Below, in pieces: positions 1 to 64,000 of a stretch of DNA of 64,000 bases. How positions within the stretch are numbered: the first letter of the stretch is position 1; every line of letters begins with the position of its first letter. This DNA comes from Climacium dendroides. Lineage: Eukaryota > Streptophyta > Bryopsida > Hypnales > Climaciaceae. The stretch lies in assembly GCA_950106755.1 (NCBI GenBank), contig OX467083.1, positions 24,299,029 to 24,363,028 on the forward strand, given 5' to 3'. Position numbers and translations under genes: made by a program. The notes beneath the pieces are model-generated. The model made no database searches, was not told where the DNA came from, and was given only the letters and a program-made list of their open reading frames with translations.

Positions 1-354
1 ATGTTTGCAAAAGCTGTACCACACGAAGGGTTCTAGGAACCCGTTCAAGAGGGTCAATTGGAACTCAATTAGAATTTGTAGTGTCCAATTTGTTCCACCT
101 TCGTTCAATCGTAATGTGATATTTGAGTTACCACCCATCAAAGATGTTTCGGGAACTCACAGTCAAGCTAAACTTCTCATTAGAATGGAGAAACGCTATG
201 ATGGTTACGTTTGGACAAATCTTCATACGACAAATATAAGGAATGCAGACGGCCTGACATTTCGGTTGGCGTCTTGCGTGGGCCACCTACGATGTGACAA
301 CCCGAACTGTGACTATCTAACTCGAAAGCATCGTGTAGCTCTCATCAACGAGAC
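1..354 (+). pseudogene. MULE-like transposase, N-terminal part, interrupted at 354
   Basis: This open frame enters from the left edge of the window. It carries a cysteine-rich zinc-binding motif of the form C-x4-C followed by YL near its end (LRCDNPNCDYL), like the FLYWCH/GCM-type DNA-binding region at the start of many plant Mutator-like transposases. At 354 the frame is cut by a hAT element. It resumes exactly in phase at 14387, because the 8-bp duplication supplies the codons for Asn-Glu and the first two bases of Thr on both sides. The true start lies outside the window. Assignment to the MULE superfamily rests on this motif plus the catalytic-like and SWIM segments farther right. A related DDE superfamily is possible. 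Confidence 0.6.
347..354. repeat. 8-bp target-site duplication, left copy (hAT)
   Basis: The sequence AACGAGAC stands directly left of the TIR and is repeated exactly at 14379-14386. An 8-bp duplication is diagnostic for hAT transposition. Confidence 0.93.
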
Positions 355-364
355 CAGGGTTGTC
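355..364 (+). repeat. hAT terminal inverted repeat, left
   Basis: CAGGGTTGTC matches the reverse complement of 14369-14378 at all ten positions. Beyond this the two ends share only short CGTC/GTCCGG-type words. Confidence 0.9.
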
Positions 365-479
365 CCCATCACGTCGCGTCCGTCCGTCAGGATGTCCGGA
401 CAGACGTCAGGATCCATCCCCGGCGTCCGTCAGGATGAAATCCAAATGACAACTGGCGACAGAGGATGATTCAGACTAT

Positions 480-1165
480 AGAAATGGATGGACGAGCTTC
501 GTCGCCGGGAGCTCTGGACGGCTGCGATGGACGGTCGGATGAACGGTCGATGTGGACGGTTGGGCTGGACGGTCGATCTGGACAGTCTAGTTGGATGGCC
601 GAGATGGACTGTCGACCTGGATGGCCGAGATGGACCGTCAACTTGGATGGTCCATCTGGACCGTCGATCTAGACGGTCTGGCGGAACCGTCGATCTAGAC
701 GGTCTGGCTAGACGGTCGATCTGGACGGCCTGGCTAGACGGTCGATCTGGACGGTCCGTCTGGACGGCCGAGATGGACGGTCGAACTGGACCGTCGATCT
801 AGACGGTCTGGCTGGACGGTCGATTTGGACGGTCGATCTTGACCGTCAATCTAGACGGTCTGGCTAGACGGTCTGGCTAGACGGTCGATTTGGACGGTCG
901 ATCTTGACCGTCAATCTAGACGGTCTGGCTGGACGGTCGATTTGGACGGTCGATCTTGACTGTCGATCTAGACGGTCTGGCTGGACGGTCGATCTGGACG
1001 GTCCGGTTGGACGGCCGAGATGGACGGTCGATCTGGACCGTCGATCTAGACGGTCTAGCTGGACGATCGATTTGGACGGTCGATCTTGACCGTCAATCTA
1101 GACGGTCGATTTGGACGGTCGATCTGGACCGTCGATCTAGACGGTCTGGTTGGACGGCCAAGAAT
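480..1165. repeat. GACGG/CCGTC tandem array A (left subterminal)
   Basis: About 680 bp of degenerate short units built from gacggtcgatctg and gaccgtcgatctaga. They form many inverted GACGG...CCGTC pairs. The apparent ORFs here (repeating DLDG/RSIWTV peptides) are products of the repeat and not genes. Subterminal arrays often bind hAT transposases; that role is inferred here from position and motif sharing with the other three arrays of the element. Confidence 0.85.
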
Positions 1166-2476
1166 TCAATTACAAACAAAATATTATCATTCCTTGATTG
1201 AAATTTGTTGGAATGGACTTAAAATGAGGTTGCGTTGACATGGTGATTTTTTGAAATTTTTATACTCTTTACATCTATGACCTCATTTTTGCAAATTCAA
1301 TTTTGAACTAGGGTCAATGCAAGTTGACCACTTGACACACTTCCACATTTGTAATTTTAGAAAAATGTGTATTCTAAAAACAACAAATCAAACCATTAGA
1401 TAAGACATGAACTAGTCAACTAGATAAAGTATCACCAAAAATTAGGATGACTTTAATCTAAACAAAAACCAAACTGAAATAGGAAGCTGAATTTGTTCAT
1501 CGTTCAAAAAATGGTTAACCCCTACATGCCCAAGGCACCCAAATCTGGTGTTGTTCAAACTTTGAAGTTAAAAAGTTGTTCTTGAATTCTAGTTATAGCA
1601 TCAATAGTCTGTTCTTAAAAATATGTGATAGTGATTTTTTGATTCTAAACTTTGTGCAAGGGTACCTATTGCAATCTTGACTTGTTGTAGTATTGAGAGG
1701 TCTTGGAAATGTGCCTCAAAAACATTGGATCTTGGAGGAAAAATCACATTCAAAATTCATTTAAAATTAAAGAAAATTATGGTATAGATTTTTAAAGGCA
1801 TAAATTGATTGGGGTTATATATATTAGGTCCTCTAATCTCATATTTGTTTGGTCACCAATTTTTTAAATTGGACTTGTGAAAAGAGGATTGTAAGACTTC
1901 ACATCATTTTTTTAGTTTTAGCACCCTCCTGGGCAAACATTATAATCTTTTACTCCATAAGTGATATTGTTTAGGATTTCTTTTCTATGAGGTAACTAAC
2001 ATGCCTAGTTCGAATTTATACAATTACAATTTTTTGAAAATTGATACACCTAATGAAAATGTTGACATGTTGTTGAATTTAGAGCAAATTCTACAAAGCT
2101 CAAAGCAAACTTTGGGCATCTAGGATTCTAAGGATAAGGGATTAGAGTTCGTTATTGAATTTCTAATTACAAAACTTGCTAAATTGATTTTACATTGTTT
2201 GGCAAGAAATAAAAAAATAATAATCCGTGAGGGTTCTACCATCTAAGGATATAAGATTCTTCTACACTAATAGGAAAACGGCCAATGGATTAACCCAAAA
2301 GACAAAGGCAAAGCAACAATACACGAGGAGGCAAGAAAATGATAAATGTACAATGTTTTATAAATCCATCAAAACGTGGTACATTGGTTTAGGCTTTACA
2401 TTGCTCTACTTTGTACAACTTTAGAAATTTAATTCTACGCATCTATCTATTTGTACACAGCGTCATCCAAAACTAT
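1166..2476. other. AT-rich non-coding part of the hAT element with a nested repeat
   Basis: No gene is visible. About 1645-1900 resembles the reverse complement of about 43650-44000, with recognisable shared stretches such as the 'ttgtgcaaggg' and 'cttggaaatg' words. A ttaacccctac terminus-like motif occurs at about 1515. This marks a dispersed repeat inserted into the hAT element. Confidence 0.55.
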
Positions 2477-4681
2477 CTATTCTATTTCTTCAATTACAAT
2501 GCTTCGTGCTATGCTGCCTCTCAAAAATCTTTGCAACTCTTCTCTTGATTGCAAAGTCGTCAAAAGATGATGTGCGTCATAATCGTATCTATTGTGTAAA
2601 TAGGAGAAAATGGCACTCACAAGTGCAGGCTCATGGAAGGTATTGTCTTCAATGTAGTTCATTTGTTCCTCAAAACTCAATTCACCTTCGAATCCGACAG
2701 GCATGCCTTGAGAGTTAAACATTATGCCTTGTGGATGTGGTGCACGCACAAAAATGAAGAGGTCCGGGTCCCAATGTCCACTAGCAATTTGACCAAAATA
2801 TAATCGCCGCCCTGGATCACCATCTCCAATTACCTTCTTAATCACCTCTGTCACCGCGGCATCATTCTCCTAGTGTATCTCCGCAACCGTTCTTGCCGGG
2901 AGGTGTCGATTGTCGTGGTCCCACTTCCAAAGCCAAGTCATGTCCATCCCCCAATGCGCTCTATTCGCGGGTCCCGACAAATTTTCTTCATTGTGCTCGT
3001 AATGTTCAGGCATGTGGGCTTGGAGGCCAAACATTTTGTATAGCCTCGGATGAAATGGAGCCTTGCATTGTGCACATCTTTTTCGGGTGACCATGTGTGG
3101 AATGAGGCACATGGGGTGGTATAAATGGCCACATGTACCAAGATGCCATCCACCCTCGGGGCCAAATGGTTCTTGGCAAAGCATACATGTGGTGCCGTCT
3201 TGTACAAAATCGGGAACCAAAGGCCACACTAGTGGCCTAATCCCATCGCCGTTCGCTGGCTCGTATCGATAGCGCTCCGTGTCGTATTAGAATTCCAAGT
3301 CTGGAGAACTATTCCAATCGATGCTTGCATTCTCGAGCTTCACTGGCAAATCATCAGTGAACATTTCTTCCACTCAAGGCCACGAGGTCAAGCCAAAATA
3401 ACGTTCGCCGCCATCATTGAACTCCGCAGCCACTCTCTTCACTTCACGTTGCATCTGCTCAACCTCGCTTAGTGCTAAGCTGCATGTTAACTTCATGTTG
3501 CACATTTGAAGCAGCATGCGTTCCTTCTGCGGGTTTTGGACCAACCGCATATTTTGAGCACTTAATGCGGTCATGGTCTGCTCCAAGCCAGCTTGAGCTG
3601 TAGTAAGCACCACCACATCTGCCTCAGCTTTGTTGGCGCGAAGTTCCAAAGCCCGCATAGCGTTTGTCAATTCTTCAACGTGGGCTTTAGTACTTCCAAC
3701 TTCTGCTTCAGCTCGCTCCGCACGTGCACGCATAATATCCAACGTGGCACCTCCAACACTTGGAAACAAGGACCGTGGCCGCACCCTAAACTCGTTTGCA
3801 TTGCTAGGGCCTGGTCTGTTTTCGTCTACACCGTATGTAGCACGTTCGACCACCACATCAAGTGGTGGAATTTCGTCCGTACTCAACCGCCTTTCACGTG
3901 CTACGAGGTCGGCCTCGCGTGCGATGAGTCTTGCATTCTCATCCATAAGGGCCTGCACCCTAGCCCTTTGCCCTTCCAACTCTGCAGCATGTTGTCGTAA
4001 TGCGGCTTCCTTTTCTGCTTGCAGTGTTTGGACTAATTGTCGCAAGCGAAGTACTTCATCACCTTCACCTTCCACTCCACCAATCGCATCTTCATTGGGT
4101 AGGTCTTCTCCGGTGCCCATGTCACCCTCTACCTCCATCACCTCCATCCCGGGTTGCTCCACTTGCTCTTCCGGGTTTTCTTGCACATTGGGTACATTGT
4201 CCAATGGCACGGCAGGGTTTGGTGGAATGCTGCGAGGTCTATTTGGTGATTGACCATGACGCATCTTGCCGAGGAAGGTTCTCCAATCCACATCCTTCCC
4301 AAGAAAAACTTCCGCATATGCCATTTGGCACAACGAAAGGGTCCCATCTCTTCTGGATCTCGAACCCCAAATTGCCAATGCCACTTCAATCAATCTCTTC
4401 TTGAAGTGCGGATGTCGGCACTGGTCGAAATTTACAACCCCGCATTTCACATTTACCTCGTACCGGTCAGGTGCCCAATGGCGGTTGATATGGGCCCAAT
4501 CTACGAACTTCCGACACGTCACTCTTGTCCACGGTGAATCTTCATTCATCCACCCCTCGTTTGCCAGAATCTCCGAGGCATTGAGTGTGCCCCAATCTAA
4601 GGTTGCCCTATTCCCCCTCTTCTTTCTATTTGCGGGCTCACCTCCATGTCCTGAACCTCGTGCTGCATCCTCACCGTCCAT
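2477..4681 (-). pseudogene. hAT-borne coiled-coil/RING-finger protein, broken by three in-frame stops
   Basis: One reading frame runs about 735 codons from the ATG at 4681 to a stop at 2477. It is interrupted only by TGA (3374-3376), TAA (3287-3289) and TAG (2870-2872). Upstream codons to 4855 are open but look like a leader. The N-terminal part (about 1-145) is a tryptophan-rich region of unknown family. Residues about 190-430 are heptad-like and rich in Glu, Ala, Arg and Leu, predicting a coiled coil. A C3H2C3 RING lies at about 498-545 (CMLC, TCGHLYHPMC, CAQC). A conserved-looking tail follows. RING proteins with coiled coils are commonly E3 ubiquitin ligases; that role is inferred. The stops could each arise by one C-to-T change. 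The gene diverges from array B just upstream. I do not recognise the full protein. Confidence 0.7.
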
Positions 4682-4944
4682 TTTGGATACCTGTCCAAAA
4701 TTTCCCTGTACCTGTAGTCTGTTTGCGGATACACTGACAATTTGCTTTGCCTTCTGTTGCGTGAAGGCAACTGAAAAGTAACAAAACAAATGCCAAATGT
4801 ATAACACTTCTTCTCGAATTACAATGCAAAGCTTTCTCAAGCAAGGACAAAGCAACTCAAAAGAGGAAGCGATTTCAAATGAGGGGGATAAACATACTTA
4901 TACCTCCGAATTACCGACCCAATTACACCCGGTGATTAGGACAT

Positions 4945-5242
4945 AATCATGTCGTCCAGCTCGAATCCAGCCCGTCCAGGGATGTGGGACGGCCCTGGAA
5001 TGGACGGTCAATCCGTCAACGAAGGTTCGGGACAGGTTTGGAAAGCCGTCCAGAGGTTCGGGTCAGGTTTGGAAAGCCGTCCGAAGGCTTGGGGCGCCGA
5101 AAAGAGGATTGGAAAATCATTACGGCGCCGTCCGCGAGTTCCTTCGACGGCTTGCCCGTCCTTCTGGATGGCTTGCCCGTCCCCTCGACGGCTTGTCCGT
5201 CGAGCTGGACGGCCTGCCCGTCCCCTCGACGGCTTGCCCTTT
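4945..5242. repeat. GACGG/CCGTC array B upstream of the RING gene
   Basis: Repeated units of the form gacggcttgcccgtc, each an inverted GACGG/CCGTC pair with a short spacer, beginning about 260 bp upstream of the coiled-coil/RING start codon. The position fits a promoter element. ORFs through it are repeat-derived. Confidence 0.75.
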
Positions 5243-5249
5243 GTGTGTT

Positions 5250-6060
5250 CATGATTGAAATTTTCTATTGCTACTACCAAATGATGTGAAAAATTCATTC
5301 AATTGAAGCAATTTTGGATCTCTCAACAAAGTTGTTTACAAAGTTTTTGAGATTTACAAGTTTTCTTTTCAATTCTTCAATTTGTTTTGCCATTGTTTGT
5401 AACAATTGAGTCAAATTAGTAATGCATTTTATTATATATTTTATCTTTTACAACATTCACCATTGGATATATTTCATTCATGATTGAATAAATATTTATT
5501 TTATATTTCAATATATTCTTATTTATAAAAAATTTATATAAAGATTTTAATAATTTGGATTTGAAAATTTATTGGAATTTGTGTTCTGCATTTTGTCAAA
5601 TACATTAAAATTCTAATAATACATGTAGATCTTTTACATATTGCCCATTGCATATATTTTATTCATCATTCAATAAATTTCTATTGTACATTTCAATATA
5701 TGCTTATTTATAAACAAAATTATATAAAGATTTTAGTAGTAAATAGAAGGTTTATTGAAACTTTTATTTGAAGGTTTATTGAAATTTGTGTTCTTTATTT
5801 TATCTAATACATAAAAATTCAATAAAATTCAAATGATGAATGTGTAGCATAGCAAGCGCCAACCACTATCATACTACTAAAATCACAAGGTCCTTTGTAA
5901 TACCATAATTTTACACAGTGTGATATTACAAAGGCCCAATACCTTTATAATATCACATTTTAACACCGTATAATAATACAAAATTGCAACAGCCACTCCA
6001 CTTCTATAACATCACATAGTGTTAAAATGTGATATTATAAAGGTACAGGGAATATTATGG
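5250..6060. repeat. AT-rich dispersed repeat, copy 1
   Basis: From 'gattgaaattttctattgct' at about 5251 to about 5900 this resembles the reverse complement of about 41030-41430. Shared landmarks include 'gccattgtttgtaacaattgagtcaaat' split around 5390 and 'gtagcatagcaagc' at about 5845. A segment of about 190 bp is internally duplicated (near 5450-5640 and 5640-5830). The right part holds palindromic pieces around gatattacaaagg and gatattataaagg. No coding capacity is seen. It is probably a non-autonomous repeat nested in the hAT element. Confidence 0.55.
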
Positions 6061-6540
6061 ATGTTAAGGTATTCTTGGCTTCACACTTCATTCAACTTGC
6101 ATGGTTCGATGATTTTGAGAATTAACTAGCGGCTATATGAGGATGTTAGTATTTCCATTTAAAGATTATATATTCTTTAATTATCTACATTCTATTCTGT
6201 GAAACACCATATTGGTTCACTTTTAATGTAATAGGAAATAAGTAAAATATAGATATGAGTTTTAGATTCAAAAGTGTTAGTATCCTAAATTAAACTAAAA
6301 CCATTAGTTAGAAGACTTTTAGTATATAGGACAAGAAACTAGATCAAAATTTCAACCCAAAGGACAAATGTAATATATTACGGTTTTCGGCGAAACATTT
6401 GTTAGAAAACTATATGAAATATTAGAAGACATTCATCTATTTTTGGATTTGGTCTTACTTCAATTTGAAATTATTTGCTAAAATCACATAAAGTTGAGCA
6501 ACATCAAATAGTCTTAAAAGGAAAATAAGAAAGAGCATTT

Positions 6541-6732
6541 AAGGTATAGGTTTAGGATATAGGGTGTGGGGTTTAGGGTATAGGGTACAAAGTATAGCGT
6601 ATAGGGTTTAGGATATAGGGTATAGGGTTTAGGGTTTAGGGTATAGTGTATAGAGTATAGGGTTTAGGATATAGGGTTTAGAGTATAGGGTTTAGGGTAT
6701 AGGGTATGGATTATTAGAGTTTAGGGTTTACT
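6541..6732 (+). repeat. Degenerate telomere-like (TTTAGGG) array
   Basis: About 190 bp of tttaggg, atagggt and ggtttaggatataggg words in one orientation. The plant telomere unit is TTTAGGG. Here it alternates with TATAGGG variants, so this is an interstitial, degenerate array and not a chromosome end. Confidence 0.75.
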
Positions 6733-7617
6733 TGGAAACATAAATCAGAGTATAAGTTTATCTTTCAACATAGATAGGGGAAGTCCTCTTGTTTTGGTGT
6801 ATTGGATCAAATGCAAGAAGTAAGAATGTTTGTAATGAATCAATGATTCTATATTATACATTTTTTTTTCGGCGTTTTTTAAATATCTTTTTTAATGAAC
6901 GATTTTAAAATTAAGTTTACGATATCAGAGTTTAGCTTTTAGAGGGCCATTTTGTCTTTGATTCTGTATATTTGATATGGACTTAGTAAATTAGTGAATG
7001 TTTGTATGTTTGAATTGAGTACATGCAGGTTGAATATTCAAGAAATACTAAATTGTGAAATTGTTAGGTGCACTTACATATAGGGAAGCTTGGGATCAAA
7101 TTACAATAATCCCAAAGGTGAAATTACTCTATATGGAATTCTAAAATTCATTGCATTTAAATTTGATCCATATAAATTATTTAAGTTGTGAGGGGATGCC
7201 TTGATCGTTGTAATACAAACATTGGCCACGACTTTCTTATTATGGGTGCAAATGAAATGACCCAATTTTTTATGTGAACATCAAAAATATTCCAGGTCTT
7301 AAATTAAGATGTTTTGAATATGGCCTTTTGTAATTTTGGTCTATGTTTTTCCCTTTATTTATGTGCAACTAAATAAAATTCCATTTTATTCGAGCCTAAA
7401 CCCTAAACCCTTCATCTACATTTGAATGTCATTATTGGTATTTATTTGTACATCCATAGGAACAAACGTGAACATTTAATTGGCACTCCAAAACTTCCCG
7501 CCACTATAGACAATGTAGTAGTTCAAACATGGACACCTGTCCTGACAAGTCCCAGGGTGGAAAACAAGATAATTGACGGCGCAATTAATTCCATGCTTCC
7601 AACACTTTGGGCGACAG
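6733..7617. other. Non-coding interval in the hAT element
   Basis: AT-rich sequence with no open frame of note and no recognisable motif. It separates the telomere-like array from array C. Confidence 0.4.
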
Positions 7618-8030
7618 CTTGTTTCGACGGTCTTTTCGTCCCCTGGACGCCTGTGGATGGGGGACGGAGTCCGTCCTCTTGATGGCATGACCGTCGATGT
7701 GGACGACGCGACCGTCCACTCGACGGCATGTCCGTCCTATCGACGGCCTGACCGTCGATGTGGATGGCATGACCGTCCTCTCGACGGCCTGTCCGTCGAT
7801 CTGGACGACGCGACCGTCCACTCGACGGCATGTCCGTCCTGTCGACGGCCTGACCGTCGATGTGGACGGCATGACCGTCCTCTCGACGGCCTGTCCGTCA
7901 ATCTGGACGACGTGACTGTCCACTCGACGGCATGTCCGTCCTATCGACGGCCTGTCCGTCCTCTCGACGGCATGTCCGTCCTGTGGACGGCATGCCTGTC
8001 CAGCTCGACGGTCATGCCGTTGAGCTGAAA
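7618..8030. repeat. GACGG/CCGTC array C upstream of the kinase-like gene
   Basis: Units of about 16 and 32 bp such as cgacggcctgtccgtc and cgacggcatgaccgtcc alternate, forming serial inverted GACGG/CCGTC pairs. The array ends about 200 bp before the ATG at 8229, and 'gggtatatag' at about 8031 could be a TATA-like site. Long ORFs on both strands here are repeat artefacts. Confidence 0.8.
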
Positions 8031-8228
8031 TGGGTATATAGAAGGGGGTTGGATTCATTTCTGCCACAGTCTCTCTTGCTCTGACGGTGCTCGCTTGTCT
8101 TGGATTGGTTGAAGTCCTTGCTTGGGAGCGCGGGTGCTTGTGAGAGGCTGGTTTGAGGAATAAGGGGGCGGTTTTTCACTTTGTGGAATCCGAATTCCTA
8201 ATTCCTCTGGATTATCACTACTATCCCA

Positions 8229-9871
8229 ATGGCTGGTCGCGATTTCTCGAAGAGGAAGGTTGATGCGTGGTTTTCAGGAGTTGGAGATGGAACAAGTTTG
8301 GACCCGTCTGCGGAATCAGAAAGCCAGATTTCAGAGGCTGTAGCTGCAGAAGGAGCCATAGCAATTGTGGGTGCGGGAGAGTCTTCGAAGTCGAAGAAAA
8401 AACAACGGAAAAGGCACAAGGCCACAAATCCAGAGAAGTGGCCAAGCAAGGTTGCAACGCGCAAATTGCATGAAGTGGCGTTGGTTTTTTTTGAGCAGTA
8501 TTCAATTCCACAGTTGAACACAACATATATGTCGCGCGGATTATAGGGGGTGGATGCCATCAAACAAAAGTTCCACCACATGTTTTGGACAACAATGAGC
8601 GAGGATGAGTGGTTGGAAGACCGCACAAAGGAATCCTTCAATCATTGGCTGGAGTCACAAGTGCAAACGTGCATCTTCAACCTTGCCCAAGTTGCGGAAA
8701 AAATCAAAGGCTTTCAAAAGAGTGTAGTTCCCAAACAACAAGCATTGAATTTGTTGCACAAGAAGGTGTATTGGTGGCATGAAGCAATGCGGGGACTATC
8801 TTCAAACAACATCCGTTCTGCTCCGTGGTTTCAGCGAAGTCAAAACTTGGCCTTTGGTCAACAAGCTGCGGGTGGAGTGGTTTTTCTTGAGAGAGGAGTT
8901 GTGGTGGTTCCGTTGTCTAGCCATAACAAACAAGGGGGCACGGGAGGGTGCGCAAGGTTTGTCTTCAGAATTCGAACCATATTCCCGAGAATATGGAATT
9001 AGCTGGGAAGTCGGCCGTGCGCGTTGATGACTTGAAGAAGTCAAGGGAGAAGTTGTCCATTGAGGCATTGGTTTGTCCATGCGATCATCCAGGGGTCATC
9101 AAATTCTTTGCCATAAATGACATGACCATGGAGTGTTATTCTCAATGGTGGAATGGAGGTACTCTGGGCGCCATGTTTACCCTTGATAAGAAGACTCGAG
9201 ATCCAGACGAAATTGGGGAGGTGGCTTACCATGCAACTCCACAAACAATGCAAGCTATGAAACGACTTATGGCATACAGACGGAAGCGCACCGAACTTGC
9301 GTGGGCGTTGCTCTGCATTGTGGATGCAGTGCAACAATGTTTAGTACTGCACAACGACATCACACCGGAGAACATCATGCTTCACTTTCCGAATGACGAT
9401 GGAAGAACCGTGTGGATTGGTCTATGTGATTGGGGAATGGGTAGCCGCATCAATGAAGAAACCCCTTCTCTTTACCAATTCAGTTGTGCAAATAAGTTGC
9501 AGGCAACTCGCAAGCAACGTTGGTGGGTGGCTCCGGAGTTGATGTACATGGTTGGAGAGACAGGAACTTCAACATCTCCTAGTCGCATGGGTAAGCCACC
9601 ATCTGTTAGTATACACACGGATGGATACTCCATAGGGAGATTGGCTATGAAGGTATGAAAAAAGGATCGCGAAAATACAGAGATGATTTCTGACCATACG
9701 GCATTTGGTACATTTCAAGCGACACTGGTTGAATTGTGCAAGGTGAAGCCACTACAACGACGCTCAGTGACATTTGCCGTGCAACGTCTAAGTGGTGCTC
9801 CAACGTTTTGGACACCACCCGTGGATTGCTACCGCGAGGCCCGGAAAGAACAAGACCTTCAAGATGACTAA
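8229..9871 (+). pseudogene. hAT-borne protein-kinase-like gene, broken
   Basis: The ATG at 8229 opens a frame with a Lys/Arg-rich basic stretch and an unrecognised domain containing EDEWLEDRTKESFNHWLE. There is a TAG at 8544-8546. The frame then appears to shift near 8780-8820 and again near 9000. The third frame encodes a kinase-like domain: an EAL...HPGVIKFF N-lobe segment, catalytic loop LHNDITPENIML (HRD-like, Asp and Asn kept, usual Lys replaced by Thr), DWG in place of DFG, and WWVAPEL as the APE motif. A TGA at 9656-9658 interrupts it, and the same frame continues to TGACTAA-type ends near 9871. The position expected for the VAIK lysine reads AVRV, so activity is doubtful. Possible introns could explain one of the frame changes. 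It lies downstream of array C. The kinase call is fairly firm; substrate and role are unknown. Confidence 0.68.
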
Positions 9872-10016
9872 GCGTGCAATGAGGATTAGATGATAGTGTA
9901 TTACCATAGATTTGCAAAATTAATGTTTTCTTAGCAAATGTGGTTATTATAGTATCGGCTTGAGGACATCCATAGCAATGTAGCACACTTTGTGCCTTCA
10001 ATCCATTTTGTACTCG

Positions 10017-10055
<39 letters not shown>

Positions 10056-10471
10056 GTATTTTATCTAAACATTGAGTGTATCTTTTTTGTATCACACCTC
10101 AAACAAGTAAACAACTACAACAAACACCTTGAAGTCAAATTTGACTATCAACCCAAATTTATCTTTTTATTCAAAATCAATAGAATATTTTAATATTTTT
10201 GGCTAGTATAAGAATCCATTTTCTAGTTATGCCTTTTTTAATTTAATGAAAAAATCTATTTATTTTGATTTTAGAAAAGCTAAACATGGAAATCAAATCA
10301 TATTAGTTACAATATGTATCAAAATAAATTGAAACCCTTACCATAAATGAAGGATAGAATGAAAGGAACAAAAGTACTTCATATTAATGCCGATTTCAAT
10401 ATGTAAGGTATTGAGCCTCAAAATCCATTGCATTTGAAAACATGAAGATCCTATTGTCTTTTGAAAAACAT
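9872..10471. other. Non-coding spacer between convergent hAT genes, with (TA)n
   Basis: Contains a TA dinucleotide run at about 10020-10052 and AT-rich sequence. It separates the 3' ends of the kinase-like gene and the transposase gene, so termination signals probably lie here. None is distinct. Confidence 0.5.
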
Positions 10472-13400
10472 TCAACGTCTTCCATGCCTAAGAACGCGCC
10501 TAGAAGTATTGGCCGTTGCTTCTGCTACAATTGGTTCATTACCACCACTTTCTACTCGTAGACCTTGTCGAGGCACTGTCCCTAGATAATCACTATCTCT
10601 TGGAACCTCACCATCTTCGCCTATACTAGCACCGATGGACTCGCCATCATTACTGGATGTTGCACTACCACTTTCGCTAGAGGCATTTGAATTTCGATTT
10701 CGTTGTGGTTGAATTATAGAAGACAATGTTCGAAGAGGCCGTTGGCCCGTTGCGTCCATAATGCCATCTATACTAGGCCCTCCTATGTGAACTTCTCTTG
10801 AAAATGGTTGGGATGCCGCTTCTTCTCTCGTTAGTCTTCTACGTGTTCTAGGACTCACACGTTGACTAGTAGTACCTTCATGTCGTGGATGCTTCCCTCG
10901 ATTATTGGCGCGTGTAGATGGGTGCAATGAAGTCGGGTTTGTAGTCGTACGTTGGGACACCATACTAGCCAATCGTGTACCTATCGTTGAAGTAGGTCCA
11001 TGTAGACAAACTCCGGAATTAGATGGCCTGGCTGAACTTTGGATTTGTAGATTCTCTAGTATTGGTGTTTGACGTTGTAGTGCAACATCCCCTTGACTTG
11101 GAGGGGGCATATCTAATTCTCCACCATGAGGGGGCCCTTCTCCGTAGGTGGTCCTTGTAGGCAATGATTGTGGTACTACTACGTCTTGTTCACGTCCTCT
11201 TTCCATGTCAACACTATCTCTTTCCATTGGGGCATCAACTTGTACATCGATAGAATCTGGATTTAGTGGTCTCGGTGCCACAATGTCTTCATTCGTATTT
11301 CCCCCGCTTGGCCCAACATTCCACCTTTGTGGCATTTGTGGTGGACTTCCATCATATCCCTCGTGGTCATTGTCGTTATTATCCCCCTCTTCAAAGTCAA
11401 ATACAGATGCATCAATTAGAGGACGCACTCCTCTCGCCCCCTGAAATCCATGGAATGGTGAGTCATCGCCATCATTGGAACTATCATCTGAATCGTCATC
11501 ATTAGGGTTAGAGCGAACCGAACCCCGGTCTAGACCATCCGATTCATCGGGGTCATAGAATCTTCTGACATCATGTTCTCGGTGTACCACCTTGTCGGAT
11601 TTGCTGCAGCCCTTTCTCTAAGAGTTTTGGAATTGGTGTAAATGTAAACCAATTCCTGAGCATGCTCTGATGTCAGTCTATTGCGTGATTTGTTGTGGAC
11701 AAACGAATACATGCTCCAATTGCGTTCACACGACGATGCAGAGCACACTTGGACGAGGATCTTTTTTGCAATTGGTGCAAGTGTACGAGCACTGGCTCTG
11801 AGAAGGTCCCACCATTCGTGAGGCTGCAAATTTAAAGTGTTTACATCGGGAAGTCCACCAAAAATGCCCCAACGATCTCAAAATGCTTGGTACTCAGACA
11901 AAGCTGAAGCAAATGCTTGATCTGGAACAGCCAATTTGCGCAATACTCTCAATATGCCTTCTCTTGCCTCGTCATCATCCATTAGCAAAACTTCGTCAAG
12001 TAAAAAAGGATTCAATAGAGCCCCAGCATAATGCAAATCTGTCCTTAGCATGCCCCAACGCTTGTAGAAATCATCGATGGCAGGAATTGCATACCGTGGT
12101 TCCAAAGAAAATGGTGGATCCCGTAGAGATAAAACATGCTTTTCCACCTTTTTCATCACAAGCCATGCCTTGTCTAAGCATGGGTGCTTGCCATCAAACT
12201 CTCTAAGAGCAACCAATACGGGCTCCACTATGTGCACAAAGTTTAAACATCTCCTCCAAAATTCATCCGTTCGTACATACCGTCGCACATCGTTGGCTTT
12301 TCTTTTCTTTTCCTCTGATGTCAATCTCTCTGTGTACTCATTCCATTGTGGATTGTGGACTGTTGATTCTATCGCTACCCTCACATGTACCAAACGCTCA
12401 ATCATAAGAAACATGGTTGCAAAGCGTGTTTCAACGGGATTCTTCAAAATGAGATTAGGAGAATGTCGTCGAAAAATTGCAAGTGTCATGTGATGTGTGC
12501 GAATGTATTTCACAATTGACTTGGCTTTCTTGACCATACTTTTTATCCAATCTTGTTTGCCCCAATCTTCAAGTAGAAGGTCAAGTGCATGTGCTGAACA
12601 CCCTTGAAAATATAAGTGTGGAAATCGACGAAGTAACAAAGCACTAACAGCCAACATGTTCCCTGCATTGTCTGTACAAACTTGTACCACATTTTGCGCC
12701 CCTACCCTGTCAATATAATCACCCATGCAATTAGCCACATAAGTAGCATCTTTGCGTTCGCCTGTTGTGTCTATGGATCCAAGAAACACCTCTCCACTTG
12801 TACATACCAACATGACATTCATCAATGGTCGATGGTTGACATTGTCCCATCCATCAGAGCATATTGTAACGCCATACTTGTGGATTGGTGCCTTTGTCTT
12901 CTCCGCTACCATTGCCGCCACTTCGTCTTTTGTAGATTTCATGAGGTTTGTACGAAGTGCATGGTACGCTGGAGGTTTGTAGCCAACTCTCGATTCTGAT
13001 GTTGATTTCACGGCATCCAAAAAAGCCGGATGCCTCGCTACATTGAAAGGTATATTGGCTTCATAGAAGAACTTAGCCCACTTTTTGTCTAGTACTTGCT
13101 TGTTTGATGTATTCATTCCTTCTTGCACAGACAATTGCCTCATTGATCGACTGTGGGCCAAACTTGGGTTGGGTGCGTCTGATGATCGTACTTGAGAGCT
13201 TTGTCCCCTAGTGTTTTCTCCTCCATCGTTTCCTGAGATTGAGGCATCAGGTTCTTGTTCACCACGTACAACACTCGGAAGTACCATTGATGGAGATGTC
13301 ACTTCCACATCCTGTCCACTCCTGTCCGAAGTGCTTGCAGGTATATCCCCTCCGCAATTAAAAAACATTAACTTCACAGCTGCACTAACTTTAGTGCAGG

Positions 13401-13557
13401 CTCTCACTCTAGGGAGCTTGTCTATTCGTCGGTACCCCAAATGGAAAAGCAACCGATCTTTTCGATAGCTTAGCAAAGCTTCGCAAAACTTGCAAGCAAC
13501 TTTTCCATCCACTCGTAGTGTGTACCAAGGTTCCCAATGTGATCTTCCTCCACCCAT
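10472..13557 (-). pseudogene. hAT transposase (BED, DUF659, hAT C-terminal dimerisation), broken
   Basis: The ATG at 13557 opens a 559-codon frame. Residues about 1-45 hold a BED-like zinc finger (CKFCEALLSY then HLGYR). A DUF659/RNase H-like core follows with CSDGWDN and CTDNAGN, which carry the expected catalytic aspartates. A TGA at 11878-11880 interrupts the protein, but the same frame continues to 11530 through the dimerisation motif (SSCERNWS...NRLTSEHAQELVYIY). Between about 11540 and 11590 the frame shifts into a tail of about 350 residues, open to 10472. The tail is rich in Asp, Ser, Asn and Arg and predicted disordered. Array D lies upstream. A normal hAT transposase is about 650-750 residues, so the long tail is unusual. 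In this state it cannot make a full protein unless the stop is read through. Confidence 0.88.
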
Positions 13558-13864
13558 TGCTCTTATCTATTCTTTCCTACTTGCCCCTGCACAAGAAAGA
13601 AGATTAGTATTCTGTATGAAATGCGATGTAGAAGCAATACTTGTTGCTCTCACAACAAGTGCCACCACAACACATTCTTCTTGGATTTTGCTTTACCGCA
13701 ATGGTTGTACTCCAACCAAGTCATGAAAACCAAAATCAGCAAGGAAAAGTAATCTTGAATAGGCGTAAGTCCTTAATATACACCTTTCAGGGCGATCCTA
13801 AAACCCTAAAACCCAGCTAGACGGACTGACGCAAGCGGCTGATGTGTCGACAGGTGGACCTTAA
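13558..13864. promoter_or_regulatory. Leader and promoter interval of the hAT transposase gene
   Basis: About 300 bp between the transposase ATG (minus strand) and array D. No clear TATA box is evident. It probably contains the transcription start and perhaps a leader intron, inferred from position only. Confidence 0.35.
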
Positions 13865-14235
13865 GCCCAACGGAAACGGCCTCCCGTCCTGGGGACGGCT
13901 TCCCGTCCTAGGGACGGCTTCTCATCCTGGGGACGGCTTCCCATCCTGAGGACGGCTTCTCGTCCTGGGGACAGCTTCCCGTCTTGGGGACGGCTTCCCG
14001 TCTTGGGGACGGCTTCCCGTCTTGGGGACGGCTTCCCGTCTTGGGGACGGCTTCCCGTCCTGGGGACAGCTTCCCGTCTTGGGGACAACTTCCCGTCCTG
14101 GGGACAGCTTCCCGTCCTGGGGACAGCTTCCCGTCCTGGGGACGGCTTCCCGTCCTGGGGACGGCTTCTTGTCCTGGGGACGGCCTGCCGTCCGGGGGAC
14201 GGCTTACTGTTCGAGAGGCCGTCCAGGAGTCCGTC
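13865..14235. repeat. GACGG/CCGTC array D (right subterminal, upstream of transposase)
   Basis: Near-perfect tandem array of a 19-bp unit, ggacggcttcccgtcctgg, about 18 copies with variants (cttgggg, cctgggg). It is both subterminal to the right TIR and upstream of the minus-strand transposase gene, so it may serve transposase binding and promoter control at once. The long ORFs on both strands are repeat artefacts. Confidence 0.9.
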
Positions 14236-14368
14236 CACAGCTAGACAGACTTCATCCATGCTGAAACGGTTACGTCAGTATTGGTGACGGATCCTGACGA
14301 CGTCACGACACGTCAAGACGGACGTGTCATGACATCCGGACGTGAAAAGCCCACGTCACGTCCGGATA

Positions 14369-14378
14369 GACAACCCTG
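14369..14378 (-). repeat. hAT terminal inverted repeat, right
   Basis: GACAACCCTG is the exact reverse complement of the left end at 355-364. Confidence 0.9.
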
Positions 14379-14386
14379 AACGAGAC
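14379..14386. repeat. 8-bp target-site duplication, right copy (hAT)
   Basis: AACGAGAC, identical to 347-354. Confidence 0.93.
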
Positions 14387-15240
14387 TGAATGGGATGGTT
14401 GTTCTCCTGTTCCATTTGAGGTTCGTGATATTCCTCCACTTGGTTCCAGTATCACATGCAAGATTTGTTCGACTGCTCCATCGTGTATTGGTAGTTGTCC
14501 TACGAAAATCTATTATGTAGTTTGTGTTCATTTCGGTATTCACAACCACCCTGTAAGAGATGGAGACTACCGGGAGTCCAAGGAGAGAACTCGGTCCTTG
14601 ATATCAGACCAAGTTGAGCGGAACCCGTCTGGAACAAATTCCGCTATTGTCTTGGAGGCTAGCAAGGAGTTCCTTGGAGAGATGCTACTTCGACCCGAAG
14701 GAGCTACACCTACCGTATTTGGTCTCCAGGAATTGATGCCGGTTCTGGAGAAATGCAAATTCATGAGTTCCCCAAGTGTTCGCAATGAAGTCAGTACGTT
14801 CAAGTACTTCCGACGCTTTGAAGTGATGGACAGCATCACAAAGCTTCGTGGCTGTAGCAATTGGGCTTTTGTGCAGGAGAACAAATTCCCTGGTCAGGGA
14901 TCCGACTCTGACAAAATATTTGTGTTCAAAATGTCCGAGGTTGGCCCTGGAAGTGGCATGGACTTGGTATCCCGTATGCAACCTCACCTTCAGGACGCCT
15001 GGATCATGTTTGATCACGTTAGGCGAGTGAAGCTCTGGACTATAATTGCGTGTCATGTTTATGACACGACCTATTTCCGTGTCATGACTATTGCAGTTAG
15101 CGATATGCAGTCAAAAGATGTAGCTACCCAGTGCAACTTCTGGAAAAAATTAAACGTTGTGATGGGTAGACATGGATATACCTTGCCCTATTTTAAGGGC
15201 TTCATGGCTGATTCGGCACAAGCAAATTGGAATGCGGTGC
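14387..15240 (+). pseudogene. MULE-like transposase, middle (catalytic-like) part
   Basis: This continues the frame left at 354. The phase is kept across the duplicated AACGAGAC, and the open frame runs without a stop to 15240, where a CACTA element cuts it. It contains a Cys/His cluster (CKIC...CVHFGIHNHP), then a predicted RNase H-like region ending in PYFKGFMADSAQANWNAV, which resembles the MULE motif around a catalytic Asp. The segment is open for 284 codons, so it is little decayed. Together with the parts at 1-354 and 16331-18332 it forms one gene. MULE is the best guess from architecture; I cannot align it. Confidence 0.62.
15238..15240. repeat. 3-bp target-site duplication, left copy (CACTA)
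   Basis: TGC, paired with TGT at 16328-16330 (one C-to-T change). Three-base duplications are the rule for CACTA elements. Confidence 0.65.
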
Positions 15241-16327
15241 CACTAGAAGAAAAACGTGTCCGTTGCAACCCACTGAGATGCGACTATGCGTCCTATACAA
15301 CTGAAATGCGACTGTAGCCCTTTGTATTTGCACCAAATTTCACGTGTATGTAGTTGTAGTCGCAAAGTAGTCAGAAAATGAAGAATAGGGTTATGATACT
15401 GTAACAGAAGAACTGACATGAGGTGTTATACATCCAGTATTCATTGCAGTTGTCCATGTGGACAGTTATCCGCGAAGTAGAGTCCACCGTGGAAAAATGC
15501 AATCGCTCTGATTACAAGCTGCAATTAAAAACTAGAAGATTGCAACTTAGAAATGACTCAAATGCAACTAGGAATCAACTATAATGCAACTAGAGCCCGA
15601 CTACAGTGCAACTAAAAAACAATTCAAATGCAACTAGAAAACAAGTGCAATGCAGCTAGAACATGACTGAAAATCGATTCAATTGTCCCATATCGATTGC
15701 CAAGAATACCATCAGCTTGAACAGATAAGAATGGTAAGTTACAGCATTCTTGTGTAATGAATTTTGATAGTGAAATTCTAATATTTATATATTTTGTAGA
15801 TTTTTACACTTTGTAGATTTCTATAATCTACAAATCTATAAATTATAACCAAGTCGCAATCTAGTTGCAAACTAGTTGTATGTTAATCGCAAACCAGTTG
15901 CACACTAGTCGCAAACGAGTTGCACATCAATCGCAAACTAGTTGCACACTAGTTGCAAACCAGTTGTATGTCAATCGCAAACCAGTTGCACTCTAGTCGC
16001 AAACCAGTTGCACTCTAGTCGCAAACCAGTTGCACTCTAGTCGCAAACCAGTTGCACATCAATCGCAAACTAGTTGCACATTAGTCGCAAACCAGTTGCA
16101 CACAAATAAGTGAAATAACTTCCACGTAAGCAACCACGTCACAGCAGTTCATCGACGAAGTTCTCCATTGCTTATCGAATGACAAACAACCTCGCGACTG
16201 CAGTGCAACTCATGTGACTTGTTCACTGCGACTGCGAACTCCAGAATATCACCAAGTCGCAAACATCCGATACGACTACAAACCAATCGCAAACCGTAGT
16301 CGCAAAACTCTGCTTTTTCTTCTAGTG
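15241..16327. mobile_element. 1.09-kb non-autonomous CACTA (En/Spm) element
   Basis: It starts CACTAGAAGAAAAA and ends with the exact 14-bp reverse complement at 16314-16327, flanked by TGC/TGT. Both flanks are filled with short subterminal motifs of the types gtcgcaaac and gttgcac in either orientation, as in En/Spm subterminal regions. Removing the element and one duplication joins Val-Arg-Ile codons of the MULE frame without phase change. No transposase is encoded, so it would depend on a partner element. ORFs inside are not gene-like. Confidence 0.85.
15840..16110. repeat. CACTA subterminal array of gtcgcaaac/gttgcac motifs
   Basis: About a dozen alternating gtcgcaaac and agttgcac words. 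Three copies of the 22-bp unit tcgcaaaccagttgcactc+tag are exact at about 15975-16045. Likely transposase-binding sites by analogy with En/Spm TNPA sites. Confidence 0.75.
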
Positions 16328-16330
16328 TGT

Positions 16331-18332
16331 GCATAGTTTATGGAAGTGGTGACCCAACCGAGCCCATGCCCAATCGAGAACGTACATGTTTATTTCATTA
16401 GACTTAGTCAATGGAAAAACTTACGAAGGCAGACATTCGCAGTGACCTTCAAGACCAGCATCGAAAGCTATGCAAACAGTATAAGGATGCAAATTCCTTA
16501 ATAGAGGCAGAGACTAGGTTTCATGCAATTCGAACGTGGTGGCATTCATCCGGAGGCACCACCGGGGAGGGGCTTCGCCGTTTGGAGTTGTGGTTAGCAT
16601 TTTGGCACTTCCGGTATAGGCAATGGGGAGCATTCATGGACACTGTAAGATTCTTGATCACCATATCCCTCGTGTGTTTGTTTTATCAAGATAGGGTTCG
16701 TGTTCCTGTCTTATCTTTTATCATTGCTAATCATTTATTTCTTTTATGCTTCCTATCTTCAGTTTCTTGAGTACTTCATATAACAACCCTAATCGTAGAC
16801 ATTAAACCCAGGAAATATTGGTCCTCTTCATTTGTAGTAGCTTTAATCCATGCTCCCCGGAACAGGGACTCACTAAAGATGAACTTGGACTCATTCCTAC
16901 TTGCAACCTCGCGGAGACCGTCCATAACAAATGGTTGCAACAATCTGGAAAACGTGGCTCTGATTTGTACGTCGCCACCGTAGATGACTATGTTCGAGCG
17001 TTCATGCAAATGGTTAGATATTACCAGTTTCTAAAAGGTGAGAAGCCGGGAACTGGTCCAGAAAAAGAAGAACTATTGCTTCGTGTAGCACAGAGATATG
17101 CCCAACGTACCGGTAATCCGAAAGGATTGAACGATGCCATGGCATCTGTACCAGGTGTCAATGAGTACTGCACTAGGAATACCCACTTAGAAGGCGAGGA
17201 AGTTTTTGGATCTGAGAAGCGAATGCCCAATCTTCCACGTGGTTCTGAATATGACTCGCATCGTCCCGACAAAGTGAATTTCTCCCGACCCCGGGTTGGA
17301 ACGAGGGCCACCCCTGCACCCACACCGGTCATATCCTTGGATTGAATTTCTGAAGAACCATGGCCTGTGACGCATGAAGATTATCCGGATTTGTTGGAGT
17401 CACCTAAGACAAGGTCAATTCCTGCAACTGAGGTGGCCTCCCAAGTGAGGACCGTCCAAGAAACAGTTTGTGATGAGTCTCAATGGCATATTGCCCGCTT
17501 GCCTAAGACGTCTTCAAAGGCATGTTTTGCATTGCAAGCCATTACGCGAAAAAAGTGTGTTGCAAAAATAGTGCAAGGCAATAGGAGAACAACTGCACCT
17601 ACATACACCGGCAGCATGGACAACTACAAGAAAAATAGGATTGAGAGAATGCAATTTTTTTCCTGCAATGATGATATATTGCGGTGCATCAAAGGTTCTC
17701 GGCGGAAATGGGTTCTATCAAAACCGGAAGTACCAGACATTTGGCCGGTGAAAGTTGGAACTAGTCTTACACCCAAAGAGATCCTAGATCTTCAAAATGC
17801 AGGGTTCCGTCTTCCGCAGCGTCTTGAAATTTCCCCTCGTAGGCTATTTGGAAATCATGATTTGCCCCCTAATGTTTTGGGACTTCAAGTTCTAGAGTCA
17901 CCCATAGAGCACCCCAGCACACGGTTAGGAAAGAAGATTCGGAGGAATCCAAAAGCACCTACAACAAAGCAAGCAAACAATTGCGTCTCCGCACTCACAA
18001 TGCAAGCAGTGGTTCGTGAAGTTACTATGGTACCGCATCCGGGATTTGGATGCATCATTGCACTGGACTCAGATACACCGCCTGCCATTGAACATTACAT
18101 GATCACTGTAAGTGCATTTCCTGAATGCACTTGCCCTTATTTCAAGGAGATGTTAACAAAGGCTTTAGGAAAAAAAGGGCAATGGGCTAATTGCAAGCAC
18201 TTGTACTTTTTGTTCATTGGAGTTTGCCAATTGGATTCAGAAGTAGATCTTTTTATTCATGCTCCAAGCTTTAGCTTTAACGAAGTGAAACGTATACTTC
18301 AGAGTGGTATCTTAAAGCTGAAATCCAATTAG
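16331..18332 (+). pseudogene. MULE-like transposase, C-terminal part with SWIM zinc finger
   Basis: The frame resumes at 16331 in phase with 15240. Two TAG stops lie just before the Met at 16411 (in a context reading FH-stop-T-stop-SMEKL). A probable intron follows, with donor GTAAGA at about 16650 and acceptor TTCAG at about 16770. After further frame damage a frame from about 16806 reaches a TGA at 17343-17345. The same frame then runs open to 18332. The C-terminal part carries a SWIM finger (CTCPYF ... NCKHLYF) near 18126-18210, the usual position in MULE transposases. The gene is decayed by stops plus small indels and by two transposon insertions. TIRs of the MULE were not found: the left one is outside the window and the right one is not recognisable. 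Confidence 0.68.
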
Positions 18333-21300
18333 TACACAGTTATGCTTCAAAATGGTTGGCACTAGCATATTGCAGTGTACCTTTGGATGATGTGTTCCAA
18401 ACTTGTTTCACGTAACATTAGTAGTGAGAGTAAAAGGGCCACTACTGAATTTCAATTGTCATTCCTCCATTGCACCTTGCACTATCATGCGTGATTGCCC
18501 ATCCCACTCTCTAGTATGATTTGTATATATCTCTAGATATAAAATATTCATAGAGGGTTGTTTAGATTGGTACTAATCATTGCGATTAAAAAAAATGGCC
18601 TTCCCTTGTCCTAATCCAGTGAATCCACTGAAAATGACCTTAAGTTCATTGACTTTTTACAATGAATATGGTAGGACAACGACAGAGTTACTTAGAGGTG
18701 GTCACCTTATGCATTCAAAAGTTTGCAACATTTACCTGAACTTCCTATGGTTGTAAACCCATTTTTTATTAGCACTATCTCATACTAGCATTGGTAGCCT
18801 AAACCTAAACCCTTGAAATACAGATGAGTAGCAATTATTGATGAATATAGTACTTGCTAACATAATTGAAATGCATTATTATTGATAGGAAGTTTTTCAA
18901 CATGCTAATGCCTTTCATATGATAAATTGGTAAAGTGGTTGGGCATGGATGAACTTAATTAATCATTTTAACCCTATCACATGGAAATGTTAGCCTAATC
19001 CCAATCGTTCTAACTACAGTTGTTCAGTAGTGTAAGTTAAATTGTTCACCTAACCTTACATTTTTCAATACAATAAACAGATGTGCATCCAACAATAAAA
19101 AGTTTATATGAACCCTGAACCCAATGCTCTAAACCCAAAATATAGTCCTCTATAAAAAGTTAACAGATGTGCAATAAACAAGACACGAAGGCAATAATAA
19201 ATACCGTAAACATTGAACCCTCACCCTAGAAGTATGTCTGTCCTTCACCTTTGAAGGGTCATTTCACGGTTTGAGGTCCCCAATTATATTTAGATTGAGA
19301 AAACACAGTTATAGGGGTACCCCTAAATCCTAAAACTGCCGTGAAAGGTTATGTTATGTATCTTGATATCACGGTTATAGGTTCACACCCAAATAATCTT
19401 TTTGCTGTGGACTTAGGGTTTCCTGTCTTGGATCCACGGTGATAGGTCCATTTCCATGGTTATAGGGGCATGAATATAAAGTTATCATGTTTGACTTTGT
19501 AAAACTTCAAAGCAACCCTAGTCTAAACATGTACAAGACATACTTCATTCAGAAGTTCATTGAATTTGGGATACATAACCATGAACACCTTTTTTCTTAC
19601 ATGTCCAATGGATTTTTCCATGAAATGTAGACAAAGTCATCTATTTAGTTGATTTGAAAATATTCCCAATCAATTGCCCGCCTAAACATTTATAACTTTG
19701 AGGCATCTATCTTCTTGGGCCACTTTGGCAAAAAGCCCTAAATCCTAATTATCCACTGAAACCTTCCTATTCCTCCATCTCCTCTCCCCCCTTCCGTCTA
19801 GGCAATTGAAAGGCCAATCCTTAAAGAATCCTTTCTCCTTTCTCCCTCCCATGCCGTTGATCTAGATATGGGTAGGGATACTTTACAGGGCTAGATACGA
19901 TATAATATAGACACGGTCCGGATGCGAGATACATAGTTGAGTTCGAATACAATACAAATCCAATACGGTACGAAGATGAGATACAGAATATAGTTCAAAT
20001 GCAATATAAATACGATATGGTATAGATACAAAATACAAGGTACGAGGTACGGATACGAATATATCCTGTATCAAATGTTACCCTCAGCCCCACCTGAAAA
20101 ATACAGAAGGGCAGGAAGGGGGGGAAAAAAGCTAAATTTAATATAATAAAAGTTTGAGCTTATTGGTGGGAGGTACTAAAATTCAATTTCATTTTTTTTT
20201 GGGAGTGGATAGTGAGACAATCTCACTATCCACTCGAAAGACAAGCCACAAAGCTTTGGCACATGAACCAATTAATTGATATAGCATTAAAACACCAATC
20301 CCCTACACAAATTGGTTAGTCATAATCCCACCGTAGGAGGTGTCCAATGTCATTGTTGAAGTTACGCACCAACAATAATAAAACCATTCTTCTAAGTTGA
20401 ATCAATATAACCCTTCCCTCCATGTGGTCAATGGTCCTAAAATATTTCTACATATATTCAGGTTGTAGTCCACCCTAAACTTTAGAGCTTAAACTTTTTA
20501 AATCCCCAAATTTTGAGACTGGACTTTTTATTACCTTAAAGTATGCTAATTTATGGAACTAAGGCCCAAAATTTTTAGTTGACTTTTGAAGCTAACCACC
20601 CAAATTCAACAAAATAAATAAATACATAAATTTCTACCGCACCAAATTACAAAAAAAGGCCCTAAATCAATGCTCCATGCTCCAATTCCATGCTCTACAC
20701 TCTACGCTCCCGCTTTACGCTCGTATACTAGCTTCGTTGTGTCAACTTGCCTTGTGAAGTTTGTGATAGGCCATTTACCTAAAAAGGCTTGTGAGAATTT
20801 TGCCAATTGCCAAGGATTGGTGTTTGAATTGGTGACCTAAGAAAATTACTTAAAAATTAGCATAGTATTTTGGTCAAATAGCATAGATGACAAATTTACT
20901 TGTTGAATTGAATAGGTCTTTGCAAGATGATGAAACAAAGTTCAATGAACAAGTGAATAGAAGGAAACTTGTGAGTGTATGTTGTATAGTTGAATATTTC
21001 ATCGTCTAATTATCTGAATTTGGTAGCATATTGTACTTCAAATGTGAGTCTAATTGCATTCTTTATGGTAGTTCAAGTTAACTTAATGTTGTTGAAGTAA
21101 AGGATTCATTTGGTCAAGTAACTCAATTCATAGAATAGACTAATGACTAGATTTTATGAAGTTATATTAACACTTTGTTAAGTAAGGCCATATTTGTTAT
21201 ATTGTGACTTTTCACAGTCTCACTTTTATCTTGACTCAAAGATAAACCACTTTATATCTTTTATTAGTATTTTTTTATAAATAGGTAACAATATCAATTT

Positions 21301-21853
21301 TTAGAATTTTATTTTAGAATCACTATTTGGACATTATTTATTCTTGGTTTCAATTATTATTTTTGTAAATGAATTTATAATATCTAACATTCTATCTCAA
21401 AATTTGCGAAAAGTCTCAATATAACAAATATGGCCTTAAGTACAATTTAAGTGAATACTTTGATTAGACAAATTATGGGTTGTAACTTGTAAGTGAATGG
21501 AAATTGAAATAGCTAGTGTACTTTGTTGTTTTGATATGAGATTATTGCCTTGAGGTTGATGGCTAGCTGCTTTTAAGTTGTATGCAAAATGCCAAGAAGA
21601 TTAATTGTTGATTATTGGTGAGTGATATGTGAGGATTAATTTCATTTAAATTTTTTTTAAGAATGCTTTCCATCATTGCAATGCAATTTTATATTTGAGA
21701 CAATTAGAATGAGTGTGGGTAAGGCAAATTGCAAATGCAAATACTACATTTTGTATAACCAAGAGTATGGATTTTATGGTAGTTTGAGTAATAGTCAATT
21801 TACAAGAACCTAGGGAGCATGTCTAAGTGAAGGATACATTTGATTGACATATG
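18333..21853. other. Non-coding interval between transposons
   Basis: About 3.5 kb of AT-rich sequence with no convincing gene. About 19870-20070 is a degenerate run of atacgata/gagatac words, and about 20670-20730 holds short 'tgctc' repeats. A perfect hairpin is listed separately. The right end of the MULE element should lie near the left part of this interval. Confidence 0.5.
20203..20235. repeat. Perfect 15-bp inverted repeat (hairpin), 3-nt loop
   Basis: GAGTGGATAGTGAGA, then CAA, then the exact reverse complement. It follows a T run. It could be a cruciform/hairpin or the fused ends of an element; no gene ends here. Confidence 0.75.
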
Positions 21854-21858
21854 CAAGG
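21854..21858. repeat. 5-bp target-site duplication, left (LTR element)
   Basis: CAAGG, identical to 33110-33114. Confidence 0.9.
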
Positions 21859-22485
21859 TGTAGTATGTAAAAGTGGTAGAATTTGTCCAATTGGTAGAAT
21901 GATGGTTAAATATAGAATAATTATCAATAGAAAAGTGAATATAGTGTAAATATGTTCCTAATGTCAATTAGTTTTTGATTGGTGAATTTTGTAAGGATAT
22001 AAACTAATTGGTAGATTAGAAAAGACAAAGTTGAAACGTTGCAACCAATTGTGAAAGATACAAGAGTAGGATCAAATGCCAATTGAATTAGTTTTCATGT
22101 GAGAGAGGCTGGAGCTCCTTCCTATGAGAGGAAGTAAATTATTAGTTTGTTTAATGATTGGAGAATTAAGATAATGTGGTGATATTGTTGAAATAATGAA
22201 ATGTGTTTTGGAAACTATGATGTGATTGTGACATTAGAAAATAAAGAGATTGATTTGAAAAGACTTGGTGACTTTGAGTAATTGGAAACTTATAAAAGAA
22301 TGTTGTTGTAGAAATTGTAGCATATTACTTGAGATAAAAAGGATTCTATATATTTAATCAATCAATTAAATTATTATAAGGCAATAAGTAAAATCCTAAT
22401 TATACAACCTAGCAATGGCCTCCCTAGCGTTCGAACTTGACCTCTTTGGATATTTCTCCAATAGGCGAAAAATACTACACCTACA
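21859..22485 (+). repeat. 5' LTR (627 bp)
   Basis: It begins TGTAGTATG and ends CCTACA, with 5-bp inverted termini TGTAG/CTACA. It appears identical to 32483-33109. A candidate TATA box TATAAAAG lies at 22291-22298. Confidence 0.94.
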
Positions 22486-22489
22486 TTTT

Positions 22490-22507
22490 TGGCGCCGCTG
22501 CCGGGGA
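22490..22507 (+). promoter_or_regulatory. Primer binding site (tRNA-Asp type)
   Basis: TGGCGCCGCTGCCGGGGA lies 4 bases after the 5' LTR. It matches the complement of the 3' end of plant tRNA-Asp (from family knowledge) at 17 of 18 positions. It primes minus-strand DNA synthesis. Confidence 0.88.
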
Positions 22508-22795
22508 TTGATCCTTGGTTAGTGGTTTTCAAAAGTATATTTGAGTTTTTGAAAAGTCTTTTTCATTTTTGAGAAAGTTGACATTAAGGAAACAGGTAAA
22601 CACATGGAATTGTGAAAACGTGTATAAAAAGGTTCACATTCATGTAATTGCCATAAAGTTCTTTAAAAGTCAATTTCTCGAGAGTTAAAAAGATTTTGGA
22701 ATCTTTTTAGTGAAAACATTAGTAACTCATGATAGAGAGTAAAATTTATATTATTTGTCATAAACTAACGATCATATCTAAATATATGATTTGTT

Positions 22796-23245
22796 ATGGA
22801 ACCTTGTACTAGAAAACCTACTAAAATTATAGAAGATTTGTTGAGAGATATCTTTACGATAGACACGCGTTACCATCCACAAAATCAAATACCTGAAAGT
22901 CCAGAAACTAGTAGTTTACCAAATCGATCTTGTAATTCTAAATATTCTCAAAACAATAAGTCTAGTTTCCACATTAGAAACGATCCAAAAATTAGTTGCC
23001 GGTTTTGTGGAAGGAGGGGTCATATTGAAAGAAGGTGCTGGAAGAAGCAATCGTTAGAAAGTAGACCAAGACGCTCTTTTGAACCTAGTCCTAGAAACTC
23101 AGACATCGAATTTTTGAGACTAGTTTCAGAAGTTAGTCAATCAGTAGTTAGGAACAATACGATAGAAGATTTGTTTAGAATAAGAGCAGTTATAGATACC
23201 TTAATTCAAATTTATCCTAGACAAAGTCAAACTTATCGCCAATGA
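22796..23245 (+). CDS. Retrotransposon accessory ORF a (149 aa, one zinc knuckle)
   Basis: Starts at ATG 22796 and is intact. It contains one CCHC zinc knuckle, CRFCGRRGHIERRC, at about residues 68-81, set in a basic, Ser/Arg-rich context. The rest has no recognised domain. The next ORF starts 12 bases after its stop. Tat/Ogre-type elements often have an ORF before gag; this one could bind nucleic acid. Function is unknown. Confidence 0.6.
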   Translation: MEPCTRKPTKIIEDLLRDIFTIDTRYHPQNQIPESPETSSLPNRSCNSKYSQNNKSSFHIRNDPKISCRFCGRRGHIERRCWKKQSLESRPRRSFEPSPRNSDIEFLRLVSEVSQSVVRNNTIEDLFRIRAVIDTLIQIYPRQSQTYRQ

Positions 23246-23257
23246 GACAACGTCAAA

Positions 23258-23746
23258 ATGTCGTTGCCTTGGGAAAATTCCGAAGCAATAGAAAATTACT
23301 ATTTGGGACCATGTCTTTTTATGGCATTGTACCGTTTATATAAAAATGCATATTTTGGAAAGGGTTATAAATTTCTAAAAGAAGACGTATATACCTTTGA
23401 GTTGAAGAGTAGAATTGAAAAGTTACCATTAGATATAAAACGTATTATCTTTAGTAAGATTTGGAGAGAAGGAAGACCTTATAGAAATTTCTATGCGAAA
23501 GGTGAAGATTTGCTCATTCACCCATCGTTGAACTATTTATTAGGACAATTTGGGAAATTGAGAGTTTGCCCTTGCGTAGAAATCCCTAGTGGATATGCTG
23601 GTTGGCATGGTACTAGATTAGACATAAAATTATATGTTTTCAATTATGGACCAGTAAATCCAAGATTAACACCTTTGATACCTGATTTCGTAAGTAGGGA
23701 AGAAAAACATCCCATGAGTATTTCTTTTGGATTGTTATGCCTTTGA
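23258..23746 (+). CDS. Retrotransposon accessory ORF b (162 aa)
   Basis: An intact ORF from ATG 23258, directly after ORF a and 85 bases before gag. It is rich in aromatic residues and has no recognised domain, signal peptide or clear membrane segment. Codon use and AT content match the flanking retrotransposon ORFs. It resembles in position the extra 5' ORF of Ogre/Tat elements. Translation from a downstream position would need a subgenomic RNA, splicing or reinitiation. Confidence 0.55.
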   Translation: MSLPWENSEAIENYYLGPCLFMALYRLYKNAYFGKGYKFLKEDVYTFELKSRIEKLPLDIKRIIFSKIWREGRPYRNFYAKGEDLLIHPSLNYLLGQFGKLRVCPCVEIPSGYAGWHGTRLDIKLYVFNYGPVNPRLTPLIPDFVSREEKHPMSISFGLLCL

Positions 23747-23831
23747 AATCGACCTCACATTAAAAATTTAAAATATATTTGAATATATCTTTTAGAATAC
23801 AAATGTTCAAATTCTTTAATGAATACATTAA

Positions 23832-25823
23832 ATGTTTCAAAATATTAGTGAGCATGAGTTGAAAAAGGCATTGCAAAAGAACCAAAGAAAAGAAAGGGCT
23901 AATAAACGGTCTAATCATAGAATTATATCCTCTTATGCCAACCCTGTATTTAGTCCAACACCAGCAAGACCACCTTCTCCCCAAGATTCTAAATTGAACA
24001 ATTTAGACATAGAACAAACTTTAAGTTCGCCTTTAGGAATTTATGCAAGAAGACAAGTAGATAACAATTTAGGTGAAGGATCAGCTGAGATTATAAACCC
24101 CATTGTAGCAAACATTGTTGATAACCTTTTAGACCAAGAAGTTAGGAATTTTCAAGAAATTCCTTATTCAACATTTGAACGAGGACAGACTTCAAATTCT
24201 CCTACGTTACACTCGACCCCTATCGAATATTTGTTTTCAAGACCTAAAAATCTTACTTTAGACCCTCAATTCACTAGTCCAGTGGCAGAATATTTACAAG
24301 AATCTGGAGGTGAAGAGAGTCCCAGTGTACGAGAACGCTTGAAAAAGCTCTTGTACCATGTGAACGAAAACTCTGATCCTATCACTTCTGAGTCAGAACA
24401 TTCTGATACACCTTCTCATTTTGAAATTTCTTCGGGTCAATTTTTACCACCATTTGAGGAAGAAAATAGTAATCAAAGTGGTTTAAGTACATCAGAAGGG
24501 TGTTCTAATTCATCCTCATTAAATTTGACTTCATCCACTGATAATTCTAGTGATAGTTCACCATCTAGTGAGAACCTTTCTGACATAAACATGGCACAAC
24601 CAAGACCTTTGAGTTTGGTTCCCTTGCCACAATACTCGGGCCATCTAGGATCTGATCCTGATTATCATGTCAATAGATTTTTGATGACATGTCAAGCAAA
24701 CCTCATACCTAAGGCCAATTATTTGATAACCTTTCCTGCCACCTTAACGGGTGCTGCTCAGGAATGGCATCAAACTCATGGACCCTATGCGACATGGGAA
24801 GCATTGCGAGATGCCTTCTTGACCAGATTCCGTCCATTAGCCTTTATAGAAAATATTCAAGACCGTTTACGGAATTTGAGAATGGGACCTAGGGAAACAG
24901 TAGATTCCTATTATGGAAGAATGGAATATCTACTGAGACGTTGGCGTAATCATGGTATGCCAGATGCTTACCTTACTAGCTTGTTTATAGGAGGATTACA
25001 CCCTATTGAGTTCAAAATAGCCATGAGAGAAAAGAACCCTGCAAATTTAGCAGAAGCCTTGCAAAATGCTAAAAGATATGAAGAAGCTAGGATTGGTGAA
25101 GCAAATTTGTCTTTGGCAGATCTTACACCTTATTCTACAACATCTCTAGAACCTTCTTATGTTCAAAATCCTATGTATCCAGTAGTTCAAGAACCAAATT
25201 ATATAAAACCAGAAATACATATACCAAAACAAAAATTAGAGTCCAAAACTGGATTAGAAAATCAATTGAATAAATTGATTGAAGGAATGGCTGACTTAAG
25301 AGTCCAAGTGACCAATGCGCCAAATAAGAGAAATAAGCCTACCAATGTGAGAACCAATGTTTGGTGTTCTAATTGTAAAGGGCATGGGCATTTGTCTTCA
25401 GAATGTTCATCACCTTTTATAGAAAATATGGTACGAAGCCCTATTTGTGGTTTTTGTGGTGGTAAACATTTTACAGACAAATGTTGGAATTTAAAAGTTG
25501 TTAGACAGGATATGGCAGCAGTTAAGCAAGTCATGCAAGTTGAAAACAATAGGCCATGGGTTAATAAGTCTAACTTTAGCAAACGACCATTCACTAGACC
25601 AAATGAAGAACCTCCATATAATCCTAATCCTAACAATCGACAAAATTGGAGTAACAATAATAATTACAATAACAACCAACTTTCACCTCCATCTAGCTCA
25701 TCTAGACCAGAAGGGTCGGTTATCTGTTATAGATGTGGTGAACCAGGCCACTATTCTCGAGACTGTCCTAATCCTAAAAAACAAGTTGGTTATGTTCCTT
25801 GGTGTGGGCATTGTAGACAATGA
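23832..25823 (+). CDS. gag: gag polyprotein of the Ty3/gypsy element
   Basis: An intact 663-codon frame from ATG 23832. Residues about 1-250 are Ser/Asn/Glu-rich. A retrotransposon gag (capsid) domain follows, with FPATLTGAAQEWHQTHG and ETVDSYYGRMEYLLRRW, at about residues 270-430. Several CCHC-type knuckles lie at the C-terminus: CSNCKGHGHLSSEC, a degenerate CGFCGGKHFTDKC, and CYRCGEPGHYSRDC. The frame ends with TGA at 25821-25823 in the middle of a further knuckle (CGHCRQ, stop, GHVAEKC) and continues in the same frame into pol. It forms the virus-like particle and packages RNA. Confidence 0.9.
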   Translation: MFQNISEHELKKALQKNQRKERANKRSNHRIISSYANPVFSPTPARPPSPQDSKLNNLDIEQTLSSPLGIYARRQVDNNLGEGSAEIINPIVANIVDNLLDQEVRNFQEIPYSTFERGQTSNSPTLHSTPIEYLFSRPKNLTLDPQFTSPVAEYLQESGGEESPSVRERLKKLLYHVNENSDPITSESEHSDTPSHFEISSGQFLPPFEEENSNQSGLSTSEGCSNSSSLNLTSSTDNSSDSSPSSENLSDINMAQPRPLSLVPLPQYSGHLGSDPDYHVNRFLMTCQANLIPKANYLITFPATLTGAAQEWHQTHGPYATWEALRDAFLTRFRPLAFIENIQDRLRNLRMGPRETVDSYYGRMEYLLRRWRNHGMPDAYLTSLFIGGLHPIEFKIAMREKNPANLAEALQNAKRYEEARIGEANLSLADLTPYSTTSLEPSYVQNPMYPVVQEPNYIKPEIHIPKQKLESKTGLENQLNKLIEGMADLRVQVTNAPNKRNKPTNVRTNVWCSNCKGHGHLSSECSSPFIENMVRSPICGFCGGKHFTDKCWNLKVVRQDMAAVKQVMQVENNRPWVNKSNFSKRPFTRPNEEPPYNPNPNNRQNWSNNNNYNNNQLSPPSSSSRPEGSVICYRCGEPGHYSRDCPNPKKQVGYVPWCGHCRQ

Positions 25824-28800
25824 GGTCATGTTGCAGAAAAGTGTAATGCCCCACCTAGGAACTTTCCTCCCTCTGAAAGAGATTATCCCAAGAAAAACCA
25901 AGTCCAATTTAAGGATCAAGATAACTCTAGATCCTCAAATCATGTTTCCCACATTCTACATAGGAATGAACCATTGCCTGAAAAGGTTTATGTAACTACT
26001 AGGGGAATGAAAACAAAACAAGATATTAGAAATAATGAATCCCAAGACTATTCAGGAAAGGAAATAGTTCGACCATATTGGTCAAAAGAAGAAATATCTT
26101 CTGAACCAGATGAAGACAAAGAGATTGCTAATCACATACCAGAATCTGAACAGATAACATTTCCAGAAAAAGAAATTACTTTAAAAGAAAGACAAGAAAG
26201 AGCCCTTAAGACAACTCTTAACCAAGAAAACCAAAACGAACCTCAAAAAATAATTCTACCACCAAAGGTATTACCTACAATCTCTTCAACTTTACCTAGT
26301 TTCTACCAACCTCCTTTTAAACGAAATAAGCCCAGAAGTCATGAAACTAACTTCATCAAACGAAAAGCAATAAGTACAATGAAATTAGAAATGGGTATGC
26401 AACCCTACAATGTGTTAGACAACTTAGACAGAATACAACCCCTCATTTCTATGAAACAACTCTTGGCGATTTCACCCAAATGTAGGAGTGACCTTAGTAC
26501 TTCCCTAATAAGAAAAAGGGTTAAGTCAAACCAAATCCATGAGATCTCGGTAGATCCCGGGGCCCCAATGGTCGAAGTAATGATTGATGGATCATTAATC
26601 CATGGTGTCCAAATCGATAGTGGATCTAGTGTTAATCTCATGAACTTCGAAACCATGGAAGAGCTAGGATTAACTACCATGACACCAACACCTATCATCC
26701 TAAGAATGGCAGACCAAAGCAGAGTCAAACCTCTTGGAATGTTGAATCAAATCACCACCACTATAGGAGGAATTGATTATAAGATAGACTACATAGTTTT
26801 CAAATTGTTAAACTCTATATCTTCTTATCCTATCCTATTAGGTAGACCTTGGCTGTTTTCAGCCAAAGCAAAAGATGATTGGGGTAAGGGAACCTTGACT
26901 ATAGGAAAAGGCAAAAACCAAATTGTCTTTCCCCTTTATCCAACTCCTTATCATGGAGAAACCCAACAAGAGGATTCTAATCAAACTTCTGCACTTTCTT
27001 CTGATATGGAGGAAGAGAGTGATGATGAACAACCAACACAAAAAGTAAATAAAGAATTGCCTTATAAATGTGTTGGGTTGGGAGAATATTTTACTCCCAT
27101 GAATAATATCGATGACTCGGATGATGCCATCCTGGCATGGGAAAATTCTGAGGTCTTAAATGTTAGTGTTGAAGAAAGTTCAGAGCTTGAACCTAAACAA
27201 CCGTCAGATACTGAAGAAATAGAGAATTTATTTGCTCATAAAGACCCAACACCTTTGCAAAAGGAATCTTTGAAAACTCCTTTACAACAAATGAATTTAG
27301 GGACAAAGGAAGATCCTAAGCCTATTAGGGTCTATTCTAAAATGACGAAGGTAAAGTTTAAGTATTGGCATAACTTTTTCAAAAGACATAGAAAGGCTTT
27401 TGCTTGGAGTTATGCCGATCTTAAAGGAGTTCCTCCTGAAATATGTCAACACAATATTGTGTTAGAAGAAAACGCAAAACCTGTTAGACAAAGACAATAC
27501 CGAATGAATCCAAAGTATTCATTAATAGTAAAAGAGGAAATTGATAAGCTGTTAGAATGCGGATTCATATTTCCCGTACCTTACAGTGAATGGGTTTCAC
27601 CTATTGTAATAGTACCCAAAAAGAATGGCAAGTTGAGAATTTGCCAAGACTACCGTAAGTTAAATAGTATCACTAAGAAAGATCACTTCCCTTTACCATT
27701 TACCGATACCCTTTTAGATGGTGTCGTAGGACACGAATGCTATTCTTTTCTAGATGGATTTTTTGGTTATAACCAAATCCAAATTGCAGAAATGTATAGG
27801 CTATTAACAGCCTTTACTACTGATTGGGGAATATTTGCCCATACAGTAATGCCTTTTGGATTATGTAATGCCTCAGCTACTTTTCAAAGACTAATGACAA
27901 TGGCCTTTCAAGAGTATCTCAGAAAATTCATTGAAATATTTCTAGACGACTTTTGTGTATTTAGCACAAAAGCCAATCATGCGGGATGCTTAGAAAAGTG
28001 TTTTGAACAATGTGAGAAGTTTGGCATTTCGATCAACGCAGCCAAATCCCAATTTGCCGTGCCTTATGGCAAAATTGTGGGACACATTGTTTCTAACCAG
28101 GGCATTGCTACAGATCCGGATAAGGTAGCAATTATTAGTGAACTACTCCAACCTAACACCATAACGGAAGTTAGAGCCTTTTGGGGACATGTTGGATACT
28201 ATAGAAGATATATCCACAAGTATGCCAACATTGCCTTACCTTTGACTGCATTAACTAAAAAGACTGATAGTACACATGTATGGACCAAGGCTTGTACAGA
28301 AGCTTTTAACACCCTAAAACAAAAACTTATAATAGCTCCTGTCCTAATTCCACCAGATTGGAATAAAGACTTTGAAGTTTATGTCGACGCTTCCAATGTT
28401 GCAATTGGAAGTGTGTTAAGTCAAAAGAATGAAAAAGGTCATGACAAACCTATTTATTTTGCAAGCCGCCAATTGGCCGCTGCAGAAAAGAATTATACTG
28501 TAACAGAACGAGAAGCGTTAGGGATGATATTCTCAGTCCAAAAGTTCCGACACTATTTGCTGGGATACAAATTTGTTTTCCACGTAGATCATGATGCCTT
28601 GAAATATATGATAAACAAACCCCAACTTAGTGGACGGATCGCTAGATGGGTGTTATTACTCCAGGAGTTCAATTTTACGATCCAAGTAAGACCTGGAAAA
28701 AGTCATATGAATGCAGACCATCTATCTCGAATTAACCCAGAAGTTGGACTAGAACCCATTGACGACAGTTTCCCAGATGCCAACTTATTCCAAGTAGATG

Positions 28801-30062
28801 TCATTCCAACAGAATATGCAGATATTATCTATTACCTTTCCACTGGACAAATTCCTGCGGAATATACAAAAAAACAAAAGCGACGACTAGTTTATAGAGC
28901 AATACCTTATACACTAATAGAAAATGTTCTCTACAAAAAGGGTAGAGATGAATTATTAAGACATTGTATTAATCCAAGTGAAGTACCTTCAATCCTAGAA
29001 GGATGCCACAGCGATGTCTGTGGAGGGCACTTTGCTGGGTTAATCACTGCCCAAAAGGCGCTACAATCTGGCTATTGGTGGCCAACTATGTTTGCAGACG
29101 CTGCTCAATATGCAAAGAAGTGTGACCCTTGCCAAAGAACAGGCAAACCTACACCTTCTACTGCTATGCCCCTAACTCCTATCCTTGTCCAAATACCTTT
29201 TGAGAAATGGGGTATTGACTTTGTTGGCCCAATTAAACCCCCAAGTCGAAACGGTAGGAAACAATATATTCTAGTCGCCACAGACTATGTCACTAAATGG
29301 GCAGAAGCTTCTGCCACTAAAACAGACGATGCCAAAACCGTTGCCAAATTCCTATATGAAAACATCATTACACGATTTGGCTGTCCAAAAGAGCTAGTGA
29401 GTGATAGAGGTACTCACTTTCTGAATGACACCATTGCTCAACTAACTGAAAAATATATGATTAAACACAGAAAAACCAGTCCTTATCACCCAAGAGCAAA
29501 TGGTCAGACAGAAAAGACTAACGGAATACTTTGCAAAATCATTAACAAAACAGTCCAAGGCTCTAATACAGATTGGGACGCACGAGTCCTAGATGCCTTA
29601 TGGGCTTATAGGTGTGCGTATAAGGTAACTACCAAATGTACACCTTTCCAACTAGTTTATGGCCAAGAGGCCATTTTGCCAATTGAATTAGAAATTCAAT
29701 CCTTACGGATTGCAATTGAGCATAAATTAGGAGAAGAAGACTCCCTAAAAGAACGTTATTCAATGTTGGAGAAATTGGATGAGACTAGGCGACAGGCCTA
29801 CTTAAACATGCTAGTAATTCAGAACCGTAGGAAAAGTTATTACGATAGCAAACTCAAACCCAAAGAATTACATCCTAATGACTTAGTCCTTTTATTTGAC
29901 AGTAGATTCCCAAAATTTCCAGGCAAATTCAAGATGCGCTGGTTTGGACCATACAAAATCTTGAATGTATACCCCAATGGATCTGTAGAATTGCAAGATT
30001 TTGCAGGGGTAATACATTCTACACGATACAATGGCTATCGCCTAAAACCTTACATAACTTGA
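25824..30062 (+). CDS. pol: pol polyprotein (protease, RT, RNase H, integrase)
   Basis: Same frame as gag, open from 25824 to 30062. The first usable ATG-type start in my reading is not essential if the TGA is read through. Positions counted from 25974: aspartic protease IDSGSS at about 213; reverse transcriptase with SFLDGFFGYNQI and FLDD at about 656; RNase H starting YVDASNVAIGSVLSQ at about 803; integrase HHCC finger (H, H, CDPCQ) at about 1010-1055; and catalytic DDE at GIDFVGP, SDRGTHF and NGQTEK, with 35 residues between the last Asp and Glu. The C-terminus ends RYNGYRLKPY, as in Athila/Tat, with no chromodomain. No internal stop or frameshift is seen, so this copy may be competent. 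Confidence 0.93.
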   Translation, partial: GHVAEKCNAPPRNFPPSERDYPKKNQVQFKDQDNSRSSNHVSHILHRNEPLPEKVYVTTRGMKTKQDIRNNESQDYSGKEIVRPYWSKEEISSEPDEDKEIANHIPESEQITFPEKEITLKERQERALKTTLNQENQNEPQKIILPPKVLPTISSTLPSFYQPPFKRNKPRSHETNFIKRKAISTMKLEMGMQPYNVLDNLDRIQPLISMKQLLAISPKCRSDLSTSLIRKRVKSNQIHEISVDPGAPMVEVMIDGSLIHGVQIDSGSSVNLMNFETMEELGLTTMTPTPIILRMADQSRVKPLGMLNQITTTIGGIDYKIDYIVFKLLNSISSYPILLGRPWLFSAKAKDDWGKGTLTIGKGKNQIVFPLYPTPYHGETQQEDSNQTSALSSDMEEESDDEQPTQKVNKELPYKCVGLGEYFTPMNNIDDSDDAILAWENSEVLNVSVEESSELEPKQPSDTEEIENLFAHKDPTPLQKESLKTPLQQMNLGTKEDPKPIRVYSKMTKVKFKYWHNFFKRHRKAFAWSYADLKGVPPEICQHNIVLEENAKPVRQRQYRMNPKYSLIVKEEIDKLLECGFIFPVPYSEWVSPIVIVPKKNGKLRICQDYRKLNSITKKDHFPLPFTDTLLDGVVGHECYSFLDGFFGYNQIQIAEMYRLLTAFTTDWGIFAHTVMPFGLCNASATFQRLMTMAFQEYLRKFIEIFLDDFCVFSTKANHAGCLEKCFEQCEKFGISINAAKSQFAVPYGKIVGHIVSNQGIATDPDKVAIISELLQPNTITEVRAFWGHVGYYRRYIHKYANIALPLTALTKKTDSTHVWTKACTEAFNTLKQKLIIAPVLIPPDWNKDFEVYVDASNVAIGSVLSQKNEKGHDKPIYFASRQLAAAEKNYTVTEREALGMIFSVQKFRHYLLGYKFVFHVDHDALKYMINKPQLSGRIARWVLLLQEFNFTIQVRPGKSHMNADHLSRINPEVGLEPIDDSFPDANLFQVDVIPTEYADIIYYLSTGQIPAEYTKKQKRRLVYRAIPYTLIENVLYKKGRDELLRHCINPSEVPSILEGCHSDVCGGHFAGLITAQKALQSGYWWPTMFADAAQYAKKCDPCQRTGKPTPSTAMPLTPILVQIPFEKWGIDFVGPIKPPSRNGRKQYILVATDYVTKWAEASATKTDDAKTVAKFLYENIITRFGCPKELVSDRGTHFLNDTIAQLTEKYMIKHRKTSPYHPRANGQTEKTNGILCKIINKTVQGSNTDWDARVLDALWAYRCAYKVTTKCTPFQLVYGQEAILPIELEIQSLRIAIEHKLGEEDSLKERYSMLEKLDETRRQAYLNMLVIQNRRKSYYDSKLKPKELHPNDLVLLFDSRFPKFPGKFKMRWFGPYKILNVYPNGSVELQDFAGVIHSTRYNGYRLKPYIT

Positions 30063-30398
30063 GGACAAGTTATGATTTAAGTAGAGGGCAGGCTAAAAAT
30101 ATGTATAAATTTAAAAAATTTAAAAAAAAAATATATATATATATATAAATAATTAAAAATAATAATAATACTAATAAAAACAACATATCAGCACATTTGT
30201 AATAGATTTCAGAACTGCCTAAGTAATTGTTATACTGAATAAAAGATATAGAAGAGAAATTTTTCAAAATAAAAACGATTATAGATAATGGAAAAATTGA
30301 AAACAAACTCTTGAAAACAAAAAAATAATAATAAATAAATAAATTTAAAATTTAAATAAATAAAAAAAAAAAAAAAAAAACTCAAAATTTTAATTTTT
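30063..30398. other. A-rich spacer between pol and the 3' ORF
   Basis: Contains A runs, a TA run near 30130 and about 19 A residues near 30363-30380. No gene is seen. It could hold a subgenomic promoter or splice acceptor for the last ORF, but none is distinct. Confidence 0.5.
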
Positions 30399-32291
30399 AT
30401 GATGAACAAAAGTTATGTAAGAACATTTGATCCAAATCTTGAGAATTTTTGTCCAAAGACATCGAGAGAAAATTATTTGCATGGAAATTGTTTGCAATTT
30501 ATGTTTGTTGTTGAAGAATGTTATGATCAAATTTTAATAAGAGATGAAGTTATCAATGATTTAAAATTGAATTTGCAAGAAAAACATGAAAATTTTCAAA
30601 TTTGGGAAAATAGAATGCTAGAAGAAAGAAATTTCAAAAATATTGAAAAAAAAGAGTTTGCATCAAAATTTCAAAGAGAAAAAGAGTTATTTCAGAAGGT
30701 ATGTTCTACACATGAAATTAAAATTGAACAATTGAAAACTGAACTTTTGAAAGTGACTCAACAAAATGAAGAACTAAGTAGTCAATTGGAAGAAATGAGA
30801 AATATCAACCTTGATGATATTTACAAGAAACAAAATCATCAACTAAAAATTGAAGTTATGAAAAAAAATATTGGAAAACTTCAAAGTTGTTGTGATGCAA
30901 TAACAATAGAACATAATAAGGCCAAGGAGAATATTGCTACAATTAGTCATAATACACAACAAAATGAAAAGAATTATCAATTGTGTATTGAATCTCTAAA
31001 AAATGAATTATGCACAAAGGCAATTGATTTGAGTAATTCTTTGGAAGAAAGAGATAATTTGTTGGAGGAGATTTCAAATAAAAATCAGATTATTTATAAA
31101 TTAAATAGTGAATTGCAACATGAGCATGAAAATTTTCAACGATTAGAAGAAAGAAATCTTATATTTATGATAGCAAAAGAAGCAAAATTCAAACAATTAT
31201 ATGAAGCTATGATTCATGAAAATTTGGAATATAAAGATACAAATGGAAAATGGAAAACTAAGATTGCTAAATTAATTGAACAAAATAATGATGTAATTTT
31301 ACAGTTAAATAAAGAAAGATCGAGATTCAAAATTACGGAAGCTGAGGCTATTGCAAACAAAGCTTTGTTAAAAGGAGTTCAAGAAGATTTACAATTAAAA
31401 AATTTTAAGTATAAAAAAATATTATATTTAGCTAGACAAAGAAATAAAGATTTGATGTTGGAAATTTTTTACTTGCAAGCACAATATGACAAGATGTTTA
31501 ATAAAATATACGTTTTTGAGGATGAATTTATAATCCTATCATGTGTGGTAATTGCTCTTTGGCATTTTCATAGAATTTTTAAAACAAAATGTGATGAACT
31601 TGTTAATAAAGTTTTATGCAATATGAATGAGAAGATAATTTGTTTAGTAATTAAACATGAGATTATAAGTTTGATCAAAAGTGATACAATGGTAAATTGT
31701 CAACAAGACCAAATAGTTTCAAGTGAAATTGAAATGCTTTTTGACTTAAACCTTTCCTTATCAAAGCATATTGAAAACCAAGTAAATTTGACAATTAATG
31801 TTTTTCCAAGAATAAATTGTTTGCAAGAAGGTGATGTCCTTTGGAAATCAAAATTAAAGTCATTATTTTGTGTTCAAGCTAATAGAGGTTGCTTAATGAA
31901 GGATTGTAAAGTCAAATCCAACAAATTGTTGGCTTTAAATACTTGGAGGCATAATTATCTACCAATATTTAATTTGAAGATTAGAATTATGAACTTGATT
32001 GAAGTAAATAAGCAACTATCAAAGTTGTTGAAAAGAAATGTTTTACAATGGACAATGGATTTTAGCATGTGGGAGGAGAAGAATTATACAAAACAAAAAT
32101 TAAAATTGAACAACAAAATATTAATTCTCATTTTTAAAAAGTTTCATTTAGATTTGGAATATGTGAAGCAAATTATATGTTACATGACCTTTGCTATCAA
32201 TATTTATAAACTTCTTATAGAAAATTCGCTTCAAATTAAAATTCTACAAGTTATAAGTAATTTCAAAATATGGGATCCTGGCATATTCTAA
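30399..32291 (+). CDS. Retrotransposon 3' ORF, 630-aa coiled-coil protein
   Basis: An intact ORF from ATG 30399, in the place where Athila-type elements carry an envelope-like gene. It is dominated by Glu, Lys, Asn and Leu heptads, predicting long coiled coils over residues about 40-330. A short hydrophobic stretch (FIILSCVVIALWHF) at about residue 376 could be a single membrane segment or a buried helix. There is no signal peptide or recognised fusion motif, so an envelope role is unsupported. It is very AT-rich, like accessory ORFs a and b. Conservation of a 1.9-kb open frame implies recent selection or very recent insertion. Confidence 0.6.
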   Translation: MMNKSYVRTFDPNLENFCPKTSRENYLHGNCLQFMFVVEECYDQILIRDEVINDLKLNLQEKHENFQIWENRMLEERNFKNIEKKEFASKFQREKELFQKVCSTHEIKIEQLKTELLKVTQQNEELSSQLEEMRNINLDDIYKKQNHQLKIEVMKKNIGKLQSCCDAITIEHNKAKENIATISHNTQQNEKNYQLCIESLKNELCTKAIDLSNSLEERDNLLEEISNKNQIIYKLNSELQHEHENFQRLEERNLIFMIAKEAKFKQLYEAMIHENLEYKDTNGKWKTKIAKLIEQNNDVILQLNKERSRFKITEAEAIANKALLKGVQEDLQLKNFKYKKILYLARQRNKDLMLEIFYLQAQYDKMFNKIYVFEDEFIILSCVVIALWHFHRIFKTKCDELVNKVLCNMNEKIICLVIKHEIISLIKSDTMVNCQQDQIVSSEIEMLFDLNLSLSKHIENQVNLTINVFPRINCLQEGDVLWKSKLKSLFCVQANRGCLMKDCKVKSNKLLALNTWRHNYLPIFNLKIRIMNLIEVNKQLSKLLKRNVLQWTMDFSMWEEKNYTKQKLKLNNKILILIFKKFHLDLEYVKQIICYMTFAINIYKLLIENSLQIKILQVISNFKIWDPGIF

Positions 32292-32469
32292 AATTTAAGA
32301 TATTCACAAGCTTAACAAGTGAATTTCCAAACTTTAGTGTGCAATCTCTCCTAATGGGACAATCAATGAATAACTAAGTTCAAAACAAGGAACATCCAAT
32401 AAAGGAAAGGCAAATGGAGCGTAAAAGACTATTGTTACCAAGTGACTGTTTGCAGGGACGCAAACAGCT

Positions 32470-32479
32470 AAGAGGGAGG
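32470..32479 (+). promoter_or_regulatory. Polypurine tract
   Basis: AAGAGGGAGG ends three bases before the 3' LTR, the usual place for the plus-strand primer. Confidence 0.75.
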
Positions 32480-32482
32480 CTA

Positions 32483-33109
32483 TGTAGTATGTAAAAGTGG
32501 TAGAATTTGTCCAATTGGTAGAATGATGGTTAAATATAGAATAATTATCAATAGAAAAGTGAATATAGTGTAAATATGTTCCTAATGTCAATTAGTTTTT
32601 GATTGGTGAATTTTGTAAGGATATAAACTAATTGGTAGATTAGAAAAGACAAAGTTGAAACGTTGCAACCAATTGTGAAAGATACAAGAGTAGGATCAAA
32701 TGCCAATTGAATTAGTTTTCATGTGAGAGAGGCTGGAGCTCCTTCCTATGAGAGGAAGTAAATTATTAGTTTGTTTAATGATTGGAGAATTAAGATAATG
32801 TGGTGATATTGTTGAAATAATGAAATGTGTTTTGGAAACTATGATGTGATTGTGACATTAGAAAATAAAGAGATTGATTTGAAAAGACTTGGTGACTTTG
32901 AGTAATTGGAAACTTATAAAAGAATGTTGTTGTAGAAATTGTAGCATATTACTTGAGATAAAAAGGATTCTATATATTTAATCAATCAATTAAATTATTA
33001 TAAGGCAATAAGTAAAATCCTAATTATACAACCTAGCAATGGCCTCCCTAGCGTTCGAACTTGACCTCTTTGGATATTTCTCCAATAGGCGAAAAATACT
33101 ACACCTACA
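32483..33109 (+). repeat. 3' LTR (627 bp)
   Basis: It appears identical in length and sequence to 21859-22485. It supplies the polyadenylation region. Confidence 0.94.
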
Positions 33110-33114
33110 CAAGG
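33110..33114. repeat. 5-bp target-site duplication, right (LTR element)
   Basis: CAAGG, as at 21854-21858. Confidence 0.9.
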
Positions 33115-33210
33115 CTAGTAATTGATGTGAAGATTTTCAATTGATTGACAAAGATAATCTATTTACCTTCATGCCTTGTATATGGCAAGATAAATTAACA
33201 TAGGCTAAAT

Positions 33211-33214
33211 ATAT

Positions 33215-33290
<76 letters not shown>

Positions 33291-33292
33291 GT
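33211..33292. repeat. (AAT)n microsatellite
   Basis: About 26 consecutive AAT/ATA triplets with almost no interruption. Likely length-polymorphic. Confidence 0.95.
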
Positions 33293-36200
33293 ACCACTTA
33301 ATTAGGTGATACAAACACTAATGCATGGATGAATTGAGTTATTTTGAAGAATTGCCAATAAGCCCTTTCTATAGTTTGTTTAAAATAGTGACAACATTCT
33401 AGCATCCCAAGCATCGGATTGAACAACTTGTTTAAAATAATAAAAATGTGAGTGCTTTAATTGAAGATTTGACCAACAAATATTATAAAGAAAATTAATC
33501 AAAGACTCATTTCTACCTTTAAAAGTGACCTTAGTCACAAAATGTTACATAAGGCTTGCATTAGGATTTTTTGGTCCTTTAGGGGTTAAAAAGTGACATA
33601 CATATAATTATAGAATGATTAGTGTATCTTGATGATCTCTAAATTAAAATGTTTTTTTCTATATATTCTCTTTCTATTGTTAATGTATTGATATTTTAAA
33701 TATTTTATTTTTATTTTGAAAACTATTATATATAATTTTTCTACCATATTCAATTTTCTTTGGAAGGAAGACCATTGCAAAACTAGATTTTGACCTTTTG
33801 TTTTGTTTAGAATATGCTCTAAAAAACTTATAAAATGCCTTACGCATTTAGGGGTTAATCAAGTCACAAATTCCATTGAAATTTGTCCTTGAGATTAGAG
33901 CATTAGGATAATTAAGATGAAGGCATATAGTTGATATATATACATGTATCAATTTTTTTTAGATGGCCTAAGATATCTCAAATCACCAAATGTATGAAAA
34001 TGACATGTGTAAAATCTAAAAAATTAGCAAATGAGTCTTTTGACATCCAAAATGAGAAAATTGTTTTTCATACTTGTCTAATTTAATTTCTTATCATCAC
34101 CTTTATGTACATAAGACCATTACCCCCAACAAAGAGGGATACCGAGGTCTAGGCGATTGAATGATTAAAGATTAAAATTAAACATTGTCTCATTTGGATG
34201 AAGCGGCTCCTCAATTTAAAACCACATTTATCAATGGTCTTTACCAATTTATGAAATGAACTAATAATTATTATAAGTGAACTAGTTTATTTTCCCAAAT
34301 TGATGGTTCAAAACCACTTCTTCAAGGCAAAACTATAGTCTCTATTTCAAAGAAAAAAAACTATAGTTTCTATTTCAAAGAAAACATATGTAAAGTAAGA
34401 GTACAAGGATTAGCCAAAGAATATCAATAAAAAATCAATCATTATAGAAAACTATTTATTTATAATATTGGTTGGTTTGATTTAGATTTTTCTTTCGCCA
34501 TTGATCTTTGTGATATAGTTTGATTCTTAAAACTTGGAAAACCCATATGGATGTGTGAGTGTTTTGATCTCCACCCTTGAGACCAAACATGCATAATTGG
34601 GTTCTAAGTAAAATTGAGAAATTCTATAGATGAATGGTTGTAGTAAATGAACTGCCTTCCAAGCAATGAAGTTTTTTTACTAAATCCTACTTTTAATCTT
34701 TCTAATTGTAAATGGTTGATGAGTTGGAGATCTAAAAATCTAAGCTAGTTTAGGAATATCTAAGTTCAAGTTGAGAATATTCTAATCAATCTAAAAGTTA
34801 AACTATCCTAAGTTGTAGAGCTTTGTTCTTCCTATTCCAGGTGATAAAATCTTCAAATTTGACCTTAATTCCTAAAAGAAACTTACAGATAAAGTTTTGG
34901 CACTAGTTCTAATTTAAACCTCATTCACCATTTTCTCTCAAACTAACTATTGATTCTAACTTTAGATTTTTGGATAATTTTATTCAATCTTTTTACTTTC
35001 TAAGTTCTGATTTTCCACTTGGTTTGGTCAACTTTTGTGGACTTTCATCCAAATTTATCTTGTTTTAAATTAAAACTTCACTCTACTCTAACTTCTTCAA
35101 TTTTAATCTATTTTAAAAAGTAAAAATAGTTTTGGATTTCTAAAATTATCCTTTAAAAGATTATGATATTAACTTGTTCATAAAAATTCTTTTAAATTTT
35201 GTTTTAATTTTCTATTGTTTGACCCTAAATTACTTTTAGATCAAAAATTTGCAAAGTAAAAGTAGAAATTAGAAAGGGTTAGTAATATTTAACCTAAAAG
35301 TAATTCTAATTTGACTTCCCTAATTTACTATCTGAAATTGGTAAATTACTTTAACTTTAATTTTTTTTGGATAAAAGTTATTTACAAATGGAAGTTAACC
35401 GACTTGTGGTAAACCAAAGTTCATCCATCAATTACTTTTTTTCTTTCTCTTTTCAATTTTTGACTTTTATTTTTATCCTAGATGCTAAGATTCCTTTGAA
35501 TATTCTTTCTATTAATTTTCTAAATTTTCATTTATTTTTACTGCTACTCTTCTCAAAGGTAATTTGTGATCAATTATCCTAATTACTATGGTAAAAACAC
35601 CATAAAACTACTATGGTAATTTCTAAACTACTTTCAACCTACTCATTGATTTTCTAATTTACTATAGTTTAATCCTAATTCTAATTTTAATTTCAAAAAT
35701 CAATTCCTAATTGAATGTTTTTGGTGAAAATGCAAGAAATTTAGTAAAAAGTTCAATTACTAACCTCAATGTTGATTCCATCTTTGTTGAATACTGCCAT
35801 GATGCCGTTGATTGCATAGTCCAACTCCATGTACAATGTTTTATAATTTGATGCTAATTTTGTAAACTTCTAATGGTATGGAGCTTCTTAGTAATGGTAA
35901 AAGAGAGCTCTAAAGCTTCTTTCTTTGATCTTCTTTTTTTGATCTTCTTTCCTTGATCTTCTTTGATCTTCTTTTTTTGATCTTCTTTGATCTTCTTTTT
36001 TTGATCTTCTTTGAGCTTCTTTGATCTTCTTTGAAACTTCTTTTTCCTCTTTTCTTCCTTTTCTTCTAATTGTTTTCTTTTTCTTTCAAGATTTTTTGTG
36101 AAAAGGGAATCCTATCAAATCTAATCTTCAAATACTTGCTAATTTCTTCAAGAATAAGACAAATGCCTGAAGACAAACCACCTTGACTTCTACTAATTAA

Positions 36201-39200
36201 TAACTAACTTCTAGAATATTGGAAAGTCACTATTCTCTCTTTTTGTGTTTTTCTATTTGTCCATAAGAAAACTCCAACCTTGTTTAATGGATAAATATTC
36301 TCTAAGGAATTGGCATGTGCAATTTGAAGTCCTTTCTTCTCTTGAATCTCCTACTTGAGCACTTGGTTGCTTCACTTGTACTTTGTTTTGTGAACTTTGT
36401 GGTTGCTTAAGTTGTGGCTCCGTCTTCAGCCAAGTTCTGTCAATGTTGGGATGTAATTAATGAGCAATAGATGGAAATTTTTAGTGCATCCAGTATGTAA
36501 TTGCAACACATCGCCGCTCTAAAGGGCCTCAACCTCTTCAACTAAGCTTTTGTTAATTTTATTTGTGATGTTTGTCAACTCTCAACATAGCTTGGTCACA
36601 TCTAGTCACTCTCTCGTACTCCTTGGCTCTCTGAACCTCTGGTCAACTTTGGTTGACTTTGATAATCTGATCTCAAGCCCCCTTCCACTCACTTAGCCTT
36701 CACAATCTAGATTTTAAAATTCTTCCCCCTCTTTGGTATTTGGTCTAGTTACTCAGGCCTCTTGATTTGAACTTTAGAACTAATATATTCTCTCTCACTC
36801 TCTAGCTAAGTTTTGATGGTATGAAGGCTAATTAAACCTTCACAATCTATATATTTTTTTGGCTTTGAAGCACCTTCAATTCCTGTCTAATTAAATATTG
36901 GTAGTGATATAAATTCTATACTTGGCCTTTACTTTTCCCAAGCATCTATAATTTGAAATTTTGGGTGAAAATTGCTCTTCACCCTCTTTGGACTTTGCTA
37001 ACAATCTCTCTCTTTCAATGGATCCAGTTTTAAAATAAAAACTCAAAATTCGGACCTTTAGGCATCATCCTAGAGTTTTGAGTTTTGTGAATCAGATGGT
37101 ATGTTGACACATAAATTAACTAGTCAATCAAGCAACTCGCCTGATCTAGATGCCCACTGTACTGACCTTGTAGGTCTTATGCCTTCCAACCTGGCTGGCT
37201 GGCAGTGGTTGCTGGCTAGCTAGGTTCGAGTTGGCTGGCCTTTGTTCTGGACTCCAAAATCTTTGGCCATTGCCTGCCAATTTTTGGTTTTTTAATTCCC
37301 AAAATCTGGGATTAAAACCAATACTTCGGTCTCCTATTGGAGACCCTTTTAAACAAAACAAAGATGAAAATTTTTAATAGGGTGAAAGCTTCGCCATATT
37401 AGAGGGGTTAACTTCAAATTCTTAAAGGAAGATGGTAGATGACCACAAATGGGACTTTGAGAACTTTGAATTCCACTCAAAGTTTCTCTAAAAACTATTC
37501 AGACTCCACTTGGACCACGTATTCTTCCACATCTAGATTCCAAGGGGATTTTCTACAACAAGGTTGTGAAATCCCACACAAAGAACTTGGTAGAGAATTT
37601 TTAGTATATTGATTCCACTTAAACCACAAACAAGCAAGCTCCAAGGTATTCAAACTAACGGCATCGCTAGAATTTGGCTTGAATATCCTTGGGGTTAGTA
37701 CAAAAGACTCAAAAATAAGCAAAGACTTTAAGAATGATTCAAAAAATACAAAGGTTAGCAAGTGTTTTAAAGGGACCCCATGTCCTTTGAAATATGCTCA
37801 GAAGGTGAACAAGAACTTCAAAACAATAATTAGATGCAGAGCTTCCATGTATGGTTCAAAACAAGAGTTTTTTTGGCCAAATGGCCAAAATTCGAACAAC
37901 GTGGCCACGCATTGGCCAAAGCTTATGAAAAGAAAAAGGGGCGCAAAGAGAGTCAGTGGGCCTTTTATACGTTTCCAAGGCCCCCCACTTACCCCCAATT
38001 ACTCTAAAACTACCTACGTAACTAAAAATCACGAAAATCAACTATTACTACACCTATTTCTATCCTAGTGCTGGTCCTTCTATAAATTTTGGAGAAAAGC
38101 TCCAATTGAGAAACAAATTGCATTGTTGGCTTCAGAAGACCCAAATTATCTTAGAGGCCCCCTAACTCTCAACTTCCTTGCCAAAACCTTCACAAAAGAT
38201 GGCGTTTTTAAACCTAGTGTAAATGTGAAAAACTTAACTTTTAGAGTTTTAAGTCTTCTCCAATTCTAATTGGCTAGGGTTGTTTGGAAGGTTCAAGAAT
38301 GTAATAAAAGAATCCAAGAGGTCTTCATTTGGATTTCGTATAGTCATGATTTGCTTAGCATTTTGTGGAATGTTTTGAAATTTGTTTGGAATTTGGTGGC
38401 GCTGCCGGTTTGAGTAGCTATCAATGTCGGAATGTTGCGAAACTTGATTAAGTGCTTATTTAGATTAAGACACACACTCCTAATTTTTAGTGGGATTTTA
38501 CCATTACCAAAGGAATTTCTATGATTTTTTCTAACCTTGATAAAATGGTTGATTTCCCATGGAGTTAAGTTCTCCAATTTGAAAAATTCCAAGACCTTTA
38601 GGGTAGCTTCTAGGAAGCCCCAAGATCCTTTGTGCAAAGTTTCAAGTTCAACTTGCACTTTGTGGAAGAGATAAAATTTTATCTCCTATTGATTTGAATT
38701 CTTTTGGGGAGGAATCATTCCTATTTCAGGGAATCTTGACAAGCCAACTTCACCGTTACGCTCTTGGCATGTTTTATAATAAAACGCCTTTCTTTGTCTG
38801 TCGATCACCTTTTCCAACATTAGTGATTTTTACCTTCCGTGCTTGAGTGACTTTTGTTCAAGTTTGGGACTTGGATGGGAATCTCTATGAGATCCATCAA
38901 AGGAGGTTCCTAGAACCTAAGAAGAAAGTTGACATCCTGCACTACCAACTTTTGTTAATTGTGCCACGTCACTTCTTTATAAAGGTAAAATTCCACTCAT
39001 ATAGCATTTAGGTGTCTTCTACTTGATTTGCCATTAGGACTTAATTTCATTTGAAATTCCTAATTGACGTCCTTAATACCGTTTTATAACATTGAAAAAT
39101 GTATTTGGAGGGTTCTAAGGCTCTTCCATAATTCTAGGAGATTAATCCCATATGAATAGGAAATTTCTCCAAGTACACTGCAAACACTCTTTTTAACCCT

Positions 39201-41019
39201 TTTGCTAATAATTAGAGGTAAAATTAAGCAAATATAGGAAAAAAGAAAGGTTTGAGACCTAAGTGACAATTCCAAGGCTCACAAGATGTTGACAAATTAT
39301 TTAATGGAATCCTTGAAATTTGAAAAAGACAATATAAAATGTTGTACTATGAAGGATTATTGCATTCAAAATTATATTTATGTTAAAAAAATTTAGAAAG
39401 GTGTCAATTTTATCACATGATTATTGCAATCGCAACCTTTGTTTTTTCCTACTTCTAAAATGTAGGAAAACAAAATGTAGCCATTTATTGAAGAGTCATG
39501 TTGCTTTCCATAATATGTACATGGGGAATTTCATTAAAAAGGCAATATTTTGCATGCCATTTACGTGAGTCAAGAGCACATACAACAGCGCTTCTTGGCA
39601 TGTTAACTTCATACATGTGCCAATTTTGTCCCCAACAAGTCCAAATTGCAACACAACTCCCATGTTTCTTCACCCCGTGCCAACTTTCTATAAACTTCTA
39701 CTATAATTTTGTAGTCCCCCATCATGCCATTTTCATGAAATAATTGCCATTTTCATGAAATTCCCCATGTACCTACTTTAACATTATATATACAATTGGA
39801 TAGAAAAATAGCATACAAGTTACAATAAATTTTTCTTCTTCTGAAATTATTGGCGCTTATTGAATTTTTTGTGTGTATTGGATGATCTTAGAATTTTTCA
39901 ATCTATAATCTTGAGTCCAACCAAAACAATTACTATCAAGGCGTTTTCAAACTAAAGTGTAGTGAAAATATTGTCAATTTTGTTAATTTTTAACTTCTAT
40001 GATTTTTAAACTTTAATTTGCACCAATACAAATCACTTTATTTTGTTTAGAACTTAGCATGGCCATATGTATATACCTTCTTGAGAAAAAAATGTGGCTT
40101 AATTTATGATTTTATTCTTCATCATTTGCTTAGTACAAGTTTGGCATGTCGCACTACCATATTTTTGAGACAATAAATGTATTAAATATAATATGATGAA
40201 GAAATTTTTAAAAATTTAATCAATATTTTAGAATTTTGATGAATTCAACAAGACAATGCAAATTCTTCATTGTTGATTCACAAAAGCAAAAAAAAATCAA
40301 ATATTTTAATAATATATAAAACTTAGATCTAATTTGCATTGTTTAATTTGAAATTGTTTGTCTATTAATAATATTTAAAAAAATTATTGGTGGTATTGTC
40401 CACCTATTAATCTATTACTTTAAAATACATTTGAATATTACAAAAGCTTAATTCTAAGTGCACTCTCCTATTCAAGACTTTAGTTCTTCTAAGACTTTGT
40501 AAAAGGCTACAAAATTGGCATATTTTCAATTTGTAAACCTTACAAATGATTAAATTATAATATTTTTGTACAAATCAATTTTATGCAAGTCAAGTTTGTT
40601 CATAGTCAAAAAAGTTATTGACAATTAATATTCACCAAATTAAGCAAATATTAGCAATTATTTACTTCCTATTAACCACACTTAACTTATGTTAATATAG
40701 ACAACATGGTTTGTAAAGTTCCTAACAAACTAAGGGAATGTGGGATTCAATGAGGCATCTTTAGACCCTTTTGTCAAGATTTTCTTACTTCCACAAGAAC
40801 TATCCATATTCAAAGCTCTCATTGTTGAAATAATATGAAGTTCTAGAAATAAGATTTGTACATTACACACCAAAGAACTAGATGCACCACTTAAATATAA
40901 AAGTTCTTGGAGGCTTGCTCAAAAAGTGGTCAATTTTTTTCCACTCAAGAAAGATTGAATCAATGTTGTCTCAGAAGACATCACAATTACATGAAAGAAC
41001 TTACTTTCTTAGTCTACCA
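33293..41019. other. Gene-poor AT-rich interval
   Basis: No open frame here resembles a known protein. Visible items are tttaggggttaa motifs at 33573-33589 and 33847-33858, a gatcttcttt-type tandem run at about 35920-36030, and a pyrimidine-rich stretch to about 36100. The ORFs of 60-130 codons show no domain and are probably chance. Confidence 0.5.
35920..36035 (+). repeat. Short tandem array of gatcttcttt units
   Basis: About nine degenerate copies of a 10-16 bp unit containing gatcttcttt. Low-complexity sequence. Confidence 0.75.
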
Positions 41020-41890
41020 CTAGCGGTTGGCATTTGCTAAGCTACGCATTCATTATTAGAATTTCATTAGAATTTTTTATGTATTAGATAGAATGCAGAG
41101 CAAGAATTTCAAATAAATCTTTAGATAAAAATCACTAAAATCTTTATATAAATCTTTTAATAAATAAGAATATACTGAAATAAACAATAGAAATTTAATG
41201 AATGATGAATGAAATACAATAAAAGATACACAAACATTAAAATGCATTAGAAATTTGACTCAATTGTTACAAACAATGGCAACCCAAATAGAAGAATTTA
41301 AAGGAAAAACTTATAAATCTCAAAATCTTTGTAAACAATTTAATTGTTGTGAAATCCAAAATCGGTTCAATCTAATAAATTTCTCAAATCATTTGGTAGT
41401 AGCAATAGAAAATTGAAATCAGAAGCTCAAAGCTCACAAAAGCAAAAAATCATAGAAATGCAAAAGAAGTATAAAGCCAGCAATGAAATTGCTACCTTTA
41501 TAATATCACCATATTGATCTTCTTTAATATCACCTCAATTGCAATGACTATATTATTTCTATAATATCACCTTTTGTCAAAAGTGATATTACAAAGGTGA
41601 TTGTAAACTACTACTCTATTTCAGTAATATCACATTGTGTGAAAATATGATTTCTATGTATGCATGATTGGAAATATTTTTATAAAATAATTAAAATAAT
41701 TATGTTAAAAGACTTATCGAAATCATTATCATGCATTCTATTCAAATATATCAAAGTTTTACTAATATGTGATACAATGAATGCGTAGCATAGCAAGCAC
41801 GAGCCCCTAGTATTAATGGTTGCATTTGTGATATTACAGAGGGAGTTATGATTTTAGTAGTATGATGGGTTGTACCATCCACAACTTATG
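41020..41890. repeat. AT-rich dispersed repeat, copy 2 (inverted relative to copy 1)
   Basis: Inverted similarity exists between its own ends: 'gctacgcattcatt' at about 41041 and 'aatgaatgcgtagc' at about 41778. This gives it a TIR-like structure of about 750 bp. Its left part is the reverse complement of the repeat at about 5251-5880. The centre (41490-41650) has gatattacaaagg palindromes, also shared with copy 1. No coding capacity. Probably a MITE-like family. Confidence 0.55.
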
Positions 41891-43569
41891 AACTCTTTTC
41901 AACATTGACAACTCTTTTCAACATTGACAACATCTTGTAGTATTTTTGAAATTAAAATGGCATTGCAACACTATAACAATAATGACATTGTAAATATGAT
42001 CAAATTCAATTAAAATACCACCACCTCAACTTTGCATGGATCCATTAGCATCTCAAATTTTCAAAAAGAATACAATTGATAATTCAATATTTTGACAATA
42101 AAATTTTAATTGCACATATACCTTGGCAATTTAAATGGAGTTGGAGTTGATGTTTTGATTGTAGACAAAACAATCATATTAGAGGAAGATGCTTGTACAA
42201 ATGAAGAACTTAACTTCAAAAATTGTTCTACATGCCATGCACTAAGCTTTTTTTGGTAGTGGTATTGAATAGTGAGAGACTTTCCTATTTCCACATTATA
42301 ATTAAGGCTCACATGTAAGAGCTTGTACTGTTTTTTGCTTCACAATTGCTCTGTGATCATACCTTATAAGAGTCTTCTCATTTTAGTGACCAATAATATT
42401 TGATATAATCTCTTTAGGTACTTGAGCTACAAACATTTTTTGTAATTGTAGTGGTCCTACTTTTGTTGTTGAAATTTCTTGTAGTATCAATAGACTATGT
42501 CATCTATTTTAACCAACCTCTCACTATACCCACACATATCAATTGGAATACTTTTCTTGAACCAAAACATAAATTCTTGTGTGATGAATGGGTTTCCAAA
42601 AAAGTGGTTCAGAGGTCTTGCAATTGGAAGGCATGTATTCTATGAGCATAGAAGAAATTGTAAAATGTATGTTGGTTGTAAGAAACAAAATGAGTTCAAA
42701 GTGCTCCTATTGAAACTGCTTCAATGAAATTATGACACCTAGTTTTTTGAAATTCTCTCATTATACCTAAATAAATATAACACTAAATAGTTATTAAAAT
42801 TATACTAATCATGAGGTAAATCATGAAAAAAAATACAAAAATATGAATCTTATATGTGGGAACATAAGAAAGTTGTGTAGTGCCATGTAGGGATTTTAGA
42901 TTCATAGAGAATAATTTGGGACTTGCCCTTAATTTGAATTTGACTTGGACATGAGTCTCTTTTTCAACCAATCAATGCTTGAAGTATTGTAGTGGTCACT
43001 TTCCATATTCCTTAAACATCCCTTTCTATCCTTGGGCTTACATAATTCCCACATCATATGTTAATGCAACAATCAATGTTCCTATCTCTATAAGCATTAT
43101 AATACCAAAATTTTCCTTAAATCATAGTAAACTTAGAAAAAGACATTGTATTTGTACCAAATCTCATTTGAGCCTCTTTGGGTACTACTAATACATAGTG
43201 ACAAAAATAGGCTAGAAATTGAATGGCTTTCCTTAATATCTATCAAAAATGCTCAAAGCCCATAATATGACTTCTTAATTTAAAAAAGCAATTGCAATTG
43301 CAATGACATTGTACACATTAAAAGCTCTACAAAGAAGATATATCTAATTAGGTCTTTAAGAAACCCATGTTGCCCAAAGTGTTAGTCCCCTAATGCCAAT
43401 TGCTCTCAAACATAAACAATGTACAAATAATACTTGCTACAGATGGTTGGAAATGATTGAAGTCCAAAACTCAACTAGCTTAATCCCTAAATGCCTAAGG
43501 CCTTTTTGGAGCTTTTTGGAATTTGGTCTTAATTAAACAAAAAGCCAACATTTTAAGCATTTTCTTTTT
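41891..43569. other. AT-rich interval with no recognisable gene
   Basis: Short ORFs on both strands lack domains and codon bias. Nothing structured was seen. Confidence 0.45.
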
Positions 43570-44113
43570 CTCTACAATCTCTAACATGTCTAGTTTGAAT
43601 TTATACAATTACAATTCAAATAAAATTGATCAAATTCCCAACAAGATCACTCGTAGATTGAAAGATTGTAATGTTTGATCACGAAGGTGTTAAAATTGTG
43701 AACGTGATTTAAAGTCTTCACATATCAAATAAAAAAAATTGGTCACAAAAAAAAATATGAAGTTAAAGGGCATAACATGCAATACCTCAATCAATTTATA
43801 GCTTCTCAAAATCTACTTTATAATTTTTTTAAATGAATTTCTAATGTGATTTTTCTCCAAGATCTAGTTTATTGTATTTGAGGCTCATTTCCAAGAATCC
43901 TCTTAACACTAAAAAATCAAGATTTGCAATGGACACCCTTGCACAAAATCTTAAATAAATTTTTTTATAATGATTTGTTTTCAAAATTGAATTTTTGATG
44001 CTAAAACTAGACTTCAAAAAGAATTTTTCAAATTTATAAATGATTAAAAATAGCAACTTAAGCAGATTTTATTTAACTTAAAAGTATTGTCGACACCAGT
44101 ATTTAGGGGTTAA
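43570..44113 (-). repeat. Dispersed repeat with ttaacccctaaa terminus, related to 1.5-2.0 kb
   Basis: About 43650-44000 is similar, as reverse complement, to about 1645-1900. Its right edge is tttaggggttaa at 44102-44113. The same edge motif occurs at several other repeat boundaries in the window. Confidence 0.5.
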
Positions 44114-45300
44114 GGTAATAAGTTTCTAGAAAGCCATGACATAGTAAGCACCAGAAGCCCCAAACAGAAGAAATCAAGGAATAGGTCATCGTGACACCAA
44201 ATTGTCCTATGTGTAAGAAAGATTCCTAGTCATATGCATTCCATTAGATTCTGTACAAGAAACTCATCCAGTCACAACAAACAATGCCAGGCAGGGATTC
44301 AAGCCCAAGAGCTCTAGCTGATGTAGTAGATCATTCAAGGAATGCACAACGATGTTTTCAAAGATCGAAGTTCAAAACTCAATAAATTTCAGGCCCAAGA
44401 GCTCTGGCTAATGCAGCGGGTACGGGTAATCCAAGCAATGCCTGCGATTGCATTCACTTTAACCGCAACATCGGAAGTTCAAAAACGGACCGACTTTGAT
44501 CAATTTCTAGAAAGCAATTGTGAATACCAAGAAATAGCACACATCAAAAGCTCCATACAGAAGAAATCAAGGATTAGGTCATCATGACGCCCATATTGCC
44601 CCAAGGTGATAGAAGAATTCTGGCCATCTGCATTGAATTAGGTTCTGTACAAGAAAGTCATCTAGTCACAACAACAATGTCACGCATTCAGACTCTAGAG
44701 CTCTAGCTGATGCAGCGGATAATCCAATCAATGTCAACAATGCCTTCACTCTACCCACAAATTTGGAAATGATCGGAAGCCCAAAACTCGACGGACTTAA
44801 TAGGTTTCTAGAAAGAAGTTTTGAATGATACGACACAGTACACATCAAGTGCTCCACATAGAAGAAATCAAGGATTTAGGTCATCGTGACACCCAAATTG
44901 CTCAATCTGTAAGAAAAAATTCTGGTCATCTGCATTCCATTAGATTCTGTACAAAAAATTCATCCAGTCCCAACAACAATGCCATGCAGGCATTTAAGCC
45001 CAAGAGCTCCAGCTGATTCAGCGGATCTAACAAGCAATGCCTACGATGCTTTCACTTTGCCCGCAACTCGACTGACGAAATGAATGTCTAGAAAGCAATT
45101 GTGAATGCCATGACACATCAAAAGTTCCACACAGAAGAAATCAAGGATTTAGGTCATCGTGACGCCCCAATTGCCCAAATGAGTGAGAAAGAATCCCGGC
45201 CATCTGCATTCAATTAGATTTTGTACAAGAAATTCATCTAACCGACAATGCCATTCGGGACAAAAGCTCTAGCTGATGCAGCGGATAATCCAAGCAATGA
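44114..45300. repeat. Degenerate tandem array derived from the aquaporin 3' end
   Basis: The block 'agctctagctgatgcagcgg' plus the following 'aagcaatgcctacgatgc..ttcactttacccgc' recurs at about 44311, 44401, 44697, 45006 and 45267. Spacing is about 90 to 310 bp. Between these, 'cagaagaaatcaaggatttaggtcatcgtgac' and 'ctgcattccattagattctgtacaagaa' style blocks recur too. The last copy runs into the final codons of the aquaporin CDS. So the array seems to be repeated duplication of the gene's last codons and 3' UTR. Confidence 0.7.
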
Positions 45301-46134
45301 CTACGATGCCTTCACTTTACCCGCCACATTGTCCAAACCTTCCTGTTCCGCCTTCTTGCTCTTTGCATTCCCCCCCTTCTTCCCCTTCTTCGCGGCCGAC
45401 GTCTTCTTCTTCTTCCCCCCTTTCGGTGCCGCAGGGGCATGTCCTCCGAACAGCAGCTTAAAGGCCCACACCGCAAACACGGTCCCAACCATGGGCCCAA
45501 CCCAGTACACCGCGAAATGCTCCCACGACGTATGCTTCTTGGACACAAACGCCCACCCGAACGCATTCGCAGGGTTCATCGCAGGACCAGTATACGCTCC
45601 TCCAGCAATCACGAGCGTAATAGTCGCCCCGATGATAACCAGGGTCTTCAAAATGCGATTACTTGGCCCCCTCAAAAGCGCCCACATCACAATGAGCGTG
45701 ATAGTGAAAGTCAGCAGAGTTTCAGCAATCACGCCTGTTTGGAGCGGCACTTTGAGCTTCGGACCACCCAACATGTGCTTGTACTGCTTCGGCATGACCT
45801 CCATGATGGTTAAGGCGCCCCCGACGGCACCAAGCATCTGCGCAGGGAGGCGGATGGTGAGAGTGAAGAGATCATCCTTGCTCACGCCCGCGTAAGAGAA
45901 TGCGACTAAAGCGGTCGGGTTCCAGCTAGCGCCACCGAGAGCTTGCCCTAAAAAGGAGAAGAAGAAGATGAGGAACGACACCAAGGAGAACACAATGTAA
46001 ATCTTGCCCTTCCCGGGTCCGTCTAACCCCAAAGAGGGCGCCAGTGCGGTGGACACCGCGCCCAGGGAAGCCATGCTGAACACCCATAAGAACGTGATAG
46101 ACGCATCCGCCACGGCCTTCCCCGCTAACCCCAT
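45301..46134 (-). CDS. SIP1: SIP-type (small basic intrinsic) aquaporin, 277 aa
   Basis: A single-exon frame from ATG at 46134 to TAG at 45301. An in-frame stop just upstream fixes this start. Six hydrophobic segments are visible. The first pore motif is NPT (residues 72-74, GGASWNPTALVAF), the variant typical of SIP1 aquaporins; the second is a standard NPA (187-189, GPAMNPANAFGW). A lysine-rich tail from about 239 (GGKKKKTSAAKKGKKGG) is longer than in typical SIPs of about 240 residues. SIP1 proteins are reported in the endoplasmic reticulum membrane and conduct water; location and activity here are inferred. The CDS is GC-richer than its surroundings. The final codons lie in the repeat array downstream. 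The gene symbol denotes subfamily, not a proven ortholog. Confidence 0.88.
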   Translation of the reverse strand: MGLAGKAVADASITFLWVFSMASLGAVSTALAPSLGLDGPGKGKIYIVFSLVSFLIFFFSFLGQALGGASWNPTALVAFSYAGVSKDDLFTLTIRLPAQMLGAVGGALTIMEVMPKQYKHMLGGPKLKVPLQTGVIAETLLTFTITLIVMWALLRGPSNRILKTLVIIGATITLVIAGGAYTGPAMNPANAFGWAFVSKKHTSWEHFAVYWVGPMVGTVFAVWAFKLLFGGHAPAAPKGGKKKKTSAAKKGKKGGNAKSKKAEQEGLDNVAGKVKAS

Positions 46135-46500
46135 CGCCAATCACTCCCGATCCAATTCCGATCGCCAAGCTCACAACCTGCAATTAATCCAGAGCCCAAT
46201 CAAATTCCGCAAATGTCTCAGCAAGTGCGCTCGCACCCAACATTTGAAACAGGGAGAAGGCTTACCACATGCGCTAGTAGCCGTCGGGGAAGACGAAGAA
46301 GGCTGGTGATGGGAATGCCCCAGGAAGCACAAAAGCATGAGGAGCACACACCACCATTTGCACAACGCACACGAGAATGGTGATGAACCTACACTACGCG
46401 TCAGCCGCCGTTCCAATTCGCAGCCGTTGACTCTTTCACAGGCGCGACGATTCTTCGGCGACTTGAGTCCAATGAGCCAGTCCTCGGTCGTTTAAGGGAA
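46135..46500 (-). promoter_or_regulatory. 5' UTR/promoter region of the aquaporin gene
   Basis: GC-richer sequence directly upstream of the ATG at 46134. It may include a leader; no distinct TATA box or splice sites were fixed. ORFs across it are spurious. Confidence 0.35.
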
Positions 46501-46506
46501 TCGAAA

Positions 46507-46519
46507 CATTCTCGCGATT
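46507..46519. repeat. 13-bp duplication, left copy (retroposon)
   Basis: CATTCTCGCGATT, repeated exactly at 46614-46626, flanking a poly(T)-ended insert. Confidence 0.75.
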
Positions 46520-46613
46520 TTTTTTTGACACAAGTAAAGGAGCCTTTACTGCAAGAAGAAAAATACAAGAACCCAGGCCTGGGAGGGGCAAGCAACCAAA
46601 CACAATACAGTAC
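46520..46613 (-). mobile_element. Short retroposon (SINE- or LINE-tail-like), 94 bp
   Basis: It starts with a T run (a poly(A) tail on the minus strand). The body reads, on the minus strand, cttgtatttttcttcttgcag and caggcctgggttcttg. An identical 13-bp duplication on both sides shows target-primed insertion. It is too short to classify and is probably a 5'-truncated non-LTR element or SINE. Confidence 0.65.
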
Positions 46614-46626
46614 CATTCTCGCGATT
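46614..46626. repeat. 13-bp duplication, right copy (retroposon)
   Basis: CATTCTCGCGATT, as at 46507-46519. Confidence 0.75.
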
Positions 46627-47386
46627 CTCGTTTCGCTACCTATTCATCCAAATGAATTTTCGGCTGACTACCTTGGTAACAAGTAGAACACCTTTAAGTA
46701 CACCCTCCATAAATCAATAAACCTCTCTTAACCGATATTGTCAGGTTAAGTCCCGCACTTTCCCCATACAAAGGTTATGACTAAAAATGACACTCTGTAA
46801 ACAAATAAACCTCTGCAATCTTGTCAGATGGTCCCGGACCTATTGGTTAAAAGAGGTTTAGTGTAATGACCCACCCAGCGCAAGTAATTGAGTTGAAAAA
46901 ATGTCTACCAAATAAATTGGTGTCGGATCACCAAATTCCAATATGCAATTAGTTTGATGGCACCAATGTCATTGGCTCATTTTTGTTATATCTCATACAA
47001 AATACAAATGAAATTGAAAACACCAAATTCAACTTCAAACTGAACTTCAAAATGATGTTTGACTATGTGGTCAAACTCTTACGAGTTCAAAATCTGTAAC
47101 TTATTCAACATAGTTCAAAAAACTCGCACACAAATGGTTACATCTAGCCTACACTTCCTAAGTTAGAAATGGCTCCAATTATGAAGGTTTTAGGCTTTAG
47201 GCACATCTACCTTACAGGATCATCGAATTTATCCTATCCCCCGTTCATGTCGTTGCTGTGTTCTGGAACTACAAGAAATCTTGCTATTGAGAGGCAGTTT
47301 GGATGCCATACATGTGTGACCATGTCAAGGACATGGCTGTAAAGATCAACGTCAGACGGACGCATCAACAAAGTTTTTCCTGCTCA
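46627..47386. other. Intergenic interval between the two host genes (with CBS/DUF21 3' UTR)
   Basis: No gene. The right part, next to 47387, should contain the 3' UTR and polyadenylation site of the CBS/DUF21 gene. About 46720-46860 contains two 'aataaacctct' words that may be a small repeat. Confidence 0.45.
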
Positions 47387-50300
47387 TTACTTGTTCTCTA
47401 ACAGTGGCTCTGAGAGATTGCTGTTGTCGTCCGGCACTCCAAGCTGAGCCAAACGGTTCTGCCTGCCCTTGTTGATCGCATCTTGCCCTTGTTTCGAAAC
47501 AACCACTTGCTGCAAGCCCAGGTAATACAAAGAATTCGTTACGAGGTAGAAGATTGCAAAACTGAAGATCCTCTTTGGCATGGATGGCAGAAAGTTTATA
47601 ACATCCTGAAATAAAAGAAAACAGAAGAAATGGAGTTGATTTGGGCTTACTGGGTTCTTAAACGAGCTAATACCACGAACCAACGAAGCTCCTCTATTTA
47701 TTTGTGCTGCCGCAGCTGCCACTCGTACCCTGCAAGGCCAAGGGTTGCAAACTTTAGCCAAATTTTCTAGTCAATCCATGTTAAGCGTGATCTTGCTTGT
47801 TGTGGCAATTCAGACCGCCTGAGAAAACATGAACTTTTTTCACACATGGGCCAGAAAGTAAGACTTAATTGCATACCTATTGGCAACGTCAATGTATTCA
47901 TCTGTTTCGTCGACAATCTCTTCCTGCGTTATAAGAGATATTGGAATACATGAATCAGCAAAATTTTCTTAGAACATAAAATAGGATTCTCAGTAAAAAT
48001 TAGACTTTTTCAGAGACTTTCAGACAAAATCATGAAGAGAATCTTCGCCGTGATTCATGCGGAGTTCTCCTAATGGACCCAAGAGGCCTTTGTACTATCA
48101 TCACAACCATAACGATTTATGAATCATGGGGAAGATTCTCTATAGTGTGGTCTACGAGTTCTAGAGAACAGTCTAATTTACTGAAAACCCCGCAGCTCTA
48201 ATTTATTCTCTTAAAGTGGAACAATGAGAACTGAAACTATTTCTTAGTACTCTGACCCCCAAAAGCAATGGCTGAAGAACAAGTTTAGACCTCAGGAGGT
48301 TTACAACTTTTGATACTGGCAGCAAATTGAGTTACTTTTTGATGATCTATTCCGACATACTTTCGCATTCAGTTTTAGCTATTTCTGCATCATTTAATCA
48401 GCCCGAACAACAAATACGGATTCCTTTTAACATACTGTATTAGCATTTTTCAGTCTCTTGAAATGTAGATCTACAAATTTATCGAAATGATTTTTTTTTG
48501 TTCTAGTTTCCAAGATATTTCTTGAGCAATTAGAGAGGCGGTTTGATAAACAGAAGCAATTTTGTGAAAAGTGTGGGTAATGTTACTTGGAGAAGCTCTT
48601 CCATCACATCTTCAAGTGTGATGATCCCAATCACTTCTCCTGCATCGACGTGACTATATAATTCACCTTCGTCAACCTTCTTGGCCTTTTTAAGTACCCG
48701 TAAGCTGTCATCCACCTGCACACCCCTCTCTAAATCTGCTTCAATGTTGCTGTCCATTTCCCGTGGCTGCTGGTCGTCTTTCTGTTTCTCGCTAGGACTC
48801 CTTTCGATCTTGCTCCGAACTTTTGTTACTGCTGCCATATGACTTCCTTTTTGAAATTCGTTTAGAATGTCATAGAGTGGCATATCGCTGGGCACTCTGC
48901 AACCCACGCACTCTTTTCCATGAGCGACTTGAATCAACTATAAAACAAATTGCATTTCTCATTTAAAATTAAAACCAAAAATCGTCACTGACCATTGACT
49001 CTATCATCAAAATATGACATCTGTTATATTAAGTAAATTAATTAGTCTAGGTCTAAAAAATGCGAAATTTTATGTTGGTGAACAAAAAAATGTACCTGGG
49101 AATCCTCCTTATGGTGGTTTGCTTGATGGAGACTTCATCCTCAGCACGCACTGATAGTAGAGTCTTCACCTGAAAGAAGACATGCATAGTTGAATATTAC
49201 AAGACAACTGCATTTTGCACGAAAAATGGTAGTACGAAGGAAGAGTTCAGACACTAGTAAGTAGGATACCAGTAATACACCAACTAAATTTCGTTTATCC
49301 CCATCGTAAATAGGAACGCGGCTGTGCCCACGAGCTAATATTCTCTGAATGGTGTCCCTGAAGAATTGAAACATCCCAATTGAGTATTAAATAGTTCTGC
49401 AGCTTGCAAACCACCACTTCAAAAGAGCATCCAAGAAAACTGCACCTGCAGGATCACAACTTCCAAGAGTTTGAAATGTGATGAAGAAGCGTACCAGTCT
49501 AGCTTTGAGTTAAGGTCCAGTGCGAAAGTTGACTCTAAAGGAGTCATGGCATCCAGCGCTCTCTGAGATCAGCACAGCACATGCATTAAGTCAGCATGAT
49601 CACATTTTCAATGGGAAGATGTGTTGTGACCTCTCGGCCATTTTCAGACAAATTTCGAAATATAATCTGGACGGTTCCCCCTCGATACCTCCACACCAGT
49701 TCTAGTTACGTCGTGTCCATGAGGATATCATTCAAGTTAAGCCCAAGAGTCTAAATCAACAACAGTGACAGCTTCAATATCTACAGGAGTTGAAATATAC
49801 TATTTAGGAGACAAATTGTACCAATAGAAGGAAGAATCCATATCCTTAATAATTATACTATAAAATCATCTCTTGAAGTTACTGAAATTGACTAATAGCA
49901 TCCACTTCACATTTTAAGCTCGAACACTTGGGGGTCAATGCTTGAAGGCAGGTCACCTTTGACGTGAGGTCTAAAGCTCCCTGAATAATCGTCGTTTCAT
50001 CATGCGAAAGGTCTCCTCCTTTGCCAGCCTAGCAGAAAACAATTGGCAAGAACTTGGAAATAAAAAGTTGGGCATACTCATTTGAGGAATCCTCCACTGA
50101 ATGATTAGGTCCGCAGTGTAATGAGACATACATGCAAAAATTGTTTGAAGAAGGATCTATGCTGTGACTAACAATGACCTGCTGGCCTCTACCTCTTGTC
50201 CATGAATGCCCACAAGTGCCTTGAGTTGCGTCCGCCTGAACATTCCGGAATCATTGTGCCCCAACAAATAGTCCAAAATCTGCATTCAAAATGATCGCAA

Positions 50301-51779
50301 TCAGAAAACATAAAAACTAAAATTAATGCACGAATTAGGACCAGGAAGGTGAAAGACCAAGCAAGGCAGCACAATGTCAAGCAACGAAGCAAAACTCACC
50401 TTGCCAACAGGGTAGGAGACAGGCAAGCAAATGAGCATGAGCACCTTGACCATCCAAACAAGATTTGCACCAATTGCCAGTCCATATCTAGAACAGACTG
50501 CTTGTGGAATTACCTGAGTAACAAGCACGGACACCAAGGTGCCTTCAATAGTTAGGACTACAATATAACATTTTGAGAAGTAGTAGCATGCGCCTTCAAA
50601 GAGCAGTTCCAACTAAGAGTTATTTACAGAAACATCATTCCAAATTAGAACTTATATCAAGCAAAATTTAAACCTTAAACATACTCTCACACGGCTCATT
50701 GACTTGAAGAGCACTTGTTATTATTGAGCTAAGACAACTTTGCAGAACAATGTGGCAATGAACCAGTTTAATGCCAACTTACGGTGCTCAACAAGGACTC
50801 TCTAGAATGGTTTGAAAGAACACTATCTGTAAGAATTCAATTCCATAATGCCAATCATTTTGAATCTCTTCCTATAAAAATAAAAATTCAAAAAGGCAAG
50901 GGGAAATTCAGCCATACCTCTCCAAAAGCAAGTACCAAAGTGACTGACAGCAACACAGCCACAAACTCATTGAACATATCATCCAAAAATATGGGAAGCG
51001 CCTGCATGTGTCCATCCCAAAAATTCAAAATCAGCATCCAGAACAAATGATTCAATTGTTCGCTCACTCTGCAGAGAGATCGAGCATCCAAGTAACAAGA
51101 AACGAAAACATACTTAAACATACGTAGGTCAAGTTCTCACATGGCATTAAGAACGGTGATAATTAATAAGAGTCTCACCTGGGAATAACTTGAGGCACAC
51201 CTTCAAAACTAGATTCACTTTGCAAACACCGCTACCAACACCAAGTGCAAATATACCCTGAATTGAAATAGCTCTCAAGCAAAGACCCTTACCTCCATAG
51301 CTACCGCATTACACAGAAGCAATGTCACGAGAAGCTGATGCTGCTCTTGCACTACAGGGAGAATCTTCGCTGCACCAAACAATCACACCACGTACAAGGT
51401 TAAACAAAATCCGAAATCAACCACTAGTTCCAGTAAGCCTCACTTCAACAAACCCTAAAGATCCAAGGATTCACGCTTTCCAAATGATCAATTTCGGCAA
51501 TAAATAACAATTCAGATGGGACCCAAAAGAAAGATAATTGAAGGGATAACTTCAAGACCACTCACTAGCCTGTTTCTTCTCGTCTTCAGTTCCACTTTGC
51601 TTCAGCACTTCCAAATCAACTAACCCCAGTGACATAAGCCCCAGCGTAAGCCCCGACATGATGCCCGCAAACAGCACCAGAAAAACAGACACCCCAGCCG
51701 CTATCCACCACTCTGCATCCCCGATCTCCTTTTGCAGTGGACTCGTCTTTCCCAGCAAGAGCATTGCAACAAACCCCAT
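47387..51779 (-). CDS. CBSDUF: CBS-domain/DUF21 membrane protein (CNNM/CorC-like), 13 exons, 510 aa
   Basis: I assembled 13 exons by GT-AG sites and protein continuity: 51566-51779, 51293-51369, 50918-51001, 50400-50513, 50193-50279, 49957-50028, 49495-49562, 49270-49357, 49096-49169, 48587-48896, 47877-47923, 47651-47729 and 47387-47605. Together they make 1,533 nt, an exact multiple of three. The DUF21 transmembrane domain spans about 15-185 ([41 protein letters not shown] across exons 3-4). The CBS pair spans about 218-405 (MTPLESTFALDL; GHSRVPIYDGDKRNLVGVL; DMPLYDILNEFQKGSHMAAV; VIGIITLEDVMEELLQ), with an acidic insertion in the second CBS. A hydrophobic stretch near 440-470 is followed by a polar tail (NLSEPLLENK). 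Related CNNM/CorC proteins act in magnesium or other divalent-cation transport; the plant role is less certain. Every exon is intact. Confidence 0.93.
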
Positions 51780-52500
51780 TGAATTCAACACAACCTCTCG
51801 ATCTCTGCACACTCACCACTTCTTGCATTCAAATCTCAGTCAGACCCTCAATTCTCAAGCCAACACTTTTAGGGCACGCACACATGCTCATTTGTTCCTC
51901 TCAATCAATAACTTAGACACCTGCATCTGCATTGTTGGTTTGGGAATGAGCAAACTGGGGATTCGACTCATTCCATCAATGCCCACAATCCAAGCTCCGG
52001 CCGAGCTTCCGTTGTCCAATGTTTGTCAGATGTGCTGGAATGGCTGAATGAATTCTGGCATCCAGAATAGGTGAGGTAGGGGCTACTGATAAGATACGAA
52101 TGTGGGTGAATTGGGTCGGATTGAGGTGATCGAAGGTGAAGAAAAGTGTCGTTGAGGTTGAGACACTCACGAGTTGCGTAACGTAGACAGGGTTCTAGAC
52201 TTGTAGAGGCGATACGTGGCAAGAGAACATCGTTTTTAGGGTTTTCGTGTTGGATGGGCGTCTGCCACGTGGTTTGGGGGAAGTTCTTCTGTGACTGGGT
52301 GATTGGCAGATCAGTGGAGCCTTGCCTGGGCGGATTCGTGGGTGGTTTGCTGGGAAATTCAGGAGGGAGGCGCTTTTGTGGATGCGTTCTGGCTTTGACA
52401 CTTTCCGAGGGCCGGGGCTGTTACAGTAGCATGCTTGGACCCTTGGCCCCGGCCCGATATGTGAACGTTTTGTCCGTGGAGGTTCATACTTGACGACATC
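51780..52500 (-). promoter_or_regulatory. Upstream region of the CBS/DUF21 gene
   Basis: GC-richer than the flanks and contains several short ORFs without domains. It probably holds the 5' UTR and promoter. No precise site is visible. Confidence 0.35.
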
Positions 52501-52563
52501 TGTTTGATGAAATTGTCATGTCATCACTCAGGCAAAACTCAAGATGAAGCCATAGTTGTAAGG

Positions 52564-52953
52564 TAAGGTAGAAACACCCAAAATTGTTACTTTAAGCAAT
52601 TCAGCATAGTAAGAGGCATATTTTCTAAAAATAATATTCTTGTAGTATTAGCAAGAGAAATATCATGAATATTAAAAAAAATTAGATTTTTTCGATGTGA
52701 TATGTAATTTTTATGATTTTTCAAAGTGGTGGGTCTCTAGACCACTGGAACTGTCCCATAGGTGCACCTAAAACAGAATTGCACAAAATTCAGCTGTCAA
52801 CAAATCACAATTTAGTATGTGTTCTACAAGTGTGTCAGCAAATCAAAGTTAAACATGTGTGTAAGACACATTAATGGAACTCTAGGGACACTTTAAGGGC
52901 ATTCTATGGAACAAGGATTAGGTACAGGGACGGTTTTGGGTGTTTCTACCTTA
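52564..52953. repeat. MITE-like element with 20-bp perfect inverted ends
   Basis: TAAGGTAGAAACACCCAAAA at 52564-52583 and its exact reverse complement at 52934-52953. The 390-bp span is AT-rich and non-coding. A flanking target-site duplication was not clear. Confidence 0.6.
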
Positions 52954-53460
52954 GTATGCTTTAAAAGCACCCATTTAAGGGTTGGTCCGCTTTTTTCATA
53001 GGTTTTCGTGGACAAAAGTATTTTCATATCATTTTTTAAAGAAAGAAAAATAGACATGGAACATAACACAAGTGGTTTTGTATTTTTCCAATCATTTTTG
53101 AATTGCTTATAAATTTTCAAAGATTAAGGACATAGACACCTATTTGTGCTCCCAAAATCCATCCACTTACAACTTGTAAAGAGATGTGCAAATTCAAAGA
53201 CTATAATTGGCTCTTACAATATAAAAAATAAATTTTCCTAAATGCATTCAATTGGTAAAGTGGTCCATTTTAGGATCATCTCATCTCTATTCCCCCCCCC
53301 AAAAAGCTAGGGTCCATCTGAGGAAGGTGGTTCATTTTACAGCACACTACCTTAGTGGACAAGTTTGGGATCAAGTTGGAAATTGATCCCAAGTTTTGTC
53401 CGGTGGACAAAACAAGTTTGTTCAAGAAAAAGGGAGTTGTAAAGGAGCTTCCATGGAACA
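52954..53460. other. Non-coding AT-rich sequence
   Basis: Nothing recognisable. A C run (ccccccccc) lies at about 53293. Confidence 0.4.
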
Positions 53461-54423
53461 ATAACCCCTAAAGGACCATGGGGTTTTTCAAGGAGACATT
53501 GTCAAAAACTGTGGGTTTTAGGTATGTTATTCAAAAATGAGAATTGAAACCTTTTTTTGAAACTTCAACCATACAAAATTGAAGTTAAGTATATTACCAA
53601 AATGTGGGAAATTTTTCATCCCATTTGACCATGCGGAGTGAAAGATTATAATGTTTGAAGTAAAAAAAACAAAAAACTTTTTTTCATTCCTGCGAAATAG
53701 GGTCAACAGAGTTCAGGCCCTTTTTGGAATAAAATTTTTGCTCTACACAAACATCAGAATTTTGGCCATTCTTAACTATATGATATTAGGTTCACTCACA
53801 AAAAATTTAGAAGCAAATATAGAATCTAGTTTATTCTACATCACCTTGTAATGTAAGGAGGTTCAATGAATTTGCAATACACTAATCATTTTTTGATGAT
53901 TTCTTGTACAATGAGGAAATTTTTTATTTGAAATCTGAATGGTGAAAAGTTAGAGACAAACATTTGGAATATGTGGAAAAATTTCAAGAATTTTGACTTC
54001 ATCAATTGCCAAATAATAGAATTTGAAGCTAGAAAAAAATGTTTTTTCTTGAAACCACTCCAATGTAGCTAATAAAGTTTGGCTCCTCTTAGAATGTTAT
54101 TTGAGGACTAAAATTTGTTTTTTTGGACAATTGTATGACATATTGTATTAGTTACATACATGACAAATTTTAAAAGTTGATGATCTTTCTTTCAAAAGAT
54201 TTTTCAAAGATTCCCAAATTGCCCAAGTTGCCTAAAAAATTGAAGGCAGCATAGCTTTTGATCCGAGCATCCAATCAAAGAAAAAATTAGTTTTTTGCAA
54301 AAGAGGAATATGTTTAGACATTGTGTCCAAATTTCATGAACATACAACCAAAAATGACTTCGTAGGAACCTACCCAAGATTTATTGTGTGCGTTGAATGG
54401 ACACTTGGCTCTTTAGGGGATAA
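53461..54423 (+). repeat. Dispersed repeat of about 0.96 kb, copy 1, ends TAACCCCTAAAG
   Basis: The left edge ATAACCCCTAAAGGACCA (53461-53478) and right edge GGCTCTTTAGGGGATAA (54407-54423) are imperfect inverted repeats. The body matches the reverse complement of 59443-60285 along nearly its whole length. Landmarks include 'aaggagacattgtcaaaaa', 'ttttttgatgatttcttgt' and 'caaatttcatgaacat'. Both copies are diverged and non-coding. The transposon class is unknown. Confidence 0.65.
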
Positions 54424-57400
54424 TGCAACTACAAAGGAGCTTCTACAAATATAATTCCACCAGACGTCTGGTTCCTAGTGTAAAGCCATGCACCAGACAG
54501 ACAAAACCAATGATGGCATGGCAATTACCCTCTACACCAAGCCGGACAATCAAGTGGACAATGGATTTTGTCCACAAACATTGGATGTCTATGTATGAAA
54601 CAGACTTGTTTCCATTAGGGAATATAAAACATGAGATGAATTTAGAAGGAGTTTTGAGAATCTATGTAGAAATACAATGCTTCATCAAATTTTAAGTGAT
54701 TGCCATCCTTACACTTTCTCATAAATTAAAAAAAAATGGCTAACTATCATTCATTCATCTTTGGGACCAAAAAAACTTTTCAATCATATTCATACACTTT
54801 CTATTTTAAAATATTTGGCAACTTCCTCTATATTTTAAATAGAAATGGAAAATTTTTAGCAAAAAAATATTATTTTTATTTGGCGGAAAGTAAACATTTA
54901 TTTTGAAATAGTGCAATCTAAGTATCTGGCCAAAAAAAAGGGTTAATGACAGCCCTAGATGCTCCATGGTGATTCCAAAAAACACACTAGGTGTAGCACT
55001 AGTTGACTATCTTCTCCAATCAAAACTATTGCAACAAAATCAGTGAAACCTTCACCAACCAAATAGCTCCAGCCACGTGGGCATTAAGCCTAATATTAAT
55101 CCCTAAATTTCCTTGACTATATTCTCACCAAAAATGCTCCAAAACTACCATTTTTAGTACAAGTACCAAATTTTTGAAAAAAATGATTTTTGGACATATG
55201 TAACAGGATCTTGTAGCACACTAGTTTGAAAAGATGTGGAAACAAATTCAAAAATTTCCACCAAACAAATTGCAAGATATTAGTGTTTGAAGTGGCAAAA
55301 ATTCTTTTTTTTGTCCCTATAAAAAATTGGGCAATTGCACTTCACAAGGTCAGATCATTATGAAAAAATGTCTAAAATGATTGTGCTTCTTTGGATTCAT
55401 TCTTCAAGGCAAGTTGGCTACATATTTTAAAAAATTTAGATCAATTGGAATTGTACAATATATAGGGAAAAAATAGTAAGTAGAAAGAAGTAGAGAATGA
55501 TTCAAAATACTAAATTCATAAGAATTTATTTATGGAATTGAAAAATGCCAATCCCAATGGTTGTAATGTTATAATAAACAATCTACACCCTATAATTTTA
55601 TTTTGTTTTTTAAATATTGAAAATTGAGTTAAATAAAGGACTTCAAAGTTTATTTTAGAGTAGAGATTCCATAACTATCCACAAATTAAAACTCCTCATA
55701 ACTTTCATCTCATTAATCAAAATGGAATAGTCCAAATCTCTCTACATATATATAAATCTATTGAACCAATTTCAAATTTTTGTTTATAAAAAAAAGTTCT
55801 AATCTGTCAAAGTTGCTTAAGTTGAGAACAAACTACATATCACACAATAACTTTTAACCATGTAGTGTCAAAAGTTAGGAAAATTGTTGGGCCTTAAAGC
55901 TACTCTTCATCCACATGTTGTGAGAAAATTTTCAAGAAAAAAAAAATGAAATCTCTGCTCATATGTACCTATCCAAAAAAGTTATGTTGCCAAAAACACA
56001 AGGTTGGTCCTTTAGGGGTTAAATGTGGCTTGTTTCCATGAAATAGCACCCCTACTATTAGTGTTGGCATTGTTCATGAAATAACACCCCTCCAACCTAG
56101 TGCCTAGGCCCTCTAGCTATGTGTTTGTGCAAAATAGAAGCTAGAGGGAGGACTAGAGGTAGAGTCAAAGGGCATGAGACAATGAAAAGTCTTTGTAGTT
56201 TCCAAAAATTGAACTCTAGGGGTCTAATAGAACATGCTCTAAGTTTAACTGGGTCCAAGTGATTCGCATAGAGAAATTATTGGTTAACCCTAAAATGCAC
56301 GCTAGGTCCTTTGAGATTTTAACCCTTAAAAGTCCCTTGGGGTCCCTTTATACAACCAATATTTAGGCTTATAATTCTTCAATTGTGGTTTAGCATATGT
56401 ATTGTGATATATTATTATTTACATACTATTATGATCATTAATTTATTTTGTATTGAAGAGTATTTGGTCAATGTTTTTTTGATCAAATATTACTAAATTC
56501 ATAATATATTATATGGCTACAAAGGGTTTTCAAGCCCTTCAAGAATTAAAAACATCATTGCTTTTGAAGTATTAAAGGTTTAAATGTCACTAAGGTATAA
56601 AAATCTCAACTATACAATCTTATAGTGTGTATGTTGTAGATGAAGTGAGTCATTTAGCCACATAGATTGCAAGACTTTAGTGTTTTTTGTTGAAAAAGGA
56701 TGTTGAAACTTTCCTTGCAACACATTTGGATGTGAAATTTAATTTCTAAACCTACTTAAATGAAAAAACTTTAAACTACAAAGTGCTTCAAAACCAACAT
56801 ACAAACACATATGTGAAACAAAATATCATTCAATTGATTCATTGTATTTGCAACTGAATGGCTTTGAAATGTCATAAAATAGCAAAAAAAATTACAAAAA
56901 TCACACTTAAAACTACTCCTCCTACTAAAATGCTTTTCAGTCACTCATTACTTCTTGGATTGATATGAAATTTTAACCACACAAACTAGACTTAGGTAGG
57001 AGGTCCATAAAGCGTCCATCTAAAAGCTGAAACTTGAACTTGGAGAGGTGAAACTTCTTGAAATATTTTTCAATCAATTTTTCTTGAAAGACAAATGAAA
57101 TTGGCATCTAATCCAAGTCATTTCATATCTTTAGGAGCTTTATGAAATTAGTGAAGAGTTTTTGAAGTTAGAATGGTGTGGGGCTCTAAAATTGCCCACT
57201 TCCTCAAATATATAGTATTTGTAGATTGCTAATACAACGGAAAAACAACATGTACAAATAGAGTTCATTTGAGGAGGCAAGTGATTTTAAAACTTGAGTG
57301 CTTATAGACCCCCCTACCTTAGTATGCACAACTTTCCTAAATTTTTTTAATTGGAAATGAACATTGAATGAAGAAGAAACAAGCTGCCAAAGTTCACCAT

Positions 57401-59442
57401 AAACCAAACATGTCCGGATTTTAAACTTTGAATTGCTCCCAAACATTCAAAATAATTTGGATTGACATAAAATTTTTACCACAAGAAGTAGACTTTAAGA
57501 AAATATAATTCAACAAATTTGATTGAAAACAAACATTGGATGAAGGAGATAAAAGCCCTTGAAGTTGTAGCTAGCCAATCATCAAAATGTAGTTTGGTGA
57601 ACTCAAATTGACCCTATGAACTTCTCAAAAAATTAGAACATCTTGGAATGATTTGAAAATTTTAACACAAAAACTAAAAAAGATAGAGCAAATTTCCAAT
57701 TTTTTTATATTAAATTTGGACATTGGATGCAAAAGATGCAAAATTTTGAATGGGACTTCCAAACTATGTGAGTACACTTTTGGTCCCCCAAAGTCTTAGG
57801 GGTTAAAGTATATCACCTATTTCTAACAATGTTAAGCATTTTAGTATATGCCCAATTGAGCGATGATAGAGAGGATAATTTTTTCCAATAAAGAAATAGA
57901 AATTAAAAATGAAGATTGAGCTATTTTTTGAATCACCCTATATTGTGCAAATGGGGCCATTGTTGGAAGTCTTCTCTCCTTCCCATCAACTTGATTTACT
58001 ATAATTATCTAAAGTTATATTTTACTTATCACCCTATCTCACTTCATTTATAGTTTGTCATATGCCATTCAATCACAAACATTAATAGAAAAGGGAATAT
58101 TTTATTTGGAGAACTAATGCACATAGAGAAGCATAATGTGGCATAGACCTCATATAAAGAAGCTTTGAAGAAAACCTTTCTAGGTCCATGACAAAGTCTT
58201 TCATTGAAGTATTCTTTTTAATGAGGGTGTAAAATTAGTGAGTTAACTTTTATTTTTGTGAAAGACAATATAATACAATAATATTTGAGCTTGCACTAAT
58301 TTAAAATACTGAGACTTTGGTGAACTAGTATCGCACATAGTAATAGAAAAAATAATTGTAATTACTTGTTTTATTTCATATTGGTGAGTACAGAAAAAAT
58401 CTCCTCTAGACTAATGAAGCTATTTATTTCAATGGATATGGATTTTATATACAAAGTGTGGATGAGTGATCATTTGTTTATCAATAAATGTGCATTTATC
58501 AATAAATATATGCACAAAGAGAAAATATTATTCCAATATTTTATATTAATTAGGAAATTTTCATTACTAAAAAGTGTGTGTTATGTTATGAAATGCTTTA
58601 CTCCAAAAATTGTATAGCATTTGAGTATTTTCTACTCTAAAGATGCAAGCTTTGTCTTGTTAAATAGTCCACTTTATGACCAAGGGTATTTCCAAATTGT
58701 GCCAAAATAAATTTTGATGCTAATTGATAGATATTCATTACATAATATGCAATAAATAGAATTAGGGCACACATTTAGGAATTCGCTAATTGAACTTTGA
58801 ACTTTTGCAAATTTTGTATAAATAATACAAAAGCCATGATTTTAAAATTAATTTAAGTTTAGTTACAATTATTACAACCATAGTGATATACAACTATAGT
58901 TGTTACTAAAAAAATATTTATTTTTTTGAGTATCCTAAGTTAAAATAACTACATCTAAAATTATCCAACTAAGCATCTATGCTTGGTTTCCATCATTAAA
59001 TTATCTTAGAATTTTATGGCAATTGAAAGGCGATTCTAGATTCTCTTAATATGATTGAATTGAAAACCATATGACTAAATTATAAATTTCAAAATGCTTA
59101 TTGTCATTGCATCTAAATTACTACTAGGCTTTTGTTTTCAAAAATTGTACATTTAGCCAAAAGATCTAGATGAATCAATTTTAATAACAAAATTATGCAC
59201 ACTTATCTTATTCAGTTTCTTTCTTCTACTTCCCCATATAATTCTTCAAAATAGCTTGTAATACCTTTGGTATGTTTGTTAAATCAAAGCAAAATTGAAG
59301 TATTCAAGATTTTGGATCCTATGAAATCATTTGACCTAGATCATTTAATATCTTTCTTTAACTATTTTAAAAGGCATTCTTCAAATTTGTATTTTTTATA
59401 TGGAAACAATACAAATCTTTCTATCCATACAAAATATGTGGA
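54424..59442. other. Non-coding AT-rich interval between inverted repeats
   Basis: About 5 kb with no gene-like ORF. Terminus-like motifs ggtcctttaggggttaa (56006-56022) and cttaggggttaa (57795-57806) suggest further decayed members of the same repeat family. Confidence 0.45.
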
Positions 59443-60285
59443 TTAACCCCTAAATAAAGGACTAAGTGTCTATTCAACATATGCAAGAAATCTCAAGTAG
59501 ATTCCTACAAAGTCACTTTTGATCAAATGTTCATGAAATTTGGATATAATGTATAAGCATGTACTTGCTTGGTGAATTTTTTTTGATTGGATGCCTAAAT
59601 CAAAAGTTATGGTGACCTGAACTTTAAAGGCAACTCGAGCAATTTGGAAATCTTTAGTGAATCTTTTGCAAAAAAATTCATCAAATCATATTCTAAGAAG
59701 AGTCAAACTTTATTAGCCAAGAAAAAACATTTTCTTCTAACTTCAAGTCTTATTATCATGCAATTTGTTAAGTCAAAATTCTTGAATTTTTTTGTACATA
59801 TTCTAAATGCTTGTCTTTAAATTCTCACCATTTGGACGTCAAATAAAAAATTTCCCTCACTACACAAGAAATCATCAAAAAATGACTAGTGTATTGACAA
59901 TTCACTTAACTTCCTTGCATTGCAAGGTGATTTAGTGTAAATTAAACATCTCAATTGTTTTTAAAAAATTTCACGAGTGAACCTATCGTCATATAATTAC
60001 AAATGGTCAAAATCCTCATTTTTGTGTAGAGCAACAATTTCACTCCAAGAGATTCAAAGTTTGTTGACCATGTTTTCGAGGAATGAAAAAAAAATCTTTT
60101 TTCTCACTTCAAACGTTATAACCTTTTGATCCACGCAGTCAAGTCGAGTAAAATTTTTTCCTCACCTTGGTGAAATACATTACTTCAATTTTGTAAGTCA
60201 AAGTTCAAAAAAGAGTTTCAATTTTCATTTTTAATGGCATACCAAAAAAACACAATTTTTGACAATGTCTCCTTGAAAAGACAAT
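59443..60285 (-). repeat. Dispersed repeat, copy 2, inverted relative to 53.5 kb
   Basis: It begins TTAACCCCTAAA at 59443. It is the reverse complement of 53461-54423, with many substitutions and small gaps. Its distal edge near 60285 has no clear terminus, so it may be cut short there. Confidence 0.65.
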
Positions 60286-60289
60286 GTCT

Positions 60290-60830
60290 TCCTCACTCTT
60301 TGTTGTCTATTACCTCTTACTTCTTGTTGTTTATTTTTTCTTCTTCTTTTCTTCTTAGTTGTTGTTTTTTGTTATTCTTTAGTTCATACTTCAACTCTTG
60401 CTTCTTATTGCTCTTTAGTTCATGCTTTTTATTTCTTCTTTTTGCATTTTAACTAACTTTCTTCTTGTTGCTTCTTAGTTCTTGTTTTTTGTTTTTTTTG
60501 TTGCTTTCTAGTTCTTGCTCCTTGTTGCTTCTTAGTTCTTGTTTTTTATTTTCTTTTATTGCTTTTTAGTTCTTGCTCCTTGTTGCTTCTTAGTTCTTGT
60601 TTTTTATTTTCTTTTATTGCTTTTTAGTTCTTGCTCCTTGTTGTCTCTTAGTTCTTGTTTCTTATTGTCTCTTAGTTGTTTCTCCTTGTTATCCCTTAAT
60701 TGTTGTTCCTTGTTGTTTTTTATTTGTTATTCCTTATTGTCTCTTATTTGTTACTTCTTGTTGTTTCTTAATTGTTAATCCTTGTTGTTTCTTAATTGTT
60801 AATCCTTGTTGTTTCTTATTGCATCTTCAC
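60290..60830 (+). repeat. Pyrimidine-rich minisatellite (ttgttgcttcttagttcttg)
   Basis: A unit of about 19-20 bp is repeated about 25 times with variants. In the middle there is a higher-order period of about 58 bp (about 60520-60640). The Leu/Ser/Phe-rich ORFs across it are repeat translations. Confidence 0.85.
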
Positions 60831-61540
60831 TCTTATTTATTGTTATATCTTAGTACTTTTCATTTTTTTCTTTTTGTTTATTTCATCATCATTGTTATTC
60901 TTTCTACTTTAAACTTGTGTTACATATTTTATATTGTTATAAGCTTTTTAAGGTTGAACTTTGTTGTTCATTTATTCAAATTAACCTCCCATTTCTTTAA
61001 TTGTATATGTAGGCACCAAAAGTTGAAATAAAATCACCGGAGGCTACTTGCAACTCCAACGAGCCATCTTCACATTATTGTAAGGAAAATATGTCCTATT
61101 GGCTTATGTGAATGATTTATTGTAATATATATGTTTTATATTGATGATTAATAAATGTCATTGAAAAAAGTTGCATTTTTTTTCTTGCATTCTCTTTCTT
61201 TAATACAATTCTCTTATATATCTTTAAAATCATATGTATTCAAGTTTAACTAAATGAAGTTTTTTATTTAGCTAATAAATCATCTTAATGTTGATTGCAA
61301 CATATCATATTCATATAAAATGCATGAAAAATGTGATTGTAGTTTGTAATTGAAGTTATTTTGAATTTTAGTCACCTTTAGTTAGTCACAAACCGCATAC
61401 ACAAATTTTAAAAATGTGATTCTCAATCATTCAGAATATCACTTGTTTGAATTATATTTCATAATATATACTGATCCAAATATAATAAGCTATAGTCATA
61501 TAATGTTCATAATTATGCATGCTCAAATGTGACTCTTCAC
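60831..61540. other. Non-coding AT-rich sequence
   Basis: No gene seen. It leads into the palindromic array. Confidence 0.4.
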
Positions 61541-61965
61541 TTTCAAAAATATGATTGTAGACAATCATAAAGTTATTGATGACATCCACACGAATTACTT
61601 TTCCAATAAAAAAATATGACTCACAAAAGTCATATTTTACATCAATATAGAATACAACTTCTAAGAGTCATATTCTATAATATTCAAAAATATGACTTAA
61701 GAAAGTAATTTTTCAAATTAAGAAAATATATTACCCACAAGAGTCATATTCCAAATCAACAAAAAAAATATAACTATACAGAGTCATACGGCACATTAGC
61801 CAAAAATATGACTCATCTTAGTCATATTCCATGTTAGCAAAAAATATGACAAGATGGAGTCATATTTCACATCAGCAAAAAATAAAACCACAAAGAATTA
61901 CAAGACATGTCAGCCAAAATATGACTCACCACAATCATATTCCACATCAGCAAAAAAAATTATGA
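61541..61965. repeat. Palindromic minisatellite: atatgactc ... gagtcatat
   Basis: About nine degenerate units of roughly 42-48 bp. Each unit contains the inverted words aaatatgact and agtcatatt around a short loop, followed by ccacatcagc-like spacers. It lies directly left of a transposase fragment and could be that element's internal or terminal repeat. Confidence 0.75.
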
Positions 61966-62035
61966 ATAGCTGGGACTTTCAAGTGACTTTTTAGGTCATT
62001 GAGAAATGTAGATCTATAGATATAGATTTACTCAC

Positions 62036-63032
62036 TCTACCATCCCATACCTCACATGCACTCCAACCTTTAAATGTGAGCTGTTTCAAGAGCTTCAAGT
62101 TGGCTTTCCAAATCTACGAAGGCATTTGGACTATGCATAACAGAGGAGCACCAATGACTAAGAGTATCTTAGGAAAATGGGTGTCCAACTCTTTGGGGAG
62201 AGCATTGACCAGTACTAAGATCAAGAGTGGAATTCAAGCAACAAGCATTTTTCCTCTGAACCTTGATGCCGTAGATAGTAAATACGGTCCATCTAAATTG
62301 ATTATAGAGGGAGTAAAAGATGATGACGATAAACAAGGCTATGCTAACCTAATGCAAGAGGTCTTACAAGAATCTAAGCCTAGTATAGAAGAACCTCAGT
62401 CGATTGACTACGACCAGGACTAAACTACTTGGGATGATGATACTGGAGTTGGCGAAAGCGACCCGTAGTCAAGCCAAGAGTACAACCCACAAGAAATAGA
62501 AAATTCCTCTCAACTACCAAGTCAGCCAATACGGCCCTCAAAGAGACAAAGAATATAGCCATACATAGATTACTTTGTCTCATTCCTACTAATAGATGAC
62601 AAACATGTTTAGATGGTGAAGGACTTGTAGCAGAAAAGAGAAGATGCAACAAGGAACATAGAAATCAAACGACTTGATGCACAAGCTAAAAAGAAGGAGA
62701 AGGAGGTAATGAAGAGAACAAAGGCAACTGAGTAAAAAGACAAAAAGGAAGAAAGGGCAAATGAAAAGAGGCTAAAGACTTACTATGAGCACCAAAAAAA
62801 TAGGGTGGGAAAATAATCTACACAAATTGTTGAAAAGTGGAAGAACTCTCCCCCATCTATGTATCACGTTCTATACTACGGAAAGGTGCCTCCTCTTTGC
62901 ATTTGGAATAAAAAAGTTGCAGCTTTAAGATTAAAATTTAAAAGAGAAGGTAAAGACCCAAGATGTGTCATCCCCCCAAGTACAATTCCATGGACAAGAC
63001 AAACATATTCAAATTACCCACCTAATATTTAG
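62036..63032 (+). pseudogene. Pogo/DDE_1-type transposase, decayed C-terminal fragment
   Basis: The frame starting PSHTSHALQPLNVSCFKSFK is the conserved DDE_1 (pogo/Tigger/jerky) motif (S/AHTSH-LQPLDV). IKSGIQATSIFPLNLDAV is the matching downstream block. The intact stretch is 62076-62423 (115 codons). Beyond it the same frame continues to about 63032 through seven in-frame stops (TAA or TAG). These mostly sit where Gln codons would fit, and the frame encodes a charged Lys/Glu-rich tail. The upstream half with the first catalytic residues is missing or destroyed. Plants have pogo-like elements such as Lemi1. Clearly non-functional. Confidence 0.7.
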
Positions 63033-64000
63033 TAAGAGACTTCTCTCAACAATGTTGATGCTGAACTAGTTCTGTTGCTACCACTGCTAATAATCATGTT
63101 GTCCTACACAACCTATTGCCATTGCCTCTAGTCCTGGCCTTCACTTAGAGTTGCTATAGCACTACCCTCAATTTCTTCAAGCTACTACTGTAGAAGTAAG
63201 TTCCCAAAAAACTACCAATAGTTATATAGACCTCGGTATAGACTAGTTACGTGTACAAAGACTTATAGAATTATATTAGTAAATGTACAAATATCTATAG
63301 ATAATGTAATGCAAGAGGTAGAATATTAGTACAAGTGAAATAAATGCACTAGGATATGCCAATTTTGAAGTGCCATATACAAATACAGTACAACTACAAT
63401 GCAAGCCAACGTATTCCAAATAGAAGGTGGACTTCTGAGAGCTTTTTTTTGGACACATTCAAAAGCCACAGAAAGAAGTGCTCTGCCTTTTTCTCATATA
63501 CAACCTTCACTATAAGTAGTACTGTATGTTTTTCTATAATCCATTGCTTGTTTTATTTTTGTTTCTTTCTTCCCTACACTACCTTCAAATACAGTAGCAT
63601 AAAATGAAAAAAGAACTAACTTATAGCAATACATCCCTTGCCATCTACTATCTCACTCTGTAACCACGTCCAAAATTCAGGAAGTGCAGCAGCATCCCTA
63701 AAGCAAAATCCAGGAGATCGATTCCACTATCAAAGGATTCCTTCAACAAACATAGCGAGAAATTCAAATCCAGTGTGGTGGAGAGGGTTTTAGATGAAAA
63801 TCAACTAAAACTGTAGTTGGAATATATTGAAAATCGTCATGGTCCCCTTTTGTAACTTCTCCTACTATATCCAAAATTCCAAATCTGTGAGGATTCATTT
63901 CGAGGGATTGACAAATAGATAGAAAGAAAATAATTGAGTCATTGATTCATTGATTGACAGATTACAAATAAATTGAAAAACAAAGCGTTCCTTCAACAAC
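63033..64000. other. Non-coding sequence to the window end
   Basis: AT-rich, with short chance ORFs and no recognised motif. The right end of the pogo-like element may lie here, but I could not fix it. Confidence 0.4.

Follow-up and report, generated by a model that had tools for sequence, protein, structure and literature searches.

A hAT transposon of about 14 kb in a moss genome carries genes for a RING/coiled-coil protein and a protein kinase in addition to its transposase gene. With a probability of about 0.87, the three genes form one mobile unit that is kept under purifying selection between subfamilies, that places its genes behind arrays of the same motif that forms its ends, and that has a distant relative (family 2) with the same gene set. 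The element occupies positions 355–14378 of the window, the whole 64,000-nucleotide stretch of DNA analysed, and is recognized as a hAT transposon by its terminal inverted repeats (TIRs), an 8-bp target site duplication (TSD), and a transposase with DUF659 and hAT-dimerisation domains. The RING and kinase genes belong to the element; the preliminary description had argued this against accidental capture, and both the purifying selection between subfamilies and the retention of the set in family 2 bear it out.

The boundaries can be read directly. Short TIRs of the CAGGG type are typical of the hAT superfamily, and CAGGGTTGTC at 355–364 (forward strand), which also matches the ends of other copies, and GACAACCCTG at 14369–14378 (reverse strand) fit this type. 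Outside them lie identical TSD copies, AACGAGAC, at 347–354 and 14379–14386, so the 10-bp TIRs and the 8-bp duplication given in the preliminary description stand as described. When the flanks are joined with one TSD removed, a single open frame runs from the start of the window through the junction and continues for about 0.9 kb past this point. This frame had been called a MULE frame rejoining in phase; the rejoining holds, but the MULE label is unconfirmed, because Pfam assigned the right-flank open reading frame to no family.

The transposase gene (10472–13557, reverse strand; about 1,027 codons in other copies) has one stop and one frame change in the window copy, with matches to DUF659 (PF04937, E = 1.6e-39) and, past the stop, to Dimer_Tnp_hAT (PF05699, E = 3.5e-10), and open frames of about 1,030 amino acids are found in several other copies. 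In its translation, the D of SDGW, the D of CTDN, and the E of SCERNW are candidates for the catalytic DDE residues. The dimerisation domain is followed by an acidic, Ser-rich C-terminal tail of about 400 residues, also found in the relatives P0016 and P0018, in which constraint is weaker yet visible (dN/dS 0.41–0.68 vs 0.29–0.33 in the core). The longest contig is 6,480 bp for both transposase P0018 and kinase P0004, and the two probably lie on one and the same contig.

The RING/coiled-coil gene (2477–4681, reverse strand) is a single frame of 734 codons plus a stop, interrupted in the window copy by in-frame stops at codons 436, 465, and 604; it has homologues P0011–P0013 and at least 77 loci in the genome. 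Its protein scores 26.2 bits against Pfam zf-RING_2, 1.1 below the cut-off of 27.3. The eight zinc ligands of the C3H2C3 pattern are invariant in the alignment of all three RING relatives, and the relatives' profile matches solved RING-H2 domains, best the RING of RNF24 (E = 2e-5). By these sequence criteria the product is a RING-type protein and a putative E3 ligase, "ubiquitin-ligase-like" in the earlier wording. At the decayed family-2 locus read, one zinc-ligand position of the RING is not Cys.

The kinase gene (8229–9871, forward strand; homologues P0001–P0010; at least 76 loci in the genome) is broken by stops and a frame change in the window copy and scores 34.9 bits against PF00069 (cut-off 31.7). 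AGK, Glu, HN, Asn, DWG, and APE are invariant in 9/9 kinase relatives at identities down to 33%, while the catalytic Asp is present in eight of the nine and absent from P0003; the family-2 kinase read has AGK, HND, DWG, and APE. Most kinases have Lys in HRDLKPEN, where the element kinase has Thr. Against solved structures, a kinase fragment gave no match at 0.01, P0001 four weak matches (best E 0.025), and the kinase profile no match at 0.001. The product, which satisfies the PF00069 profile and retains the catalytic residues, is thus a predicted kinase. Its kinase domain is less constrained (dN/dS 0.30–0.38) than its N-terminus (0.24–0.25), near which most aligned kinases have a Lys/Arg-rich stretch that, judged by eye, resembles a nuclear signal. 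Structure predictions (two models, mean pLDDT 53 and 40) were too poor to confirm folds, and scans of a virus collection with the kinase and RING relatives gave 41 and 57 pattern matches, none of which was confirmed. Pfam scans of the extra genes at E ≤ 0.001 returned RING-type and kinase families only. The Pfam and profile matches uphold the initial reading of a hAT element with RING/coiled-coil and kinase-like genes beside its transposase. That all three genes are broken in the window copy is an additional observation, absent from the preliminary description.

In the 412.6-Mb genome searched, which is the assembly that contains the window, the window element is a dead copy of a young family (family 1). 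Distinct, perfect 8-bp TSDs flank all 11 young copies read (ten fetched plus the window); nine of the ten fetched copies have both ends with at most one mismatch each, and the tenth has an exact left end and two mismatches at the right. Large blocks of the young copies align collinearly with the window at 92.7–98.2% identity, some of them spanning the inner arrays, and several copies have long intronless open frames. With linkage defined as each partner lying no more than 15 kb away, in its proper order and on its proper strand, 66/76 kinase loci have a RING gene upstream and a transposase gene downstream in the same layout, ten lack at least one partner, and four wrong-strand or wrong-side controls all gave 0. 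Counted from the scored left ends, a RING gene lies within 15 kb in 40/40, a kinase gene within 22 kb in 39/40, and a transposase gene within 30 kb in 39/40. The support named beforehand, further copies that share the ends but differ in their duplications and hold the whole trio, is present in the genome. Copies lacking genes also exist: one of 9.5 kb has neither the transposase nor the end of the kinase gene, and an old one of 7.1 kb has no kinase. Each seems to have arisen from the three-gene form by internal deletion.

Comparison of old with young copies gave dN/dS of 0.29–0.32 for the RING gene (six comparisons), 0.27–0.32 for the kinase gene (two), and 0.28–0.47 for the transposase gene (four). 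The upper 95% bootstrap limits of the 12 comparisons, which are not independent since they share one young-side sequence per gene and use related old copies, were 0.35–0.60, and the true frame had the lowest ratio among six frames in 12/12. Ratios of 0.27–0.32 for the RING and kinase genes imply that the extra genes have been selectively maintained. Within the young burst, selection left no sign: the non-synonymous share did not differ between shared and single-copy variants (p = 0.93, 0.34, 0.31), and so the present copies seem to decay neutrally.

The distribution of the word GACGG/CCGTC ties the genes to the ends of the element. There are 45 such words in 806 bp of the left subterminal region (355–1160, with a 13-bp period at 528–1146), 15 in 579 bp upstream of the RING gene (array at 5023–5239, reverse strand), 31 in 688 bp upstream of the kinase gene (array at 7671–8020, forward strand, followed by TATATA at about 8035), and 30 in 821 bp upstream of the transposase gene, where the array (13876–14205, reverse strand, 19-bp period) is also the right subterminal region; periods and extents come from TRF and word counts. 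Three noncoding spacers of the element (4,188 bp in total) contain none, the three coding regions five, and the remaining 49,614 bp of the window 16. Thus, 121 of the element's 126 words fall in four blocks at ends and promoters, in agreement with the array upstream of each gene noted initially. The old copies D and E have GACGG blocks wherever the corresponding regions were fetched and are undeleted. In the one family-2 locus read, the arrays consist of a different motif, AGGGCGYGGAC, and stand in three places: 5' of the transposase gene, in the interval from which the RING and kinase genes diverge, and on the right.

Family 2 shares 27–37% protein identity with the family-1 relatives. A RING gene and a hAT transposase gene accompany the kinase gene at 28/43 of its loci (controls 0, 0, 1, and 0), and the notion that family 2 is a kinase-only repeat was dropped on this count. 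At least one partner is missing at 15/43 loci and neither lies within 15 kb at 12/43, two of which adjoin RING genes of a third group; the remaining partnerless loci may be decayed, belong to other lineages, or be free of any element. The transposase gene is on the opposite side of the RING–kinase pair from that in family 1, and the pair and the transposase have therefore been rearranged at least once. A TIR/TSD scan of one family-2 locus did not find the ends and TSDs of the family and gave two weak pairs, one of which encloses the RING–kinase part and excludes the transposase. These were rejected as real ends because they are within chance: 40 shuffles gave a mean of 0.5 pairs, with two or more in 3/40, and four other 20-kb stretches of the window gave 0, 6, 4, and 3.

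The rearrangement and the weak pair around the RING–kinase part would fit a history in which the two genes came from another transposon that once inserted into a hAT element and was carried along. Such a nested origin is nevertheless very unlikely, given that weak pairs of this kind are no commoner than chance, that the transposase is linked to the pair at 28 of the 43 family-2 kinase loci, and that, in both families, the motif upstream of the transposase recurs in the arrays of the RING–kinase pair. Chance or nested linkage was also rejected on the wrong-strand and wrong-side controls, which are near 0 in both families. Plant transposons are well known to capture genes (PMC13317346), and the broken genes of the window copy could be taken for fragments of host RING and kinase genes that were acquired by chance and amplified with the element. 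Purifying selection on both genes, their long intronless open frames in several copies, and the retention of the set in the distant family make this most improbable. Because dozens of copies and family 2 retain the trio, the RING and kinase genes seem to be functional components of the element rather than passengers.

By analogy with Ac transposase on AAACGG and VANC on tandem motifs, a protein made by the element itself would bind the arrays. The transposase, through its BED-like N-terminus, is the likeliest candidate, and the RING protein, through its N-terminal part, a possible one. Such binding would couple transposition to expression of the whole trio. The targets of the RING protein and the kinase would be proteins assembled at the arrays, where the two enzymes would most likely control expression or silencing through phosphorylation and ubiquitination. 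The favoured reading, whose chances we put somewhat short of even, is that they keep the arrays of the element expressed against host silencing, acting post-translationally in a role comparable to that of VANC in VANDAL elements. That an old clade of moss hAT elements has its own signalling circuit, in which the kinase and RING protein are co-expressed with the transposase from end-motif promoters and serve anti-silencing or dose-setting at the arrays, is put forward tentatively.

The next most likely reading is that the transposase itself is the substrate: the kinase would phosphorylate its acidic, Ser-rich tail and the RING protein would ubiquitinate it, so that transposition is limited or timed and silencing is not the target. 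The long tail shared with P0016 and P0018 and the visible constraint on it are consistent with such dose control, and the three genes may be produced together because the same kind of array lies upstream of each; however, the tail evolves fast, and a family with dozens of copies was not tightly limited, which leaves this a possible but doubtful reading. It is unlikely that the enzymes instead target cell-cycle, repair, or defence proteins of the host and have no role at the arrays. Kinases and RING proteins are trans-acting enzyme types and the Lys/Arg-rich N-terminal stretch might direct the kinase to the nucleus, but in old copies arrays precede the genes, as they do, with another motif, at the family-2 locus read, and this points to element-specific control.

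MuDR and CACTA/Spm are also DNA transposons with several open reading frames. Mutyl (mutB) and Hiun (vanB/vanC) likewise have a second gene besides the transposase (PMC6446971); the word kinase is absent from the main text of this source, and its passages drawn on here, not chosen for RING, name no RING gene or multi-gene hAT element. A literature search, with bioRxiv and most subscription journals outside its coverage, gave, among the matches listed, no hAT element that also encodes a kinase or a RING protein. Among hAT elements, maize Ac/Ds is similar in its 8-bp TSDs, in short TIRs (11 bp in Ac), and in subterminal repeats built around ACGG; the repeats of Ac read AAACGG and bind the Ac transposase (PMC3260210), and those of the moss element read GACGG. 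However, Ac is 4.6 kb long with one transcript and an 807-amino-acid transposase (PMC3260210), whereas the moss element is about 14 kb long, encodes a transposase of about 1,027 amino acids with an acidic tail, carries RING and kinase genes as well, and has each of its genes preceded by an array. The Arabidopsis MULEs VANDAL21/Hiun resemble it in their extra genes (vanB, vanC) and in noncoding tandem arrays of short motifs that differ between related families (PMC5735166, PMC10398659), and VANC proteins bind motifs in such arrays in noncoding parts of their own elements (PMC5735166). Family-specific arrays of this kind are seen here as GACGG in family 1 and AGGGCGYGGAC in one family-2 locus. 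In contrast to VANDALs, which are MULEs without TIRs (PMC6446971) and carry a VANC gene, the moss element has a hAT transposase and TIRs, and the Pfam matches of its extra genes (E ≤ 0.001) are to RING-type and kinase families; VANC is not described as a kinase or RING protein in the cited text (PMC5735166, PMC10398659), and anti-silencing in the moss element is our proposal.

The usual view is that a class II transposon needs a single transposase; here, two enzymes of cell regulation are retained as element genes, kept in a land plant to a depth of about 30% protein identity behind shared motif arrays. The circuit, if true, would be unrelated to VANC and, to our knowledge, without precedent as a post-translational control system that a cut-and-paste transposon encodes. 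Mosses are easy to transform, and the element offers a tractable system in which to learn how transposons regulate their expression or evade silencing. It also cautions that kinases and RING proteins of this sort, where they are listed among moss genes, may in fact belong to transposons.

The element at window positions 355-14378 is a hAT transposon whose RING/coiled-coil, kinase and transposase genes move as one unit, are linked across the genome, show selection between old and young copies and each follow an array of GACGG/CCGTC words. Its boundaries hold as first drawn: the TIRs are 10 bp long, the same 8-bp duplication, AACGAGAC, borders the element at left and right, and the flanks joined across the element junction give one open frame, in agreement with the interrupted frame of the preliminary description. 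The three gene assignments made there also stand: the transposase is of hAT type (Pfam DUF659, E=1.6e-39; Dimer_Tnp_hAT, E=3.5e-10), the kinase-like gene scores 34.9 bits against PF00069 (cut-off 31.7), and the RING/coiled-coil gene carries a RING-H2 domain, which in Pfam reaches 26.2 bits, below the cut-off of 27.3; a profile built from three RING relatives matched the RNF24 RING at E=2e-5. All three genes are broken in the window copy.

Other features of the window include a Ty3/Gypsy-type retroelement (23832-30062) with two frames in phase: one of 663 aa shows zinc-knuckle-like motifs on inspection by eye, and the other, of 1,412 aa, contains RT, RNase H and integrase domains. A single stop codon, immediately ahead of 25824, divides them. 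Directly after the pol frame comes a coiled-coil-like open frame of 643 aa (30360-32291), possibly an additional ORF of the Gypsy element, and an aquaporin-type gene occupies the minus strand at 45301-46140 (MIP, E=2.9e-19). In the assembly, a LEAFY-like gene reads KMRDYVH...ERGENVGAWCQACY; Sayou et al. in 2014 are said to have reported that Asp and Cys at these LEAFY positions mark the moss type, and on this basis we take the host to be a moss.

Ten further copies were fetched, nine of which have a perfect 8-bp duplication and both TIRs with at most one mismatch each; the tenth also has a perfect duplication, with two mismatches in the right TIR. Together with the window they show 11 distinct 8-bp duplications, the pattern anticipated for a mobile unit. 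Eight are 13.4-14.4 kb long, one is 17.7 kb and one 9.5 kb, and all are collinear with the window except for deletions, insertions and array length, with large blocks, some crossing inner arrays, at 92.7-98.2% identity. The transposase and the kinase end are gone from the 9.5-kb copy, and one other lacks part of the RING gene (window 3160-3603); several copies retain unbroken frames for single genes. In a diverged copy on contig C1 (47.2 Mb), RING, kinase and transposase have the order and orientation seen in the window, with long blocks at 73-83% nucleotide identity; the ends of this copy were not found in the stretch fetched, the right end lying outside it. An old 7.1-kb copy on contig C34, with duplication TGCATAAT, retains the C-terminal portion of RING along with the transposase and lacks the kinase, and diverged gene pieces occur in seven more stretches fetched. 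Two inverted pairs of first-family elements (C2:12950711-12979477 and C34:9748253-9778488), roughly 20-30 kb apart and nearly equal in search score, were perhaps duplicated together.

Searches of the 412.6-Mb assembly (123 contigs) were scored for the best candidates only (left end, 40 of 1,636; kinase, 79 of 701; RING, 85 of 946; transposase, 77 of 800), so that locus counts after fragment merging are lower bounds: at least 76 kinase, 77 RING, 76 transposase and 40 left-end loci. Within 15 kb and in the right orientation, RING lies upstream at 70 and transposase downstream at 71 of the 76 kinase loci scored, with both partners at 66 and neither at one; all four controls (wrong strand, wrong side) gave 0. 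Likewise, the 40 left ends scored are followed by RING in 40 cases (15 kb), kinase in 39 (22 kb) and transposase in 39 (30 kb). The idea that the genes belong together is thus borne out at 66/76 kinase loci; the kinase is absent at 7/77 RING and 5/76 transposase loci scored.

A second, distant family was found with P0010, a distant kinase homologue, as query; its 83 matches include 40 loci of the first family, whose exclusion leaves 43. The locus read (C4:4578600-4598599) contains a kinase (27% identity to the kinase homologue P0001, 34% to P0010), a RING homologue that runs divergently from it and is split into two pieces with about 4.4 kb between them (29-37% identity to the RING homologues P0011-P0013) and a hAT transposase N-terminus (30% identity to the window transposase, E=2e-13). 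Its array motif, AGGGCGYGGAC, occurs 5' of the transposase, to the right, and between the divergent RING and kinase, where TATA-like boxes lie on both sides of the array. Genome searches with the C4 transposase and RING pieces were divided by identity, by eye, ahead of counting (111 of the 151 transposase matches and 115 of the 159 RING matches were typed; excluded were short fragments and weak, first-family and unlisted matches). Compared with these, the 43 kinase loci have RING in the expected layout at 31, transposase at 28 and both at 28 (three controls gave 0 and one, with wrong-strand transposase, 1), and RING lies beside 66 of 86 transposase loci (wrong strand 4, wrong side 0). In a third group, RING and transposase co-occur at 10/26 RING loci (controls 0), and at one of the ten a kinase accompanies them. 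The transposase stands on the RING side in the second family and on the kinase side in the first; the constant part of both is the head-to-head RING-kinase pair. A scan of one second-family locus, without its left part, found no ends, its two weak TIR/TSD pairs being within chance. At C39:4399933-4581134, RING matches of the second family form five inverted pairs at intervals of about 44.6 kb, and four transposase matches of that family recur at the same interval, which looks like a tandem amplification including the transposon genes.

Among proteins from public contigs, 10 matched the kinase and three the RING; 67 matched the transposase, a total that includes named plants, which were matched by the transposase only (26-36% identity over matched parts). 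Kinase homologue P0004 and transposase homologue P0018, for both of which the longest contig measures 6,480 bp, are probably on one contig.

Selection was estimated from the column-majority coding sequence of young copies against old ones. dN/dS is 0.29, 0.31, 0.29, 0.31, 0.32 and 0.30 for RING, 0.32 and 0.27 for kinase, and 0.38, 0.47, 0.33 and 0.28 for transposase (upper 95% bootstrap limits 0.35-0.60), values that overstate those of active elements because the old copies have decayed too; RING and kinase are therefore constrained about as strongly as the transposase. The true frame gave the lowest of six ratios in 12/12 comparisons, which are not independent, with one young-side sequence per gene and related old copies. 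One antisense frame comes close (0.34-0.56; for kinase, 0.34 vs 0.32), as expected when its codons share free positions. The transposase core (0.29-0.33) is more constrained than its tail (0.41-0.68), and the kinase N-terminus (0.24-0.25) more than the kinase domain (0.30-0.38). dS against old copies is higher for RING (2477-4681; 0.55-0.61) than for transposase (10472-13557; 0.32-0.40), possibly through exchange between subfamilies. Within the young burst, most variants occur in one copy and shared variants are no poorer in amino-acid changes than single-copy ones (p = 0.93, 0.34, 0.31); these copies seem to decay freely.

Of the element's 126 GACGG/CCGTC words, 121 sit in four blocks, at both ends and 5' of each gene, the remainder being five in coding regions and none in three noncoding spacers. 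The preliminary description had placed an array upstream of every gene, and this is so for the transposase too, served by the right-end block. TATATA follows the kinase array. Fetched copies have their blocks at matching places, except where deleted or beyond the scanned range; in old copy D they occupy the left position and those of RING and kinase, the kinase block being weak (600 bp contain 5 exact words), and in old copy E the two ends.

DNA transposons that carry extra genes are already known, vanB/vanC and mutB being examples (PMC6446971); the top matches of an aimed literature search included no hAT element in which kinase and RING genes are conserved. Subterminal AAACGG repeats of the maize hAT element Ac are bound by the Ac transposase (a passage of PMC3260210), and the transposase is therefore the first candidate binder of GACGG here. 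In Arabidopsis VANDAL elements, VANC proteins bind motifs tandemly arrayed in noncoding regions (PMC5735166, in an excerpt). In the proposed mechanism, an element protein would bind the arrays, the three genes would be co-expressed, and kinase and RING would act on targets. Those targets may include the transposase, which kinase and RING would then control, a tentative reading; wider manipulation of the host by the pair is unlikely. Our leading reading, at a probability of about 40%, is that kinase and RING may counter silencing at the arrays.
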